Assembly: GCA_905160935.1 (NCBI GenBank) | Contig: CAJHZI010000576.1 | Location: forward strand, 722,501 to 786,500 | Direction: 5' to 3' | Source: Enchytraeus crypticus | Lineage: Eukaryota > Annelida > Clitellata > Enchytraeida > Enchytraeidae | Length of the DNA stretch: 64,000 nt | Shown: positions 1 to 64,000 of the stretch, piece after piece | Numbering within the stretch: position 1 is the stretch's first letter | How the letters are laid out: the number at the start of each line of letters is the position of its first letter | Made by a program: the position numbers and the translations under genes | The notes under the pieces: generated by a model | Database searches by the model: none | The model's input: the letters and a program-made list of their open reading frames with translations, nothing else | What the model was told of the DNA's origin: nothing

Positions 1-299
1 ACTCTAGTAGTAAATGAAACGAAACCACAAACATAACTATGAACGAATGACACAAAAGTAAGAAATTGTAAAAGGATGAAAATTAATTATTGCATAAATA
101 TTTCTGACGATATTCCATAAATCAATAACACGTTGAAAGGAGTCAAAGATTTATAAATTACTTAATTATAGCGAAAAATTACAACGAAAATATAAAATCT
201 CATTACTATTATCTTATTATAGGCCTACATTGCCTTGTGTTATATTATTACATACAGTAATAATATAATAAGTATTTAGTAACTTATCGTGGAGTACTT

Positions 300-895
300 T
301 GCTATATGGAATTAAATGATATTGTATTTTGTTTTATTTTATGGCAATGCATTTCATTGCAATGTATCGAATATTATAGTATTATAGAACGGTATCATAT
401 CGCTTTGTATTGTATTGCATTATATTGTAATGAGTTGCGTTGCTTTGGGTTGTTTTGTGTTGTGTTGTCTTTTTGTTGATTTTCATTACATTGCATTAAA
501 TTTCATTTCATTGCACTGCATTGCATGGCACTGCATTGTATTGTATTGTTACTGTACTGTGCTGTATTGTATTGTATTCGTGTGGTGCTTTGGCGCTTTG
601 TTGTGTAGAGTCTGCAAGAGACGCCCCTGACATTGCCTTATGGCGAGGAACAGTACGTTAAATTCTTACTGATTGATTATTGATTTTTATATTGTGCTGT
701 ATTGTATTGTACTGTATTGTATTGTACTGTATTGTATTGTATTGTATTGTATTTTATTGTATTGTATTGTGCTGTATTTCATTGCTTTGTGTTGTATTGT
801 GTTGTGTTGTATTGTGTTGTATTGCATTGCACTGTATTGTATTGCATTGTATTGCATTGTATTGTATTGTATTGTATTGTATTGTATTGTATTAG
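300..895. repeat. TTGTA/TTGCA pentamer satellite in PTK7 intron
   Basis: Degenerate from 300 to 600 and nearly pure from 689, the TGTAT pentamer runs directly into the acceptor of exon w1. Long Leu/Tyr/Cys-rich ORFs here are translations of the repeat. A second, smaller patch of the same pentamer lies at 59365-59440. Bases 1-300 are AT-rich intron with nothing recognisable. Confidence 0.9.
608..685 (+). mobile_element. Interspersed element C fragment
   Basis: The segment CAAGAGACGCCCCTGACATT and following, ending GTTAAATTCTTACTGATTGA, recurs almost unchanged at 54586-54655 and, reverse-complemented, at 2443-2562, 19312-19510, 24878-24950, 26955-27165, 54838-54900 and 56606-56655. Confidence 0.7.
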
Positions 896-1046
896 CTGGT
901 AGATGAGAGGATTGAGATGGACCAGGCAGCTGGAGTGCTGAAGATCAAGGACGTCCAAACCTCTGATAAAGGAAACTACGCCTGTCTCGTTATCACTGAG
1001 GGATTCAGTCCAATCACTTCCAGCAATGCTCATCTTTATGTGGAGA
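896..1046 (+). CDS. PTK7: PTK7 exon w1: C-terminal half of an Ig domain
   Basis: Open frame from LVDERIEMD to HLYVE with the Ig F-strand motif DKGNYAC. Donor A|GTGAGT gives phase 1. The acceptor is taken as TTAG at 892-895; an alternative is the TAG at 900-902. The upstream polypyrimidine role is filled by a TTGTA pentamer array. Confidence 0.85.
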
Positions 1047-3457
1047 GTGAGTTCCTCTTTGCCTGGATTCAATAACCATGCTGGAATATGCCATTTCTTA
1101 GTAGAAATAGTAACATATAAATAAAAGTAACAAAGTACATAGTATTCATAGTAACATTTAAATACAATATAGTGTATAGTATTTGTAGTAACATATAATA
1201 AAATAGCTTAGAAAATAGAATAACATAATTTACTACAAAATTTGAAGCTATGCTGTCTCCTTTGTTTCCACGAGCTGAATAAGCGACATGCGTCAGGTTT
1301 CTGCCTGTGGACCAGTAGGTGCGAGGTTCAAATACCAGGATCGCCTATCACTGATATTATTTAGAGATTGAACTGACGTTTTATCTAAACTTTAATATGA
1401 AATAACTCATTCTTAATTAATGACGTGGGTGAGACAGTGTAATGTGTGCTGCAGAATTGCATTTATTATATTCCCCTATATTTATTTTCGCTGAGTCATT
1501 AGTTGTTTTTATGCATGTTTTCTTTGTCTGCATTACGACACATTTTATAGAATTTAAGAATCTATGATTTCTTATATAGATGGATTGATTAAATACAATG
1601 TTGTGTAATAGAAAAGCTGAAATTTACCCCGAGACCGAGTGAAGAGGCTAAGCTTGACCTAAGGCTTCCCGGTGAGATTGCGTGCAGAGCTGAAGGTCGC
1701 ACTAAGCCTCAGGTCAGCTGGGTCAAGGTCAGTCCTGAAGGTCAGATTACTGGAGTGAAGGGTGACTCTGATGGGGTCGTAAGGTTTGCAGAGGTCAAGG
1801 CAGAAGACGCTGGCACATATGTATGCACTGCCAGTAACGACCAGGGTTCCATCAATGCCACTGTGAGAGTTCAGGTTGTAGGTATGTACTGCAGGCCTAT
1901 CTTTAGGTTGTCGACTAAAATATGTTACCAGAATAAAAGACTTAGATATTAAATAAATTAAAATCTATTAAGCCGGTACGCTATTCGTAAATTAAGATCT
2001 ATTAAGCCGATATGCTATTGAATAAATTACAATCTATTAAGCCGGTATGCTATTTCATAAATTACAATCTATTAAGCCGATACGCTATTTAATAAATTAT
2101 AATCTATTAAGACGATAGGCTATTTAATAAATTATAATCTATTAAGCCGATATGCTATTTAATAAATTACAATGTATTAAGTCGGTACGCTATTCCATAA
2201 ATTAGAATCTATTAAGCTGTTATGCTATTTCATAAATTACAATCTATTAAGCTGATATGCTATTTAATAAATTGCAATCTATTAAGCCAATTATTTGGAC
2301 GGAAATAACTTTAGTTACTAATTTTTATTTATTAAAAAATATAATTTCAGTATTCTAAACAAATTTGTTGCTCAAATTTCTAAATTTGAAATTTGAAATT
2401 AATTAAATTTTTAAATTAATATAATAGTAAAATAGTATTGGTTTAAAGTCTGTTTCCACATCCAATGATGATGTCAGCGACGTCCACACAGCACACATCA
2501 CTACAGATCTATTCACCCAGACTAATCTGCAAAATAAATGTGCTGAGGAGAAGTAATATTTGATATAATAAACTCTCTAAATCTTTTTTAAGAACATATT
2601 TGCCATTTTCAGTTCGACCACAGTTTCTGATTCGACCACAGAACGTGACGGCCTATGTGGGTAGTCCAGCTATTGTCCACTGCTCGGCTCTGGGGGAACC
2701 TCTACCTTCCATAGTCTGGGACAAAAATGGTCGAGTGGAAGCCATCGACCTTCAAAGATTTAAGGTGAGAATGTTTTGCGTTATTCAAGAAAGAAGAGAG
2801 TTAAGCTATCAGGCAACAGTACTAAGTCTTGTTAGAATAATTTTCGTAATGTGGTTGCTAATTTTTAAAGAAAAATTCTTAAATTTGGTACTATCATTAC
2901 GCCTATCTGGTGATTGTGTGAGCATAAATAAACTTTTAAACTAGCAGCGTCCGTTTTGATCTGTGGATTTTGGCTGACTAAGTTATTTAATGACTATATA
3001 TTTAAATAGAGCATTAGTACAATATTTAGAAAAGATATCAATTGCGAATATGTCGTATCAAAAATATTCGTGTACCGAAATATTTATTAATTCATCTCTA
3101 TTAACTACAAATCCATTTGTAAAAATGCTAAGTAGTTGTAAAACGAGTTAAAAAATATCCAACTGTTAAGTTTCATTAATGTAGTTAAGACAATATGAAA
3201 ATATGTTAACTAAGTTCAAACTACTATGTAAAACTCTAGGACCTAAATAGAGAATTAATATTCGGTTTGTTTTTATTCCAGTGATGGGCCTATCATCTGA
3301 CCCTTAGAATTTCGCTATCATCGTGGTTTGATTGAAACGTCAATACATACTGTGTATTTCACTACAAAATTGTAAAAAATCGCTTATAAATACTGTTGCC
3401 TGTTAATTCTCTTGGAATAAAATCCTATGTTCCAGAAAATATTTGATTATTGTTAAT

Positions 3458-3488
<31 letters not shown>

Positions 3489-6400
3489 CGATGATGATGA
3501 TGTTAATGTGATGAGATGATGACGATGATGATGATGACGATGTGATAAAATGATGATGATGATGATGCGCAGCTGTTTGAGAACGGAACTATGTACGTCT
3601 CAGAGCTGTTCATGGAGGACAACGGCAAGTACAGCTGCACCGCCAGCAATGTAGGAGGTTCTGACAGAGAGGAAATTTTCATCATCGTGACTCTTGCAGG
3701 TCGTCACTCTCACGCTATCTCTCTCTCTCCTTATCTCTTTCTCTCTTTCTCTGTCTTTCTCTCTTTCTCTCTCTCTATCTCTCTCTCGTCAATATGATTT
3801 CATTCTCCCACATGACTGTTCAGCCTCTCTCCTTCACTCTTGAGTTTTAACTATTTTTCGTCCAATTGTTCCACAGCTTCACATATTTCATATCTCGTCG
3901 CGTCTTTTGATTTGTAAAAAATATGCTTAATAATAAATAATTTAATAGTAGAATGCAAATAAATCCTAATATAGCTTTAGTGAATATCTAATATCTCTGC
4001 TAAATACACCTGCAGAACAACAAGTGTATGAAGAAATATCTTGTGAAATATCGGAAGTTAACCTGTCATGTCATGTCATGTCATGTCATATCGTGTCAAG
4101 TCATGTCATGTCATGTCGTGTCATGTCATGTCATGTCACGTCACCGCATATCATGTCACGTCACGTCACGTCATGTCATGTCATGTCATGTCATATCATG
4201 TCACGTCATATCATGTCACGTCACGTCATGTCATGTCATGTCATGTCACGTCACGTGATATCATATCATGTCACGTCATGTCATGTCATGTCATGTAAAT
4301 CTGCTATGCGTTATCTTCTTGAAATTCACTAAAATACTGCTACCTTTTCCGATTGTGAAGTAAATTGCATGCTATTCTTCAGGAGGACGTGGTCACATGG
4401 AGAAGGCAGAAGGCCTGGGACTGACTAAGACTGTGGTAATAGCCACATGCAGTGTTGTCGCCTATCTGGGGGTGGTCATTGGTATCGTCGTCTACTGCAG
4501 TCTGCGCATGATTCGTTCACGCAGAGAGCGCAAGAGGGATGAAAACAACGGGACAAATGGTCAACACAACTTAGGTATGTACTCATCGTCATCGTCATTT
4601 TCCCTTGAATCATAATACAACTAGGGTCATAATACAAATGGATCTTCCTTTTTGTTCGTTGTAAAGAATTTTGTAGCAATTTCTCACCAACTCACACACA
4701 TTGTACACATTGTGATTAATATAATTAATTATATTTTATGTATCCTTTGTATTCTTTCAAAGTGACAGTTATAATATTAAATATTTTGAAATAATTTCAC
4801 ATGTTTATTAAAAATACTAAACTCACAAAAACTTCCTGCGTCATCGGCATTAATGTTTTGAAATTGATTGATCTTATTTCAAAGAAAATTGTAACTTCTG
4901 TATAAAAATTTAAACAGGTGATCATGTGATATATTAAACGTGATCTTGTGATGTATTAAATGTGATTGATGACATCATTGGCAATATTTTCACTGTAATG
5001 CACGTTGAGCTGTTTATGAATTCTGATCTGTTTGTTCTGTCCAATCACATCAAATTGAATAGCATACTTGCTTGATAAACAACTTACCATTGGATCGAAA
5101 AGCAGCTTGTCTGACAGTATCCTTGATTATACAGAAACAGACGTTAAACTTAATCTTACTGCTTTTATAAAGAAATTTATTCATCACTCTCATCTCCCCC
5201 TGAATCCCAGTTTAGCTAGGGTCGGGAATCGAATTGATTTTCTATTCGTTTTATGAATAGATTACCCATTCCTTGTAGAAATTTAGTTTAAACTTCTGAA
5301 GCCTAGGCGCTCACGAACAGAATGCCCTTTCTGGCTTTGGATTTCTCAGAATGACTCTCTTCTAGTGCACTGCCTAACGGCAGGTCCATGGCATATAACT
5401 CTTCCAACCAATTCTATCCTCAGCCTTCCTTTTCATTTCATTATATGAATTTGTTAACAGATTATCCGGCATCCCAAAGCATCTCACTCTTTCAGTAAAG
5501 TAGTCTCGAAGACCGAGTTCGGACATGGCATTGCTATATAAGTTTTCGTTGTTACTACTACTACTACTAATAATAATAAATTGCTTGAATAACAACTAGC
5601 TGAATTAAAATGCCATAACAATATAATGTATATAATAATAATAATAATAATAATAATATTAATAATCATAATAATAAAATAAAGTCTCTTTTATCTTATT
5701 TTTTAGCCCAGGGCCCTTTACAGCCTAGGGCATTAAAAAAATAATTAAAAATAAAAATAAAAATAATAATAACAATAATAATAATGGGAGGGGAATCTGA
5801 GCGCACTTCTACCTCCCCGGGTGGTGAAGAATCGCACTTAAATCAACCGTCATCGACAGCATATCCGACTGCGGATCAGTGTGTGCGGGGTTCGAGTCCT
5901 GGGCTCTCCCGTCACTGACGTCATTTTCTGACGTCGTAGAACGGGCATACATGATATTGAAGAACAAGAGATGCGACACTGAACGCGATAATAATAATAA
6001 TTAAATATAAATAAAAATAATAAACTCAGAGTGATTAATCAAAAATAACCGTTCTAATAAACGTTTATAATAATTGATGTTCAGTTGATCTGGGCGTGGC
6101 TAGTGAGAAGCTGCTGGAGGCGGAGTCAGCTCAGGTGAGGTACGGCAGTGAACCTACGGAGCAGACAGAGCTGATGAACCGGACGTCCCTGACACTGAAG
6201 GACCTGGACAACAGATCCCGTGTGTCAGGCAGCAGCAGTAGCGCCCACCACCCCTCCCACGGCTCCACCACCTCTCACTCGACCACGCCTCCTCTCGTCC
6301 TGTCCTCCGAGTACGATAGATTCGGTGGATTCAGCAGAAATCAACTGCAGACCCTCGGCACGTTAGGTTTGTAAAGCTGGTAAAGATAAGGTTAACGTCA

Positions 6401-9345
6401 GTTTCCTCACCCGAAAGCGATGTCAGTGACGGACGAGCTCAGGATTTGAACTACGTACCTACTGATCCGCGGTCGAGTATCTAACCGGCTGGAGCCATGA
6501 AAGTTCATGGCTGGAGCCATTGGCAAAATGAAATGAAATTGTAAAGTTCATTTCATATCAATTATGTTCAAAATTGTGATTTACTCTATAGAAGACTAGA
6601 GTCTAGTTTAGCGTCAATTTTCTATCTCGCAGGAAGTCATTAAAGGGCGAGTTCTTCTGCATCCCTCCCCTACTGATGTCCGCAGTCAGGTAACTACTAG
6701 TTTGATAGCCGAATGGACAGCATGCTTGCTTGAGAAGTAGGAGAACATAGGTTCAAATCTCTGCTAGACCGTACTTGGAAGTATCCCTTGTGACGCGGAA
6801 AGAGACGTTAAACTTAGCTTTCCTTTAACGTTGCCAATTTGATACCAGCTTATGAAATTTTACAGAGTAATTTTCGATCGTGAGGATCCATTGCTTAAAT
6901 GACGGATTAATTTTCAAATTTGTTAGACTTAATAATCATTCGTATATTTGCAAAGTTAATATTTTGTATTTATTAGCTGCACCGACTCTTGATCGAGTTG
7001 ATATTAGCTTCTTAATTGTCTCCATAATTTAACTTATACGAAGCAGGAGAGCAATTTTATTACGATATTTTTGTTATGTTATTTGTTATATTATGTCAGT
7101 AAGGGAATACGGTTGATGAGGTCCTAGGCTCCAGAAATTGCTACAAAAATTTAAGCGAATGGAAAAGTCTCAAATAGGGTATTGACTGATGATATGATGT
7201 AGGACAGAGAGGATTTGAGACAGTCTATTCGTATCCCGACCCTAGTGCTGAGATTCAAGGGAAGATGATGATGATGATTTATTATATTATGCTACTCGTT
7301 ACGCTACGTTATTTATTAGATTATGTTGCTTGTTATGTTATTGCTATTATCAAATTTCCACACTTAACACTGAATCGTTATCTAAACTGTATTGTTTATC
7401 TACTAGGTCGAGGTCACTATGGAGACGTGTTTGTGGCCAAGGCTTATAACCTCGGGCCAGGTGTCGCTCCTGAGGTGCTCGTGCTCGTCAAGTCCCTGCT
7501 GTCCAGCTCTGGAGTGGAACAGGAGGAGTTCAGGAGAGAGGTGGAGTTGTTTGGAAGAGCTGCTCATAACAATGTGGCTCGACTGCTGGCTCTGAGCACT
7601 GAGGCCCAGCCAATGCTGGCTGTCTTCGAATACTGCGAATGGGTCAGTCTCACGATGTGTCTATAGTCGAATATCTTGAACTGAATGTATCAATAGCGTA
7701 GGGGTAACGTCATGAAGTTTTAAATGACAGATCCTAAGGTGAATTGAACCCTCGTGGGTTCGAATCCCAGCCGCGCTGATCTGAGAGTAAAATCTCGGAC
7801 ATTCACTGGACTGGTTATACGGAAAATGGACTAAATTTCCTAGCAGTTTAAACATGTGGTCTTAAAAGTGATAGATATCAACACAGTTGATCGTTCACTA
7901 TAATGTGTATTTACTTTAATACATCGGTTCGAATCCCAGCCGGACAGTGTCATTTGTGATAATAATAGCACAATAGCACACATTATAGTGAATCGATTAA
8001 CTACGTTGATATCTATCACTTGTAATACTACATGTTAAATTCGATAGGGAATTTATTAAATTTTTCGTGGTACCAGTCCAGTGAATGTCAGAGATTTTAC
8101 TCTCAGATTGGAGTGGCCAGAGTTCAAACCCACGAGTTTTCAATTTACTGCAGGATTCATAGGCGTAACCACGAGCTAAAATCTGGGGGGGGACACAATT
8201 AGGCCCATGTGAAAAATTTCGTACTGGAAAAATTAAACTTTGTCTTTATTCTGTTTAACATAACAAATAGAGTGCTACTGTCGTCCATGACAACATCGAA
8301 CACAATTGAGACGAATCCAAGCCGCTGAGCAAAAGGAAGGTCCAAAATGTTGCAAATTCCCATTTAAATCTATAAAACTAGGCAATGATGAAAGGAATTA
8401 TAGAAGAGGAGGTTTTTCAGTGCTTTCGCTCAATGGTTGATAAGTTGACCTCGCTAGGAAAACAGCAGCAGCCTATAGATAGACCTATATCATTTTATCC
8501 AGCCGCTTAGCCCAGCTGGTTGGCACTCTTCATGTTTCGTCACCCTCGACTAACATCGGTCGCTCAGCATACACTATATAACTACAGATTCCATTAATAA
8601 ATGTAATGGAAGCATGTACTACTCTACTGCACGGCTCCACAATTGGCAATACTTAAACAGTTTTCAAGCGATCTTGAAAACGCGCCTATTTCTCAAATCA
8701 AGTATACATGTATAGGTTTGAACCTAAATTCTGGGGGGACATTTACATGCGTGTCCCCCCACTCGAAATTCTAGGGGAGACGTGTCCCCCCTGTTCCCCC
8801 CCAGTGTTACGCCAATGGCAGGATTTGTCATTTAAAACTTCGTGACGTTATCAACAAATTAATTTAGAAATTGTACTTAATAAATTGTATTCATTTAAGG
8901 TTTGCTAACGATTAATTGATTTTCAGGGTAACTTAAAGCAATACCTGTTATCAGCTAAGACCGAATCTCACCAAACTCCCCACCTTCCCGGCACTCACCA
9001 GGTGGCGTGTCCCACCACTGAGCAGAACTTTCGCATACTTCTGCAGGTGGCGCAGGGCATGGCTCACATCTGCTGCAAGCTGAAGCTGGTTCATCGAGAT
9101 CTCGCCGCCAGGAACATCCTGCTTGCTCCAAACATGGACGTCAAGGTCTGTATGGAAAAAAGATTTAGTAGTTTGTTCATCGACTCTTATTTATTGTTCT
9201 TGTATTACATGCTTATTCCGTTTGCCTAGTTATTTTTCAATTTGTATGACTGAGAGGTGGTCAACTAGATAGGTTACTTGTGACCTATTTGACGGCCTTG
9301 TTTGTGTATGTCACTGTATATTTTGAGAGTATTGAAATAAACATA

Positions 9346-9393
<48 letters not shown>

Positions 9394-10502
9394 CCCCAGG
9401 CTGCCTTGTTTAGCAGTTTATGATATCGTATGAGATCATACAAGTAGATGTATGTATGATATCTTATACGTCTAGTTATTTACGATATTGTATACCGGCT
9501 GGTAGTCGACTTGGTAGTTTCTTTGCTTGATAAGCAAGAGGCTTCTGGTTCAGAAGCCCTCCGGGCATAACAGAATAGTTACAATTAGAGTGATAGTGTC
9601 GTCCATGACAACTTCGTACACTATTTGAGACAAATCGAAGCCGGTAGTAAAGAGAAGGTCCAAAACGGTGTAAATTCGAAAATCCTCAAAACCAGTTGAA
9701 AGATAAAGGGAATTCAAGCAAAGAGGATTTGAAGATAGCGTATAAAATTCGCAAATGGTGTAGATAAAATAGATGTTCGAATTAATTTTTTCCTACCACT
9801 ATGATTAATCATATAATCTCATTGCATTTGAGCGCACATATACTGCAGTAAGAAAGATTTAAGAATAACCTTTCAAGGCCCTCTGCTTACCTAATTGCTG
9901 ATTGATCTGGGATTTAAACCCTAGCTTTGTGATTTTGTTGCTCACGTACTTACCATCACCGAACTCCGACCTCACTACTCCTCATCATGTAATGCTATTT
10001 CCATTTTTAGATATTCAATCATTTTAGAACTTCCTACGCATTTTGTGAAAACGAAATTACGTAAATAATACTTAAAAATGCGAAATAATTTCTTTTTTTA
10101 TTAAAAAATCCTTGAACAATGTCGTTGCAGGTATCCCGCCTGTCCCTATCCAGGGACATGTACTCTGCAGACTACGCTCACTTCCACGACCGCCTCATTC
10201 CACTGCGGTGGATGTCCCCGGAAGCAGTCCTACTCGCCGACCAATCCGAATCGAGCGACGTTTGGTCATACGGAGTATTTGTGTGGGAGCTCTACACCGT
10301 GGGCGCGCAACCCTACGTGTCGAGGACCGATGAGCAGATCCTGCTGGGCCTCAGAACCGGCGAGAACCAGTTACACCGGCCCGTCAGCTGCCCGCCCGAG
10401 GTCTGGAGGCTCGCCGGGGCCTGCATGGACTCCCAGCCCGGTCAGAGGCCTGGCTTCACTGATATCATTATGCAGCTGAATCATCTCGAGGGAAGAATCT
10501 AG
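896..10502 (+). CDS. PTK7: PTK7/CCK4/off-track family receptor pseudokinase, 3' part (9 exons in window)
   Basis: Single-pass membrane receptor of the PTK7 (CCK4, fly off-track, Hydra Lemon) family, a catalytically dead tyrosine kinase homologue acting in Wnt/planar-polarity signalling. Exons: 896-1046, 1612-1881, 2613-2764, 3573-3699, 4383-4574, 6085-6366, 7407-7642, 8927-9145, 10131-10502; all join in frame to 666 residues plus stop. Order: end of one Ig domain (DKGNYAC), a complete Ig (C..W..DAGTYVC), a complete Ig split over two exons (C..W..DNGKYSC), a hydrophobic transmembrane segment followed by basic residues (RSRRERKR), a Ser/Thr-rich juxtamembrane stretch, then a kinase fold. The kinase keeps GRGHYGDV, the VLVLVK lysine, HRDLAARN and WMSPEA, but the DFG position reads RLS. 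Vertebrate PTK7 also lacks DFG (ALG) and ends shortly after the kinase, as here. Vertebrate PTK7 has seven Ig domains, so four or more are upstream of the window. Family assignment is firm; exon edges are hand-derived. Confidence 0.94.
1047..1611. other. PTK7 intron, little structure
   Basis: AT-rich intron. 1285-1365 holds a short SINE-like piece (GAGGTTCAAATACCAGGA resembles a tRNA B box). Nothing else supported. Confidence 0.5.
1612..1881 (+). CDS. PTK7: PTK7 exon w2: complete Ig domain
   Basis: Phase 1 to phase 1 exon (270 nt) encoding one Ig: GEIACRAEG (B-strand Cys), PQVSWVKV (C-strand Trp), DAGTYVCTASN (F-strand Cys). Acceptor AATAG at 1607-1611, donor G|GTATGT. The first codon is completed by the A left from the previous exon. 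Confidence 0.9.
1950..2295. repeat. 35-36 bp tandem repeat
   Basis: About nine copies of a unit built on AATCTATTAAGCCGRTAYGC followed by TATTTCATAAATTAC, with scattered substitutions. Intronic (PTK7). The rest of this intron is AT-rich plus an element C copy at 2443-2562. Confidence 0.9.
2443..2562 (-). mobile_element. Element C copy
   Basis: Contains GATGATGTCAGCGACGTCCA, the CAGCACACATCACTACAGAT box and TGCTGAGGAGAAGTAA, matching the copies at 19312 and 26955. Intronic in PTK7. Confidence 0.75.
2613..2764 (+). CDS. PTK7: PTK7 exon w3: first half of the membrane-proximal Ig domain
   Basis: Acceptor ATTTTCAG, phase 1 in, phase 0 out (AAG|GTGAGA). Encodes VRPQFLIRPQNVTAYVG, the B-strand Cys in AIVHCSALG and the C-strand Trp in PSIVWDKNG. 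NVT is a potential N-glycosylation site. Confidence 0.92.
2765..3572. other. PTK7 intron with GAT/GAC array at its 3' end
   Basis: AT-rich with no recognised element up to 3458. From 3459 to 3567 it is an imperfect GATGAT/GACGAT array ending a few bases before the exon w4 acceptor. Confidence 0.8.
3573..3699 (+). CDS. PTK7: PTK7 exon w4: second half of the membrane-proximal Ig domain
   Basis: Starts LFENGTMYVS and holds the F-strand motif DNGKYSCTASN. Phase 0 in, phase 1 out. The donor is the weak GTCGTC at 3700-3705, and the acceptor (GCGCAG) sits directly after a GAT/GAC trinucleotide array with no clear polypyrimidine tract. Confidence 0.87.
3707..4296. repeat. CT-rich tract and TGTCA pentamer satellite
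   Basis: 3707-3787 is a CT-rich microsatellite. 4064-4296 is a nearly pure TCATG/TCACG pentamer array that gives Met-Ser-Cys-His ORFs in all three forward frames. Both lie in the PTK7 intron before the transmembrane exon. Confidence 0.9.
4383..4574 (+). CDS. PTK7: PTK7 exon w5: transmembrane segment
   Basis: Symmetric phase 1 exon (192 nt). About 23 mostly hydrophobic residues (TVVIATCSVVAYLGVV and following to VVYC) are followed by the stop-transfer cluster RMIRSRRERKR. Acceptor CTTCAG, donor G|GTATGT. Confidence 0.92.
4575..6084. other. PTK7 intron with element debris
   Basis: 5205-5345 is a reversed fragment of the SINE/RTE-tail family (CAGTTTAGCTAGGGTCGGGA; GCCTAGGCGCTCACGAAC). 5360-5560 is an antisense end of the L4 LINE family. 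5629-5790 is TAA/AATAAT-rich. 5845-5945 contains a tRNA-like SINE piece (GGGTTCGAGTCCTGGGCTC). No coding exon seen. Confidence 0.6.
5360..5560 (-). mobile_element. L4 LINE 3' fragment (antisense)
   Basis: Minus-strand translation gives MKRKAEDRIGWKSYMPWTCR, the C-terminal signature of the L4 reverse transcriptase family also seen at 19760, 32270, 37500, 40935, 43830 and 63790. Confidence 0.75.
6085..6366 (+). CDS. PTK7: PTK7 exon w6: cytoplasmic juxtamembrane region
   Basis: 282-nt symmetric phase 1 exon, clearly richer in GC than the flanking intron. Low-complexity Ser/Thr/His region ending in RNQLQTLGTLG, which lines up with the LQPITTLGK segment just before the vertebrate PTK7 kinase domain. 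Donor G|GTTTGT. Confidence 0.9.
6371..7406. other. PTK7 intron with SINE B and RTE tail
   Basis: 6371-6510 is a reversed SINE B copy (CCGCGGTCGAGTATCTAACC). 6700-6830 is another tRNA-like SINE piece. 7090-7276 resembles an RTE 3' end: its forward translation contains DREDLRQSIRIPTL and it finishes in a GATGAT tail. Confidence 0.65.
7407..7642 (+). CDS. PTK7: PTK7 exon w7: kinase N-lobe
   Basis: Encodes the glycine loop GRGHYGDVFVAKAY, the strand-3 lysine in VLVLVKSL and the helix-C glutamate in FRREVELFG, ending at EYCEW. Acceptor ACTAG, phase 1 in; donor TGG|GTCAGT, phase 0 out. Confidence 0.93.
7685..7925 (+). mobile_element. SINE A copy (tRNA-derived)
   Basis: Pol III A-box-like TAGCGTAGGGGTAACGTCATG, B box GTGGGTTCGAATCCCAGCC, then the family body TGAGAGTAAAATCTCGGACA and an end near GATAGATATCAACACAGTTG. 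Related copies at 7926-8175 (reversed), 15495-15715 (reversed) and 61180-61412. Confidence 0.85.
7926..8175 (-). mobile_element. SINE A copy, opposite orientation
   Basis: Reversed copy facing the preceding one, with GATATCTATCACTTGTAATA and GTCAGAGATTTTACTCTCAG; truncated and diverged near its B box. The two form a large intronic inverted repeat. Confidence 0.75.
8176..8926. other. PTK7 intron with CR1-like 3' fragments and G-tracts
   Basis: 8262-8420 matches the 3' untranslated end of the CR1-like LINE at 28780 (GTGCTACTGTCGTCCATGAC). 8480-8730 carries degraded LINE coding sequence (TTTCAAGCGATCTTGAAAAC). Short G7/C7-type tracts occur at 8186-8195 and 8730-8805. Confidence 0.55.
8927..9145 (+). 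CDS. PTK7: PTK7 exon w8: kinase hinge and catalytic-loop remnant
   Basis: Starts GNLKQYLLSAK (vertebrate GDLKQFL) and contains LVHRDLAARN. Phase 0 at both ends; acceptor TTTTCAG, donor AAG|GTCTGT. The HRD triad is canonical here, whereas human PTK7 has HKD. Confidence 0.93.
9146..10130. other. PTK7 last intron
   Basis: 9348-9391 is a pure CT run. 9586-9725 is a 3'-end copy of the CR1-like LINE. 9480-9560 resembles the G-type SINE. The remainder is AT-rich with no feature. Confidence 0.55.
10131..10502 (+). CDS. PTK7: PTK7 exon w9: kinase C-lobe and stop
   Basis: Opens VSRLSLSRDMYS, where DFG would lie (RLS instead), then PLRWMSPEAV, SSDVWSYGVFVWELYT and the C-lobe Arg in PGQRPGF. TAG at 10500-10502. 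The exon is conspicuously GC-rich relative to the flanks. Confidence 0.95.
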   Translation, partial: VSRLSLSRDMYSADYAHFHDRLIPLRWMSPEAVLLADQSESSDVWSYGVFVWELYTVGAQPYVSRTDEQILLGLRTGENQLHRPVSCPPEVWRLAGACMDSQPGQRPGFTDIIMQLNHLEGRI

Positions 10503-10543
10503 AAATTGTTAACTTAGCCGACAGTCAGTTGACGAGATGGATA

Positions 10544-10549
10544 AATAAA
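10544..10549 (+). promoter_or_regulatory. Candidate PTK7 polyadenylation signal
   Basis: First AATAAA after the stop codon, 42 nt downstream. Such hexamers are common in this AT-rich DNA, so the true 3' end could lie further on. Confidence 0.35.
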
Positions 10550-12004
10550 TTTGTAGTAGAGGATTGATGGATTATAAATTGTTGGGTTGTGCATCAACTG
10601 GATGGATGTTTTCTACTGGAGGAATGCTATGTCGTTGATATGGATATTATACGATGGGACTTCCTCTGTGTTTCTCCTAACGCTTCAGGAGTCAATCCGT
10701 TTTGAACGATCGGGAATGACGAGGCGAAGTGATAGGATGTCCTGAAGTCTGGGACGGCCACACGGGCTGTGAAATGTTCGCTAAATATGCATTGAAGTTG
10801 TACTAAACATGCTACTGTTTGAGCTGTGGATGGAGACGTATCGTGTGCTGATATAGATAGTCACTTATATATTATTCAGGTGATGAAACTGACATTAAAC
10901 GCGCATGTTGAATACACTAACGCATTATTTTGTTATTTATATTTATGAAGTATTTAATTGAAGTCAGAACTTTGAATTGAAGTAGTAGTTAGCTCGTAGA
11001 ATATTTAGTGATAGACTATAATAACTTGATAGACTATTGCTGTCAGTAATGTAGCTGCAAACTATTTGACTTTATTGATTAAATGTTGAAAGTTATTGTA
11101 AAATTTCAGCAATGTTGCGGAGGCTTGACCACTTTATTTAAATATTTCTTACAGTAATAATATTATTAATATTAATGAAGCATTTTGCTGGTAGAATGGT
11201 CTAGTGAGTTCAGCATATAGCTGAGTATAAAGCATTGGATTTAACTCTAAGCTGGGTCCATTGCCAGTGTGCTTTCGACATAAGAATATGCGTGAAGTTT
11301 AGCAGTTCACTGCTTGGGTGTAGTGCTGAGTTTACATTATTCTTTCTTCAATTGATTTTTATGTCAGAACAACAGTTCATTCCTGAACGGTTATCATAAA
11401 TTTTTCTATTAATATCTAATTAAAAGAGGATAGATCAGCATTTAGCTACAGTTACGTGGGCTTGGACTTAGACATTAGGCTGTACATAAGATTTCGTCTT
11501 TTTGAGTTTTTTGAACTTGGATATATTCGTGTACGCATACACGTATGTTGTGATTTTAAAGGGTAAAATTTGTCACATGTTTGCGCATGTACAGTATGTG
11601 TTTAGTGAAAGGTGAATAATCAGACGCGCTAATAACGAGACATTTATGATAAAAACTAAAGCATGACATGCCTTAGATTCTTTTTGCAAATACACTCTCC
11701 GCAGACAATTGGTTTTAAGACGATTTCTGCAGACATTACATCAACTGCCATATAGGCTATAGCCGAATTCAGCGTCTCTTCTTATTGCAGTTGAAATGTC
11801 TGAAAATGGTACTAAAACCCCATAAATTATAATTAGTATTGTACTATGCTCACAAATTATAAGTTTTATTAGTTTGTTACTCGTAATAACATGTATTGAT
11901 AGGTTGTATTGCGCTTAGCGTTATGTAACTCCTCGATACTGATAACACTGAAACGGTTCAGTTCAAAGATCAAATTTAAACCTCTCAGAACCTGTCTCAC
12001 TGGA

Positions 12005-12145
12005 GCCAGTGGCGATGTCGGTAAGATATTCGACCGCGGATCACTATGTGCGGTGTTCAAATCCTTGGCTTACCCGTTACTGACATCGCTTTCGAGTGAG
12101 GAAACTGACGTTAACATTAGTTTTTATAACTTTCACTCAACAGAG
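12005..12145 (+). mobile_element. SINE B copy (tRNA-like)
   Basis: Contains ATTCGACCGCGGATCACTAT, B-box-like GTTCAAATCCTTGGCT and the body TGACATCGCTTTCGAGTGAG followed by GAAACTGACGTTAACATTAG. Same family at 6371, 20075, 31745, 42197, 44885 and 52866. Confidence 0.8.
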
Positions 12146-14351
12146 ATTCACTCAGAAATCTACAGAACAGGTCTACGAGTTTTGAAATTAGAGTTTTGTC
12201 CGAGCGTGGTCTAAATTCATTATGAATTATTTTGTTTATCTAGATCTGACTATTAGCGTATTGTACAGCATATGATCCTAACTTTTTATTCGTCGTTGTA
12301 GTTTTTAAGCGAAATTCCGGAGAAGTCCGGACTTGGCTTTCATTTCTAACAGGGTTTTCTTCGTTTCTAAATTGACACATTATTTCTGTTGCATTTATTT
12401 CGCGCATGTTTTTACTTTTAGCTGCTTTCGTATCACGTACACTTCGCTTTTGCATTGGATGCCCTTTGGAAATTCGTTTTACGTTAATTTTATGGTTTTA
12501 AAAGGGTAACAATTTTGTTGTGGTATATCATTATGTGTAGATAATTGTGTAATTTCAGTTTTTCTTAGTAAATTATGAGCAATATTGACTTAATTTGCTA
12601 TGCATTATAAACTTAAGGATATGGATAATTGCAGTAGGTTTATTTACATGTAGAACTAATCATCATCGTCTTCTCTTAAATCATCGTTTCACTAAGGTCG
12701 GGTTTTAGAAAGTTGAGTAATAATTTTTGAAGCCTAGAAGCTCCAAAAATTATTAAACTCATGTATCGTAAGAGGTGTCGCCTTTTACGACCCATGCGTT
12801 CTAAGTTTGGTCAATTATTCAGCAACCCGGATACAATACGAGTTAATTTATTTCTAACTAATAAACCCATTTATAACTACTAGACAATAAATAAAATTTT
12901 GCACATTTATTAAGTAGGCCTACTAAAAGTCATTAATAGTAACAATTATTCATATAAAACTAAAATGTAATTTTAAAATAATAATAAATGTATTTTAATT
13001 AACGCAATATATAACAATATACTATAATTATGCATTATATATTGAATCACAATTTTCACAGTAGATGTAGACTATCATAATCCGCTGTGGTTTCTCTAAC
13101 TTGATATGTACAATATAAACGACTTTAATCGCATCATTTTATAATGATGTACCTTCAATTTCTAAATATAGCCGAGTCCTTAATTTACTAGAATCATCTT
13201 AAGAGCCAGTAGCGTTTATCTTCTTATGTAGAACTGTAAAATAAAATAGATTTATTCTATTAAGCGGAAAAAGATTAAAATACACATTAGTTCTTTTATT
13301 ATTTAGTTCTGATCTCTTTCGCTATAGCAGGAACTAGGAGTTGCTAGCCGGCCCTATGTTTTATGAATACCCTTCTACTCCACTTTTTACTATCATAGCA
13401 GGTAGTTACTAACTTGTAATGCAATGTTTATAATGCAATTTTTTAAAATTTATAATGCAAAACGCGTAGTGAGATAATTTAATGTACTAAGAGATTATAA
13501 ATTTCTAGAACTCTTCACTTTAAAAGCTGAAGGGCCATTGTAAGAGAGAAATGCAGTATGGTGTCAACTGTTTACAGTTATTTTAGAATGGAATTTTAAT
13601 AGTAATTTTAATAAAATTTTATTTAAAGGAAATGTCGATGGTAAAACTGGGTTTCGAAAACAACCCAAGATGACAATAAGTGAATTGGAAATTTTCACCG
13701 ACTAAAATTAATTTTAACGATAGACATAATTTGCTACACCAAGTGAAGTATTTCGCCGTCTATAAAAATAATTTGAGGTTATAAAATGAACAAGCTGCTT
13801 TTCATTTCAAGCATAATTACTATGTTGCTATTTTAGAGTATTTGCTAATAACAGATATCGTGATTAACAAGTCGATATGGTCTTACTCTAAATGTATTTA
13901 GAGTAAGACCATAATGTATAAATTAACGTGTATAATATTGTACTTTGTCTAAGATACTGTACATGTATATAATAGATCTGTGTATAAAAGATGCCACTAT
14001 GCAAGATATGTGCCTGAATCTTTGTATGTATAGCAGTTGTTCTGAAAGTAAACACTGAGTTGTATAACAATTTATCTGAACATATGTTTATTTAGATAAA
14101 TTTTTATGTGGCCACTTTAAGAATACCAACTAATAATAGTGATCTGAGCATCGTTTCAACACAATACAGATATACCGAGATTTCATTTATATTTGTAGTT
14201 TGTTGAATGTAAGACAATCTTATGTATTTGTTTGTGCAATTGAAATAGACTAGTATCTCAAATATAATTTGTTACATGTGAAATTATTGAATCTTTTTGT
14301 TACCAATATTGAATGAAAAGATTTACAGTTAGAATTCCATCGACTTGGGCA

Positions 14352-15040
14352 GTGGAGCTATACTTGAATGGCAATGGAGTGATTGAGATTGAGTGCCAAT
14401 AGAGCTATGATTGAGTGACAATATAGCTATGGTTGAATAACAATAGAGCTATGGTTGAATGACAATAGAGTTATGGTTGCATGACAATAGAGCTATGATT
14501 GAGTGACAATGTAGTTATACTTGAATGGCAATGTAGTTATGGTTGAATGGCAATAGAGCTATGGTTGAGTGGCAATAGAACTATGGTTGAATGACAATAG
14601 AGCTATGGTTGAGTGGCAATGGAGTTATGGTTGAGTGTGAATAGAGTGGCAATAGAACTGTGGTTGAGTGACAATAGAGCTATGGTTGAATGACAACAGA
14701 GCTATGATTGAATGACAATAGAACTATGGTTGAATGACAATATAGCTATTGTAGAGTGGCAACATAGCTATGGTTGAGTGGCAATGGAGTTATGGTTGAG
14801 TGGAAGTAGAACTATGGTTGAATGACAATATAGCTATATGGTAGAGTGGCAATAGAACAGTTATGGCAGTTATGGTTGAGTGGAAATAGAACTATGGTTG
14901 AATGACAATATAGCTATATGGTAGAGTGGCAATAGAGCTATGGTAGAGTGGATATAGAGCTTTGGTTTAGTTCCAAAATAGTTATGGTTGAGTGGCAATG
15001 GATCTATGTATCAGTGGCAATAGAAGTATAGTTGGGTTTA
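14352..15040. repeat. 22-bp minisatellite
   Basis: About 30 imperfect copies of ACAATAGAGCTATGGTTGAA plus TG, with variants (GGCAATGGAGTTATGGTTGAG). Intergenic between PTK7 and POLH. 15041-15490 shows nothing recognisable. Confidence 0.92.
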
Positions 15041-15494
15041 TAGGCCACTGCCAGTCTCAGGAGAGAAAAACCAAAGACGTCTCACTCACAGTATTATTAC
15101 TGACTCGCTACTGTTTCTCTCATTATAATAGCAAGCGAGTGTTCGTAACATATTCACTTTCATTCTCAATGAGTCATGACACTGAATAATAGATTTGAAT
15201 TACATAATGCTTTAGGGCCCGTAAAACCAACTTACAATATCGAGCTTGGGTCATTTGATCACACATTAAAGACGTATTTTAGCTTTTATTTATTTCGTTG
15301 CTAGTTAGACGACTTGCTAGTTCGACTGTTCAGTCTGATAGTTAACAAAAGCGTGTTAACCCATAATGAGTGAAACATTCGTGCCACAGTTGATAACTTA
15401 TAGCCTAAGATAAGTAACCGTGGACTACACGTGTTGTAAAAGGCGACAAAGCACTAAGATCAAAACCAAAGTCAGAAGGGGCAAAAAGTAACCA

Positions 15495-15715
15495 CGCATT
15501 ATAGTGAATAATCAACTATGCTGATATCTATCACTTTTTAATACCACATGTTTAAACCGTTAGGCAATTTAGACCATTTTCAGTATAACCAGTCCAGTGA
15601 ATGTCCGAGATTTTACTCTCAGATCAGCGCGACCGGGATTCGAACCCACGAGGATTCAAATCACCTTAGGATTTGTCATTTAAAACTTCATGACGTTACC
15701 TCTACGCTATTTAGA
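15495..15715 (-). mobile_element. SINE A copy
   Basis: Reversed copy: GAGATTTTACTCTCAGATCA, GGGATTCGAACCCACGAGGA and CATGACGTTACCTCTACGCTA, the last two being the reversed B and A boxes. 15787-15895 is a G-type SINE/RTE tail with GGGATCCAAGGGAAGATGATG. Confidence 0.85.
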
Positions 15716-16059
15716 CATTCTAAATATGTTGAATGACAACATAAAATAGTCTAGTATCTCAAATATATTTATTTATCTAAAATAAATATATTCATTCGGT
15801 TGGTGAGCGCCTAGGCTCTAGAAATTGACAACAAATTCTGATAACTATACCTTTTAAACTGGGATCCAAGGGAAGATGATGAGGATGATGAAAAGTAGTA
15901 ATCTCTATCTTTAAATCTTGAATTTCATAGTTTCTAGATGAAATCTTACATTGGTCAATTTTAAATAAAGCAGCTTTGAACACTGTTTAGAAAGAGTAAG
16001 GGAATTAGTTTGTTATGCAGTCTGAGACCACACCCTTTTTAAAACGCAAAATTACACAT

Positions 16060-16065
16060 TTTATT
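16060..16065 (-). promoter_or_regulatory. Candidate POLH polyadenylation signal
   Basis: AATAAA on the minus strand about 517 nt past the POLH stop; I saw no nearer copy. Weak evidence by itself. Confidence 0.25.
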
Positions 16066-16581
16066 AAGTTTCTTAAAAATCGATTATAATCACATTGGTA
16101 CTGCTATAAAATCCAAAATTAAGAAATAAAATTATATAAAAAATAATTACTGATTTCAAGACAAGAAATGAATTCTACTGTGGTAATTTTCAGACCCTAC
16201 TACATTTACATTTTCAATTGCACTGTAAATTTTAATAGAATGATCACTTGCAAAGTACGATCAATATTTGAAATTGAAATGGAATAAATTTAAAAATCCC
16301 TGATTGACGACAAAAATGTAATTATAATTATTTACAAAGTGTATAGAATAGAATAAGTTCATACAAATAACCGTGTCAATAATTCTAATTAGTAAATAAT
16401 TAATTAATAAATCACACAATCAAAACGATAAAAAGTTGAGGACAGGTGACATACTTGTTTTATAAGCAAGGAGGTCAAGTGATTAAATCTCGACAGTATC
16501 GTTGGTTTGGTTTTGAGGCACGAACAATTTAGTTTAATCTTACTACAAATAACTATAACATTTAAAAATCTGAACACTGTT
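16066..16581. other. Presumed POLH 3' UTR
   Basis: AT-rich sequence between the candidate polyadenylation signal and the POLH stop; no other feature seen. Confidence 0.3.
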
Positions 16582-18019
16582 TTATGGCAACCTCTGAAAG
16601 AAAGCATCAAGCCTCGCCGTATTCTTGCTTGGCTTAGTATCGCTCAACTTGCTTTGCCTTTTAGCGCCCTGTTTTTCAGCGGCGGGAGATTTCCTCTTAA
16701 AGCCAGAGCTAGCGGAAGTGGCTGGGACTTGTCTAGAAAGTTCTGCTTGCTGCTGCCTCTGAAGCTCAAGAGCGAAGTGATAGTCATGATGCTCAGGCAT
16801 CTGCCACACGCTGACTCTCTCACCACACTCTGAACATATCATCATGTCCTCACTGTCGCTTATCAACTCAGGACTGTCCTTCTGTATAGCGACTGCATTG
16901 TTCCTAGGCTCGCTGACTAAATCATCACTATGCAAGCTTTCTGAAACAGATTGAATCTGATTACAATGAGAGTTTACGATAGAATCCCTAATCTCGCAAG
17001 TTTGATTTGCCTGTAAAGCAGTCGCATTTTTAGAATCAGGATATTTCTCAGAGATTATATCACTGGACGGCTTCGCAATATTTTCACTATAAGAATTATA
17101 ATGTGATTTTACACTAGCCGTAGAGAAGTCAGAAACAGTTTCACAGAATTTCTCAGTCAGAGAATTATTACCGTCAAAATTTCGATATTTCGCTTTGGCA
17201 AACATCTTCGATATGAGCAAGTTCTGACTCTGACTCGCCGTCGAGTACCGGTATAGCTTCCTATCTGGCTTAGGCGATGAAACTTTTACGTGCGTATCGT
17301 CAGGCGCAGATGATTTTATTTGGATTTCACAATTTTGTCCCATTAATCTGTTATCTTTTGTTCCAAATTCAGTGCAAATCCAATCTGATTTGAAATGATC
17401 TGAGCGCTCAGCAGCGCTGAAGTCTGTATCTACGAGATTATTAGAGACGTTCATATCACGCCTACACATCACAGCCTCTACATCACCCGTACCATCGAGA
17501 AGTCTCTCAGATTCACATGTATCAAAAGTGGATTCATAGCTGCCATCCCACGGTCTACCGAACAAATCATTTTCATTGTACTCATCTTCATCGACTGATT
17601 CGAGAAAACTAGTAGAATGCTGTACCGAACAGGTGCTCCTATAGTTCGATGGTTCAGCAAGTATGTCATTAGAAGCAGCAGACATCAGTTCATGAGACTG
17701 CTTTATAGCGCCATCGGCTAAAACTGACGAGTCCATTGCTAGCGCCGATGAATCAACAGTGGAAAACTTTGAAAATACTGAATTTAATTTGTTCGAAGCA
17801 GAAGCGAAGAAGCTTTGCATTAAAGAACCAGATGAAGGCGCTTCGCTTGAAGTGCCATTCCTACTAACTGACGCATCATGAGAAGATAGAGCAGTTACAG
17901 TAGCTGAAGAATTTTGCTTAGAAGTTGAAGAAAAGAAACTTTTCATGGTAGTTGTGTTTGATTCCTTCAGTTCACAAAAACGTCCAGCCGAGAGCGTAAT
18001 GTTCTGTAGAGGTGGCGAC
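16582..18019 (-). CDS. POLH: POLH exon 10: C-terminal regulatory tail
   Basis: Opens RSPPLQNITL (human WSPPLTMLFL). A long, probably disordered Ser/Asp/Asn-rich tail carries two internal PIP-like FF motifs (TTMKSFF and SLMQSFF), a UBZ finger with C-x2-C-x11-H-x3-H spacing identical to human (MPEHHDYHFALELQ), a basic stretch, and the terminal PIP-like RLDAFF. TAA at 16584-16582. Confidence 0.96.
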
Positions 18020-21000
18020 CTGAAAAATAAAGCAAATCTGTCAAAATATAAAATAACTAAATTCAAATTGTATTAATAATGAACATTTTACGCCTGTTTC
18101 ATCATGCTTTACCGCTGATGAATGGGAGGCGAGATGAATTGGTTAATGAAAGTACAAAATGCAAAATTCTGTTTCTCAGACAATAAAAACAAAACAGTCG
18201 AAACATATATGAAATAGTAATTACATCATACACACCGGATGCTGATAATTTATTTTATTTATTTATTTAGATCACCAAAAAGGGTCATTCAACCCTGTAC
18301 AGATGACAAGCAATGCAAACAAACAAGTAAATGCAAATAAGTGAACACATTTAAATGCGAACCATGGTGAACTTAAATATAAAGTAGAAATTAAAGAATT
18401 TAAATAAAGAAATTCAAAATAAAGAAAATTAATGATAATAGGTAGGCATAATTATACATTAAGATCAGTATCATTAATAACTATTTAATAAGTATTGACG
18501 AAGATTAATATTGAAACAGTTAACGGAACGAGATGATAGTAAATTAGGTGGAATTAAATCGAGGATAATGAGATCGAGATATAGACTCCTTCTAGATCGT
18601 TCATAAAGACAAAAAGTGAAAATAAAAATCATACAAGTGAATTTACTGATTAGCAATCAACTAACGTTGTATGACTTAAATGACTTACATAAATAATTTT
18701 TGACTCAAAAAGTCAAAAACACAACACACAAATGAACTGAGTATAGCAATCAACTAATGCTAAATGACTTCTGATTCATAAACCATCCGAAATACTATTC
18801 AGTAGTCAATCTGTTTATACCTGGGCCTCCTAACTATATTGCAAAACCCAGTATAAACACACCAAGTATTTTTATTCTGCGATGTGTTGAACTTCTGTAG
18901 CAGCATAAAGGCATCATCAGCGATGGTCTGAGCATCATAACGAGTGAGAGCAGTGGATCGAGAGGACGACTGATAGTAGGGATAGGCTGGTATAGAAGCT
19001 GTCACCGTCAGAGTCTTGGCAACTCGAGCATTCTGCAAATACAACATCATCATCATCCTCCCCTAAATCCCAGTTTAACCAGGGTCGGGATACACATAGA
19101 ATTTTTTTTATCCATTCTTTTAAGTTTTGTGGCAATTATTTGAGCTAGGCGCTCACCAACCATATGCCCTTTCTGACGTTGGTACGGATCTTAGTGCGTT
19201 AGTCGTCTTCTACGACACGTGCAGTCACCGGTTGGTCGAATTCTTCAAACGACCCGGACACAACACGGGGAAAATTCTGCAAATACAACATTAATAATAA
19301 TAATAATATAGGTTTAACGGCCGTTTCTTCATCCAGGGATGATGTCAGGGACGTCCCCAACAGCATACATCACTACAGATCAATTCACCCAGACCAATCT
19401 GCAAAAGAAATGTGCTGAGGAGAAGTAAAGTCCTAAACGAAAGCCGGTCCGGTGATCAAGAAATGGTCAGGGTAGATTGATTATTTCTGTGGTGGGAAAA
19501 GGTAAGATGGTTTTACAACATTGACCGCACGTTGTAGTTTTAAGGTTCCTTAATGAACAGTTTAATAACTTTTTTTGGTTAGACAGTTAAGTGATGACAT
19601 GTACAATTTTATAGCATTCTATTGGAAATAATTATTAGCACAATAGAGTTCTAGTAAAATTTATAATTTAAATCTAAAACAAAATCTAATAACTGAAAAA
19701 TAAAATGTAATCTAAATGTCTTCATAAAATAATATGTCTAAAATAACATGTAGAATTGCACAGGCAAACGAGACTTTCGGAAATGAGAAAGAACTCATAA
19801 AAATGGTAATAAGAAAATTATACAGTACAAAGATAAATATTGTGAAAACATTAGCGTGGTCGACACACTTCTGTACAGATGTGAAACACAGACGTTAAGG
19901 AAAGAGATTGTCAGAGACATTGGAAATGTGGTTATGGCGAAAGATGAAAAAGATTAGTTGGACTGAAACAATTAAAAATAAAGTTAACAAATATTAAAAT
20001 TAAGAAGTTCTTGAGAGAGTCGATACAGATGGACAGTTAATATATGTTATAAGAAAGAAAACGCTAAATCTAAACCCAAGTTTAACGGCAGTTTCCTGCT
20101 CTACAGCATGTCAGTGATGGGCAGAGCACTGAATTTGAACCTTGCACCTACATATCCGTTGTAGAACAACATGCCAACAAGTCACCAGCTCAGTCCAAAA
20201 GTTGGATAGGACATATTATAATCGGGGATTAGTTGCTGAGCGATATACTCGAGGGAAGAATGCAAGGCAAAAGAATTAAAGGTAGACTGAAACACAGAAA
20301 GTTGGATGATTTGACAACAAATTCGTACGAAGACGAAAACGAGATAGAATTGAATTGGCTTGGGATAGAATTGGTTGAAGGAGTTGTATGACATGAACCT
20401 GCCGTTAGGCAGTGCACTGAGAGAGAGAGAAAGAGAGAGAGAAAGAGAGTGAGAGAGAGAGGGAGCAAAACCATATCTCGATCGGAGGTCAGTCTTTCCA
20501 CAAGCTCTTCAGCAAATTGCTTTAACCAATACTGAACCTACACAAACATAAGAGTTTATAGCACATGAAACAATGCAAACGTCAAGGACTGAGTCATCAT
20601 ACTCAGCTTCTTATCCATGTGCTCGGCTTTGGTGAATTATTAAGTTCATTTTTTCTAACTTTAAGTCAACTTCTTTAGTTTAGTGTTTGCTCAAAGTCAA
20701 TGTACATCAATATTGATTTATAGAACCTACGTAGGCTATCTTTTTGCTCTAACTTTATATTGATGCTTTTGATACTTTTATACATTGATTATATGGGTAA
20801 TAGTTAAACTGTACGGTTATCACTATTCTGCAGTATGTTGAAGCATAGGAGATAATAGGCAATTGAATTTGTTACTCTTAGTAGCTGCTAATGACAGTAT
20901 TGCCACACATAGTTTAGGCTCTTTTCTTTTTTCCTCCTTTTTGGTTATTTGCTTATTACTTTATATGAAAATTTTAATATACATGTACGTAATTTAAAGT

Positions 21001-22818
21001 GGTACAATTTCACAATAAATACACAGTACAGCAAAGCTAAATTTCACTATTCCAGCATTTTTATAAAAGCTTAAATTCATCACTTTAATAAAAATATATT
21101 TAAATTGAATTGAGTATTGAGTATTTCTGTCCGATTTTCGTCCTATCTCCATCACCCCTGTTCTTTCCAGACTCTGTGGGAGAGTCATCATTTCAACTTA
21201 CATTTATCCTGCTCTATTAAGTCCTCCTGCTACACTTTGTTTATATGACCAGTTCGCCTTCAGGCCAACCGGATCTACCACAGGTGTCCTGATAGCACTC
21301 TATCAGAGTATCTCACAAATGTTGTCAAGTAGTCCCTTTGTCAGAGTCATTGTTCTAAATTTTAGCAAAGCTTTTGATCGGATCAGACATTCAACTGTTA
21401 TTGAAAAGTTTGCTGATCTGGACATACCATCTTGCATCCATAATTGGCTTGTTAGTTTCTTTACTGGCTGTCAACATTGTACTAAATTTGATGGCAATGT
21501 ATCCTCTACTGCAAATATTTCAGCTAGTGTTGTACAAGGTTCAGCTATTGGTCCCGCTTCATATTCCATTACTGCTTCGGATTTAAGACCTATCCACTCT
21601 TATAATGACATTATTAAGTTCGCTGATGATACATACCTCATTATCCCATCTCAGTATCTTTATACCACTGACTATGAACTTGCTAACATTGACTTGTGGT
21701 CCAGTAAGAACAATCTACAGTTGAATAAGTCGAAATCCCGTGAACTTCTTTTCCATCCTCCGCGAACTAGATTTCTAGCAAGTTCTGAGTCACCGCTCCT
21801 AGATGGAATTGTCAGAGTCAACACCTTGAAGTGCTTAGGTGTTACACTGCAATCAAACTTTTCTTTTTCTGTCCACGTGGATGATATAATTAGCAGTTGC
21901 TCTTCTAATCTTTTTGCCATTCGCACTCTAAAATCAAAAGGTCTTAATTCTGACCTAAATGTTGTCTTTAAATCTATTGTACTCTCCAAGTTAACATATG
22001 CATCGCAATTTTGGTGGGGTTATGTTGGATCCTCCGAGAGTGAACGCCTTGAAGCCTTCCTCAGGAGGGCTACAAGATGTAACTTCTATGATGGAGTACG
22101 ATCTTTTGCGGATATTGCTGCCGATGCAGATGAGAAATTGTTTAACGCTATCATCAGTAACAAACAGCATGTCCTGCACCGGCTTCTTCTGCCGCTTAAA
22201 GATAATGTTAACTTTAAGCTCAGGGAGAGGGCTCACCCTTTCTCTTTACCATCTAAGCGCACACCTTTGATGGATAAGAACTTTATAATTAGAATGCTAT
22301 ATAAAGACTCTTATTAAGTTTTTTTAAACATTACTTTCTATATTGCCATTTGTGTGTGTACGTTTTCTGCGGTATGTCAGATTTCATGTAATAAACGAAT
22401 ATAATAATAATTTGAAATTGAAATATATTTTCATGAAATTAAACATAGTTAATTTACATTTTCGTTTACCTTTCAGTAAATGCTTCGACTACTCTTGATG
22501 TAAATTGATAATTTAGCAGCAAAATTAAAGTTAACACAGTTAGCTAACCCTTTACGAAAAGCTAACTATTAAGATATCATGATAAATTAAAATCATGCAA
22601 ACTGCAAAAACCTTCTCTAGTGTGTCTAGTTTTTCGCGGCCGAGAAAGTTCTTTCCACAACCAATGGACTTTGCGAGAAGACGACTGCACACAGGGTCTC
22701 CGTCTATACCTCTGCATATGTCGTACACCCAGCGACTAAGTCAACCAATGGAAAAATCATATATATATACATATGTACATATTAAATTTATATATACATG
22801 TATATGCATTATATTTAT

Positions 22819-22870
<52 letters not shown>

Positions 22871-22897
22871 GTATATATATATATATATTATATATAG

Positions 22898-22938
<41 letters not shown>

Positions 22939-25900
22939 TATTTTATATATACATACATAGGCCATTAAAATAAAATTCTAAAAGTGAAAACTATCATTAT
23001 GAAAATTTTATTGTCTACATCATTTGATCAATAAAGGATTTGTGAAAAAAAGCTAACAGAAATTGATAACAGAGAATAGATGGATTGAGACATTAACTGG
23101 AAAAGAAGCGGGCTAACAATGAAAATAGAAAGAAGAAAACGGATATAATGAGAGAAGAGAGCAAAACGTACGCAGTTTTGTCGTCGTATCGGGAGACAAG
23201 CTCCTCCTCACTGAACCTCTGTAGATCAATCATCATCTCAACCTGAAGCTCCTTCGTTAGAATGCTGCCGAACTTTCCCCCAAATCCACGTCTGAAATAG
23301 CAGGAGAAATGTGAATACACTCAATCTCAGATACGTACTTAAAGGTTTAAAGGCAAAAAACAACTGCTTAAATCAACTGTAGAATGCTGCAGCTAATTAA
23401 TATGAATTTAAGAAATTTCATATCACACAAATATATTTTAATGAAGAGTTAAGTGATTTCAAGACAACTCACAACCTTGAGGTCGAAATATTTTTTTACT
23501 AATGCTACCCTTACAAAATCATCATATTCCCTAGAATCTCAGCTTAGCTATGGTCAGAAGACGAATAGATCTTCTCTAATCCTCTGTCCCACACCATATC
23601 ATCAGTCAATCCCCCAATATATCTTGTCTTGCAGACAAATTCCCCATGTTGTGCTCGGGTGTGGTCGGACCACTGCAGAATAGGGCAACCGCAAACAATC
23701 TGCTGCGTGTACGTAAGAGGCGACTATGGCAGGAGCTGAGGATGGCAAGAGAGGACCCACCTCACAATGAAATATTTTCCCCCATGATTAAATGGTAATT
23801 AATCCATCTAACTGAGGAAGGCAATGGGAAACTACCTCAGAAGCCATACTTTTCCCAAGTTATAGTCTACATGAGGTAAGGGTAAGGCACAGACTTTGTG
23901 AAGAGATTAACTTGTTGATCTAAGGAGTGCTCTTATGGAGCGAGTAAGAAGAGTTTGAGCATGAATAAGTATCTTGAACCTGCCACTTGGCAGTGCACTG
24001 ATGAGAGAAAGAGAAAGCACACAAGTATAAACAATCAGACGTGTAGAACCTTTGGCAACCATACGGTTTAACTTGTTGCTGATCGATTTAATGCCTTCAA
24101 TGAAATTAGAAAAACCTGAGTAAAACTGTGAACCTTGGATCAGCCATCTGCCCGAACACTAGAAAAAGCTTCATATGTTAAGTATTATTGTTATACTATA
24201 CCAAATCAACATACACTTTATTTACTGGAATGGACTTGAATAGATAATTAACAGATGATTGAGGCAGAACTGTTTGCTTGTTTGGCTTATGCAGGCCACA
24301 GGTTAGCTTTGCCAAAATCTACAACACAACGACATTGTAAAATGCTTCAAAACTTAATTAATAACTTAGGCTAAATATTAACTATTAACAGTTTTTTTCA
24401 TTAATTATTTAAATCTCATTCATTTTCTAAAATGTTTAAATGACACTTATGATATATAGTTCTGCTTCGATTTATAATAAAAAAATTGAGAAGTCAAAAA
24501 GTAATAACATAAGCTTAACCAGATTTAAAATTTTAAATGACACCTTTATTTATATGGCTTTATTTATACTCTGCTTCAGTTTACAAATATTATTTGACCA
24601 ATTAACGATTAACTTAGCTAATTAAATCTAATCATATCACTAACGTAATATTTAAAAAACCAATCAATATATAGATTTAATTCTCAGTTCTACTTACAGT
24701 AATAGCTAATAACCACATGTCAAGAATAGTCAAGTTAATTTCATCTCTGCACATAATGTGGATGGTCTAATAGCTCAAGGTACCCATATACAGTGAAATA
24801 AAGTTATAAAAGTGATTTTATAAATAATAGTAAATATAAACAAATAAAGTAATTAAAATAGAAACAAAAATAATAATAATGGTTTAACGTCCGTTTCATC
24901 ATTCAGGGATGATGTCAGGGACTTCCCCAACAGCACATATCACTACAAAAAGAAGAAAGACACATACTGTTGTTACTATAAGAAATAATATGAAGGAACC
25001 TTATTATGAGCTATTCCAGCAGAACATCTAAAGCCCGTAACGCGATATACTTCTGCGCGAATCTCTTCTATAACCGCTGCACCAATAGCGAGACGCCTGT
25101 CTGTGCGCTGATTGTCTGTGCCCTCACCATCAGAGCACAAAGCTGCTAGCCAATCAGCTACTGGTATACCTGTCAAATGATCACATATTAGAGTTAAATG
25201 TAAGTGAATAATATTAATTAATGAAATTTTTAGATATATATTTTGTCTAATAATGAGGCAAGCACTATAGGCTGGAATAATTCTGAATTCAGTATAACTT
25301 ATCAAATTATTATTACCAGTTAACGACAAATGACACTCATTTATTTTAACTAAAAATTCCAATATAATAAGATGAATAGAATTAGAATTAGTATAAGTAG
25401 TAACAAATAATTAATTTCTTAAAGAAAAACTGCACTAGTTTCATAGGTACACCGGAAAGGCCATATGTCCCCTAGTATTATCATCACCAATAGAGATTGT
25501 GTTTAATCTGTATTAATAATATTTGTTAACAGTATTATTCTAAGTGAACAGTATATCTACATTCTGAAACCTTTTGTCTTTTGATTTTCCACATCTGCGA
25601 CATCTGCCATTGATTCTCCTTCAACAATAGTGTTAGCAAGTTCCCCAGCAATTGGGAAATACCCGTCGTGGTATCGTCGATCCACCTCTTCTGTTAAATC
25701 TAGATAGGCCTCGTCAATACTGGCACGCTCAACTGATTTGATGCGTTGAGTCAGCACACGAAAACCCTCCACACTAGCCTTACGATATCTAATCAAACAA
25801 CGGAAACGATCATTAATAATCAGTATCATTAATGGTATCAGTACAGTATTTTTCTGTTAATCAATAATTATATCAATTCATAAGAGAATTACCTCATAAG

Positions 25901-27707
25901 TGAGGTAATACCTTCTGTATTACCTCACTGAGCTTAGGCTATTTTGTGGTAACCCGCTTCCTGATTATTTCCTTAGTTTCTAATTACGTATGCTGCATTT
26001 GTTGTTTATTATGACATGGAAACAAATAAAAAAGGTTGAAAAAAATCAAATACTGGAAATTAAGATCTGCCAAACAATGTAAGCAGCAGAATCTCAATCA
26101 GCACATATGGTGAGAGCCTTCTAAAGTTTTTCTGCAGCAATCAATGCAAGCCTTGCCATTGCAATGCATTTTTACACTTTTAATTTTTAAGATATCACAC
26201 TCGAATTTACTTTTAATTTATTTTAAGCAAGCTTATAGCTATATTTTCTATTAAGAATTACATAGTAAATATAATAATGTTCAATAATAATAATATTGCA
26301 TATAATTTTTAAGTAATACAGAAATTTGTCGCATATTCGTCTATAATTTAACTCTTTCAATTTTTTATACTAAGTCTGGCAGCACAATTTAGACAAAGAA
26401 TCCAGACAAACTTGGTGAGGTCGGCTTTGCCACGTAGTTCAGGCACTCTGAACAGATGAATGGATGGACAGGCTGCCACAGCTTCATCTCCGCAAATAAA
26501 TCTTCCAACACCAGCCGCTCTTGCTTCATAGTTAATGGCTATAATCCTTAACCAATCATTACATCACTCAATCAATCACTACATCAATCAATCAATCAAT
26601 ATACCACTCAATCGTGACACCACTCAATCGTGACATCACTTAATAATAACATCACTCAATCATGACATCACTCAATCATGACATAACTCAATCATAACAT
26701 CACTCAATCATGACATCACTCAATCAATTATTACATTGATCACTTAATCATGACATCACTCAAACAAACATGACATCACTCAATCATGACAGCACTCAAT
26801 CTTGACATCACTCACTAGAACTTTAAGAAAACCATTCATTAACCGTAGCCATTGCTTCATGCTTTGTTGCCATTATCCTAACTTAATCATTAAATCAATC
26901 ACATTAGGCATAAATAAATCTCCAAAAAATGCAATAAAAATAATAATAATAATAATAAAGGTTTAACATCCATTTTCTCTGCTAAGGAAGATGTCAGGGA
27001 CGTCCCCACAGCACACATCAATACAGATCAATTCACCTAGACCAATCTGCAAAATAAATCTGCTGAGGAGAAGTAAGGTCCTAAAAGAAAGCCAGTCCGG
27101 TGATAAAAAATGGTCAGGGTAGATTGATTATGTCTATGGTGAGAAAAGGTAAGTCTTAAGCTTGCTAGAGAAAGTTGAAAAAGAAAAACAAGAGCAAAGA
27201 TAGAAAAACAAGAGCAAAGATAATGACAATAGTAATGGAATTATATTATTTGAACCACTTCGAAGGTTTAAGTTGAATTTCTACTACAAATGCTTAATAT
27301 CCCAAGTAGAATGCTAATACTATCCTAACAACACTGTGTTGCTAGATTATATTTGCACAGACTACTATAGTACACATCCTATATTATCATAGTACTTTTG
27401 TATCCATGGGCATTATTAATTGATAGTGCGTTTAGCTCATTCATTCATTACTATGCTACAATGTCAAGTTGATGGTCTGAATAAATACTGACAAATATAA
27501 GAGAGTTACTACTACATACAATCAATATACAAAATTAATCTATTAGTTATGTTAAATAAAGCAAGCAAGTAAAAACACTTACGATCCACCCCGATATGGT
27601 TTATACTGGACCACTGCACACGGCAGACCCTGCCAAACAGGTTCCGCCCTCTGTTCCACTTGAACGTAGAAACAATCCATATCGATAAGGGCAATAACTC
27701 TTTCCAT
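16582..27707 (-). CDS. POLH: DNA polymerase eta, complete (10 exons)
   Basis: Y-family translesion polymerase that copies past UV cyclobutane dimers in the nucleus. Exons in coding order: 27707-27583, 26546-26412, 25788-25571, 25169-25000, 24318-24215, 23291-23172, 22735-22612, 20537-20472, 19032-18821, 18019-16582; all phases match, giving about 903 residues (human 713). Start ATG has A at -3 and G at +4. Metal ligands are D9 (ALIDMDCF) and D112/E113 (ERASIDEAY); Q34 (CAVVQY), R51 (YEAR) and R57 match the human dNTP-contacting residues. Later landmarks are CSAGIAHNK, LAKLTCGLHKPN, RWVYDICRGID, KSIGCGKNF and the little-finger segment ALTRYDA. The last exon encodes a long Ser-rich tail, a UBZ finger (C820, C823, H835, H839), a basic NLS-like stretch and the PCNA-binding end RLDAFFQRLP. 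Divergent from RAP1GDS1. Confidence 0.96.
18020..18820. other. POLH intron 9, featureless
   Basis: AT-rich intron without recognisable exon or mobile element. Short direct repeats around 18655-18780 (AGCAATCAACTAACGTTGTATGACTT / AGCAATCAACTAATGCTAAATGACTT) are a local duplication. Confidence 0.5.
18821..19032 (-). CDS. POLH: POLH exon 9 (little finger)
   Basis: Encodes NARVAKTLTVTAS, STALTRYDAQTIADDAF and LLQKFN; human has NDRVATQLVVS..CCALTRYDAHKMSHDAF. Acceptor TTGCAG, donor AG|GTATAA, phase 2. Confidence 0.95.
19042..19262 (-). mobile_element. SINE G with RTE-type 3' end
   Basis: Read on the minus strand: starts near CCGTGTTGTGTCCGGGTCGT, continues GGTTGGTGAGCGCCTAGCTC and ends CCGACCCTGGTTAAACTGGG, ATTTAGGGGAGGATGATGATG. 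The last part equals the end of the RTE element at 49727. Other copies or pieces: 5205, 12660, 15787, 47940 and 52795. Confidence 0.75.
19312..19510 (-). mobile_element. Element C, fullest copy
   Basis: About 200 bp, with ATGATGTCAGGGACGTCCCC, CAATTCACCCAGACCAATCT, TGCTGAGGAGAAGTAAAGTC and GGTCAGGGTAGATTGATTAT. Closely matched by 26955-27165. Non-coding; class unknown. Confidence 0.75.
19760..20465 (+). mobile_element. L4 LINE 3' region, interrupted by a SINE
   Basis: Degraded reverse-transcriptase C-terminus (TGGACTGAAACAATTAAAAA; GTTGGATAGGACATATTATA; ATGAACCTGCCGTTAGGCAG) ending in a GAGAGA tail. A reversed SINE B copy at about 20075-20200 splits it. The tail stops within ten bases of the POLH exon 8 donor. 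Confidence 0.75.
20472..20537 (-). CDS. POLH: POLH exon 8 (22 codons)
   Basis: Tiny exon encoding VQYWLKQFAEELVERLTSD and RDM, matching human VQWWLLQLAQELEERLTKD. Phase 0 at both ends. Its donor (GTTTTG) is followed within about ten bases by the GAGA tail of a retrotransposon inserted on the other strand. Confidence 0.93.
20538..21120. other. POLH intron 7, upstream part
   Basis: AT-rich, no feature recognised. Confidence 0.4.
21125..22400 (+). mobile_element. Jockey/CR1-like LINE, 3' half with reverse transcriptase
   Basis: Sense ORF of 332 codons (21319-22317) with RT motifs: FSKAFDRIRHST, VVQGSAIGPASY and the catalytic-site box KFADDTYLII, then LKCLGVTLQSNFSF and the LEAFLRRATRC tail. 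Translation upstream to about 21125 continues the RT (YDQFAFRPTGSTT) but not in one open frame. The 5' part is missing. The 3' end is AT-rich, near AATATAATAATAATTTGAAA. It sits in POLH intron 7, opposite to the gene. A dead or truncated copy. Confidence 0.88.
22612..22735 (-). CDS. POLH: POLH exon 7
   Basis: Encodes RWVYDICRGIDGDPV and KSIGCGKNFLGREKLDTLEK; the human counterpart is SWLYAMCRGIEHDPV..KTIGCSKNFPG. Acceptor CTTAG, donor AAG|GTTTTT, phase 0 out. Confidence 0.94.
22755..22955. repeat. TA dinucleotide tract
   Basis: Long TA/TATG tract in POLH intron 6, giving Tyr-Ile ORFs of no meaning. Other TA tracts: 41445-41503 and 43383-43415. Confidence 0.9.
23172..23291 (-). CDS. POLH: POLH exon 6
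   Basis: Encodes RGFGGKFGSILTKEL and ELVSRYDDKTA (human LGGKLGASVIEIL..). Helix-hairpin-helix/thumb region. Acceptor TTTCAG, donor GC|GTACGT. Confidence 0.93.
23515..23625 (-). mobile_element. RTE 3'-end fragment
   Basis: Reversed piece with CAGCTTAGCTATGGTCAGAA and CTGTCCCACACCATATCATC, matching the C-terminal coding end of the RTE copy at 49727. Confidence 0.6.
23635..24010 (+). mobile_element. Element E, about 380 bp
   Basis: Contains GTGCTCGGGTGTGGTCGGAC, GTAAGAGGCGACTATGGCAG, CTCAGAAGCCATACTTTTCC and ends GAACCTGCCACTTGGCAGTG. An inverted, near-full copy is at 47020-47400; fragments at 53130-53220 and 62595-62695. Its end resembles the 3' end of the L4 family. Confidence 0.75.
24215..24318 (-). 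CDS. POLH: POLH exon 5
   Basis: Encodes ILAKLTCGLHKPNKQT and VNYLFKSIPVNK, matching human VLAKLACGLNKPNRQT..PIRK. Acceptor TTGTAG, donor GT|GTATGT, phase 2. No start codon lies in it; it is placed by homology. Confidence 0.93.
24319..24999. other. POLH intron 4
   Basis: AT-rich. A local duplication is visible around ACACTTATGATATATAGTTCTG (24440) and ACACCTTTATTTATATGGC (24540). 24878-24950 is an element C fragment. Confidence 0.5.
25000..25169 (-). CDS. POLH: POLH exon 4
   Basis: Encodes GIPVADWLAALC, a charged loop, RRLAIGAAVIEEIRAEV and TGFRCSAGIAHNK (human TGFQCSAGISHNK). Acceptor TGACAG, donor AAG|GTTCCT. Confidence 0.94.
25571..25788 (-). CDS. POLH: POLH exon 3 (catalytic DE)
   Basis: Encodes YRKASVEGFRV, then ERASIDEAYLDLTEEV with the paired acidic metal ligands. 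The donor GTTTCA at 25570-25565 is chosen because it is the one whose phase fits the next exon; a better-looking GTAGAT ten bases further on does not. Confidence 0.9.
25789..26411. other. POLH intron 2
   Basis: AT-rich, no exon seen. Around 25896-25928 there is a 12-bp inverted repeat (AGTGAGGTAATA / TATTACCTCACT). Confidence 0.5.
26412..26546 (-). CDS. POLH: POLH exon 2
   Basis: Encodes IIAINYEARAAGVGRFICGD to RGKADLTK, matching the human exon IIAVSYEARAFGVTR..RGKANLTK. Acceptor TTAAG, donor AA|GTTTGT; phase 2 at both ends. Confidence 0.94.
26565..26818. repeat. 16-bp minisatellite in POLH intron 1
   Basis: Imperfect copies of CATGACATCACTCAAT with CAATCAAT variants, just upstream in transcription of the exon 2 acceptor. 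Confidence 0.85.
26955..27165 (-). mobile_element. Element C copy
   Basis: Near-full copy of the element at 19312 (GATGTCAGGGACGTCCCCAC; GGTCAGGGTAGATTGATTAT), preceded by a TAA run. POLH intron 1. Confidence 0.75.
27583..27707 (-). CDS. POLH: POLH exon 1
   Basis: Start MERVIALIDMDCFYVQVEQR through CAVVQYKPYRGGS; donor TC|GTAAGT, phase 2. Human pol eta begins a few residues earlier with the same motif. The residue after the conserved CF is Tyr where human has the steric-gate Phe18. Confidence 0.96.
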
Positions 27708-28042
27708 GATTAATTAAATATAAGTAAGAGTTTGCTAAAAAATAAGCTTCCTATTTTAATCAGTTTTTCAGAACATTATCTAGAGCCGAGGAAACTTCTA
27801 ACTAGCAAATTAATGGCCACCTGGTTGAGATGAGGAAGCTAAGAGAAGGAACCTGTGAAACTCCTACAAACAGTATAATTAACTTATCTAATAGCTCATC
27901 GAATTAGGCTGATTTTTCCGAGAATGTGATTAAATTTTACAAAAAGTTTAAGACTAAAAGGCTCATAAGTGGAAATGAGGAGGAAATTGGAAGACAGAGA
28001 AGAGTGGTGTTATTTACCATAGACTCCAGTAGGCAGTGCTCT

Positions 28043-28075
<33 letters not shown>

Positions 28076-31000
28076 TTTAAGACTTCAAGGGATATAGCTG
28101 CTTTGGAGTTCATGTGAAAACGCCCCTCTCCGTACCCCATTATACGATCTATTTAAACAGAATTTTAACAGTGTGTATAGATTGACATTAGTAGCGTGTG
28201 TGCCAAATTTCATGACTTTTGCATTTTATTTGTGGATATTGTAGGAATGGGTCCGAACTCAATATAAGCAATATTTATGTTATTAAATATGTTACTCTAT
28301 TTATATTTCTTATTTTAATTTATTCATATTAACCACGAACTGAAGGATTATAGAATACTTAATAAGTAATAGAATAATTATGAATAGATTATAGTATTGT
28401 ATTCTATAATCCTTAATACTAATCATCTACTAAATTAGACAATTATATGAATTTAAAGTGGAGAAATTAGTTTAGTTTACATAATCAAAATTTTCGCAAA
28501 AACCATTCAGAAAATCCATCAATAATAACCGACGAAGACCCCTGAACTTCTGTTAAGACAAGAATTTAAGCGAACCAAAGAATTTCTCCAATAAATGAAA
28601 TTTTTGATGTATAATAAATTTCTCCTTATCAAATATAAATTTTGTAAGGTTCAAATCTAAATTTCTTGTCGTTAATGTTTGTCAGTGAAATTTGATAAGA
28701 GGTAAGAGCTGATGCGAATCATATGGTAATTGCTAATGTTTATGTTTACAAAAAGTTGAATAATTATTAAAATTATTATCATAATAATAATAACAACAAT
28801 TAATAACAACAATTAGAGTACTACAGTCATCAGTGACAACATCGAGCACTATTGAGACAAAATCAAGCCGGCGAGCAAAAAAAGAAGGTCCAAAAACGGT
28901 GCAAATTCCAAAATCCAGAAAATCAGTCCAAAGTAACGGGAGTTAAAGAAATGGTGGTTTAGGCGCAGGTCGCTGCTCATGGACACTCGATGGAAAAGAG
29001 AGATGGAAAAGATAGGTCTTCAACTGCTTATGGAACTGCTCATAGGAAAGCAAAGGCTGATGTGATTCAAATGAAGATTTCCGAAGATTGGATGGAAGAG
29101 AATTCCAGATCTGAGGTGCAGCATGCTGGAAAGAACGATTAGATAGCTTAGAGCGTGAAGGTAAGCTAGGTCTCACAAGAGTAATTAACTTAGAAGACCG
29201 AGTAATAGCATGCTGCATCACTTTAATCACGTGAGACATACAAGTTTGTCCAGGGATGGTGATGGACTTATAGGTTAACGAAGCTATTTTGTAAATGATA
29301 CGCTCTTTAATCTTTAGCCAGTGCAAAGACTTCAAAATAGGCGTAACATGTGAGTACTTGGAACTACAAAAAATTGCTCGCGCAAGAGAATTTTGAACAA
29401 ACTGCAACCGATCAATCTTACAGCCAGGGAGATTTAAAAACAGGGAATTGCAGTAGTCCAACTTCGATTGCACAAGAGCATCACCAATTGTAGCAGCTGT
29501 CTCACATGACAAACATGGACGTATTCGACGAAGATCACGGATATGGAAGAAACATGCTTGTGAAGTTTTAGTTATGTGTTCGTGGAAGATTAGGTGTTTA
29601 TCAAGGATAACACCGAGATTTCTCACAGAAGAAACAGGTGATATTTTAATACCCGAAGATAACGAAAGAGTTTCCCATTCAGCTTCAGAAGCTGTTGAGG
29701 TGTCCCGACCAACAAGAATTCAGTCTTAGATGGATTAAGTGCCAAGAAATTAGCAGACATCCAAGAGAATATAGACTGAAAACTTCGTTGCAGGAGGGTT
29801 TCAGCATTAGAATAGGAGTTAGGGGTGAAACAAGTGTACATTTGAGGGTCATCAGCATATAGTTCATGATCAAGAGAATGAGAAGAGATTAGAGTGCTTA
29901 GGAGTGTTGTATAGAGGTTACAGAGGATAGGACCAAGAACGGAGCCTTGAGGCACACCATAATTTAAGTGAGAAGGCGAAGAGATGTACTCCATCACTTT
30001 CACACTAAAAGAACGATCCGTCAGATAGGATGAAAACCAATCAAGAACAATTCCACGAACACCAAACCAGGAAGAAAGACATTCCAGAAGAATATTGTGA
30101 TCAATGGTATCAAAAGCGGCCGAAAGATCAAGCATACATAATCCTGTTAACCGTTGTGTGCACATGGCATTAACAATTATATATTTAATAATTATGAATA
30201 TTATTATGAATATATGACATTAGCGTTATCATATATTCATAGTAATATTCATAACGTAGCATATCAACAATTAGGGTGCTACTGTCGTCCCTGAAAACAT
30301 CGAGCACTATTGAGACAAATCCAAACTGATTTACCAAAAGAAGGTTCAAATCCTCTCTAATGCAAAATCCTGAAAGTAAGTCCAACGATAAGGGAAATTA
30401 AAGAAAAATAAGATATTCTTCGTCGAGACTTTCTCGTGATGATCTCGAGAAGAGTGTAATACCCACTCCCTTCTCCTTTGATTATTGAGCATCACACAGA
30501 CGCATAGAACCAGGTAACTTTAAATAGCGAAATGCTCTTAAAATAGACTTAGCGAAAATTTTTCAATACCTGATCTCGTTCTTTCATCTTTTCTACAAGA
30601 CAATCGTTAACCTTAAGCTTAGTACTTTGTATAAGTTTTGTGGTTTATTCGTGAATGACCAATACTTTATGGATATATTTGGTTATTGAAATAATAATAT
30701 TTATTATAGAAATATTGTTGAAGTAATTGTATTTACTTATAAAGTAATAAAGTAACTAAAGTGTTACTTGGTCAACTATAAATTTTAGTTTACAGTCTAT
30801 ATTTTTTTAAATTACAGACTATAATTTATATCAAGTCAACTTACTTAAGATACGAAGTTTCAAAGTTGAAACAAAGTTGAATGCTGAAGTGGTTTCCCTT
30901 TGCATTTATTACAGTAAAAGACCTAGATACAATAGAAACCTTTCAGGCTCAGTTAGCCCAAAATTATAGCTTGTCAAATTGACCTTGCTCTTTACTCTAA

Positions 31001-31656
31001 AGTCTAAACCAAAGATTTTGCTAGAAAATTTCCTTATAATTTATACTAGTATCAAACAACGCACACTACACAAAGATTTAAAATAGAGTTCTTGAGTTCC
31101 GTAGATAAGATCTGTAGGATATTGACCGTGACTGCTACCAACAGTTAATATATCATGACAACATATTGGCATCTGGGAGAATTTTGACAAATGGGAGAGT
31201 GCTAAAAGAAAATAATTCCTAGTACAAATAAAGCTTATAAATCAGTCATCTATTTTATTTTTTATTTTTTTAATTCACTGACATCAAATTTCAAGCCTGA
31301 TAACACTCAGTCTCAGTATTATAAACATGTAAGTACATGTTTAATTGTTTATAATAACAAGTACAATAAGCTGAGAGAATAATACAAAGTACCTTGTATT
31401 ATTTGAATAATTTCTTGCTCTCAGCTTATTGTTACATCACAAATCATCCTAAACTGCCAGTTTGTTTTTGACTTCTAGATTTGATTTAAGTTAAGGATCT
31501 AAATCTAGTTTTGAATTCTGTATATTTGAGATATTAAATTTATATTTGATTTTGGAAAGTTCTGTATTTTTGTACTTATTTCAGACTTCCTATTTGTTGA
31601 TTCTGATATAAATTTTTGTATAAGAGTTGCTATAGAAATAAACATCTAAATACAAA
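27708..31656. other. Divergent spacer between POLH and RAP1GDS1
   Basis: Presumed promoters of both genes lie here; I see no TATA box or CpG-rich stretch that I would assign to either. 27940-28075 is an L4 3' end with a GA tail. 28780-30170 is a CR1-like LINE. 30265-30410 is a separate 3'-end copy of that LINE. 30410-31360 is AT-rich without features. Confidence 0.5.
28780..30170 (-). mobile_element. CR1/L2-like LINE, 5'-truncated
   Basis: Minus-strand reverse transcriptase in two overlapping-frame pieces: 30165-29623 (LDLSAAFDTIDHNILL, YGVPQGSVLGPIL, catalytic box ELYADDPQMY) and 29626-28943 (RNLGVILDKHLIF, KLDYCNSLF, HWLKIKERIIYKI, IWNSLPSNLRKS). A frame break lies near 29640. The 3' UTR (28780-28942) ends in a TAA/TTG-type simple tail, and isolated copies of it are scattered at 8262, 9586, 30265, 37755 and 60840. 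Confidence 0.9.
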
Positions 31657-31669
31657 ATGGAAGAACAAG
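31657..31669 (+). CDS. RAP1GDS1: RAP1GDS1 exon 1 (start codon)
   Basis: Encodes MEEQ plus one base; donor G|GTAAGG. Chosen because the phase fits exon 2 and the ATG context is good. A 13-nt coding exon cannot be confirmed by homology; another first exon is possible. Confidence 0.6.
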
Positions 31670-34600
31670 GTAAGGATTAACAATTTTTGAGAAAGTCTAT
31701 GGCAGTAATTCCTAAACTATGCTATAGTGCCCATATGTAAAAAGGTGGTAAAGCTAATGTTAACGTCAGTTTCTTCACTCGAAAGCGATGTCAGTGACGG
31801 GCGAGCCCAGGATTTGTGCATTGTTATGGCATCAGATAATATTTAAGGGAATTAATATTAAATATTCTATTTGCAGAAGATGTATCACTTTATAAGTAGC
31901 CTTTGTATTGCATCTCCTCTGGGAAAACTGACAACAAAATACTTTGTGATCACAAGGGGCACTGGGGCAGTCACCAAAAACTGATTGGGGGTTGGGGGAG
32001 GGGATTCTGCACAAAATTCTGAAAGGGTATTATTTAGCAAAGAAGTTTCAGAGTCACTGGTTTATGGTCTAAATAGATATTACATGTAAAGATCTAATAA
32101 GCGAAGTCTTAATTTATTTTCATAATTTCTGTTGTATGGTTTTTCTATAGGAAAAACTAATCTTAAATCAAAACAGTGAACCTGTGTGTTGTGTTTAAAG
32201 CGCAAGGAATCGACCATTAAATCCTTATTGACTGATTTATTGATTGAAAAGCTGGATTTGACATGTATGTTATAAGGGGGATGGTTTGCTGAAAGATGTA
32301 ATAGATGGAAGAATGCAAGGGAAAGAATTAGAGGCAGACCTAGCAAAGATTGATAGATGATTTAGTAACGAATTGTATTGGGAGACGAAAAGTAAAGCTG
32401 AGCTTAGAATTGGTTGCGTTATTTTCCATGAACTTGCCTTCAGTCTGTACAGTGAGATAGAGAGAGAAAATCACAAGCCATTGATTTGTGTGTCACAGAT
32501 GAAATAGTTGTAGCTGTTTTACTTTTTATCTTCTCAACAATTGCATGTGTACATGTACAATAATTTCAACTATTGCACTTTTGCAGGTTTATTTATGTAT
32601 ATTTCAGAAAACTGCTGTGTGTATAAGGATCTAAATCAGTGTTCAGAGGCTGAAGTGAAGCAGGAATTAGTAAACATTTGGATGAAACTCTGTGATGAAA
32701 ATGGTCAGTTTTTTATTTCCTACTTAGTTAAGGAGTGGAATTATTTGATTAATGAGATGATGAATTAAAGGTTCTGTAAATGAGATCCTTAACATTCTGA
32801 TATGTTACTGATATGATACTGATTTGACTTAACCCTGATATGCACGTCATGTAGATTGGTTGAGAATTTGAGACTTATTTACCGTCAAACTTAGAAGAGT
32901 TTATTGCTGAGAAACTTGTGTCGCTGATATATGCTATTAATAACCTTCTAATTTGGTATTCCTTTATTTATCATGTTATGCAAATTTATAGTCAACCTAC
33001 GTTCACCTATTGCAGTGAAAGAAAATTGTTTAGTTAACTTTAGAGATAGTAAAAGCAACTTACTGTGTGATTGACTTTATTGTCCGTAAGAAATACTAAT
33101 TGTAAAATTTCTTGCAAATATTTTAATTTATCCGTTTCCTTTGATATTGTTGTGCTTAAATATTGTTTAGTCTCTAAGCAATATAAATATTTATACATTA
33201 CTTTTGAGAAGAATCGGAAGAGATGAAAGAAGTAAAGCGACTGCAGTTGATAGAAGGCGGGTTTCTTGAGTCAGTTGTAGACAAGTTGAAAAATACTTCA
33301 TTAAGGGAGGATGCTTCCCATGTCATAGCTGAGCTGGCCAAAACTGGTATGATTTTGTGTCTTAGTTTAATCCATTATTCATTTTATACCATGGACCTGC
33401 CAGTAGGCAGTGCACTAAGAGAGAGAGAGAGAGACTTACAGTATGCATTGAGGGATAAATTATTTTTGACATGACATTCATTTGTAACCGCAGAGACGTA
33501 AACTGTGCTAAAACATGAAATATGAGTTTTTTAAAATAGCATAAAATAAAGAATGGTGGGATTTAAAGGGGTTTGATGGGATAAAGAATGGTGTGAATTT
33601 TTTATTTTTTATTTATTGCTTTATTTTTGGCATAATAACCCATACATGAATCTTGCACATACAACAATGCAATAAGAACCAGAAAAGCAAATAGGCTGTG
33701 CATAAATTGAGCTTTAAGGCAATTACTGATAAAATTAGGCATAAAAACCAACAATAAGCTCAGAACATCAAAACACGTAACTAGCATATTAGTGTTATCC
33801 AGCAAGCACATTCTAAACTTTAGTCTGTAATTAGAAACAACTAACTGTATGTTTTGTTAATTAATTTGTGCCCCGATCTTATGTTTTGAAGAATCTGCGC
33901 GAACTAGATGTGTATCAGCTTCTCTGATTGGTCCGCTGTTGGACATTTTAAATGATGGGTCGATGAACGAGTACGTAGAAACTTGTCGCGCACTCGGCAA
34001 CATTTGTTTTAATAATGGTAAATATTTACTTTGTTTACGATATACTAGTTTTACCTGTTAGTATATGTTTTATCCTAAGAACATTGAGAAGAAATTTTGT
34101 AAAACTTTTTGTGATTCGTTAAAAGTCTTTGATTCAGAAGGTGGTTTGCTATGCTCTTTAGATATCTATTTATTAGCTTGGTATTTTTTACTATTTCTTG
34201 ACAGTTTGACTTTGATTTTTAGTCCTCGATATTGTCATGGACAACGGTATCACTTTAATTCACTTTCTTCTGTTAACTTCTAACTTAACTGATTGCATTT
34301 AACTTAACTCGTAACTTGTAATTGTTAAGCATAGTAGAGATTTGGCTTCTTTGACGAGGTAACCCATTCAGTGTTGACAAACTATTTGTCTCATATAAAT
34401 ATAAAAGAATTCAGAAAGATGGGTATTCAAATTTGCCTTCTGCTCAAATTGCAATAGGCAACTTTTAATATTTGATCTTTAAGTCAATTTAAAACTTTAT
34501 GAATGCAATGCAGCCTTATTCCTAGTCAGGGAATAGGGCTGCACTAAATTAACAAATTAATTAAATTAACTAATTGCACTTAATTAACAAAATTAATCCT

Positions 34601-37600
34601 GAAATATTTAATTAATTGATTTTGCTAAGATCCTGCGAGACAGGCAGTGTATGATTGCGGTGGACTGGAGATAATAAAGCGATTGATGTTGAGAGTGGCG
34701 GAAGCCAAAGAGGAGAAGGGTAAACTTGTGAGGAAGGTTGTCTGCGGATTTCTCTTCAATCTCATCAATACCAATGGAGAATTAGCTGGTAAATAAGTTT
34801 TTTTTCTTTCTCTGCCTGTTGTTCATTTACCTGTTACTTCTGACGTTTAGAGAAAGAACTCAAACCAATGTGTACACTAACACAAGAACTCTAACCAATG
34901 TGTATACTAACACTAGAACTCTAACCAATGTGTATACTAACACTAGAACTCTAACCAATGTGTATACTAACACTAGAACTCTAACACTAAAATTGTATTA
35001 AAGAACTCTAACTACGGTGAACCTTAACTACTGTGAACTCTAACTCTAGAACTGTAACTAATAAGAACTCTATCATTAGAATTCTAACTACTATATCAGG
35101 TACACTTTCTGTTCTAAACGACTTTGCATATAGTCAACGTCAGATGATGAATTGGACTTTAAATCTCTGTTAATTACTTTAATTAGGTCTATACATTGAC
35201 TCCCAGTTTTTTACGTGAAAGAGGAATATGCTACAAAACTATCCCAAACAATGTGTGAGAGATTTATGTTATCAAAACATAAATTCTTGAACATTCTTTA
35301 TTTAATTATTAAACATTGAATCTTGTTATGAAAACTTTATTATATCGTAACGTCTATTCAAGTTGGATTCTTTTTGACGTTGCACACAAATAATCCACCA
35401 GCCCTGACGACTCCCAGACTCTCTGAGTGCAGTGTGGAGGAATCACGTGGGTTGATCAAGAGTCTCAAAGATAAGTGCGAAATCAGCGATGATGGGGAAA
35501 AGTGCGAGAGAGTTCGTGAGATTCGCCTGCAGATAGGCTTTGATAGTATGTTAGGCGGTGAGACAGATTGACTCTGGATTGCTCGATGTTGTGCGTTATG
35601 AGGCAATGTTAGGTGTAGCGTTGGTAGCCAGTGGATGAATTGATTTGTTGATGTAATTATTTCTTTATGTTTTTCTCCTGTATATTCTGTAGTAAGATTA
35701 AATTAAGAGATATTAGGCTGGAGATTTATTTTGTAGCTATAAAGGCTCTGTGTTGCATAGGCGTGTTCTATGATTTTTCTTGAAATTTGTTTTTATTGTT
35801 ATGACAGTTTGATTTGAACAACAATTTATGTTACATCTGACTGTGAGTTTATGCACTTTATTGTCAAAATTATAGTACTTAAACGGAAGAAGAATTACCT
35901 TTGAAGAAGTAGGCCTACGTGTTAGCATTGTAGATAAATGTATTGCAGGTTAAAATGTTTTATAGTCAGAATTACGTTTATTTCATCCAAGATTGCTAAC
36001 AGCCATACACATGTAATACGTATAGAGAAAGTGATGAGTCAAAAAGGCACTGACTTTTCCCCTGATCATGTACAACTAAATATCACTTAATGGCAATTAT
36101 GACTTAGTAACATAATATTATATTGCGAATATATGTTGAATTTATGAATTCCAGTTTGTTGATGCATTAAATTTATTATGAATTAGAGGACAAATAATTA
36201 TTTGTTATATTAATTAATTATAATTAACGTTTCTGATTTTTGTCTGGTTTCAAAACTTTAAGGCTGTTTGACGTAGTTTCCATAACTGATTTTTTTTCAT
36301 AGTATGGATTTACTCAGCAGTGTAATTACTTGTAGCTGTTATTGGGTAAACAACTTTAACCTCCCTATATGCCCATTCTCTCCCATCTAATTTAGTAAAA
36401 ATTTCTCCTATTTCTACTCTAATCAGGTGGTTGGTCTAAATAACCTCTTGAATAGATGAAGTTATTTGTTAATTCAATGTTCCTATCATTATGAGCAGTG
36501 TTGCCTCTACACCACAAAAACGGCCGATTTGTACTAAAAGGAAATACTGTAATTTGTCCTTTAAGTAAATTTACCAGTTATAGACCTATTACTTGAATTT
36601 TTTAATTATTTCAACAACTATAAAACTATTTTTGAACATTTCTATTTAACTTTGATTTGAATTTAATCATATATATTTCACTTTAGGCTGCATCATACGC
36701 AAGAAATGCATGAGATAAAGTGAAAAAGGACACAAAAGGCCACGAAAGCACTGACATGTGCCCTAAACAAACATAGCCAAAATATAGCATATAAAGTAGT
36801 CAGAAGCTTACAGCAAATCAAGAAACTTTAAACGCCAGTTTTATTTCTATCATTTCTTTTTTTATTGTTACCATATTTGTGTTAGCTTTTATTGTTAGCA
36901 TAAATATTTTATACTTCTTAAAGCGATACGGCATGCAAGTATTATGTGTATTTACTATTAAGCAAGTGTCATAGTTTGTTCGCTTATTCTACCGTTGTTT
37001 GCTCTACAGCCACTAGCTCCTCTAATGAGAACAATATCCCTGACACTTTGCAGCATTCATTGATAATGTATGTTACCAATGAATGTTACATTGGTAACAT
37101 TCCTTGGTAACATTGGTATTCATTGATATTCGTTGACATTCATTGGTAACAGACTAACAGTCACCCAACGTCACATCTCGTAACTGACTCAACCATACGG
37201 CGGATTGTCTGTTAATTGTTCCTTGTAATTCCTGCCTAGATTCTCACAGTACCTTGTTATCTTACGTACCCTTAAACAAGCATCTGTGCTTCCTGGCCCA
37301 GTGTGCCGTTATGTTGTGCTATCGTTCAGTTGGTCGACTTGCTGATAAGACAAAAAGAAAATAAAGTGCAAGGCAAAACGTATCAATGCGCAGAAAAAAG
37401 GATCAGTCAACACCGAACGTGCTGGATTTAAAATATATCCTTTTAGCTAGAAATAACAAAATGATATATTATTTTATCTAAGACTGCCTTTTTAAATGCT
37501 ATAATGAATAGAAACAATGATTAGATAGCGCACATTCTAAGGGACATAGATTACTAAAGGATGTCATAGAAGGCAGAATGGAAGGAAAGAGAAGCAGAGG

Positions 37601-40600
37601 CTGACTCAGAGTAGGAATGTTAGATTATTTAAAGATCCCCCGTATGTGGACATGAAGAGGAAAATGGAAGATAGAGAGGAGAGGCTGCTTTATATACCAT
37701 TGACGTGCCAGTAGGCAGTGGACTAAGGGATATAGAGCAAGAGAATATAACAATAATTAGAGTACTGTCTTCCCTAACAACATTTAACACTATTGAGGTA
37801 AATCCAAACTAGTATGTAAAAAGAAGGTTCAAAAGGGTGCAAATTCAAAAATTCAGAAAACCGGTTCATAGATAAAATGAATGTAAGAAATGGAGGTTTA
37901 CGTATTATATAATATGCATGAAAACTAGTAGAGCTGTTGAAATTTAGAATTTATATTATGTGTAATACAAGTAATGCGACTCTGTCTTGACTGGCTTTTA
38001 TATTGTAGTTTCAAGTTCAAATAAGTATTACTAAGTGTTTATCTTTGAAAAGTAATGAGAACTCTATATTTCTTTCCTATTATCGTTTACTACTGTATAC
38101 TAGCATTTAAATTCATACTAGTATGGTGTAGTTATGCATACTACTGTATGACTACATGTAAACATTACTGCATTTATAGCTGATTCAATGAAGCAATTTG
38201 TCAGTAAATTTCCACTATTGCTGTAATCGCGCACATTATATTAATTCAGATAGGCGGTTAAATCAAATCCTCGGTCAGTTAGCATTACCGGTTTATAACC
38301 GGTTCTAAAATCACATGACAGCTGCGCCTCTGAGGCAGTATAAAAGGAAGCTTTTCTGCGTGCTTGTCACAGTCGCCATCAGTTCACTGAGACGATAACA
38401 AGTGGCCTCAAGGCTCTATTACGGTAGAGGAGGTACTGACCTCAGTCAATCTCTCCTCTGCTGACTGCTGACCTCGAGGCGTCTCGTCCCTGGTCGGCGG
38501 GGCGAGCTTCGGCTCGCTAATTTGGGAAATATATGGGTGGGGTACCAAGGGGTGGAGTATCCTGGAGTGGGGTACACGAATCCGGGGTCGGCTTACCCTT
38601 GGTTGGGGTACCCCGACAGTATGTACTCTACTCAGAGTACCCAGAGGTACCTCGGGTCGGGGGCCAAGGGGGTGGAACCCCGGGGGTGAACCCCGGGGGG
38701 GGAGGAACCCCGGGGTGGGTGGGTGGCACCCCCCATGGTGGTTGGTGCCACCCCCGGGGTGGGTGGTGCCACTCCCGTGATGGGTGGTGCCACTCCCGTG
38801 GTGGGTGGTGCTACCCCCGGGGTGGGTGGTGCTACCCCCGGGGTGGGTGGTGCTACCCCCGGGCTGGGTGGTGGAATTCTACACATGTTTGATGGTGCAC
38901 CCTCTCACCCCCCACAAGTGGTTGATGAAGTGAGTGCACCATCAAACATGTGTAGTATTGCTGATGAAGATGTTATTTGTGGATGTACAGAAGTGTTAAC
39001 TAAGCACGTGTTATCTGTGGATGTACAGAAGTGTTTTTGAAGCACGTGTTATCTGTGGATGTACAGAAGTGTTAACTAAGCACGTGTTATCTGTGGATGT
39101 ACAGAAGTGTTTTTGAGCACGTGTTATCTGTGGATGTACACACGTGTTATCTGTGGATGTACAGAAGTTAACAAGCACGTGTTATCTGTGGATGTACAGA
39201 AGTGTTTTTGAAGCACGTGTTATCTGTGATGTACAGAAGTGTTAAGCACGTGTTATCTGGAGTGAAGATGAAGCACGTGTTATCTGTGGATGTACAGAAG
39301 TGTTACACACGTGTTATCTGTGGATGTACAGAAGTGTTAACGAAGCACGTGTTATCTGTGGATGTACAGAAGTGTTTTTGAAGCACGTGTTATCTGTGGA
39401 TGTACAGAAGTGTTTTTGAAGCACGTGTTATCTGTGGATGTACAGAAGTGTTAACGAAGCACGTGTTATCTGTGGATGTACAGAAGTGTTAACTAAGCAC
39501 GTGTTATCTGTGGATGTACAGAAGTGTTTTTGAAGCACGTGTTATCTGTGGATGTACAGAAGTGTTTTTGAAGCACGTGTTATCTGTGGATGTACAGAAG
39601 TGTTTTTGAAGCACGTGTTATCTGTGGATGTACAGAAGTGTTAACGAAGCACGTGTTATCTGTGGATGTACAGAAGTGTTAACTAAGCACGTGTTATCTG
39701 TGGATGTACAGAAGTGTTTTTGAAGCACGTGTTATCTGTGGATGTACAGAAGTGTTTTTGAAGCACGTGTTATCTGTGGATGTACAGAAGTGTTAACGAA
39801 GCACGTGTTATCTGTGGATGTACAGAAGTGTTAACTAAGCACGTGTTATCTGTGGATGTACAGAAGTGTTAACGAAGCACGTGTTATCTGTGGATGTACA
39901 GAAGTGTTTTTGAAGCACGTGTTATCTGTGGATGTACAGAAGTGTTTTTGAAGCACGTGTTATCTGTGGATGTACAGAAGTGTTAACGAAGCACGTGTTA
40001 TCTGTGGATGTACAGAAGTGTTAACTAAGCACGTGTTATCTGTGGATGTACAGAAGTGTTTTTGAAGCACGTGTTATCTGTGGATGTACAGAAGTGTTTT
40101 TGAAGCACGTGTTATCTGTGGATGTACAGAAGTGTTAACGAAGCACGTGTTATCTGTGGATGTACAGAAGTGTTAACGAAGCACGTGTTATCTGTGGATG
40201 TACAGAAGTGTTAACGAAGCACGTGTTATCTGTGGATGTACAGAAGTGTTAACGAAGCACGTGTTATCTGGAGAGATCCTGGAAGTGTTGTACGCCTATG
40301 TGGAGAGACACATCGATGACGAGGATGTGATGCACATGATCCTGTTGACTCTCGGTGCACTGGCTGACGGTGGTTAGTTCTACTGACATCTGATAGAGTC
40401 ATCATCATTTTATCATCATCATTTATCATCATCTTTTCATCATCATTTAGCATCATCATTTACATTATCATTTGGCATCATCATTTACATAATCAATTAC
40501 CATCAGCATTTACATTATCATCTTTTGGCATCATCATTTATCATCGTCATTTAGCATCATCATTTACATAATTATTTAGCATCATCATTTAGCATCATCA

Positions 40601-41439
40601 ATAGCATCATCATATGGCATAATTTTAAAATTTTGAATATCATATTTGCATCACTTTGTAGCTTCACTGATTGTTTAATTGAAAGTCTGTCAAACTGAAA
40701 TAGATAAAGACTACTGGTGAAAAAACAAAAATAAATAACTTTTCTTTACTTATTGATGTACAGTATAAAATTCTTCATGGGCATTGGAAACTACCATGTA
40801 ATCATGTGCTGTTTGTGATTGTAACTAAAATGTTTATTCTTATATGAATTCATATGTAATTTTGGACTACAATTAACTAGTACCTAATAATATTGTAACA
40901 TATGATTTTGAAATAAAATAAACTCTCTCTCAGTATGAGTAAGAATCGGTACAGATAGACAGTACTATAGGGTATCATATATATGTAATTGTGGTAAGAA
41001 ATAGAAAGAAAAGCTGGATATTATAAGGGAGATTACTAAAGGATGTAATAGAAGAAATAATGCAAGGGAAAAGAGTTGAGGAAGATCAAGACATGAGATT
41101 TTGAATGATCTGATAACAAATTCATATATAGAGATGAAAAAGAAGGCTGAGGATAGAATTGGTTGGAGGAGTTATATGCCATGGACCTGCCGTTAGGCAG
41201 TGCACTAGAAGAAGAGAAAGTACTATGTAAAATACTCAACCACTTCAAGCACAGGATCTAGGATCTCTGTATATTAACTCCTGGATAGACAACTGACACG
41301 GCTGAGATTAATCAGCTTACAACAGGAGGCCATTGTTTACTACGAGCCAGACACAACCGGCTGCTGCCTGACGTCTTGTGGTCAGAAGTTGTTCTATTCT
41401 ATTCAGAAGTTATTGTAATCAAGCATTCTGTATTTTATG

Positions 41440-41507
<68 letters not shown>

Positions 41508-43379
41508 TTGTGTTATATATATGATGTTATATTTACATAATATTTCTTGACAAGACCCTGACAGATTTTATATCACTGAATGCATTTGAAAGATTTTCTC
41601 ATTTTTTCCTTATTTATAGAGTCGGGAATTTCAGCGATGCTGCAGTCTGGTATAATAAAGACTACGAGCAGACTTCTGTCACTAGCTGGCGCTTCTCTAG
41701 AGCAACAGGAGAATCTCATCGGCTTCTACTCAGCTCTGATTGAGCATGGTAATGATCACAGGACTTTTACCTTTCCCAAACTTTACACCAATTGTTCTTG
41801 GGGGAACACTGTGCAGCTGTTTTGTCATACCATATAGGAAATTCATCAAATCGACTATTTTTATATCATTTTGCATTAGGCTTTTTAATTTTGATTAATA
41901 TTTCACTTTCTTGAAGATGTGTATCTTATTGTAAAATAGCTTTTGATATTTTACTGCTGGTCATTTTGTATCGAATTCAACATCTACCGACGACTGAGAG
42001 GCTTAACATTATACATTTTATGGTCAACATTAACAGATCAATCACAACAATAGCATGAGTAAAGAGCTAACGTCGCATACGACAACATCGAGTACTATGA
42101 AACCAATACCGTGCCGGGTTAAGTTAGAAATACTTCAATACTATATATACAATTTTTGGTGGTTTGTCAGCGTCATTGACGGTTTATGTTTATTAAAAAG
42201 CTGGTAAAGCTAAGGATGACGTCAGTTTCCTCACTCGAAAGCGATGTTAGTGACGGGCTAGCCCAGGATTTGAACCCCGCACATACTTATCCGCGGTCGA
42301 GTATCTTACCGACGTCGCCTCTATGAATCTGATTTCCTTGCAGCAACGTGCCACTTAATTATAAAATGGTTTACTGCTGTGGCTATGAGTGTAACTATGT
42401 GTTCTCTTCTATGAAGCCTGAGGATAAAATCAGAAAAAATAATTGTGTAATTAACATATTTGTATAATTAGCCATGTGTATATTTAATTATTATTATTAA
42501 TTTTATTATTATTTAGTATCAATTTTAATGTTTTCCTTATTCGCATGTTTTTATTTTTTCAGACGAAGTGAAGGATTACTTTGCAGTAAATGGCATTTTT
42601 GATGATCTACTTGATTTATTGAAAAAGCTTCCAACTGATGTCACTCATAATCCTTCAGAGAAAAAAGACGATGATGATGACGACGATGATGATGATGTAG
42701 GGAATCTCAGAAAATCTGTACTTGATCTTATTGTTTTGATTCTAACTAGTGGTAAGTGAAACATGCATTAATTAATAGAACCAAGCGCCTCTGTTTCTCC
42801 GTAGACCAAGAAAGTTACTAATAAACTATTCAAATGAACTATTGATATCAGCTTGATTATTTCCTGAAATATACTTAGAAATAATAATATCAAATAGCGT
42901 GCCATTCTTCACTATAAACAATAACTCTTAAAATACTGCGCATCTGACGAATGGGCAAATTTTCAATGCTCGACTTGGGAAAGAATTTGTGACCTCCAGA
43001 AAAATAGGCTCTAGTGAATTGTTTTCTTAAAACTATTAGGAACATATTCTGGTAATACGACAATGTTAAGTATTAAAGCTTGTACGAGATAGTTCTTTAA
43101 AAAAATTTTAATATGGCAAATTATTAACTTTTTTGGGATTGTCTATATATTGTAAGATAAATAGCTAGTCTCATATTAAGCCAGCTCTCTCTGCCTGTGT
43201 CGCTGAAGTAACGCCGAGCGTCATGATTCATATTTAAAGTTCTTCAATAGTTACTCTAATTACAGCTCCATCATTTGTTCATTCCCGACTTCTATTCATA
43301 TACCGTGTAGGCTTATATAATGGAAGTTTATAACAGCGTCAGCGGATTCATATCGCTAATTAATTTCTATCATTGTTAT

Positions 43380-43419
<40 letters not shown>

Positions 43420-46400
43420 GTATATACCTATACGATTTGTCATTGAGGGATTTCTAGTGTAGCTGTGTAATGTTTCGTTTTGGAAATCATGTTTTAAGCT
43501 TAGTTTGCATGCCAAGTTACCAATGCATTCATGCATAGTAGTATTTAATTATTGTGGCATATTTTATTTTATCTAGTATTGTGTGTATTAGACAAAAGCC
43601 TAGAAGTTCTCTACTCACACGGTCAAGGGCGTATTATAAAAGAAGCTTTTGATTGGTTGGCATTGTCCGACACTCAGCTGCAGATATCAGGCGCCCTTGC
43701 CCTGGGAAACATTGCTAGAACAGGTTTGTCCTATTTTAGTGGTAAATCTTGAGCTTCTTGTTTAATTTTTAAAGTGCTTTTGAATAAAATGTTTCAATTT
43801 TTATTGATTAGATATGTCTTAGTGCATTGCCTATTGGCAGGTCCATAACATATAGCGCTTCCGCTCTTCTCTGTCTTCCGCTTTCCTCTTCGAGTCCACA
43901 TATGAGTGGATCTTTAAATCATCTGACATTCCTAATCTCGGCCTGCCTCTGCCTCTATTTTATTTCCTTCCATTGTGCCTTCTATGACCTCTTTTAGCAA
44001 ACTTTCTCCCCTTAGAATGTGACCTATCCAACTCTTCTCCCTATTTCTTAATACATTTATCAACTGTCTATCTCTACCAACTTTCTCCAGAACTTCCTCA
44101 TTTATAACCTTTTGAGTCCAGATAGTCCTTTCCATTGTTCTCCGTATCCATATTTCCAATGCCTCCAGTTTCCTGATATCTCTCTTCCTTAAGGTTCATG
44201 TTTCACATCCATATAATAGTATGATCCAAATGTAAGTGTTAACTATCTTTATCTTTGTGTCTTTATTTAGACTCTTTTGTTAAAAGTTCTTTCCTACTAC
44301 CGAAGGTCCCCTTTGCTTGTGCAATCCTACTGCATATTTCTGTATCATATTGCCTATCATGTCTGGGTAGATATTTGACTATTTATTTTGTATGTATTAC
44401 ATGTATATATTATAATTCTCTATCTGAATTTATAATGTATGTGAATTTGATGTTTATAATTTGCTCTACACAATGTGCGAGTGTGCAAAGAATTGATGAA
44501 GAGAAACTGAAGAAGGCACCGGTAAATCACCTCAGAAGTCCTTTGTTCTAGCTGAAGTCTGCCTTAAGGCATGATACATAGCCTTTCAGATAGAATCAAT
44601 GTATTGAACTGGAAAGCATTCTCTTTACAAGAGCACGATAACAGACTGTGTATAAAAATGTGCCATTTGGCACTATATATAGAGAGTAATGAATGGTATT
44701 AAATCCGGAATATATCTTCTAACTGGTTAAATAGATAATTAAGACCTATGTTTAATCATTATACCTAAAGCCCAAAATTTAATATTTAAATCCGATATAA
44801 TTTTTTTTCACCAGTCTGAAGAAGGCGGTTCAGCCAAGGCTAGAACTCAAGGCCGTGCATTTTTGAATTATTTGAAGTTAGTTCACTGCTAAACTTACCG
44901 ATACATGTCGGGAAGTTATTCGACCGCGGATCAGTATGTGCGGAGTTCAAATCCTGGGCTCGTCCGTCGCTACTGACATCGCTTTCGAGTGAGGAAACTG
45001 ACGTTAGCGTTAGTTTTACCAGCTTTTTAAACTGATTTCTAAGCTGCATAGGCCTACCAAAATACTAGCATTGTAGGTTTAGTTGGTCATCAGTTGCACA
45101 AGACTGGACTGAGATGTAGGCCACCTGTAGGAAGTAGGTCAAATACTTAATAAAAAACAAGTATTTATATAAATTATAATTATCTACCCCGACCGGAGTT
45201 AAGCTGGGATTCAAGGGATGATGATGATCATCATCATCATTCATATAAAATATCTCCGACATTATCCCTGTGATATAGAAGCTGGTCTTAGTTAGTTTGT
45301 TAAAATTGTAATTTTATTTTTAAAATTAATAACATTTAGAACTGTCTATTTCAGAATCTCACTGTGTACAGTTGGTTGAGATGGGTGCCGGTGAGAGACT
45401 GCTCGAGTTGTTAGAGAAATATCCTGTCCCATCAGCTGATGGTGCTGCCAGTGATGCTCTGAATTCTGCAGGAATTTTGTCAAAACCTGGTAGCACTGTC
45501 GACTCTCAAATCTATCATTCAGTGCTGAGTGCTCTGAAAAATCTTGCCATACCAGGTTGTAAGATCTAGATAGTTTAACAGTTATTATTTATGTAATTAA
45601 TACGATTAAGCTAAAATAAAGGTTTCTATGCCTAATTAGGTTTTTTATTTAGTTTATTTGCCTAATTCTATAAGTAATTGTCTTAGAGCTCAATTTATGC
45701 ACAGCCTATTTGCTTTTCTGGTTCTTGTTGCATTGTTGTATGTGTAAGATTCATGAATGGGTTATTACGCCTGAAATAAAGCAATAAATAAATAAAATAA
45801 ATAAATAAATAAGCTATCAAGGTAAATTAAACTAACCCATCTTTTTAGAAGGTTTTAGTGTATAATTATAATTAATTAGTGACTTATTATATTCAAGTGA
45901 TTTTTAATAATTACCAACTTTATTGATTCTGGGGGAAATTTAGTGGAAAATGTTATTGAATTATTGATTGTCATATAATTATCTGTTGTTGTTTGGCAAT
46001 GTTTTTCGTAAACTCTAGCCGCTAATATGAAAGTTTAACTGAAATAGTATACTAATTAGCTAATTAGCACTAATTACTATATAATTAAACTAAGCTTACA
46101 GTTTGATATCTAAAAGATGGAGTATCTCAGTGATCATGATCATTGATATTTGTATGTTCTTTTGGAATTGTTTTATTTGTTTTTTTTATTGTTATTGTTT
46201 TTGTATTTCTTGCTGATTTTATGCAGCAAAACATTTTATTATTATTTATCTTTGCTAATTTAGTTCTCCATATTGTTTTGCAGTATTGAACAAGCGTCGG
46301 CTGGAGCAGTGTAGGATAGTGGAGAGAATCCTACCAGTGTCTGCAACCTCGGTCACCTCCATACAGTTCAAGCTGATCGGTACCCTGAGAATGGTTGTCG

Positions 46401-48073
46401 ATCAACAGGGTATGCCGTATCTGACATATCTATTTATAGGCTAACTGCTGTCAATAGGTTAATTGTAGTCTATTTAGAGGCTAAATCTAATCTATTTGTA
46501 GGCTATTTCTACTCTGTTTATAGGCTAATTCAAATCTATTTATAGAGTAGTTGTAATCTCTTTATAGGCTAATTGTGTCAGTTCCAACGAATTCACTAAA
46601 TACTAATAGTGAGAATATTTAAATTTTTTAGTTAATTTTGGTTAAAATATTCAGGGGCGTCCTTCCCCCCTAGAGCAATGGTTGGTCGCATTTTTTCTGC
46701 TCCCTCTCTTTTACAAATCTCTGTATTTTTTCCCATTTCCCGTCATATTTTGCCATCAAAGTAACTTACGAAGTTGACAGTATTGTTTGAACGCTCCTGA
46801 AAATATGAGAAAGCCTACATATATCACTACTAGTTTTGATGTGAAACTTGTATTTTTCAAAATTACTTTTACGATTGATACATTGCAGAGGATTCGTGTA
46901 AGCTCTTGGGAGGGAATGAAGAATTTGTGGCTCGGATGATCAAATGGTGCTCTGTGGAAGATCACGAAGGAGTTCAGGGTGTGTTATATTTAGCTTTAGA
47001 TTGATATAATAATTACAGTATTCTTCTTCTTCAGTGCACTGCCAAGTAGCAGGTTCAAGGCACATATTCATACTCAAAGTCTGCCTTCTCGCTCCAAAGG
47101 GCACTCTTTAGATTAACAAGTTAATCCCTTCACAAAGTCTATGCCTTATCCATACCTTATGTAGCCTATAGCTTGAGAAAAATATGGCTTCTGAGGTGGT
47201 TTCCCTTTGCCTTCCTCAGATAGGTGGATTAATTACCATTTAATCCTGGGGAAAATGTTTCATGGTGAGGTGGGTCCCCTCTTACCATCCTCAGCTCCTG
47301 CCTTTAGTCGCCTCTTGCGTACACGCGGCAGAATGTTTGTGGTTGCCCTATTCTGCAGTGGTCCAACCACACCCGAGCACAACACGGGGAAAGTACAGTA
47401 TTATAATATTAATATAGTATAATTATTAATAATTATGTCTTAAATTACAATGATTGCATGAATTGGTAAATATTGATTGTCATAGGCGTTTGATATTTCA
47501 ATATCGTTGTTTTCAAAAATTGCTGTTTACCAGTTTGAACTCTCGCTGAGTTATTCTCTCTGAACATCTATATCATTCTGCTTATGTGTGGATGAACAAT
47601 CTTCGCTTGGGCATCACTGTATATCATGACTCTGACAAAGTCTGAATTACTTTATTTCAATTCAGTTTAGCTAAGTTTAAATATTCACTTATCTTTAAGA
47701 TTTACTCGTTAGGGTTTTGATCTGATTGATCGCGCTGGTCGCGCCGGTATCGAGATCTTAATCGTGGCTATTCTCGAGCCAGTATCGAGATAATAACCGT
47801 GGCTCGTCGTGAATCAGCAAAGCTGGTTACGACCAGATACTATATCATTAAGCTCAATTATTGTTGTGCTATATTACTAATTCTCACTGCTATCATGCAT
47901 TACTCGTTATAATTTCTACTCTTATATAGATAAAAGCATATGGGCATTCGGTTGGTGAGCGCCTAGGCTCCAGAAATTGCTACATAAACTTAAACGAATG
48001 GATAAACTTAAAAAAGTCTATTCGAATCCTGACCCTGGTTAAACTGGGATTTAAGGGATGATGATGATGATGT

Positions 48074-48112
<39 letters not shown>

Positions 48113-51100
48113 GGAGGACGACGACGACGAGGACGACGACGACGATGATGATTTATATAAAAGAACGAATAACTATCTTGCAATACTTATCATAATTTCT
48201 ACTCTTATGTATATACTGTATACACCTGACACAGCGGAGGCTCGTAGACTCGTGTCGTCTCTGATCAGACACGCGCACTGCACGCGAGTCATGCGCGCGG
48301 TCGTGCGGCACGGCGCCGTTCTGCCGCTGGTTAAGATGTGCGCCGCGCAGCACGCGCTCATGCAGAACGAGGCGCTAGTCGCTCTCTCTCTTCTCTCGGC
48401 CAGCCTCACAGGTTTGCTACAAATAGATAAAACTGAGTTTAACGTCTGTTTCCGTATCGTAAAGGATACTGTCGGAGAGGGTCCGTTTGGTATTCGAACC
48501 ATTGGTCTCCTGCTTGTCAGGCAAGGGTGCTACACATTCGGCCATCCAACCGGTACAATCCAGTTACCAGGCAAGTCTGATTACAACTCGCCACCTGCTG
48601 GTACTTTGTTTCTCTGTAATTCTGTATTACTGATTATTTATATTAGGAATCTTACGTCTTCCTCCAGTGTTTTGACAAACGCCAGATCCAAGGCATATAC
48701 TCGTCGTATTCACTTGCTACATTCACGCTGTCTTTAGAGGACTTCAGAGATCAATTATTCGATCCATCAAGACGTTTCTGTCTTTTCCAAACGTTAATAT
48801 TAAAGCTTTGGACAAATCTTGAGACTGTTGAGGTAGTACTCCATTAATTTCCTAAATTTATCGTCCAATGTGTCTAGTTCTTTCAATTACTATTGACTTA
48901 AGTAGGCAAAGCTATGCATTGCTAGAGTGCGAATTGGTTTCGTATGTCATTATAACTCCCTTGTATAACTACTACGAATTATATTGTTGTCTTCGATGCA
49001 CCTTGGGTCTTTGATATTTATTGTAATCTTGTGCCCTATTGCATAACCATTTCATAAAATTCCCGACCCTAGCTAAACTAGCATTCAAGGTAAGATGATG
49101 ATGATGATTTCTTAACCATTCGATGTATTTTATATTATGCGTTTGCCACTGATAATCTTACTTCGACTAATATGTTTAACCCGTAGCATGTTGTCACGTT
49201 TGCCAACTGCAGATCTGTAGGTGCGCGGTTCAAATCTTGAGCTCCCTGTCACTGACATGATTATGTGACAGGAAGCTAACGTTAAGCTCAACTTTAGCCC
49301 TTTTAGCTTTTACGAATTGAGCTGTTTGTTTTTTAATATTATGTACGTGATGCATTAATATTATCTCGAATGATACATTTGATCTGATCATATTAGAAAT
49401 CAGTAGTTTCCTTCAAGTGTGGTTAATTTCTGTTCAAGACTGCTTATGTAGTTTAACTTGATTACTTGTACCTTGATTAACTTGATAGTAACGATTTTTG
49501 TATTTTCTGCTGGTTGCAGACTTGCTACTTGTCACTATTAACCTGTTTTGTTTTATGATAGATGAAGTCGTGCAGGATTTAAAAGACGCTGACATTTTAA
49601 CTGTGGCAGAAAATATACTCGTTGATGTCAAAACCACTCCTGAAGTTCTTCACAACACTCTAAGTCTCGTCTACTCTCTCACACAGTCAGGTTAGACTGC
49701 AATCTCATTCGTCATCATCATCATCATCATCTTCCCTTAAATCCCAGTTTAACCAGGGTCGGGATACGAATAGGCTGTCTCAAATCCTCCCTGTCCCACA
49801 CCATATCATCACTCAATCCCCTATTTTTTATGTCCTTCTTAATTACCGCATCCCAAGTCAATTGTGGTCTACCTCTCCCAAGCTTGACATCCAGTTTTTC
49901 CCTCCAAACTCTCTTTACTACATCCTCATCTGCCTTTCTCACAATATGCCCATACCATCTCAATCTCGACTGAGCCAACATATCCATGATCTCTTCAACA
50001 TTCAAATTCATCCTCACATATTCATTTTCCATTCTGTCCTTCCTAGTCCTTCCAAACATTAGACGCAACATTCTCATTTCTGCCACATGCAAACTCTGCA
50101 AATGTTCCCTTTTTAGTGCCCAACATTCCGAACCATATATCATTACTGGCCTTACCACAGAACTATAAAATTTGCCTTTCAGTCTTAGTGGGATTCTCCT
50201 GTCACACAACACTCCACTAGCAGCCCTACACTTTGCCCATCCAGCCTGAATCCTGCTAGTGACCTCCTTTTCCATCTCCCCATGATCCTCTATTACAGAT
50301 TCCAAATACTTAAAATCTGTTACCTTCTTTAGCTCCACACCCTGACTTATTACTCTATCTCCGTTTATCATCTCACCCTTCCATCTACTCCCTAAATGCT
50401 CCGTCTTTTTCCTTATTCACCCTCAGTCCTTTACTTTCCAGTGCCTCTCTCGCGTTTTCCAACATCTCGCTTACTTTCTCCACAGTGTCTCCTACTATCA
50501 CCAAATCATCTGCAAATAGCATGCACCATGGGGCTTCCTTAATAACTCCCTTAAGCAACTCATCCATAATAAATATAAACAAGTATGGACTTAGGGCTGA
50601 TCCTTGATGTACCCTGATCTTCACTTAGACTGTTCTTCAGTTAGACTTCAATCTCATTATTAAAGAAAATTCAGTTTTCTTTCATGCCCGGCAATCAAAC
50701 TTGTGTGATGATTCTCATGACTCCATTACTAGTCTGAATACTATTAATAGTTCTAACACTATTGTGTATTGTTTTTAGTTCAATAATTAACCGTTCTTGT
50801 ATTGTATATTGTTTACAGTTGAGGATCTTTATCCTGAACACTGAGTTTAAATGATGCTTTTTCTAAATTTAGAATATGCAAGTGCATTTTGATCTCTCTA
50901 TATTTTCAAATTACATTCAATTAAGCATCTTCGTCTCTTTTAGTTCTTTTGTGGAAAATAAAAGAAAATAAACAAATAAATAAAAATTGTATTTCTATTT
51001 TCATTATTATTGATTTATTACCATTTATTAGTGTTATAATTTTATTATTATTATTGGAACTCGTGGAGCAGCGGAAGAGAGCTCGCCTCTTGAACGAAAG

Positions 51101-51413
51101 GTCGCGAGCTCGCGACTGCGTTGCGATGCGGGATTTTCTTTGTAATTGTGTAATTATTGTGTGCAATTATTTTGCTTCGTGTTGTATTGTTTTGTATTTT
51201 ATAGTAGTACATTATAATTGGATTGTGTTGTATTGCTTTGTAGTTTGTTGTTTGATATTTTAGTATATTGTGTTGTGTTGTAATTTGAGAACAGATGCGA
51301 TGTTGATCTGTATAAAGCAAAACAAATCACTTCAGGACAGCATCAAGAACCATTCCAGCCATTCCAACGAGAGAATTAGATCTCTGGCTGAGAAAATTCT
51401 TTCTTTGAATTAA
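31657..51413 (+). CDS. RAP1GDS1: RAP1GDS1/SmgGDS (vimar) armadillo protein, complete
   Basis: All-armadillo chaperone and exchange factor for small GTPases with polybasic tails (RhoA, Rap1); the fly homologue vimar affects mitochondria. Exons: 31657-31669, 32608-32703, 33209-33346, 33892-34017, 34630-34788, candidate 35402-35557, 40244-40372, 41620-41748, 42563-42751, 43592-43723, 45355-45555, 46284-46409, 46889-46978, 48235-48411, 49562-49690, 51295-51413. Without the candidate exon the product is 650 residues (human 607/608); with it, 702. Close matches to human include CRALGNICFNNG, VLSALKNLAIP, IQFKLIGTLRMVVD, MIKWCSVEDHEGV, RLVSSLIRHA and ALMQNEALVAL. Every intron is phase 1 after a G, so any internal exon could be skipped in frame. 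ATG context AAAATGG is good. An Asp run in exon 9 matches an acidic loop in human. Confidence 0.94.
31670..32607. other. RAP1GDS1 intron 1
   Basis: 31745-31820 reversed SINE B; 32270-32470 L4 LINE 3' fragment (ATGGAAGAATGCAAGGGAAA; AACTTGCCTTCAGTCTGTAC). Otherwise AT-rich. Confidence 0.6.
32608..32703 (+). CDS. RAP1GDS1: RAP1GDS1 exon 2
   Basis: Encodes ENCCVYKDLNQCSEAEVKQ and LVNIWMKLCDEN. Acceptor ATTTCAG; an upstream TTTGCAG would start the exon at 32587 and stays in frame, adding seven residues. N-terminal region, weakly conserved. Confidence 0.75.
33209..33346 (+). CDS. RAP1GDS1: RAP1GDS1 exon 3
   Basis: Encodes EMKEVKRLQLIEGGFLESVV and DASHVIAELAKTG, matching human ILQLFASLL..KVANIIAEVAKN. 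Acceptor CTTTTGAG is unusual but in phase; donor G|GTATGA. Confidence 0.88.
33385..33440 (+). mobile_element. L4 LINE 3' tip with GA tail
   Basis: CCATGGACCTGCCAGTAGGC then AGTGCACTAAGAGAGAGAGA, the terminal segment of the L4 family, about 40 bp past the exon 3 donor of RAP1GDS1. Confidence 0.75.
33600..33790 (-). mobile_element. Element H, about 190 bp, inverted partner of 45620
   Basis: Reversed copy of the element at 45620-45815; both share CCATACATGAATCTTGCACA-type, GCAAATAGGCTGTGCATAAA and TGAGCTTTAA segments and a TTTATT/AATAAA tail. Confidence 0.7.
33892..34017 (+). CDS. RAP1GDS1: RAP1GDS1 exon 4
   Basis: One armadillo repeat: SASLIGPLLDILND, ETCRALGNICFNNG (human QTGRALGNICYDS). Acceptor TTGAAG, donor G|GTAAAT. 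Confidence 0.93.
34630..34788 (+). CDS. RAP1GDS1: RAP1GDS1 exon 5
   Basis: Encodes DPARQAVYDCGGLEIIKRL, KVVCGFLFNLINTNGELA; human has GRSAVDQAGGAQIVIDHL..FCGMLMNYSNENDSL. Acceptor GCTAAG, donor G|GTAAAT. Confidence 0.93.
34857..34990. repeat. 30-bp tandem repeat, about four copies
   Basis: Unit AGAACTCTAACCAATGTGTA plus TACTAACACT, followed by degenerate AACTCTAAC pieces to 35090. RAP1GDS1 intron 5. A 60-codon forward ORF here is an artefact of the unit length. Confidence 0.9.
35402..35557 (+). CDS. Candidate extra RAP1GDS1 exon 6 (52 codons, symmetric phase 1)
   Basis: Open frame ALTTPRLSECSVEESRG to RLQIGFDSMLGG, flanked by acceptor CCACCAG and consensus donor G|GTGAGA. It enters and leaves in phase 1 like every other exon of this gene, and its GC content and codon mix look coding against AT-rich intron. 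It has no counterpart I recognise in human RAP1GDS1, where the neighbouring exons join directly, so it would insert a charged segment between two armadillo helices. It could be a lineage-specific or alternative cassette, or a chance ORF. Confidence 0.55.
35558..38280. other. RAP1GDS1 large intron, upstream part
   Basis: Mostly AT-rich and featureless. 37065-37150 has overlapping direct and inverted copies of TGTTACCAATGAATGTTACA. 37500-37745 is an L4 LINE fragment (ACGTGCCAGTAGGCAGTGGA). 37755-37890 is a CR1-like 3' end. Confidence 0.5.
38287..38396 (+). promoter_or_regulatory. Promoter-like module inside RAP1GDS1
   Basis: Palindrome ACCGGTT-TAT-AACCGGT (38287-38303), whose right half gives AACCGGTT, the Grainyhead consensus; E-box-like CACATG and CAGCTG at 38311-38322; TATAAAAG at 38339-38346; and initiator-like TCACAGTC/CATCAGTT about 30-40 bp on. 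It could be an alternative promoter, a solo LTR promoter or another element's promoter. Confidence 0.4.
38502..38517 (+). other. UUCG-capped hairpin
   Basis: GCGAGC-TTCG-GCTCGC: six perfect pairs closed by a C(UUCG)G tetraloop, extended by a G-T pair, and followed by AATTTGGG, which resembles an Sm site. It lies about 160 bp after the TATA-like box. An RNA gene is possible but unproven. Confidence 0.35.
38690..38876. repeat. GC-rich minisatellite
   Basis: About seven copies of a 24-bp unit close to GGTGGGTGGTGCTACCCCCG plus GGGT, strikingly GC-rich for this window and able to fold on itself. Forward and reverse ORFs (Gly/Trp/Cys or Pro-rich) follow from the repeat. Confidence 0.9.
38879..38955. 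repeat. 22-bp perfect inverted repeat
   Basis: Arms 38879-38900 (CTACACATGTTTGATGGTGC and AC) and 38934-38955 are exact reverse complements around a 33-nt spacer. It sits between the GC-rich minisatellite and the 38-bp array. Confidence 0.95.
38972..40273. repeat. 38-bp array carrying copies of the exon 7 splice acceptor
   Basis: About 35 units of GCACGTGTTATCTGTGGATG, TACAGAAGTGTTAACGAA, with three main variants at the centre (TTAACG, TTAACT, TTTTTG). Units 1-10 (38980-39330) are degenerate; later units are almost identical. The last unit passes without a break into RAP1GDS1 coding sequence (EVLTKHVLS then GEILEVL). Each unit holds TGTACAG|AAGTG (acceptor plus exon start) and the palindromic E-box CACGTG. 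Confidence 0.95.
40244..40372 (+). CDS. RAP1GDS1: RAP1GDS1 exon 7, entered from a 38-bp repeat array
   Basis: Encodes EVLTKHVLSGEILEVLYAY, then VMHMILLTLGALADG; with the end of exon 5 it lines up without gaps to human LQAQLINMGVIPTLVKLL..CLVAFGNLAEL. The acceptor is GATGTACAG, inside the last unit of the tandem array that occupies the preceding 1.27 kb, so the first nine codons are repeat sequence. An alternative acceptor at GGAG (exon from 40273) would keep phase but lose the conserved N-terminal residues. Confidence 0.8.
40373..41619. other. RAP1GDS1 intron 7
   Basis: 40390-40625 is an irregular CATCATTTA-type repeat. 40935-41225 is an L4 LINE 3' fragment (GGAGTTATATGCCATGGACC). 41445-41503 is a TA tract. 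Confidence 0.7.
40935..41225 (+). mobile_element. L4 LINE 3' fragment
   Basis: Sense remnants of the RT C-terminus (GAGGATAGAATTGGTTGGAG) and the terminal GACCTGCCGTTAGGCAGTGC. Fragment only. Confidence 0.75.
41620..41748 (+). CDS. RAP1GDS1: RAP1GDS1 exon 8
   Basis: Encodes ESGISAMLQSGIIKTTSRLL and ENLIGFYSALIEHG, matching the human FASTNIAEELVKLF..IFEVLAPLAEN repeat. Acceptor TTTATAG, donor G|GTAATG. Confidence 0.92.
41749..42562. other. RAP1GDS1 intron 8
   Basis: 42045-42125 is a decayed CR1-type 3' end. 42197-42325 is a reversed SINE B (CCGCGGTCGAGTATCTTACC). Otherwise AT-rich. Confidence 0.55.
42563..42751 (+). CDS. RAP1GDS1: RAP1GDS1 exon 9 with Asp tract
   Basis: Encodes DEVKDYFAVNGIFDDLLDLL, a ten-Asp run, and SVLDLIVLILTSG. 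Human has KLQLVEAGLVECLLEIV, an acidic DSDKEDD loop and SDLMVLLLLG at the same places. Acceptor TTTTTCAG, donor G|GTAAGT. Confidence 0.93.
42752..43591. other. RAP1GDS1 intron 9, little structure
   Basis: AT-rich, with a TA tract at 43383-43415; nothing else recognised. Confidence 0.5.
43592..43723 (+). CDS. RAP1GDS1: RAP1GDS1 exon 10
   Basis: Encodes DKSLEVLYSHGQGRIIKEA and QLQISGALALGNIARTG; human DESMQKLFEGGKG..QLQLAGALAIANFARND. The acceptor TATTAG is preferred over an in-phase upstream CTAG at 43575 because it restores the ungapped alignment. Confidence 0.92.
43830..44290 (-). mobile_element. L4 LINE, longest antisense piece
   Basis: Minus-strand translation: RRTMERTIWTQKVINEEVLE, NREKSWIGHILRGESLLKEV and IEGTMEGNKIEAEAGRD, the post-RT region of an arthropod/invertebrate-type LINE, followed by the GCCTATTGGCAGGTCCATAA end. 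RAP1GDS1 intron 10. Confidence 0.8.
44885..45030 (+). mobile_element. SINE B copy
   Basis: ATTCGACCGCGGATCAGTAT, B box GAGTTCAAATCCTGGGCTC, body CATCGCTTTCGAGTGAGGAA and tail GTTAGTTTTACCAGCTTTTT. 45185-45240 is an RTE-type tail (AAGCTGGGATTCAAGGGATG). Confidence 0.85.
45355..45555 (+). CDS. RAP1GDS1: RAP1GDS1 exon 11
   Basis: Encodes SHCVQLVEMGAGERLLELLE, a Ser/Ala-rich insert and YHSVLSALKNLAIPG; human CIHMVDNGIVEKLMDLLD..QHAALSALRNLAIP. The insert is longer than in human. Confidence 0.94.
45620..45815 (+). mobile_element. Element H copy
   Basis: Inverted relative to 33600-33790, ending in an AATAAATA-type tail. Intron 11 of RAP1GDS1. Confidence 0.7.
46284..46409 (+). CDS. RAP1GDS1: RAP1GDS1 exon 12
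   Basis: Encodes VLNKRRLEQCRIVERILPV and IQFKLIGTLRMVVDQQG; human VINKAKMLSAG..PVQFKLLGTLRMLIDAQ. Acceptor TTTTGCAG, donor G|GTATGC. Its frame is only visible as a splice product. Confidence 0.93.
46410..46888. other. RAP1GDS1 intron 12
   Basis: 46425-46580 is a degenerate 30-35 bp tandem repeat built on CTATTTATAGGCTAATTGTA; the rest is AT-rich. Confidence 0.6.
46889..46978 (+). CDS. RAP1GDS1: RAP1GDS1 exon 13
   Basis: 30 codons: EDSCKLLGGNEEFVARMIKW, CSVEDHEGVQG; human AAEQLGKNVKLVERLVEWCEAKDHAGVMG. Acceptor ATTGCAG, donor G|GTGTGT. Confidence 0.92.
47020..47400 (-). mobile_element. Element E, inverted copy
   Basis: Starts CAGTGCACTGCCAAGTAGCA, then GAGGTGGTTTCCCTTTGCCT, ending CACACCCGAGCACAACACGG; reverse complement of 23635-24010. 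Its forward ORF at 47207 is not a gene. Confidence 0.75.
47940..48150 (+). mobile_element. SINE G with long GAT/GAC tail
   Basis: CATTCGGTTGGTGAGCGCCT, AGAAATTGCTAC and GACCCTGGTTAAACTGGGAT, then about 90 bp of GATGAT/GACGAC. The microsatellite is therefore the element's 3' tail. It stops about 85 bp before the exon 14 acceptor. Confidence 0.75.
48235..48411 (+). CDS. RAP1GDS1: RAP1GDS1 exon 14
   Basis: GC-rich exon encoding AEARRLVSSLIRHA, GAVLPLVKMCAAQHALMQNE and ALVALSLLSASL; human NRLLSALIRHS..IMQNEALVALALIAAL. Acceptor GACACAG, donor G|GTTTGC. Confidence 0.95.
48412..49561. other. RAP1GDS1 intron 14
   Basis: 48435-48545 resembles a tRNA-like SINE piece (TTTGGTATTCGAACCATTGG). 49064-49110 is an RTE-type tail. 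49185-49310 is another SINE remnant with TAGGTGCGCGGTTCAAATCT. No exon seen. Confidence 0.5.
49562..49690 (+). CDS. RAP1GDS1: RAP1GDS1 exon 15
   Basis: Encodes DEVVQDLKDADILTVAENIL and VLHNTLSLVYSLTQSG; human AKLVQILHRLL..EIKYNSMVLICALMGS. Acceptor ATGATAG, donor G|GTTAGA. Confidence 0.9.
49720..50630 (-). mobile_element. RTE-like LINE, 3' part with reverse transcriptase
   Basis: Two minus-strand ORFs: 50624-50385 (QGSALSPYLFIFIMDEL, catalytic box MLFADDLVIV) and 50371-49727 (MIYGSECWALKREHLQSLHV, RRWYGHIV-type RLRWYGHIVRK, GRGRPQLTWDAVIKKD, ending VKLGFKGR), offset by a frame break near 50390. The 3' end runs into a GATGAT tail. 5'-truncated. RAP1GDS1 intron 15. Confidence 0.9.
51295..51413 (+). 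CDS. RAP1GDS1: RAP1GDS1 exon 16 and stop
   Basis: Encodes DAMLICIKQNKSLQDSI, then RIRSLAEKILSLN and TAA at 51411-51413. Compatible with the human C-terminal end around HKEVQDLAFLDVVSKL..SLTEQ. Acceptor GAACAG; phase fits. Confidence 0.85.
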
Positions 51414-54410
51414 TTTGTGTTTTATTCTGTGATATTATTGTTTCTCTCGCTAAATCATCATTATAAAGACTAAGGCGTCAATTTCATCTCAACTATTTTA
51501 TTTTTTTCTACTCTAAGTTTGTATATGCAATCAGTCGGCTCGAGAGGCTGACTGCAGTAATGTTGTGGTCTCTAACATCGCATTCAGTTGTCGTACGTTA
51601 AACTCTAAATGATTTGTGGTTGACTTCAACAGGACTAATTACTCTCGACATTATCTGCTTTTGTTGCTAATGTTATTTTGGCTGAGCCGGTGGCTTGTTA
51701 ACTAAATGTTCGAGAGCGAATCAAGAGGTGCAGGGTCAAATCCAGTGCTCTCCCCGTCACTGGCATGCTATCGAGCGAGAAACCGACGTTAAACTTGGCT
51801 TTGGCTTTGGTTTTAGCTTCTAACTTCAACATCCAGTGCCCAGTTTGGCGGTTGTTTAGTCTTCCAGTTCTAATGTTTTATGATGAGATATCTGTTTGTT
51901 TATCTCCTATTTGCCGTTATACTGATTATGTTTTTTAATTATAGTAAGTCCAAGCTCATTCGAGTGAGTTGTACTTAATCTCCCCCGTACTGCTCTTAAA
52001 TACTTATATAGAAATAAAATGCTGAGTGATAATAGATTGGCAGAATCTCATTGCAGTCAACATATTATAGACATAGCTGAAGACATATCGATGCAGTTTC
52101 TCGAAACAGTTTACATATTAAATGAATGGTAGATCGATAATATTTGATATACTTCCATAATGTTAGATGTAATATTTTAAACTGTAGAATAGTATTGCAG
52201 GGATAGATGTGTAACTTTTTACATTTCGCTCCAATTCAGTTCAATTTTTCGTGGCTCTGAGGTTATAGAGCAACGTATTTGGAAATATATTAAATAGAAG
52301 GTTTGGGTTCACTTTTTGGCAATGCCAGTGAAAGAGTAAAGTTTCGGAATTACGAAGGGCTAACTACATGTAAATACTTAGCTATATATTAAGACGGTAT
52401 ATTAAGCTAATAACTTTATGACTACTATTGAGAATTGTTAAACAGATGTGACGTATAATTTCTTCGGATTACTGAAGTTTTTGAGAATAGGATCGGACTT
52501 AGTAACGCATTTAAACAAGAATTTGTGTGTTGAAGTGTTTAGTTAGAAATTAGCTCTCATTCATTGTATTTGTTCTTTATGTTGTGAAATCTTATTTATG
52601 TAACAGAATGTTAAAGCGTTTTAACATTGATATAAATACATATATATTTTTCAAGATAGGTTACTATTTGTAGAATGCTTTTGATCTACTTGAAAGTTGA
52701 ATTTCTTGATCATTTAAGTGTCATTAGTGTGTATCAATTATGTGAAATATTACCAGTATATGGTCATATGTAACGCGTGACGAGTTGTTCTGTTCATCAT
52801 CAACATCTTCTCTTGAGTCCCGGTTTGATTAGGGTCGGGATTAAAAATATTTGTAGCAATTTGAGCTCATCCGTTACTGATATCGCTTTCGAGTGAGGAA
52901 ATTGACGTTAACATTAACTATACCAGCTTTTAATTCCAAGGCGCTCGCCATCCTAAATGAGCGTTTTGACGTTGGATGAGTTAATGTGTTAACTGTTGCA
53001 ATTGATTTCTCTCTAGCACGTCTTAATTGTTAGGTTCAAGATACATATTCCATTTTGTAAAGATGAATGTTAACTGTTTACCTTAAAGCTGTTTATAAAT
53101 AACTCCTTGATCAACTTATCTATCCCTTCCAAAGGCTATGCCTTCGCGAAACCATAATGCAGCCTAAACTTGGGGAAACATCGCCTTTGTGATGATTTTT
53201 CATTGCCATTATCAGAAATTTATTACTTGTGATAGTCACCACTTACTCAATTGTTGTAAGTTATTGGTTAATTGCGGCAGCAACCCTAACACCTCACTGT
53301 CAATGGTTAACTGCTTAATGGCCTGTATTTAATGTATATCTACGTGTAGTTTGATGTACATTTGGCATATCAGCACATACCGTTGCGCTATATATTAAAT
53401 ATTAAACCGTTTTGTTTTAGAGTTAAACTGCCCAATGCATCACATTTGCAACAGATATATTGTAATAAGTTAGTTACTATTTATCAGTGATTATAATGTA
53501 TAGAACTAGAAAGCCGTGGTCTCACTTTTGTTGAATTGTTTATGCTGCAATCATGTCTCGTATTTTATACATTCGTATAAGTTTATTTTACTTTGTTACG
53601 TATAAGCTTATTTGATTTGATTGTGTTGTATGGCAATGTACTTCTATGCAAGCATCAAAATGGTAGAATCTTTTGCTAATTGTCATGACGGTACACTTTG
53701 GAGTTTTTCTTAGTGAGATCTAACTTGTAATAAATTCATGATCCTAGTTAGGTTGTCTCCATTCTCAATCATGAGCTGTAAATTTAGACATAAGTTTTGT
53801 TGATAATCTTATCTTACTATAATTGTCATGCAAATTAAGAATTATTAATGTAACTGTAAACAGCTTTCGTGAATTATTAAATGTACTCACAATGAGATGA
53901 TAGAATTTGCAAGTTTACAAGATATGTAACTTTTCTTTTCTTACTGGAAGGGTTCAATTTTTTATATGGGTGACTTATTTTGGAAGATTTCGTGATTAGC
54001 TTAATCATGTATTAGTTTGCCAATCGTCTTACTATTACAATAATCGCTCCCAAGATCATTATTTGAATAAACCTTATCTATATGACCTCACAGGTATGAG
54101 TGGTACCAACAAGCCTGTAGAACAGGATCATTTAGACTTGAAATACTGATATAATGTATATTAGATATTTGTATCTTATCCTCTCTGTGGTGCTTTAGAC
54201 TCTCTCATGTTGTACAATTTCCATAATATTAGATATTTTAGAATATTGAAAACTTTTCCATTATTCCGAATTATATGTGGATTTACTTGAAAGGCTTGTG
54301 AGTTTTGAATATTGTTGTATAATGTAATGTTGTCTGTAGAGTCATTTTCTCTCTGGTGATTAGCACAACAAATAACCTTATTGTGAAGACTATTATTGGA
54401 CAACTGGTGG
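51414..54410. other. Intergenic, after RAP1GDS1
   Basis: AT-rich, including the presumed 3' UTR. SINE remnants at 51685-51815 (CGACGTTAAACTTGGCTTTG) and 52866-52935 (SINE B); a reversed SINE G at 52795-53000; an element E fragment at 53130-53220. No gene seen. Confidence 0.55.
52013..52018 (+). promoter_or_regulatory. Candidate RAP1GDS1 polyadenylation signal
   Basis: AATAAA about 600 nt after the stop codon, the first one I see on this strand. Position is plausible only. Confidence 0.25.
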
Positions 54411-54730
54411 AGTGCTGTGTGATAGGAGAATGCTACCAAAACACCAAGACTGAAGGGTAAATTCTATAGTTCGGTGGTTAGGCCTGTAATGATGTATGAT
54501 GCAGCTGCAGAGTGCTGAGCTAGAGAACAAGAGCGCAGGCAGAAATGAGAGTGTTGCATCTAACTTGAATGTTGTAAAGAATGTGCAAGAGACGTCCCTG
54601 ACATTGCCTAATGGAGAGGAACCGGACGTTAAATTCTTATTGATTGATTGATGAAATGTGTGCTAAAGCTAAAAAGGATAGAATGGAAAATGAATATGTG
54701 ATAATGAATTTAAGTGTTACTTTTCGAATT
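54411..54730 (+). mobile_element. RTE fragment split by element C
   Basis: Forward translation pieces SGVLCDRR, LKGKFYSSVVRPVMMYDA and RKDRMENEYVIMNL match the RTE at 49727. An element C copy (54586-54655) is inserted between them. Confidence 0.7.
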
Positions 54731-57310
54731 TTAATATGAAATACACTGGGTTTTCGTATTTTCATCTCTCTGCCAACAGGGTGTTATATTTGTGTGAACC
54801 TTACGGCTTAGCTTTCTTACAATAATAATAATAATAATAATAAAAGTTTAACGTCCGTTTCCTCATACAAGGATGATGTCAGGGACGTCATGCAATAGAG
54901 TCTTGCAGTCCCCAAATCGTATTTAACGGATATTTAGAATATCCCGCAATTCACCGATGATACTGTTGACTGGAGAAATGGACGCTAAATTTCGTATGCC
55001 TACATATCGATGGTATACGTGAGAAATTCATTAGACATATATTATGCAGTTTATTTCGATCGGCGCACTTTAAACAGTATGTAGAGTTATTTATAATTCT
55101 GGCAACAGTTCATGGCATAAAACGTTGACAATGTATAAATGTTCTAATTCTGATAGGCTAATAGTAAACTCAGAAAGGCTAATGGGGGGGGGAGGCTTTA
55201 AATTGATTATTTTTATCAAACTAGGAAAGTTTGATAAAACTATAATCCCCAAATTTTTAAAAAGAATAATTGTTAGAATGTCGGAAATCAATAAAAAATA
55301 ATCCTAATAAAACATTATTAGGAAATAGTACAATGATTCTAATACATAATACAATTGGAGGAGAAGGGGGTACGTTGAGGACAGGACATATTCATCATAA
55401 TTAGAACACTGGCCGTACATTTTAACGTTTTGCATGCATAAAACAAATCGAGATGCGAGAAATACGAGCACATTCTAAACAACAATGGCGAACGATTCAT
55501 AAATAAGTCTGCATATGATTAAGTAACACATACACATTTTATTTACAAAAGCTTCACATTGATGACAAAAACACAACAATGCCTACTAGACTAGAGTCAC
55601 AGTAACAAAAACAACTCTGCGATAACGTGGTCTAATAGTTTTAGTGATAATAGCGTAAACAATTTTATGCAACGAATTCTGCAAAACATTTCAGTTCGAC
55701 TGGTCTGATATGATCCATGGAGATCAAAAGTCTAAGATCAATCAGTGGATCTGACCCAGCACTATTGGCGCGGGTGTGTAATCGGCAATATTAAGGTAAA
55801 GCATGATCTGCTATGCCAGATCATTCACGGATCCTATGCCCTATAAATTATAACATTGAAAATAAAAGAATTCTCATCTGCATGCACTCAGCCTATACCT
55901 AGTGCTGAACGAATGAATTATAAATAAATAACCTTATGCAAAACAAACAATTACATGTATACATTTAATTCATAAACTACGCAACATTGATATATCATAA
56001 TTAGCTATTTGTATTTTAAAATCATGCGACCAATAGTTCTCTAGCCTATTGACGTTTTATGTATTTTAATCTAACGTGAGATGTCAAAAGAAATGTAATC
56101 TAGCATATATAATACACAAGAGAATTTAAACAATTGATTTAATGTCTGTGATACAAAATAGTACTTGAGAAAGATTATATATCTGAAAGCGCGAAAATAA
56201 AAATCATATTAGTTTGAAACTATATTCAATATTAGATAGTTTTGTGAATTTCAGCAGTAAACTACTGTATCACATCAATTACAAAGTCAGAAATAAATTT
56301 AATAAATTCTTCGCGATAGTTCGGGCGCGACTTTGCATAAATTTACAGAGCTGCCAAGTTTTGTTTAATAATCAGCATTATTTTGCTACTCTAGTAATGG
56401 ACCGCACAATAAAATTCCGTCATTTCTTTCCAATATTTCTGTTCGTCAGCGGTATTTCCTTATCGTCATTATCCGGCAAGATCTGGAGAGATTTCCGAGA
56501 TCTCTGGAAAGATCATGAGATATCTTGGAGAGTTCATCTTGTAGCGACTTCTATCGAGACATGCTTAAAGGTTTCGAAATTATATAATTGATGATATAAA
56601 AGTATTGGTTCAAGGTTCGTTTCCTCATCCAAAGATGAATTCAGGGACGATATGGTAGATATATAGTGTAACAATTAGTTAAATAGTATATTCATAGAGC
56701 TCATCGCTATGTAAATACCACATTGGCACTAAACAGAAAATGGAAACAAACATTATTTTGACTGAGTATCAGTTTGACGACTCGCCGTTCCACGGTTGTT
56801 TAACCTCTGCGGTCACTGATGGTGCCTTCTTTTTGCGAAACTGAAACTAAATTATGGTTTTACTTGAATTCAAGGGCTCGATAGACAGTGAAAATGTAGT
56901 AAAATGTAGCTAAATAAATAATTTACACAATCTTGTGAATATTGGACTTATAAGCATATGACAATTTATATTCACGCCAGTTCATAAAAGGCTGCCAATC
57001 AAGGTACGGCATATAACAGCATGAAACCATTGGAATCATTTTTTGTTGTTGAATGCACTATATTACAATCTGGTTAGGATGGAATATTTAATATATAAGG
57101 CGTTTAGAATATCGTGTAATTTCTACAATACTAGCTTAACATCAGCTTCAGAATCGCATCAAACCAGTAATCTGATTGGATACGACTCTGAGAGCCTCTT
57201 CCAATATAGAAAAGGACGTAAATCCTTATGCAATAATGCAAATGCATGGAGATTTATGATGCTTTCATGGATGTAGCTCTCCCATTATGTTTGATATTGC
57301 ATTTGTACAT
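54731..57310. other. Intergenic, before the ZMIZ 3' end
   Basis: 54838-54900 is an element C fragment after a TAA run; 56606-56655 is another. The rest is AT-rich. The 125-codon forward ORF at 56214-56591 has no recognisable domain and intergenic base composition. Confidence 0.45.
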
Positions 57311-57316
57311 TTTATT
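57311..57316 (-). promoter_or_regulatory. Candidate ZMIZ polyadenylation signal
   Basis: AATAAA on the minus strand 54 nt past the ZMIZ stop codon. Confidence 0.4.
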
Positions 57317-57369
57317 CACTATGTAGAAACACTGTATAATATAATGAATTATATAATTTAATTACTTAA

Positions 57370-57498
57370 TTATTCGTGGAATAGTTTAATGAGATCATCA
57401 GATCCAGACATGAGATCGGTTGAGTTTTGAAGATCTCCGGGTCCTAGGTATGTGAGGAACTCAGATGGATCTCCCATGTTATCAGCCAGCATCGCAAA
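57370..57498 (-). CDS. ZMIZ1: ZMIZ exon z7 and stop
   Basis: Encodes [39 protein letters not shown] and FHE, then TAA at 57372-57370. The acidic-hydrophobic pattern matches the last residues of human ZMIZ1. Acceptor ATTGCAG. Confidence 0.93.
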   Translation of the reverse strand, partial: FAMLADNMGDPSEFLTYLGPGDLQNSTDLMSGSDDLIKLFHE

Positions 57499-60400
57499 CT
57501 GCAATATAAAACGATTCAATAATATATTATTGAACGAATAATATATTGAATTATACGATTATTAATATATTAAATTATACGATTTAATAATATATTATTA
57601 ACGATTCGATAATATATTATTATATTAGAAAACGATTCGATAATTAATTAGATCGTTTTGAACTTTAAAATTAAAGTAAATACATAGTCACTATTCAGAA
57701 ATATATAATGACAGTATAGAACAAAGCAAAACTTTAAAATAACGTAAATAACCGGAACAACTTCATATCCTAAGGACAGATCACGGTATTTATCCAACTT
57801 CCTATGTAATTCAATCCTATCTATTGCTTACTAATGAAATGCATTAACTCGCTTGTTGATACATACAAAGAAAAACAATATCGTCAAACTCATGATATGG
57901 TGTGGAACAGAGAGGATTGGAAAAGGTCTATTCGTATCCCGACCCGAGTCAAACTGAGATTTAAGAAAAGATCATGGCGATGACGAACAAAAGGACTCAA
58001 TATCTTTATAACATGCGTTTGATTATTAACGTACCAGAAGTTTAAACTATTTAGGCCTAATATTAAATATAATATCAATAATAGCATGAGCAATAATATT
58101 ATTACTAATACTACTAATAACAATTATACAACAAAACATACGTCTAATGTGACATCCAGTAGTTCACTATTTGAACGAAACTCGACCCTTCCATCAGCCA
58201 GCTGCTGATCAATCTCTTCTTTCGGCTTATCACTCGACGACGATTTATCAGAATTGCTGCTCTCACCTCCACCCTGCTCTGTCGCCTCAGAGCCCTCTGT
58301 CGCCTCCTCCCCTTCTTGCCTCAGCTGTGACGATGAAACCGACTCGCCACTCCCAGTCTTGTGGCTCAGAGCTTCCGACTTTGAGTCCTGCACGCTAGGT
58401 GGCGTGTTCATGTCTGACCGCGACGTTAAGCATAAAGTCTGTGCATTATTTACTTGCGATGAATGTTTTGAGGTATTTAATTGTGAATGTACATTGTTAG
58501 AGCTCGGTGCTGTCGTGGACACGCCCTGGAACTGCAGGGATGGTGAATTACGATTGATAAGAGTTTGTGTTTGACTTTGAGGAACTTGTGACTGAGAAGG
58601 AGTATCTTCCTGCTGTCCATCAACCTGTAGAGGCGTTGCTTGTAATGATAAGGGAGTGGTCAAAGACTGACCCTGCGGTGTCTCCATTAGATTTTCCCCC
58701 ATCTGAGCCAAAGATGTCAGGATACTGGGGGTCTCACCCAGAGCCTCAAACGGAACAGAGGTTGGGCCACAACCACTAACTAGCTGACCACCTTCTTGTC
58801 TCCCGTTCTGCACAGCGGATGTTGTTACACAAGTGGAGGAGCAATTTACCCAAGAGTCTATTGATGGAATAGTCATGCCACTGAGCGATACACTAGTGGA
58901 CCACGGCTCCATATCTAAATAGAATACAATAGAAAAAGAATTGTTCAATCGTTACAAGACACTCAAGAACTTATCATACTCAACTCATCATATTCATCAT
59001 ATCATCATATCATCATCATCATCATCATCATGAACACATCATATCATCATCATGAACTCATCAAATTCATGATCAAGGACTGATAATATATATTTTGCTT
59101 AGCTTTAATATGAAAATTTCATATTTGGACTAGTATCACAACATTTTTGTGCCAATTAATATGTTATTTATTTCCTCTCTACAATCATCATCTTCCTTAA
59201 CCCTGTCAGGGTAACGGACTGCATTATTCTAGACCTCGCTTTCTCTTCGGTCTATGCTTTTGTCATTTCGTTCCGTTGATGTTAAACTACCTGAAATTGC
59301 ATTTTTAGTTCGAGACGTCCCTAACATGGTCTTCGAATCCAGAGATTAATTCTAGATTATATTGCTTTATATTGTATTGTATGTGTTGGTCGTACTGTAT
59401 TGCATTGCATTGCATTGTATTGAATTGCATTGTATTGTATTGGCCACCATTACGCTGACGGCCATTCTTCTTCGTTATCTATTTGAGCATTTTTGTTCAT
59501 GTACTTTTAGTTCGTTCTTGTTAATCTTTGTTTGTTCTTCTTTCGCCCTTTTAATATATCCATTTGGTGTCGTCGTCGAAAAAATCACAGTTCTCTCTCT
59601 CTCTCTCTGTCTATCTATCTACCTATCTATCTTTCTACGTATCTATCTTACTCTTTTGCATTGCCTTGTTTTGTATTATATATTAGCTTGCATGATCATG
59701 TCGTGTCTTCTATTGCATTATGGTGTATTTTATTTTAAAATTTATATTGTAAATTCAACGTTAACAAGTTTATACTGTCTGTGAATTAGTACACGTACAA
59801 AATCTACACTAACCTCCTTCTTTGATGCCAGAAGTTGGAATAGGCTTCCACTGACAAGAAGAGTCGATGATGACTTCTTCAAAACTGGTGCCCACGAGAG
59901 TTTGAAGAATTCCCCAGATGTACTGATTGATCTCCAATTCTTCCAGTACTGCGGGCTTCCTGTGAAGCAGTAGGTTAATATTGAGAGCCAATAATTATCA
60001 TATTAAATTGATTACCACAATAAAAATACACATCTTCATATCCGACTTCGATCAACCATACTTTTAGAAGTTCCAATAAATGGAAAAGTTTCCATTTCAT
60101 TTATTTATCAGATTGCTATAAAAATGTACAATGATTTGTACATTTGCATTAAATTTGTTAAATAAATTTAATTGAATTTACTTGCAAATATCCAGACCAG
60201 CAGTACATGTACAAAAGTGGTCGCCAAACAACTTAGTATAGCTCAATCTATTCTCTGACAAAAAACCATTATCGCTTAAAAAGCAATAACTATGATCAAT
60301 TATGTATTTAATTAAGTTAAGTAATGAAGAATTCCAGAAAAATGCGAGCTTAAACCTAAAAAATTAAGATATAACACAGAAAGAATTCCAATTTTAGAAA

Positions 60401-63400
60401 ACAATAAAAATGTCTTTTACTTACTTGCATATGGGGCATCTCCATAAACATCTCTCGCAGTTCAAGTGTAAATAGGCTTCCAGATCAAAGCACTAAAACA
60501 AAAAGTAAGGTTAGAATTTTTAAGTGGGCAATAGCTAAGCCAGGTCCAATAAAAGTGGCGTGTTTTTAAATTAAGTTTCTCCTACTGCTTCAAAATGACC
60601 GAAAAAGTTCAGAAATGTCGCTGGTAACTATATATTTAAACAATCCAGAGAAATTATATTGAGCCTTCACATCGTTAAATTTTCTGTAACTTCTCCTTTT
60701 CAGTATATATACTGTCGCAGCTGTTAATATTTACTGAAAGCGTTAGACGTGCCTTTGCATCAACCCAAAATTAAAATGCAATCTCCATTCCATTTAGATA
60801 AACTGCACTAGTTGGCTATTTATTATTTACTTTGGACTGAATTTCTGGATTTTGGAATTTGCACCATTTTGGACCTTCTTTTTAGCTCGCCGGCTTGTTT
60901 TTGTCTCAATAGTGCTCGATTTTGTCATTTATGACTGTAGCACTCTAATTGTTGTTATTATTTTATTATTATTTTGCCATCAATAAACTGAGATTTTGCG
61001 AAATTCCACGAAAGTTTCCAATTGAGAATGTTCCAAAAGGGTACATAGTCTGCAAAAAATTTTATGCTATACAGGCGATCCTAACAGTGTGGATGCTTAT
61101 TTATTTTATATTCTACAAATAGTACATTTAATTGCTTTTTGATCATAATTAAACAACGCTAAATGAATTTGAATATCTCAATAGCGCAATGGTTAGAGGT
61201 GTAGAAAACGTCATGAAGTTTTAAATTAAAGACCCGGAGGTGAATTGAACCCTCGTGGGTTTGAATCCCAGCCGCGCAGATCTGAGAGTAAAATCTCGGA
61301 CATTCACTGGACTGGCTACACGGAAAATGGACAAAATTGCCTAAGGGATTTAAAATGTTATATTAAAAGTGATAGATATCAACGTAGTTGATCATTTCAC
61401 TGTAATGTGTGTTATTATTATTATTTTTTAAATACCCCGGTGTAAAGAACCTGGGGTTTGATAAAAACGATTCAAGCAATACGTGCTGAATCGCCGCCCG
61501 GCTACTCGAGGTCATCAAACGGCTTAAAAGAGTTATTGAAGCAGACTGCATTAAATCTTTGCAAAGTCATGGAAAGCCTTTACCAAAGAAAAGAAGTCTC
61601 TCGCTTATCGCTGGTTTGCTCTGCAATAAGTCTGCCTATGTCATTAATAAAGTCAACTCCTTCGGGATTCATCGGGCCTATGGTTTCAATGGCCACAGGA
61701 ACAACTTCATATCCTAAGAACAGATCAAGGTATTTATCCAATTCCGTTATTATTATTAGTATTATTATGTTAAAATAAAATCAACAAAAACCTGAATATG
61801 TAAACACTGCTGCCCTCTGGCAGGAATTACGATACGTTGCGACGTCAGAGGGCAGACGAGATACATATTTAAAGTTACTGTGGGAGCATCGACTGCAGTC
61901 TCGCTATTCGTCAACGTCGTCCCTGTCGTCGATATCATCTGCTTCACTAAACAGTCAATCAATCAATCAATCATCCAGTCAGTTAGTCAGTTAATCAATA
62001 AATCAGTCAGTCAGTCAGTCAGTCTGCCAGTTAGAAAGTCAGCCAATCAGTTAAACAAAAAATCTACATAAACTAATCAGTCTATAAGATATTAAACCAA
62101 TCGTTCGTTTTATACTGCAGAATTAGGATTTAACATCTAATGTTTATTAAATGGACACGATAACAGACAAAAATATTACTCGTTAAAGCAACATGTAATG
62201 AATTCAACGCTAATTTTACTAAACCATTTCTGATGTTGGCTCGCATGGTGGAATTGTGTTATAATTTGAAATAGATTTTTAAAATTTTTTTAATGTAAAT
62301 GATCATCGAAGGCATGTTTTACTGTCAATCATGTAGTTAAATATCTATACAGTTTGTTTTATTATCCATTTTAAATATCAGTACTCTGATATTTTGCGAT
62401 CCTATTAATTTCAGAGATATTGTTTCTTTGACATTAATAAAACGTTTAAGATAAAATCCGTATTTCATCTCTTGAAAGGATATCAGCACCTGCCGAGCCC
62501 ATAAGTTAAATCGCTCATATAGTGATATGCAGTCGATTAACTTACAGATCAGGTCACAGGATGAACAAATTAATTAAGAAGTTATGAATCAACTAAGAAT
62601 GTAGTGACGATGGCAACGGCAAACCACCAAAGAAGCCATATTTTTCTCAAACTATAGGTAAAACTTACACAAGATATGAATAAAGCATAGCCATATAGTA
62701 GATTCTGAGAACGAAAATGTAACTTGGATTAGTCACTTTACGGATCACTATGGAGAGAGACAGAGAGAGAGAGAGAGAGAGATATGGACAAGGTAACTCA
62801 CATTTGCAGATGGACTGCTCTGTTGGAAGCAGACGTTTTCTCAGTAGACCAGAGAGAACAGATCTAACGGTGGGTCGATGTACCACGTGAAGCACAAACA
62901 TGTGAGACTGCGATACAACAAATAAATCCGTATTACTGTAGTAATATTAGAATTATACGTAGATCCGACTACATCGGACAACTGGAAACAAAGCCACGCA
63001 GAAAAGCAAAATAAACAGAATTCAATAAACGGTCCAAATTCAATGTAGAAAATCTTCCACCGATAGAAATCTAAAGATAATTACATCCATGATGTGATCC
63101 TTCGTGATTGCGGAAATGAACGCCAAACTGCTATTCATTATTTACTGTATCATGTATATTTTATGCTTCCTAAAGTATTCTGTAATCATTTACAAGAAAT
63201 CATGCCAAATCAACTCAGATTTTAATTACGAAAATGGCTTAAAATGAAATAATTAATCAAACTGGGAGGAATCTTACACAGCAGCAGGTAGTTACAGTAA
63301 TCTGCACTATGTTACGACCAGGCAGACAGACGTCTTTAATATGCAGAGCTCTCTGAGCTTCTATGTTGAGAGGTGTCGCGTTGACGCTGACCATGACCGA

Positions 63401-63470
63401 GGCAGGCCAGTTAGTCATCATGGCTCTGTCCTCGTGGTGGAAGCATTTCAATTGTAGGTCAAGGTCAGGC
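57370..63470 (-). CDS. ZMIZ1: ZMIZ1/2 (tonalli) SP-RING coregulator, 3' part (7 exons in window)
   Basis: PIAS-like nuclear protein that binds transcription factors and chromatin remodellers; the SP-RING/MIZ finger is of the SUMO E3 type. Exons in coding order: 63470-63278, 62907-62802, 61946-61792, 60492-60425, 59959-59814, 58914-58142, 57498-57370; phases all match, giving 522 visible residues. The conserved ZMIZ domain runs from [13 protein letters not shown] through [18 protein letters not shown] and [13 protein letters not shown] to the SP-RING ([36 protein letters not shown]). [12 protein letters not shown] and [11 protein letters not shown] follow, as in human. A Gln/Ser/Thr-rich tail ends in an acidic segment ([24 protein letters not shown]) like human DELLSYLDPPDL..DDLLSLFENN. 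Vertebrates have two paralogues; I cannot say which this equals. The first exon begins in phase 2, so the N-terminal half is beyond the window. Confidence 0.94.
57499..58141. other. ZMIZ last intron
   Basis: 57510-57650 holds several copies of the palindromic AATAATATATTATT with ACGATTCGATAATATATTAT spacing. 57755-57800 matches part of the LINE tail at 61690. 57890-57975 is an RTE 3' end (GGTCTATTCGTATCCCGACC). Confidence 0.6.
58142..58914 (-). CDS. ZMIZ1: ZMIZ exon z6: Gln/Ser/Thr-rich tail
   Basis: 257 full codons of low-complexity Gln, Ser, Thr, Pro and later Glu/Gly-rich sequence, typical of the ZMIZ transactivating region and not alignable residue by residue. Acceptor ATTTAG completes a GAT codon; donor GAC|GTATGT. 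Markedly GC-richer than the surrounding introns. Confidence 0.9.
58915..59813. other. ZMIZ intron with TTGTA and CTAT repeats
   Basis: 58980-59060 is CATCAT-rich; 59365-59440 is the TTGTA/TTGCA pentamer; 59590-59650 is a CT/CTAT run. No exon seen. Confidence 0.6.
59814..59959 (-). CDS. ZMIZ1: ZMIZ exon z5
   Basis: Encodes [33 protein letters not shown]; human KTALLEGLEVDQYMWGIL..EEVTIDPTCSWRPVP. Acceptor TCACAG, donor G|GTTAGT. Confidence 0.95.
59960..60424. other. ZMIZ intron, featureless
   Basis: AT-rich; nothing recognised. Confidence 0.4.
60425..60492 (-). CDS. ZMIZ1: ZMIZ exon z4: end of SP-RING
   Basis: Encodes [20 protein letters not shown] and IC, carrying the remaining zinc-binding Cys residues (human [22 protein letters not shown]). 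68 nt, donor AA|GTAAGT. Found by homology; it has no ATG. Confidence 0.94.
60840..60970 (+). mobile_element. CR1-like LINE 3' end
   Basis: TTTCTGGATTTTGGAATTTG, TTTTTAGCTCGCCGGCTTGT and CTCTAATTGTTGTTATTATT: the 3' UTR of the LINE at 28780 in the opposite orientation. Confidence 0.75.
61180..61412 (+). mobile_element. SINE A copy
   Basis: A box TAGCGCAATGGTTAGAGGTG, B box GTGGGTTTGAATCCCAGCC, body TCTGAGAGTAAAATCTCGGA and end AGTGATAGATATCAACGTAG. Best tRNA-like head of the family. Confidence 0.85.
61440..61760 (-). mobile_element. LINE ORF C-terminal fragment
   Basis: Minus-strand translation contains [26 protein letters not shown] and [10 protein letters not shown] recognise this as the C-terminal end of a reverse-transcriptase family common in marine invertebrates; that attribution rests on memory. 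Confidence 0.55.
61792..61946 (-). CDS. ZMIZ1: ZMIZ exon z3: start of SP-RING
   Basis: Begins [12 protein letters not shown] (human IKRNFSS), then the SP-RING start [20 protein letters not shown], ending LHIQ. Acceptor GTTTAG lies at the end of a long TGAC/TGAT tetranucleotide tract. Donor CAG|GTTTTT. Confidence 0.93.
61947..62070. repeat. CAAT/CAGT tetranucleotide tract at ZMIZ exon z3
   Basis: On the minus strand this is TGAC/TGAT repeats reaching the TTTAG acceptor of exon z3, so the tract replaces the usual polypyrimidine and branch region. Confidence 0.85.
62071..62801. other. ZMIZ intron
   Basis: AT-rich. 62595-62695 is a reversed element E fragment (ACCAAAGAAGCCATATTTTT). 62755-62782 is a GA run about 18 bp past the exon z2 donor. 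Confidence 0.55.
62802..62907 (-). CDS. ZMIZ1: ZMIZ exon z2
   Basis: Encodes [20 protein letters not shown] and [14 protein letters not shown]; human [33 protein letters not shown]. Acceptor TCGCAG, donor T|GTGAGT, phase 1. A GA-dinucleotide run lies just past the donor. Confidence 0.94.
63278..63470 (-). CDS. ZMIZ1: ZMIZ exon z1
   Basis: Encodes [31 protein letters not shown] and [14 protein letters not shown], nearly identical to human [32 protein letters not shown]. Acceptor CATAG, donor TGT|GTAAGA. Needs two bases from an upstream exon not seen in the last 530 bp of the window. Confidence 0.95.
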
Positions 63471-64000
63471 CTATGAAGTAAATCAGAACACAACAACGTG
63501 ATTGGACTGTAACGATATATCTATATAACGATATAATCTATATATCGATATAACGGTGCATCTACTGCTAAATCAGCGAGTGATATGCAGGCAAACTCGA
63601 ACCGATGAACATAAATTATGCCAACCTTGAAAATTATGAAAGTCGATTAATAATCAATTAACTGTTCATTCGGTTAATTAAACAATAAATAGGCTAATCA
63701 ATCAATTACGGTTCGGTCAATTATGATTGTAGCGGTTCAGATGAAAAATTCAGAGAGTATATTGAATATATACGTTGAATAAGTTATATATTCACATGTC
63801 CACATATGAGTGGATTTTTACATTATCTACCATCTAAATCTAGGTCTGCCTCTGCATCTTTTTCTTTCCATTTCACCTTCAATGACCACTTTTAATAAAT
63901 TCACCCCAGAATGCGTCCTATATAGCTCTTGTTGCTATTTCTTAATGCATTTATTAATTGCCTATATGTACCAACTTTTCCCAGAATTTCATCACAAATT
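63471..64000. other. ZMIZ intron at the window end, with L4 fragment
   Basis: 63505-63560 has TATATCGATATA palindromic repeats. 63790-64000 is an antisense L4 LINE piece, clearly homologous to 43890-44110 (TCCACATATGAGTGGATTTT). No further ZMIZ exon seen before the window ends. Confidence 0.65.

Follow-up and report, generated by a model that had tools for sequence, protein, structure and literature searches.

A mirage-type minisatellite with 34 units at a predicted 3' splice boundary of a RAP1GDS1 gene

A 38-bp tandem array runs into a coding exon of a RAP1GDS1 gene in the window, the stretch of 64,000 nucleotides analysed here, and each of its units comprises 11 nt of intron end followed by 27 nt of exon start at the predicted boundary. 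The array is a mirage-type boundary minisatellite, a kind of repeat already known. It probably arose by local tandem duplication, with its last copy, which borders the real exon, as the one normally spliced. The array is a strong example of a rarely studied repeat kind, with unusually many acceptor copies. A smaller array at a 5' splice boundary lies about 88 kb away in an esterase-like gene.

Results

The RAP1GDS1 gene and its homologs

Our RAP1GDS1/SmgGDS model has 13 coding exons on the + strand (32608-49690), whose boundaries were chosen by eye to keep the frame open; it lacks the first and last exons of the gene, hence we give no absolute exon numbers. All 13 exons have lengths divisible by three and phase-1 junctions. 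Three of the 13 predicted acceptors (33212, 33892, 34630) end in AAG, not in CAG or TAG, and a GAT/GAC repeat in a coding exon (42667-42695) encodes a run of ten Asp. A homolog search with a fuller model, in which the Asp run was shortened, returned 314 proteins at E <= 0.001 from 7,995 candidates scored. The top match was a record without a name (39% over 95%), and the best named one came from Mytilus (34% over 92%). Against the PDB, a partial model matched SmgGDS (5xgc, E 1.3e-30), with an engineered ARM protein at rank 1, and in Pfam the Arm repeat scored over its cut-off, with ARM_ARMC5 and PUL under theirs. The full-length homology to named RAP1GDS1 proteins with Armadillo repeats identifies the gene as RAP1GDS1/SmgGDS (vimar). 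In a tree of 40 chosen homologs, the protein groups with P0019 (100/97), and a wider group of five includes the annelid Ridgeia (98/98), with Branchiostoma elsewhere; the branch of the window is long, so that this placement is uncertain.

Elsewhere in the window, ORFs at 1593-10502 (+) carry an Ig domain and a tyrosine kinase domain (Pfam) and perhaps form a single receptor kinase gene. ORFs at 16582-26563 (-) carry a UBZ zinc finger (Pfam), and we take the gene to resemble that for DNA polymerase eta.

Anatomy of the array

An earlier note on this DNA had described a 38-bp array running into the RAP1GDS1 exon, and TRF (34.2 copies, score 1778), the unit map and the gene model confirmed it (Table 1). 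Its figure of about 35 units and acceptors needs correction: the units are 34, starting at 34 GATGTACA sites from 38982 to 40235, and the TACAG acceptor is intact in all but unit 5, which reads TACACA. A single variable slot takes one of three versions in 30 of the 34 units, namely TTTTTG (F, 14 units), TTAACG (C, 10 units) and TTAACT (T, 6 units), and is irregular in the other four. The order of the unit types has no simple period. The last four units are all of type C, and the three units preceding the exon-start unit are identical with it. That the core stays so uniform for about 950 bp suggests that it was amplified recently or is being actively homogenized. The unit ends coincide with the imperfect direct repeat (8/9) of TGTTATTTG and TGTTATCTG.

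The inverted repeat just upstream of the array is predicted to fold into a strong hairpin in RNA (-46.1 kcal/mol and z -4.86, a value that none of 200 shuffles reached), which also lies upstream of the putative ancestral branch site. Just 5' of the hairpin stands a GC-rich 21-bp minisatellite of CCCCGGGGTGGGTGGTGCCAC (about 8 copies, 38708-38873), in a window that is AT-rich (35% GC). A 13-bp array of CATCATCATTTAG (40400-40613) begins 31 nt past the exon end in the next intron.

Table 1. Positions in the window of the array, its neighbouring exons and the associated signals
Feature	Position	Strand	Remark
Upstream RAP1GDS1 coding exon	34630-34788	+	donor GCTG|GTAAAT, phase 1
Inverted repeat just upstream of the array	38879-38955	+	perfect 22-bp arms, 38879-38900 and 38934-38955
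CTGAT, branch-site-like	38961-38965	+	A (38964) 27 nt before the exon position of the first unit
38-bp boundary-spanning array	38971-40270	+	34 units, 33 intact TACAG acceptors
Imperfect 9-bp direct repeat (8/9), left copy	38971-38979	+	TGTTATTTG
Irregular zone of the array	39096-39322	+	units 4-9 with indels, lengths 37, 23, 35, 37, 61, 34
Regular core of the array	39323-40270	+	units 10-34, variation confined to one slot (C/T/F)
TTAAC of the penultimate unit, within copied exon codons	40211-40215	+	A at 40214 (-30), putative branch function
Intronic part of the last unit	40233-40243	+	TGGATGTACAG, predicted productive acceptor
Coding exon at the array	40244-40369	+	126 nt, first residues E|VLTKHVLSGEIL, donor GACG|GTGGTT, found once in the assembly
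9-bp direct repeat, right copy, within the exon	40262-40270	+	TGTTATCTG
Following coding exon	41620-41748	+	ESGISAMLQSGIIKTTSRLL...

The last unit as the predicted exon start

The proposal that the last unit supplies an acceptor and the first codons in the right phase was borne out: the G from the donor at 34788 and AA|GTGTTAACG at 40244 join into GELA-E-VLTKHVLSGEIL, in agreement with the all-phase-1 model. On the other hand, the exon that the note assumed between 34788 and the array has to be dropped, as no candidate was found by eye in three frames between 34788 and 38971, and the homolog alignment leaves no space for one between the two exons. In that alignment, a sample of 26 homologs taken from 138, the 42 residues of exon 40244 are gap-free in 23 (the exceptions are P0040, P0058 and P0002), and its first codon encodes E in 20 and D in three, the remaining three having G, L and a gap. 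Six residues separate NLIN from the first E here, against two in 24 of the 26, 46 in P0026 (Ridgeia) and none in P0002. Thus the upstream exon carries four additional residues (GELA, 34776-34788) compared with 24 of the 26 homologs, and its donor appears displaced by 12 nt in frame relative to that of relatives. The 44 additional residues of P0026 may, as a guess, be an intron annotated as exon in its gene model. Exon 40244 is present once in the 524-Mb assembly, in which no second haplotype was found.

Entry at 40244 keeps the frame open through the next three exons, and no other of the 33 intact TACAG acceptors does so. The note had expected that entry at an earlier unit shifts the frame and meets a stop, and this is the case for the other 32, where a stop follows after 9-60 aa, 117-1329 nt before the 3' end of the exon. 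The idea that the array is translated through as protein was rejected, since every intact TACAG entry but the last is closed. The note was right to make the last unit a requirement for productive splicing; in-frame AGs at 40220 and 40247 are open as well. Specifically, 99 AGs would place the exon start within 38971-40244, and the frame is kept by two of them, 40220 (GAAG) and 40244; just past the array acceptor, the NAGNAG partner at 40247 (CAGAAG) is also in frame.

The note had further aligned the first nine residues, EVLTKHVLS, with the human protein. The exon is collinear with homologs and its phase fits, but the fit of the nine residues themselves is modest, as 1,286 of 100,000 random 9-mers score as well. 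They are poorly conserved, ranking among the bottom 9% of 510 windows, and score 2.7 against the homolog profile; 185 windows of similar conservation have a median of 9.9, and only 12% score as low as EVLTKHVLS. Similarity to homologs tends upward with distance from the array end. Therefore phase, exon length and collinearity, rather than the nine residues, favour the last acceptor. Frame, phase and collinearity likewise make the unit joined to the exon body the authentic boundary unit. The prediction that 40244 is the real exon start, and that it alone of the unit acceptors continues into the exon body, is thus supported by phase, length and homology.

Splice signals and candidate branch sites

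The acceptor at 40244 scored 4.6 with a leave-one-out matrix, which is rough with 12 sites. This is on the weak side, with nine of the other 12 acceptors of the gene higher and three lower, and 7.8% of the 3,704 AGs in the window reach the same score. The donor of this exon (GACG|GTGGTT) also looks weak. A branch-like yUnAy motif lies at -27 to -30 of 17 of the 34 unit acceptors; the other 17 have no such motif 10-45 nt upstream, and 14 of these come after an F unit. The local signals of many earlier copies thus equal those of the last copy, and no local feature makes the last copy stronger.

The AG-free zone upstream of the productive acceptor is 24 nt long. In the standard model, splicing takes whichever AG comes first after the branch point, and those less than 12-15 nt from it can be bypassed (PMC1431707), so that the branch site of this acceptor should lie nearby, within the array. 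The sole yUnAy in the AG-free zone plus 15 nt is the TTAAC in the penultimate unit, and its adenosine would be the branch adenosine under a branch-point-to-first-AG model. In that case, duplicated exon codons would act as an intron signal, and the AG 4-5 nt past this adenosine would be skipped because it lies too near. The CTGAT with its A at 38964 is a probable branch site from before the array, which would now lead to a frameshifted exon.

A second boundary array and a survey of 244 kb

Boundary arrays were surveyed in 244 kb, namely the window and 18 flanking 10-kb stretches. The second array, on the donor side, is at L014:1167-1286 (G000:C483 673667-673786), within the flanking stretch G000:C483:672501-682500; on the same scale the window is G000:C483:722501-786500. 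An exon of an AADAC-like esterase ends there AACGATGATGTTGTCAGG|GTAAGAACT, and the 24-bp unit, present five times, consists of 15 nt of exon end and 9 nt of intron start. When the first donor is joined to the next exon, the product PQPNDDVVR|WYETVLDGVPVRVY stands opposite FSKNDPELEVKDTLFDGVPVRIY of P0144 (Patella), gapless between the two, among 14 homologs of the 120 listed; other AADAC-like homologs vary in length further upstream of PQPNDDVVR. Pfam assigned no family to the two short exons. The esterase assignment comes from a longer joined query, whose top matches were alpha/beta hydrolases and arylacetamide deacetylase-like proteins, the best named AADAC-like match being from the annelid Capitella. 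As the period equals eight codons and all units are open, alternative donors would insert in-frame repeats of eight residues.

On the donor side, two of 78 candidates passed at the consensus cut-off, the esterase array and a TG-rich array in L010. On the acceptor side, five arrays (L010, L012, L014:919-1025, L017 and L020) were set aside by eye; this side of the survey demands a good donor and misses exon 40244, so the survey is incomplete and gives no rate. This incomplete screen of 244 kb yielded no further accepted boundary array beyond those of RAP1GDS1 and the esterase gene. Boundary amplification thus recurs at both a 5' and a 3' boundary, with two arrays found in 244 kb.

Discussion

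Origin and direction of the duplication

We suppose that a local tandem duplication, by slippage or unequal exchange, would have copied 11 nt of intron together with 27 nt of exon, perhaps seeded by the 9-bp direct repeat that flanks the acceptor. From the anatomy of the array, later exchange and homogenization would then have raised it to 34 units. The direction had been left open in the note. Copying of the exon start into the intron is now favoured, because the unit equals the exact intron end plus exon start, because the left flank shows no significant similarity to the unit, and because the exon is single copy and gap-free in 23 of 26 homologs; the modest fit of the first nine residues tempers this preference. 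A left flank made of a decayed older unit was rejected, as 278, 216 and 141 of 2000 shuffles were as good for in-register extension over 40, 60 and 100 nt, and the left flank alone showed no significant likeness to the unit (279 of 500 shuffles as good). A dispersed satellite overlapping the exon by chance was also rejected: the exact 20-mer of the exon start has 10 sites in the assembly by exact matching, all in the array, and with a single-copy exon no outside source was found.

The array may instead have rewritten the first codons of the exon by gene conversion or unequal exchange, or a satellite may have overwritten them. The low score of EVLTKHVLS relative to comparable windows, the ease with which random 9-mers equal it, the rise of similarity away from the array end and the identity of the three preceding units with the exon start all speak for such feedback. 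We nevertheless consider it unlikely, since the first codon is E as in 20 of the 26 homologs (three more have D), the exon length is equal in 23 of them, the phase is as expected and no copy of the exon was found beyond the locus; moreover, the deficit of the nine residues is not extreme in a fast-evolving protein. It is less likely still that the true acceptor lies elsewhere, for example at the AAG of 40220, the NAGNAG partner 40247, or 40274 or 40286 within the exon, although all four AGs preserve the frame. Use of 40244 gives a 126-nt phase-1 exon collinear with homologs, whereas entry at 40220 adds eight residues and lies only 6 nt past the TTAAC adenosine, and entry at 40274 or 40286 drops the conserved first codon along with the residues that follow. 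An assembly artefact, with the unit number or the array itself wrong, seems the most remote of these, though tandem arrays are often misassembled in copy number: 1.3 kb would be short for long reads, the unit types follow no simple period and the exon is single copy.

Possible consequences for RAP1GDS1 output

With a mirage-type minisatellite as the preferred reading, splicing by default at the last acceptor is most likely and leakage into earlier copies is expected to be minor. Transcripts from such leakage would contain premature stops and probably be degraded. Against the preferred reading stand the equal local signals of many earlier copies, the rather weak acceptor and donor of the exon, the four residues that the join adds and the poor conservation of the first nine residues. 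A larger role as a position-dependent splicing switch or a dampener coupled to NMD, in which a fixed share of splicing is lost and array length tunes RAP1GDS1 output, is possible but rather doubtful. A stop follows at least 117 nt ahead of the exon end for 32 of the 33 intact acceptors, which fits the usual NMD rule when applied to this distance; half of the unit acceptors (17 of 34) lie at a suitable distance from a branch-like motif; and the very uniform core is probably young and variable in length. On the other hand, lancelet mirages with repeated splice signals are described as not interfering with regular splicing (PMC3087553, PMC3902484), and this precedent argues against a large effect. 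A joint reading, to which we give about the same small weight as to the dampener, would combine recurrent boundary amplification in the lineage with duplicated codons serving as branch sites, so that the exon start depends on the branch point of a neighbouring copy, the ancestral branch site leads to a frameshifted exon only, and array length sets the loss of transcript.

Significance

Studies of how the spliceosome selects one of several equivalent acceptors usually deal with competition between two or three AGs. Here 33 near-identical 3' splice sites stand ahead of one exon, with one predicted to be productive, which offers a natural test of acceptor choice. Counts of junctions per unit could distinguish between rules based on the order of transcription (first-come), on the branch site and on exon definition. 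Moreover, our findings suggest that boundary minisatellites, known from lancelets and some human gene families, are also present in a distant lineage of animals, where their copy number can become high; new introns or exons might arise in this way.

Comparison with known systems

Mirages were described in lancelets as tandem duplications of an intron/exon boundary (PMC3087553). In that paper, the mirage of globin BflGb6 reaches from the 3' part of an intron into exon 2 and has 6 units on one haplotype and 3 on another, BflGb9 has a donor-side mirage, and the Adh3 mirage shows somatic instability; Adh3 data and globin RT-PCR suggested that regular splicing is undisturbed. Similar mirages are reported for lancelet PGBD5 and troponin C (PMC3902484). 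The RAP1GDS1 array agrees with these descriptions in being a minisatellite-like tandem duplication that spans a boundary (here a predicted one), in its splice signals repeated in the units (33 of 34 here) and in less homogenized units near one edge. Both boundary types have counterparts, the 3' one in BflGb6 and RAP1GDS1 and the 5' one in BflGb9 and our AADAC-like gene. The host is apparently not a lancelet, as the RAP1GDS1 protein groups with annelids, on a long branch; we regard the lancelet host as an observation and not as a defining trait. On the other hand, our array has 34 units against the 6 and 3 of the BflGb6 haplotypes, and its unit is 38 bp long against 150-160 bp (10-72 bp in Adh3). 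The lancelet mirages are known with length variation and splicing data, the RAP1GDS1 array from its sequence. In the literature searched, with most subscription papers outside it, we found no published array in which acceptors are repeated tens of times, and none from an annelid-like animal. Earthworm metallothionein minisatellites are described as intronic (PMC12783039).

Human genes in segmental duplications also have minisatellites at exon-intron boundaries, described as variable tandem repeats with mean units of 30 bp that can alter splicing (PMC2812944). Those repeats average about 4 copies, lie in recent paralogs and have RNA evidence for new introns, whereas here a single-copy exon adjoins 34 copies. 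With NAGNAG and other short tandem acceptors (PMC3250501) the array shares competing AGs beside one exon, and its CAGAAG is itself a NAGNAG; those, however, are two sites 3 nt apart, and ours are 33 sites over 1.25 kb, of which a stop closes all but the last. Exons with distant branch points and AG exclusion zones (PMC1431707) share with the array the first-AG rule, but the AG-free zone of the RAP1GDS1 exon is only 24 nt.
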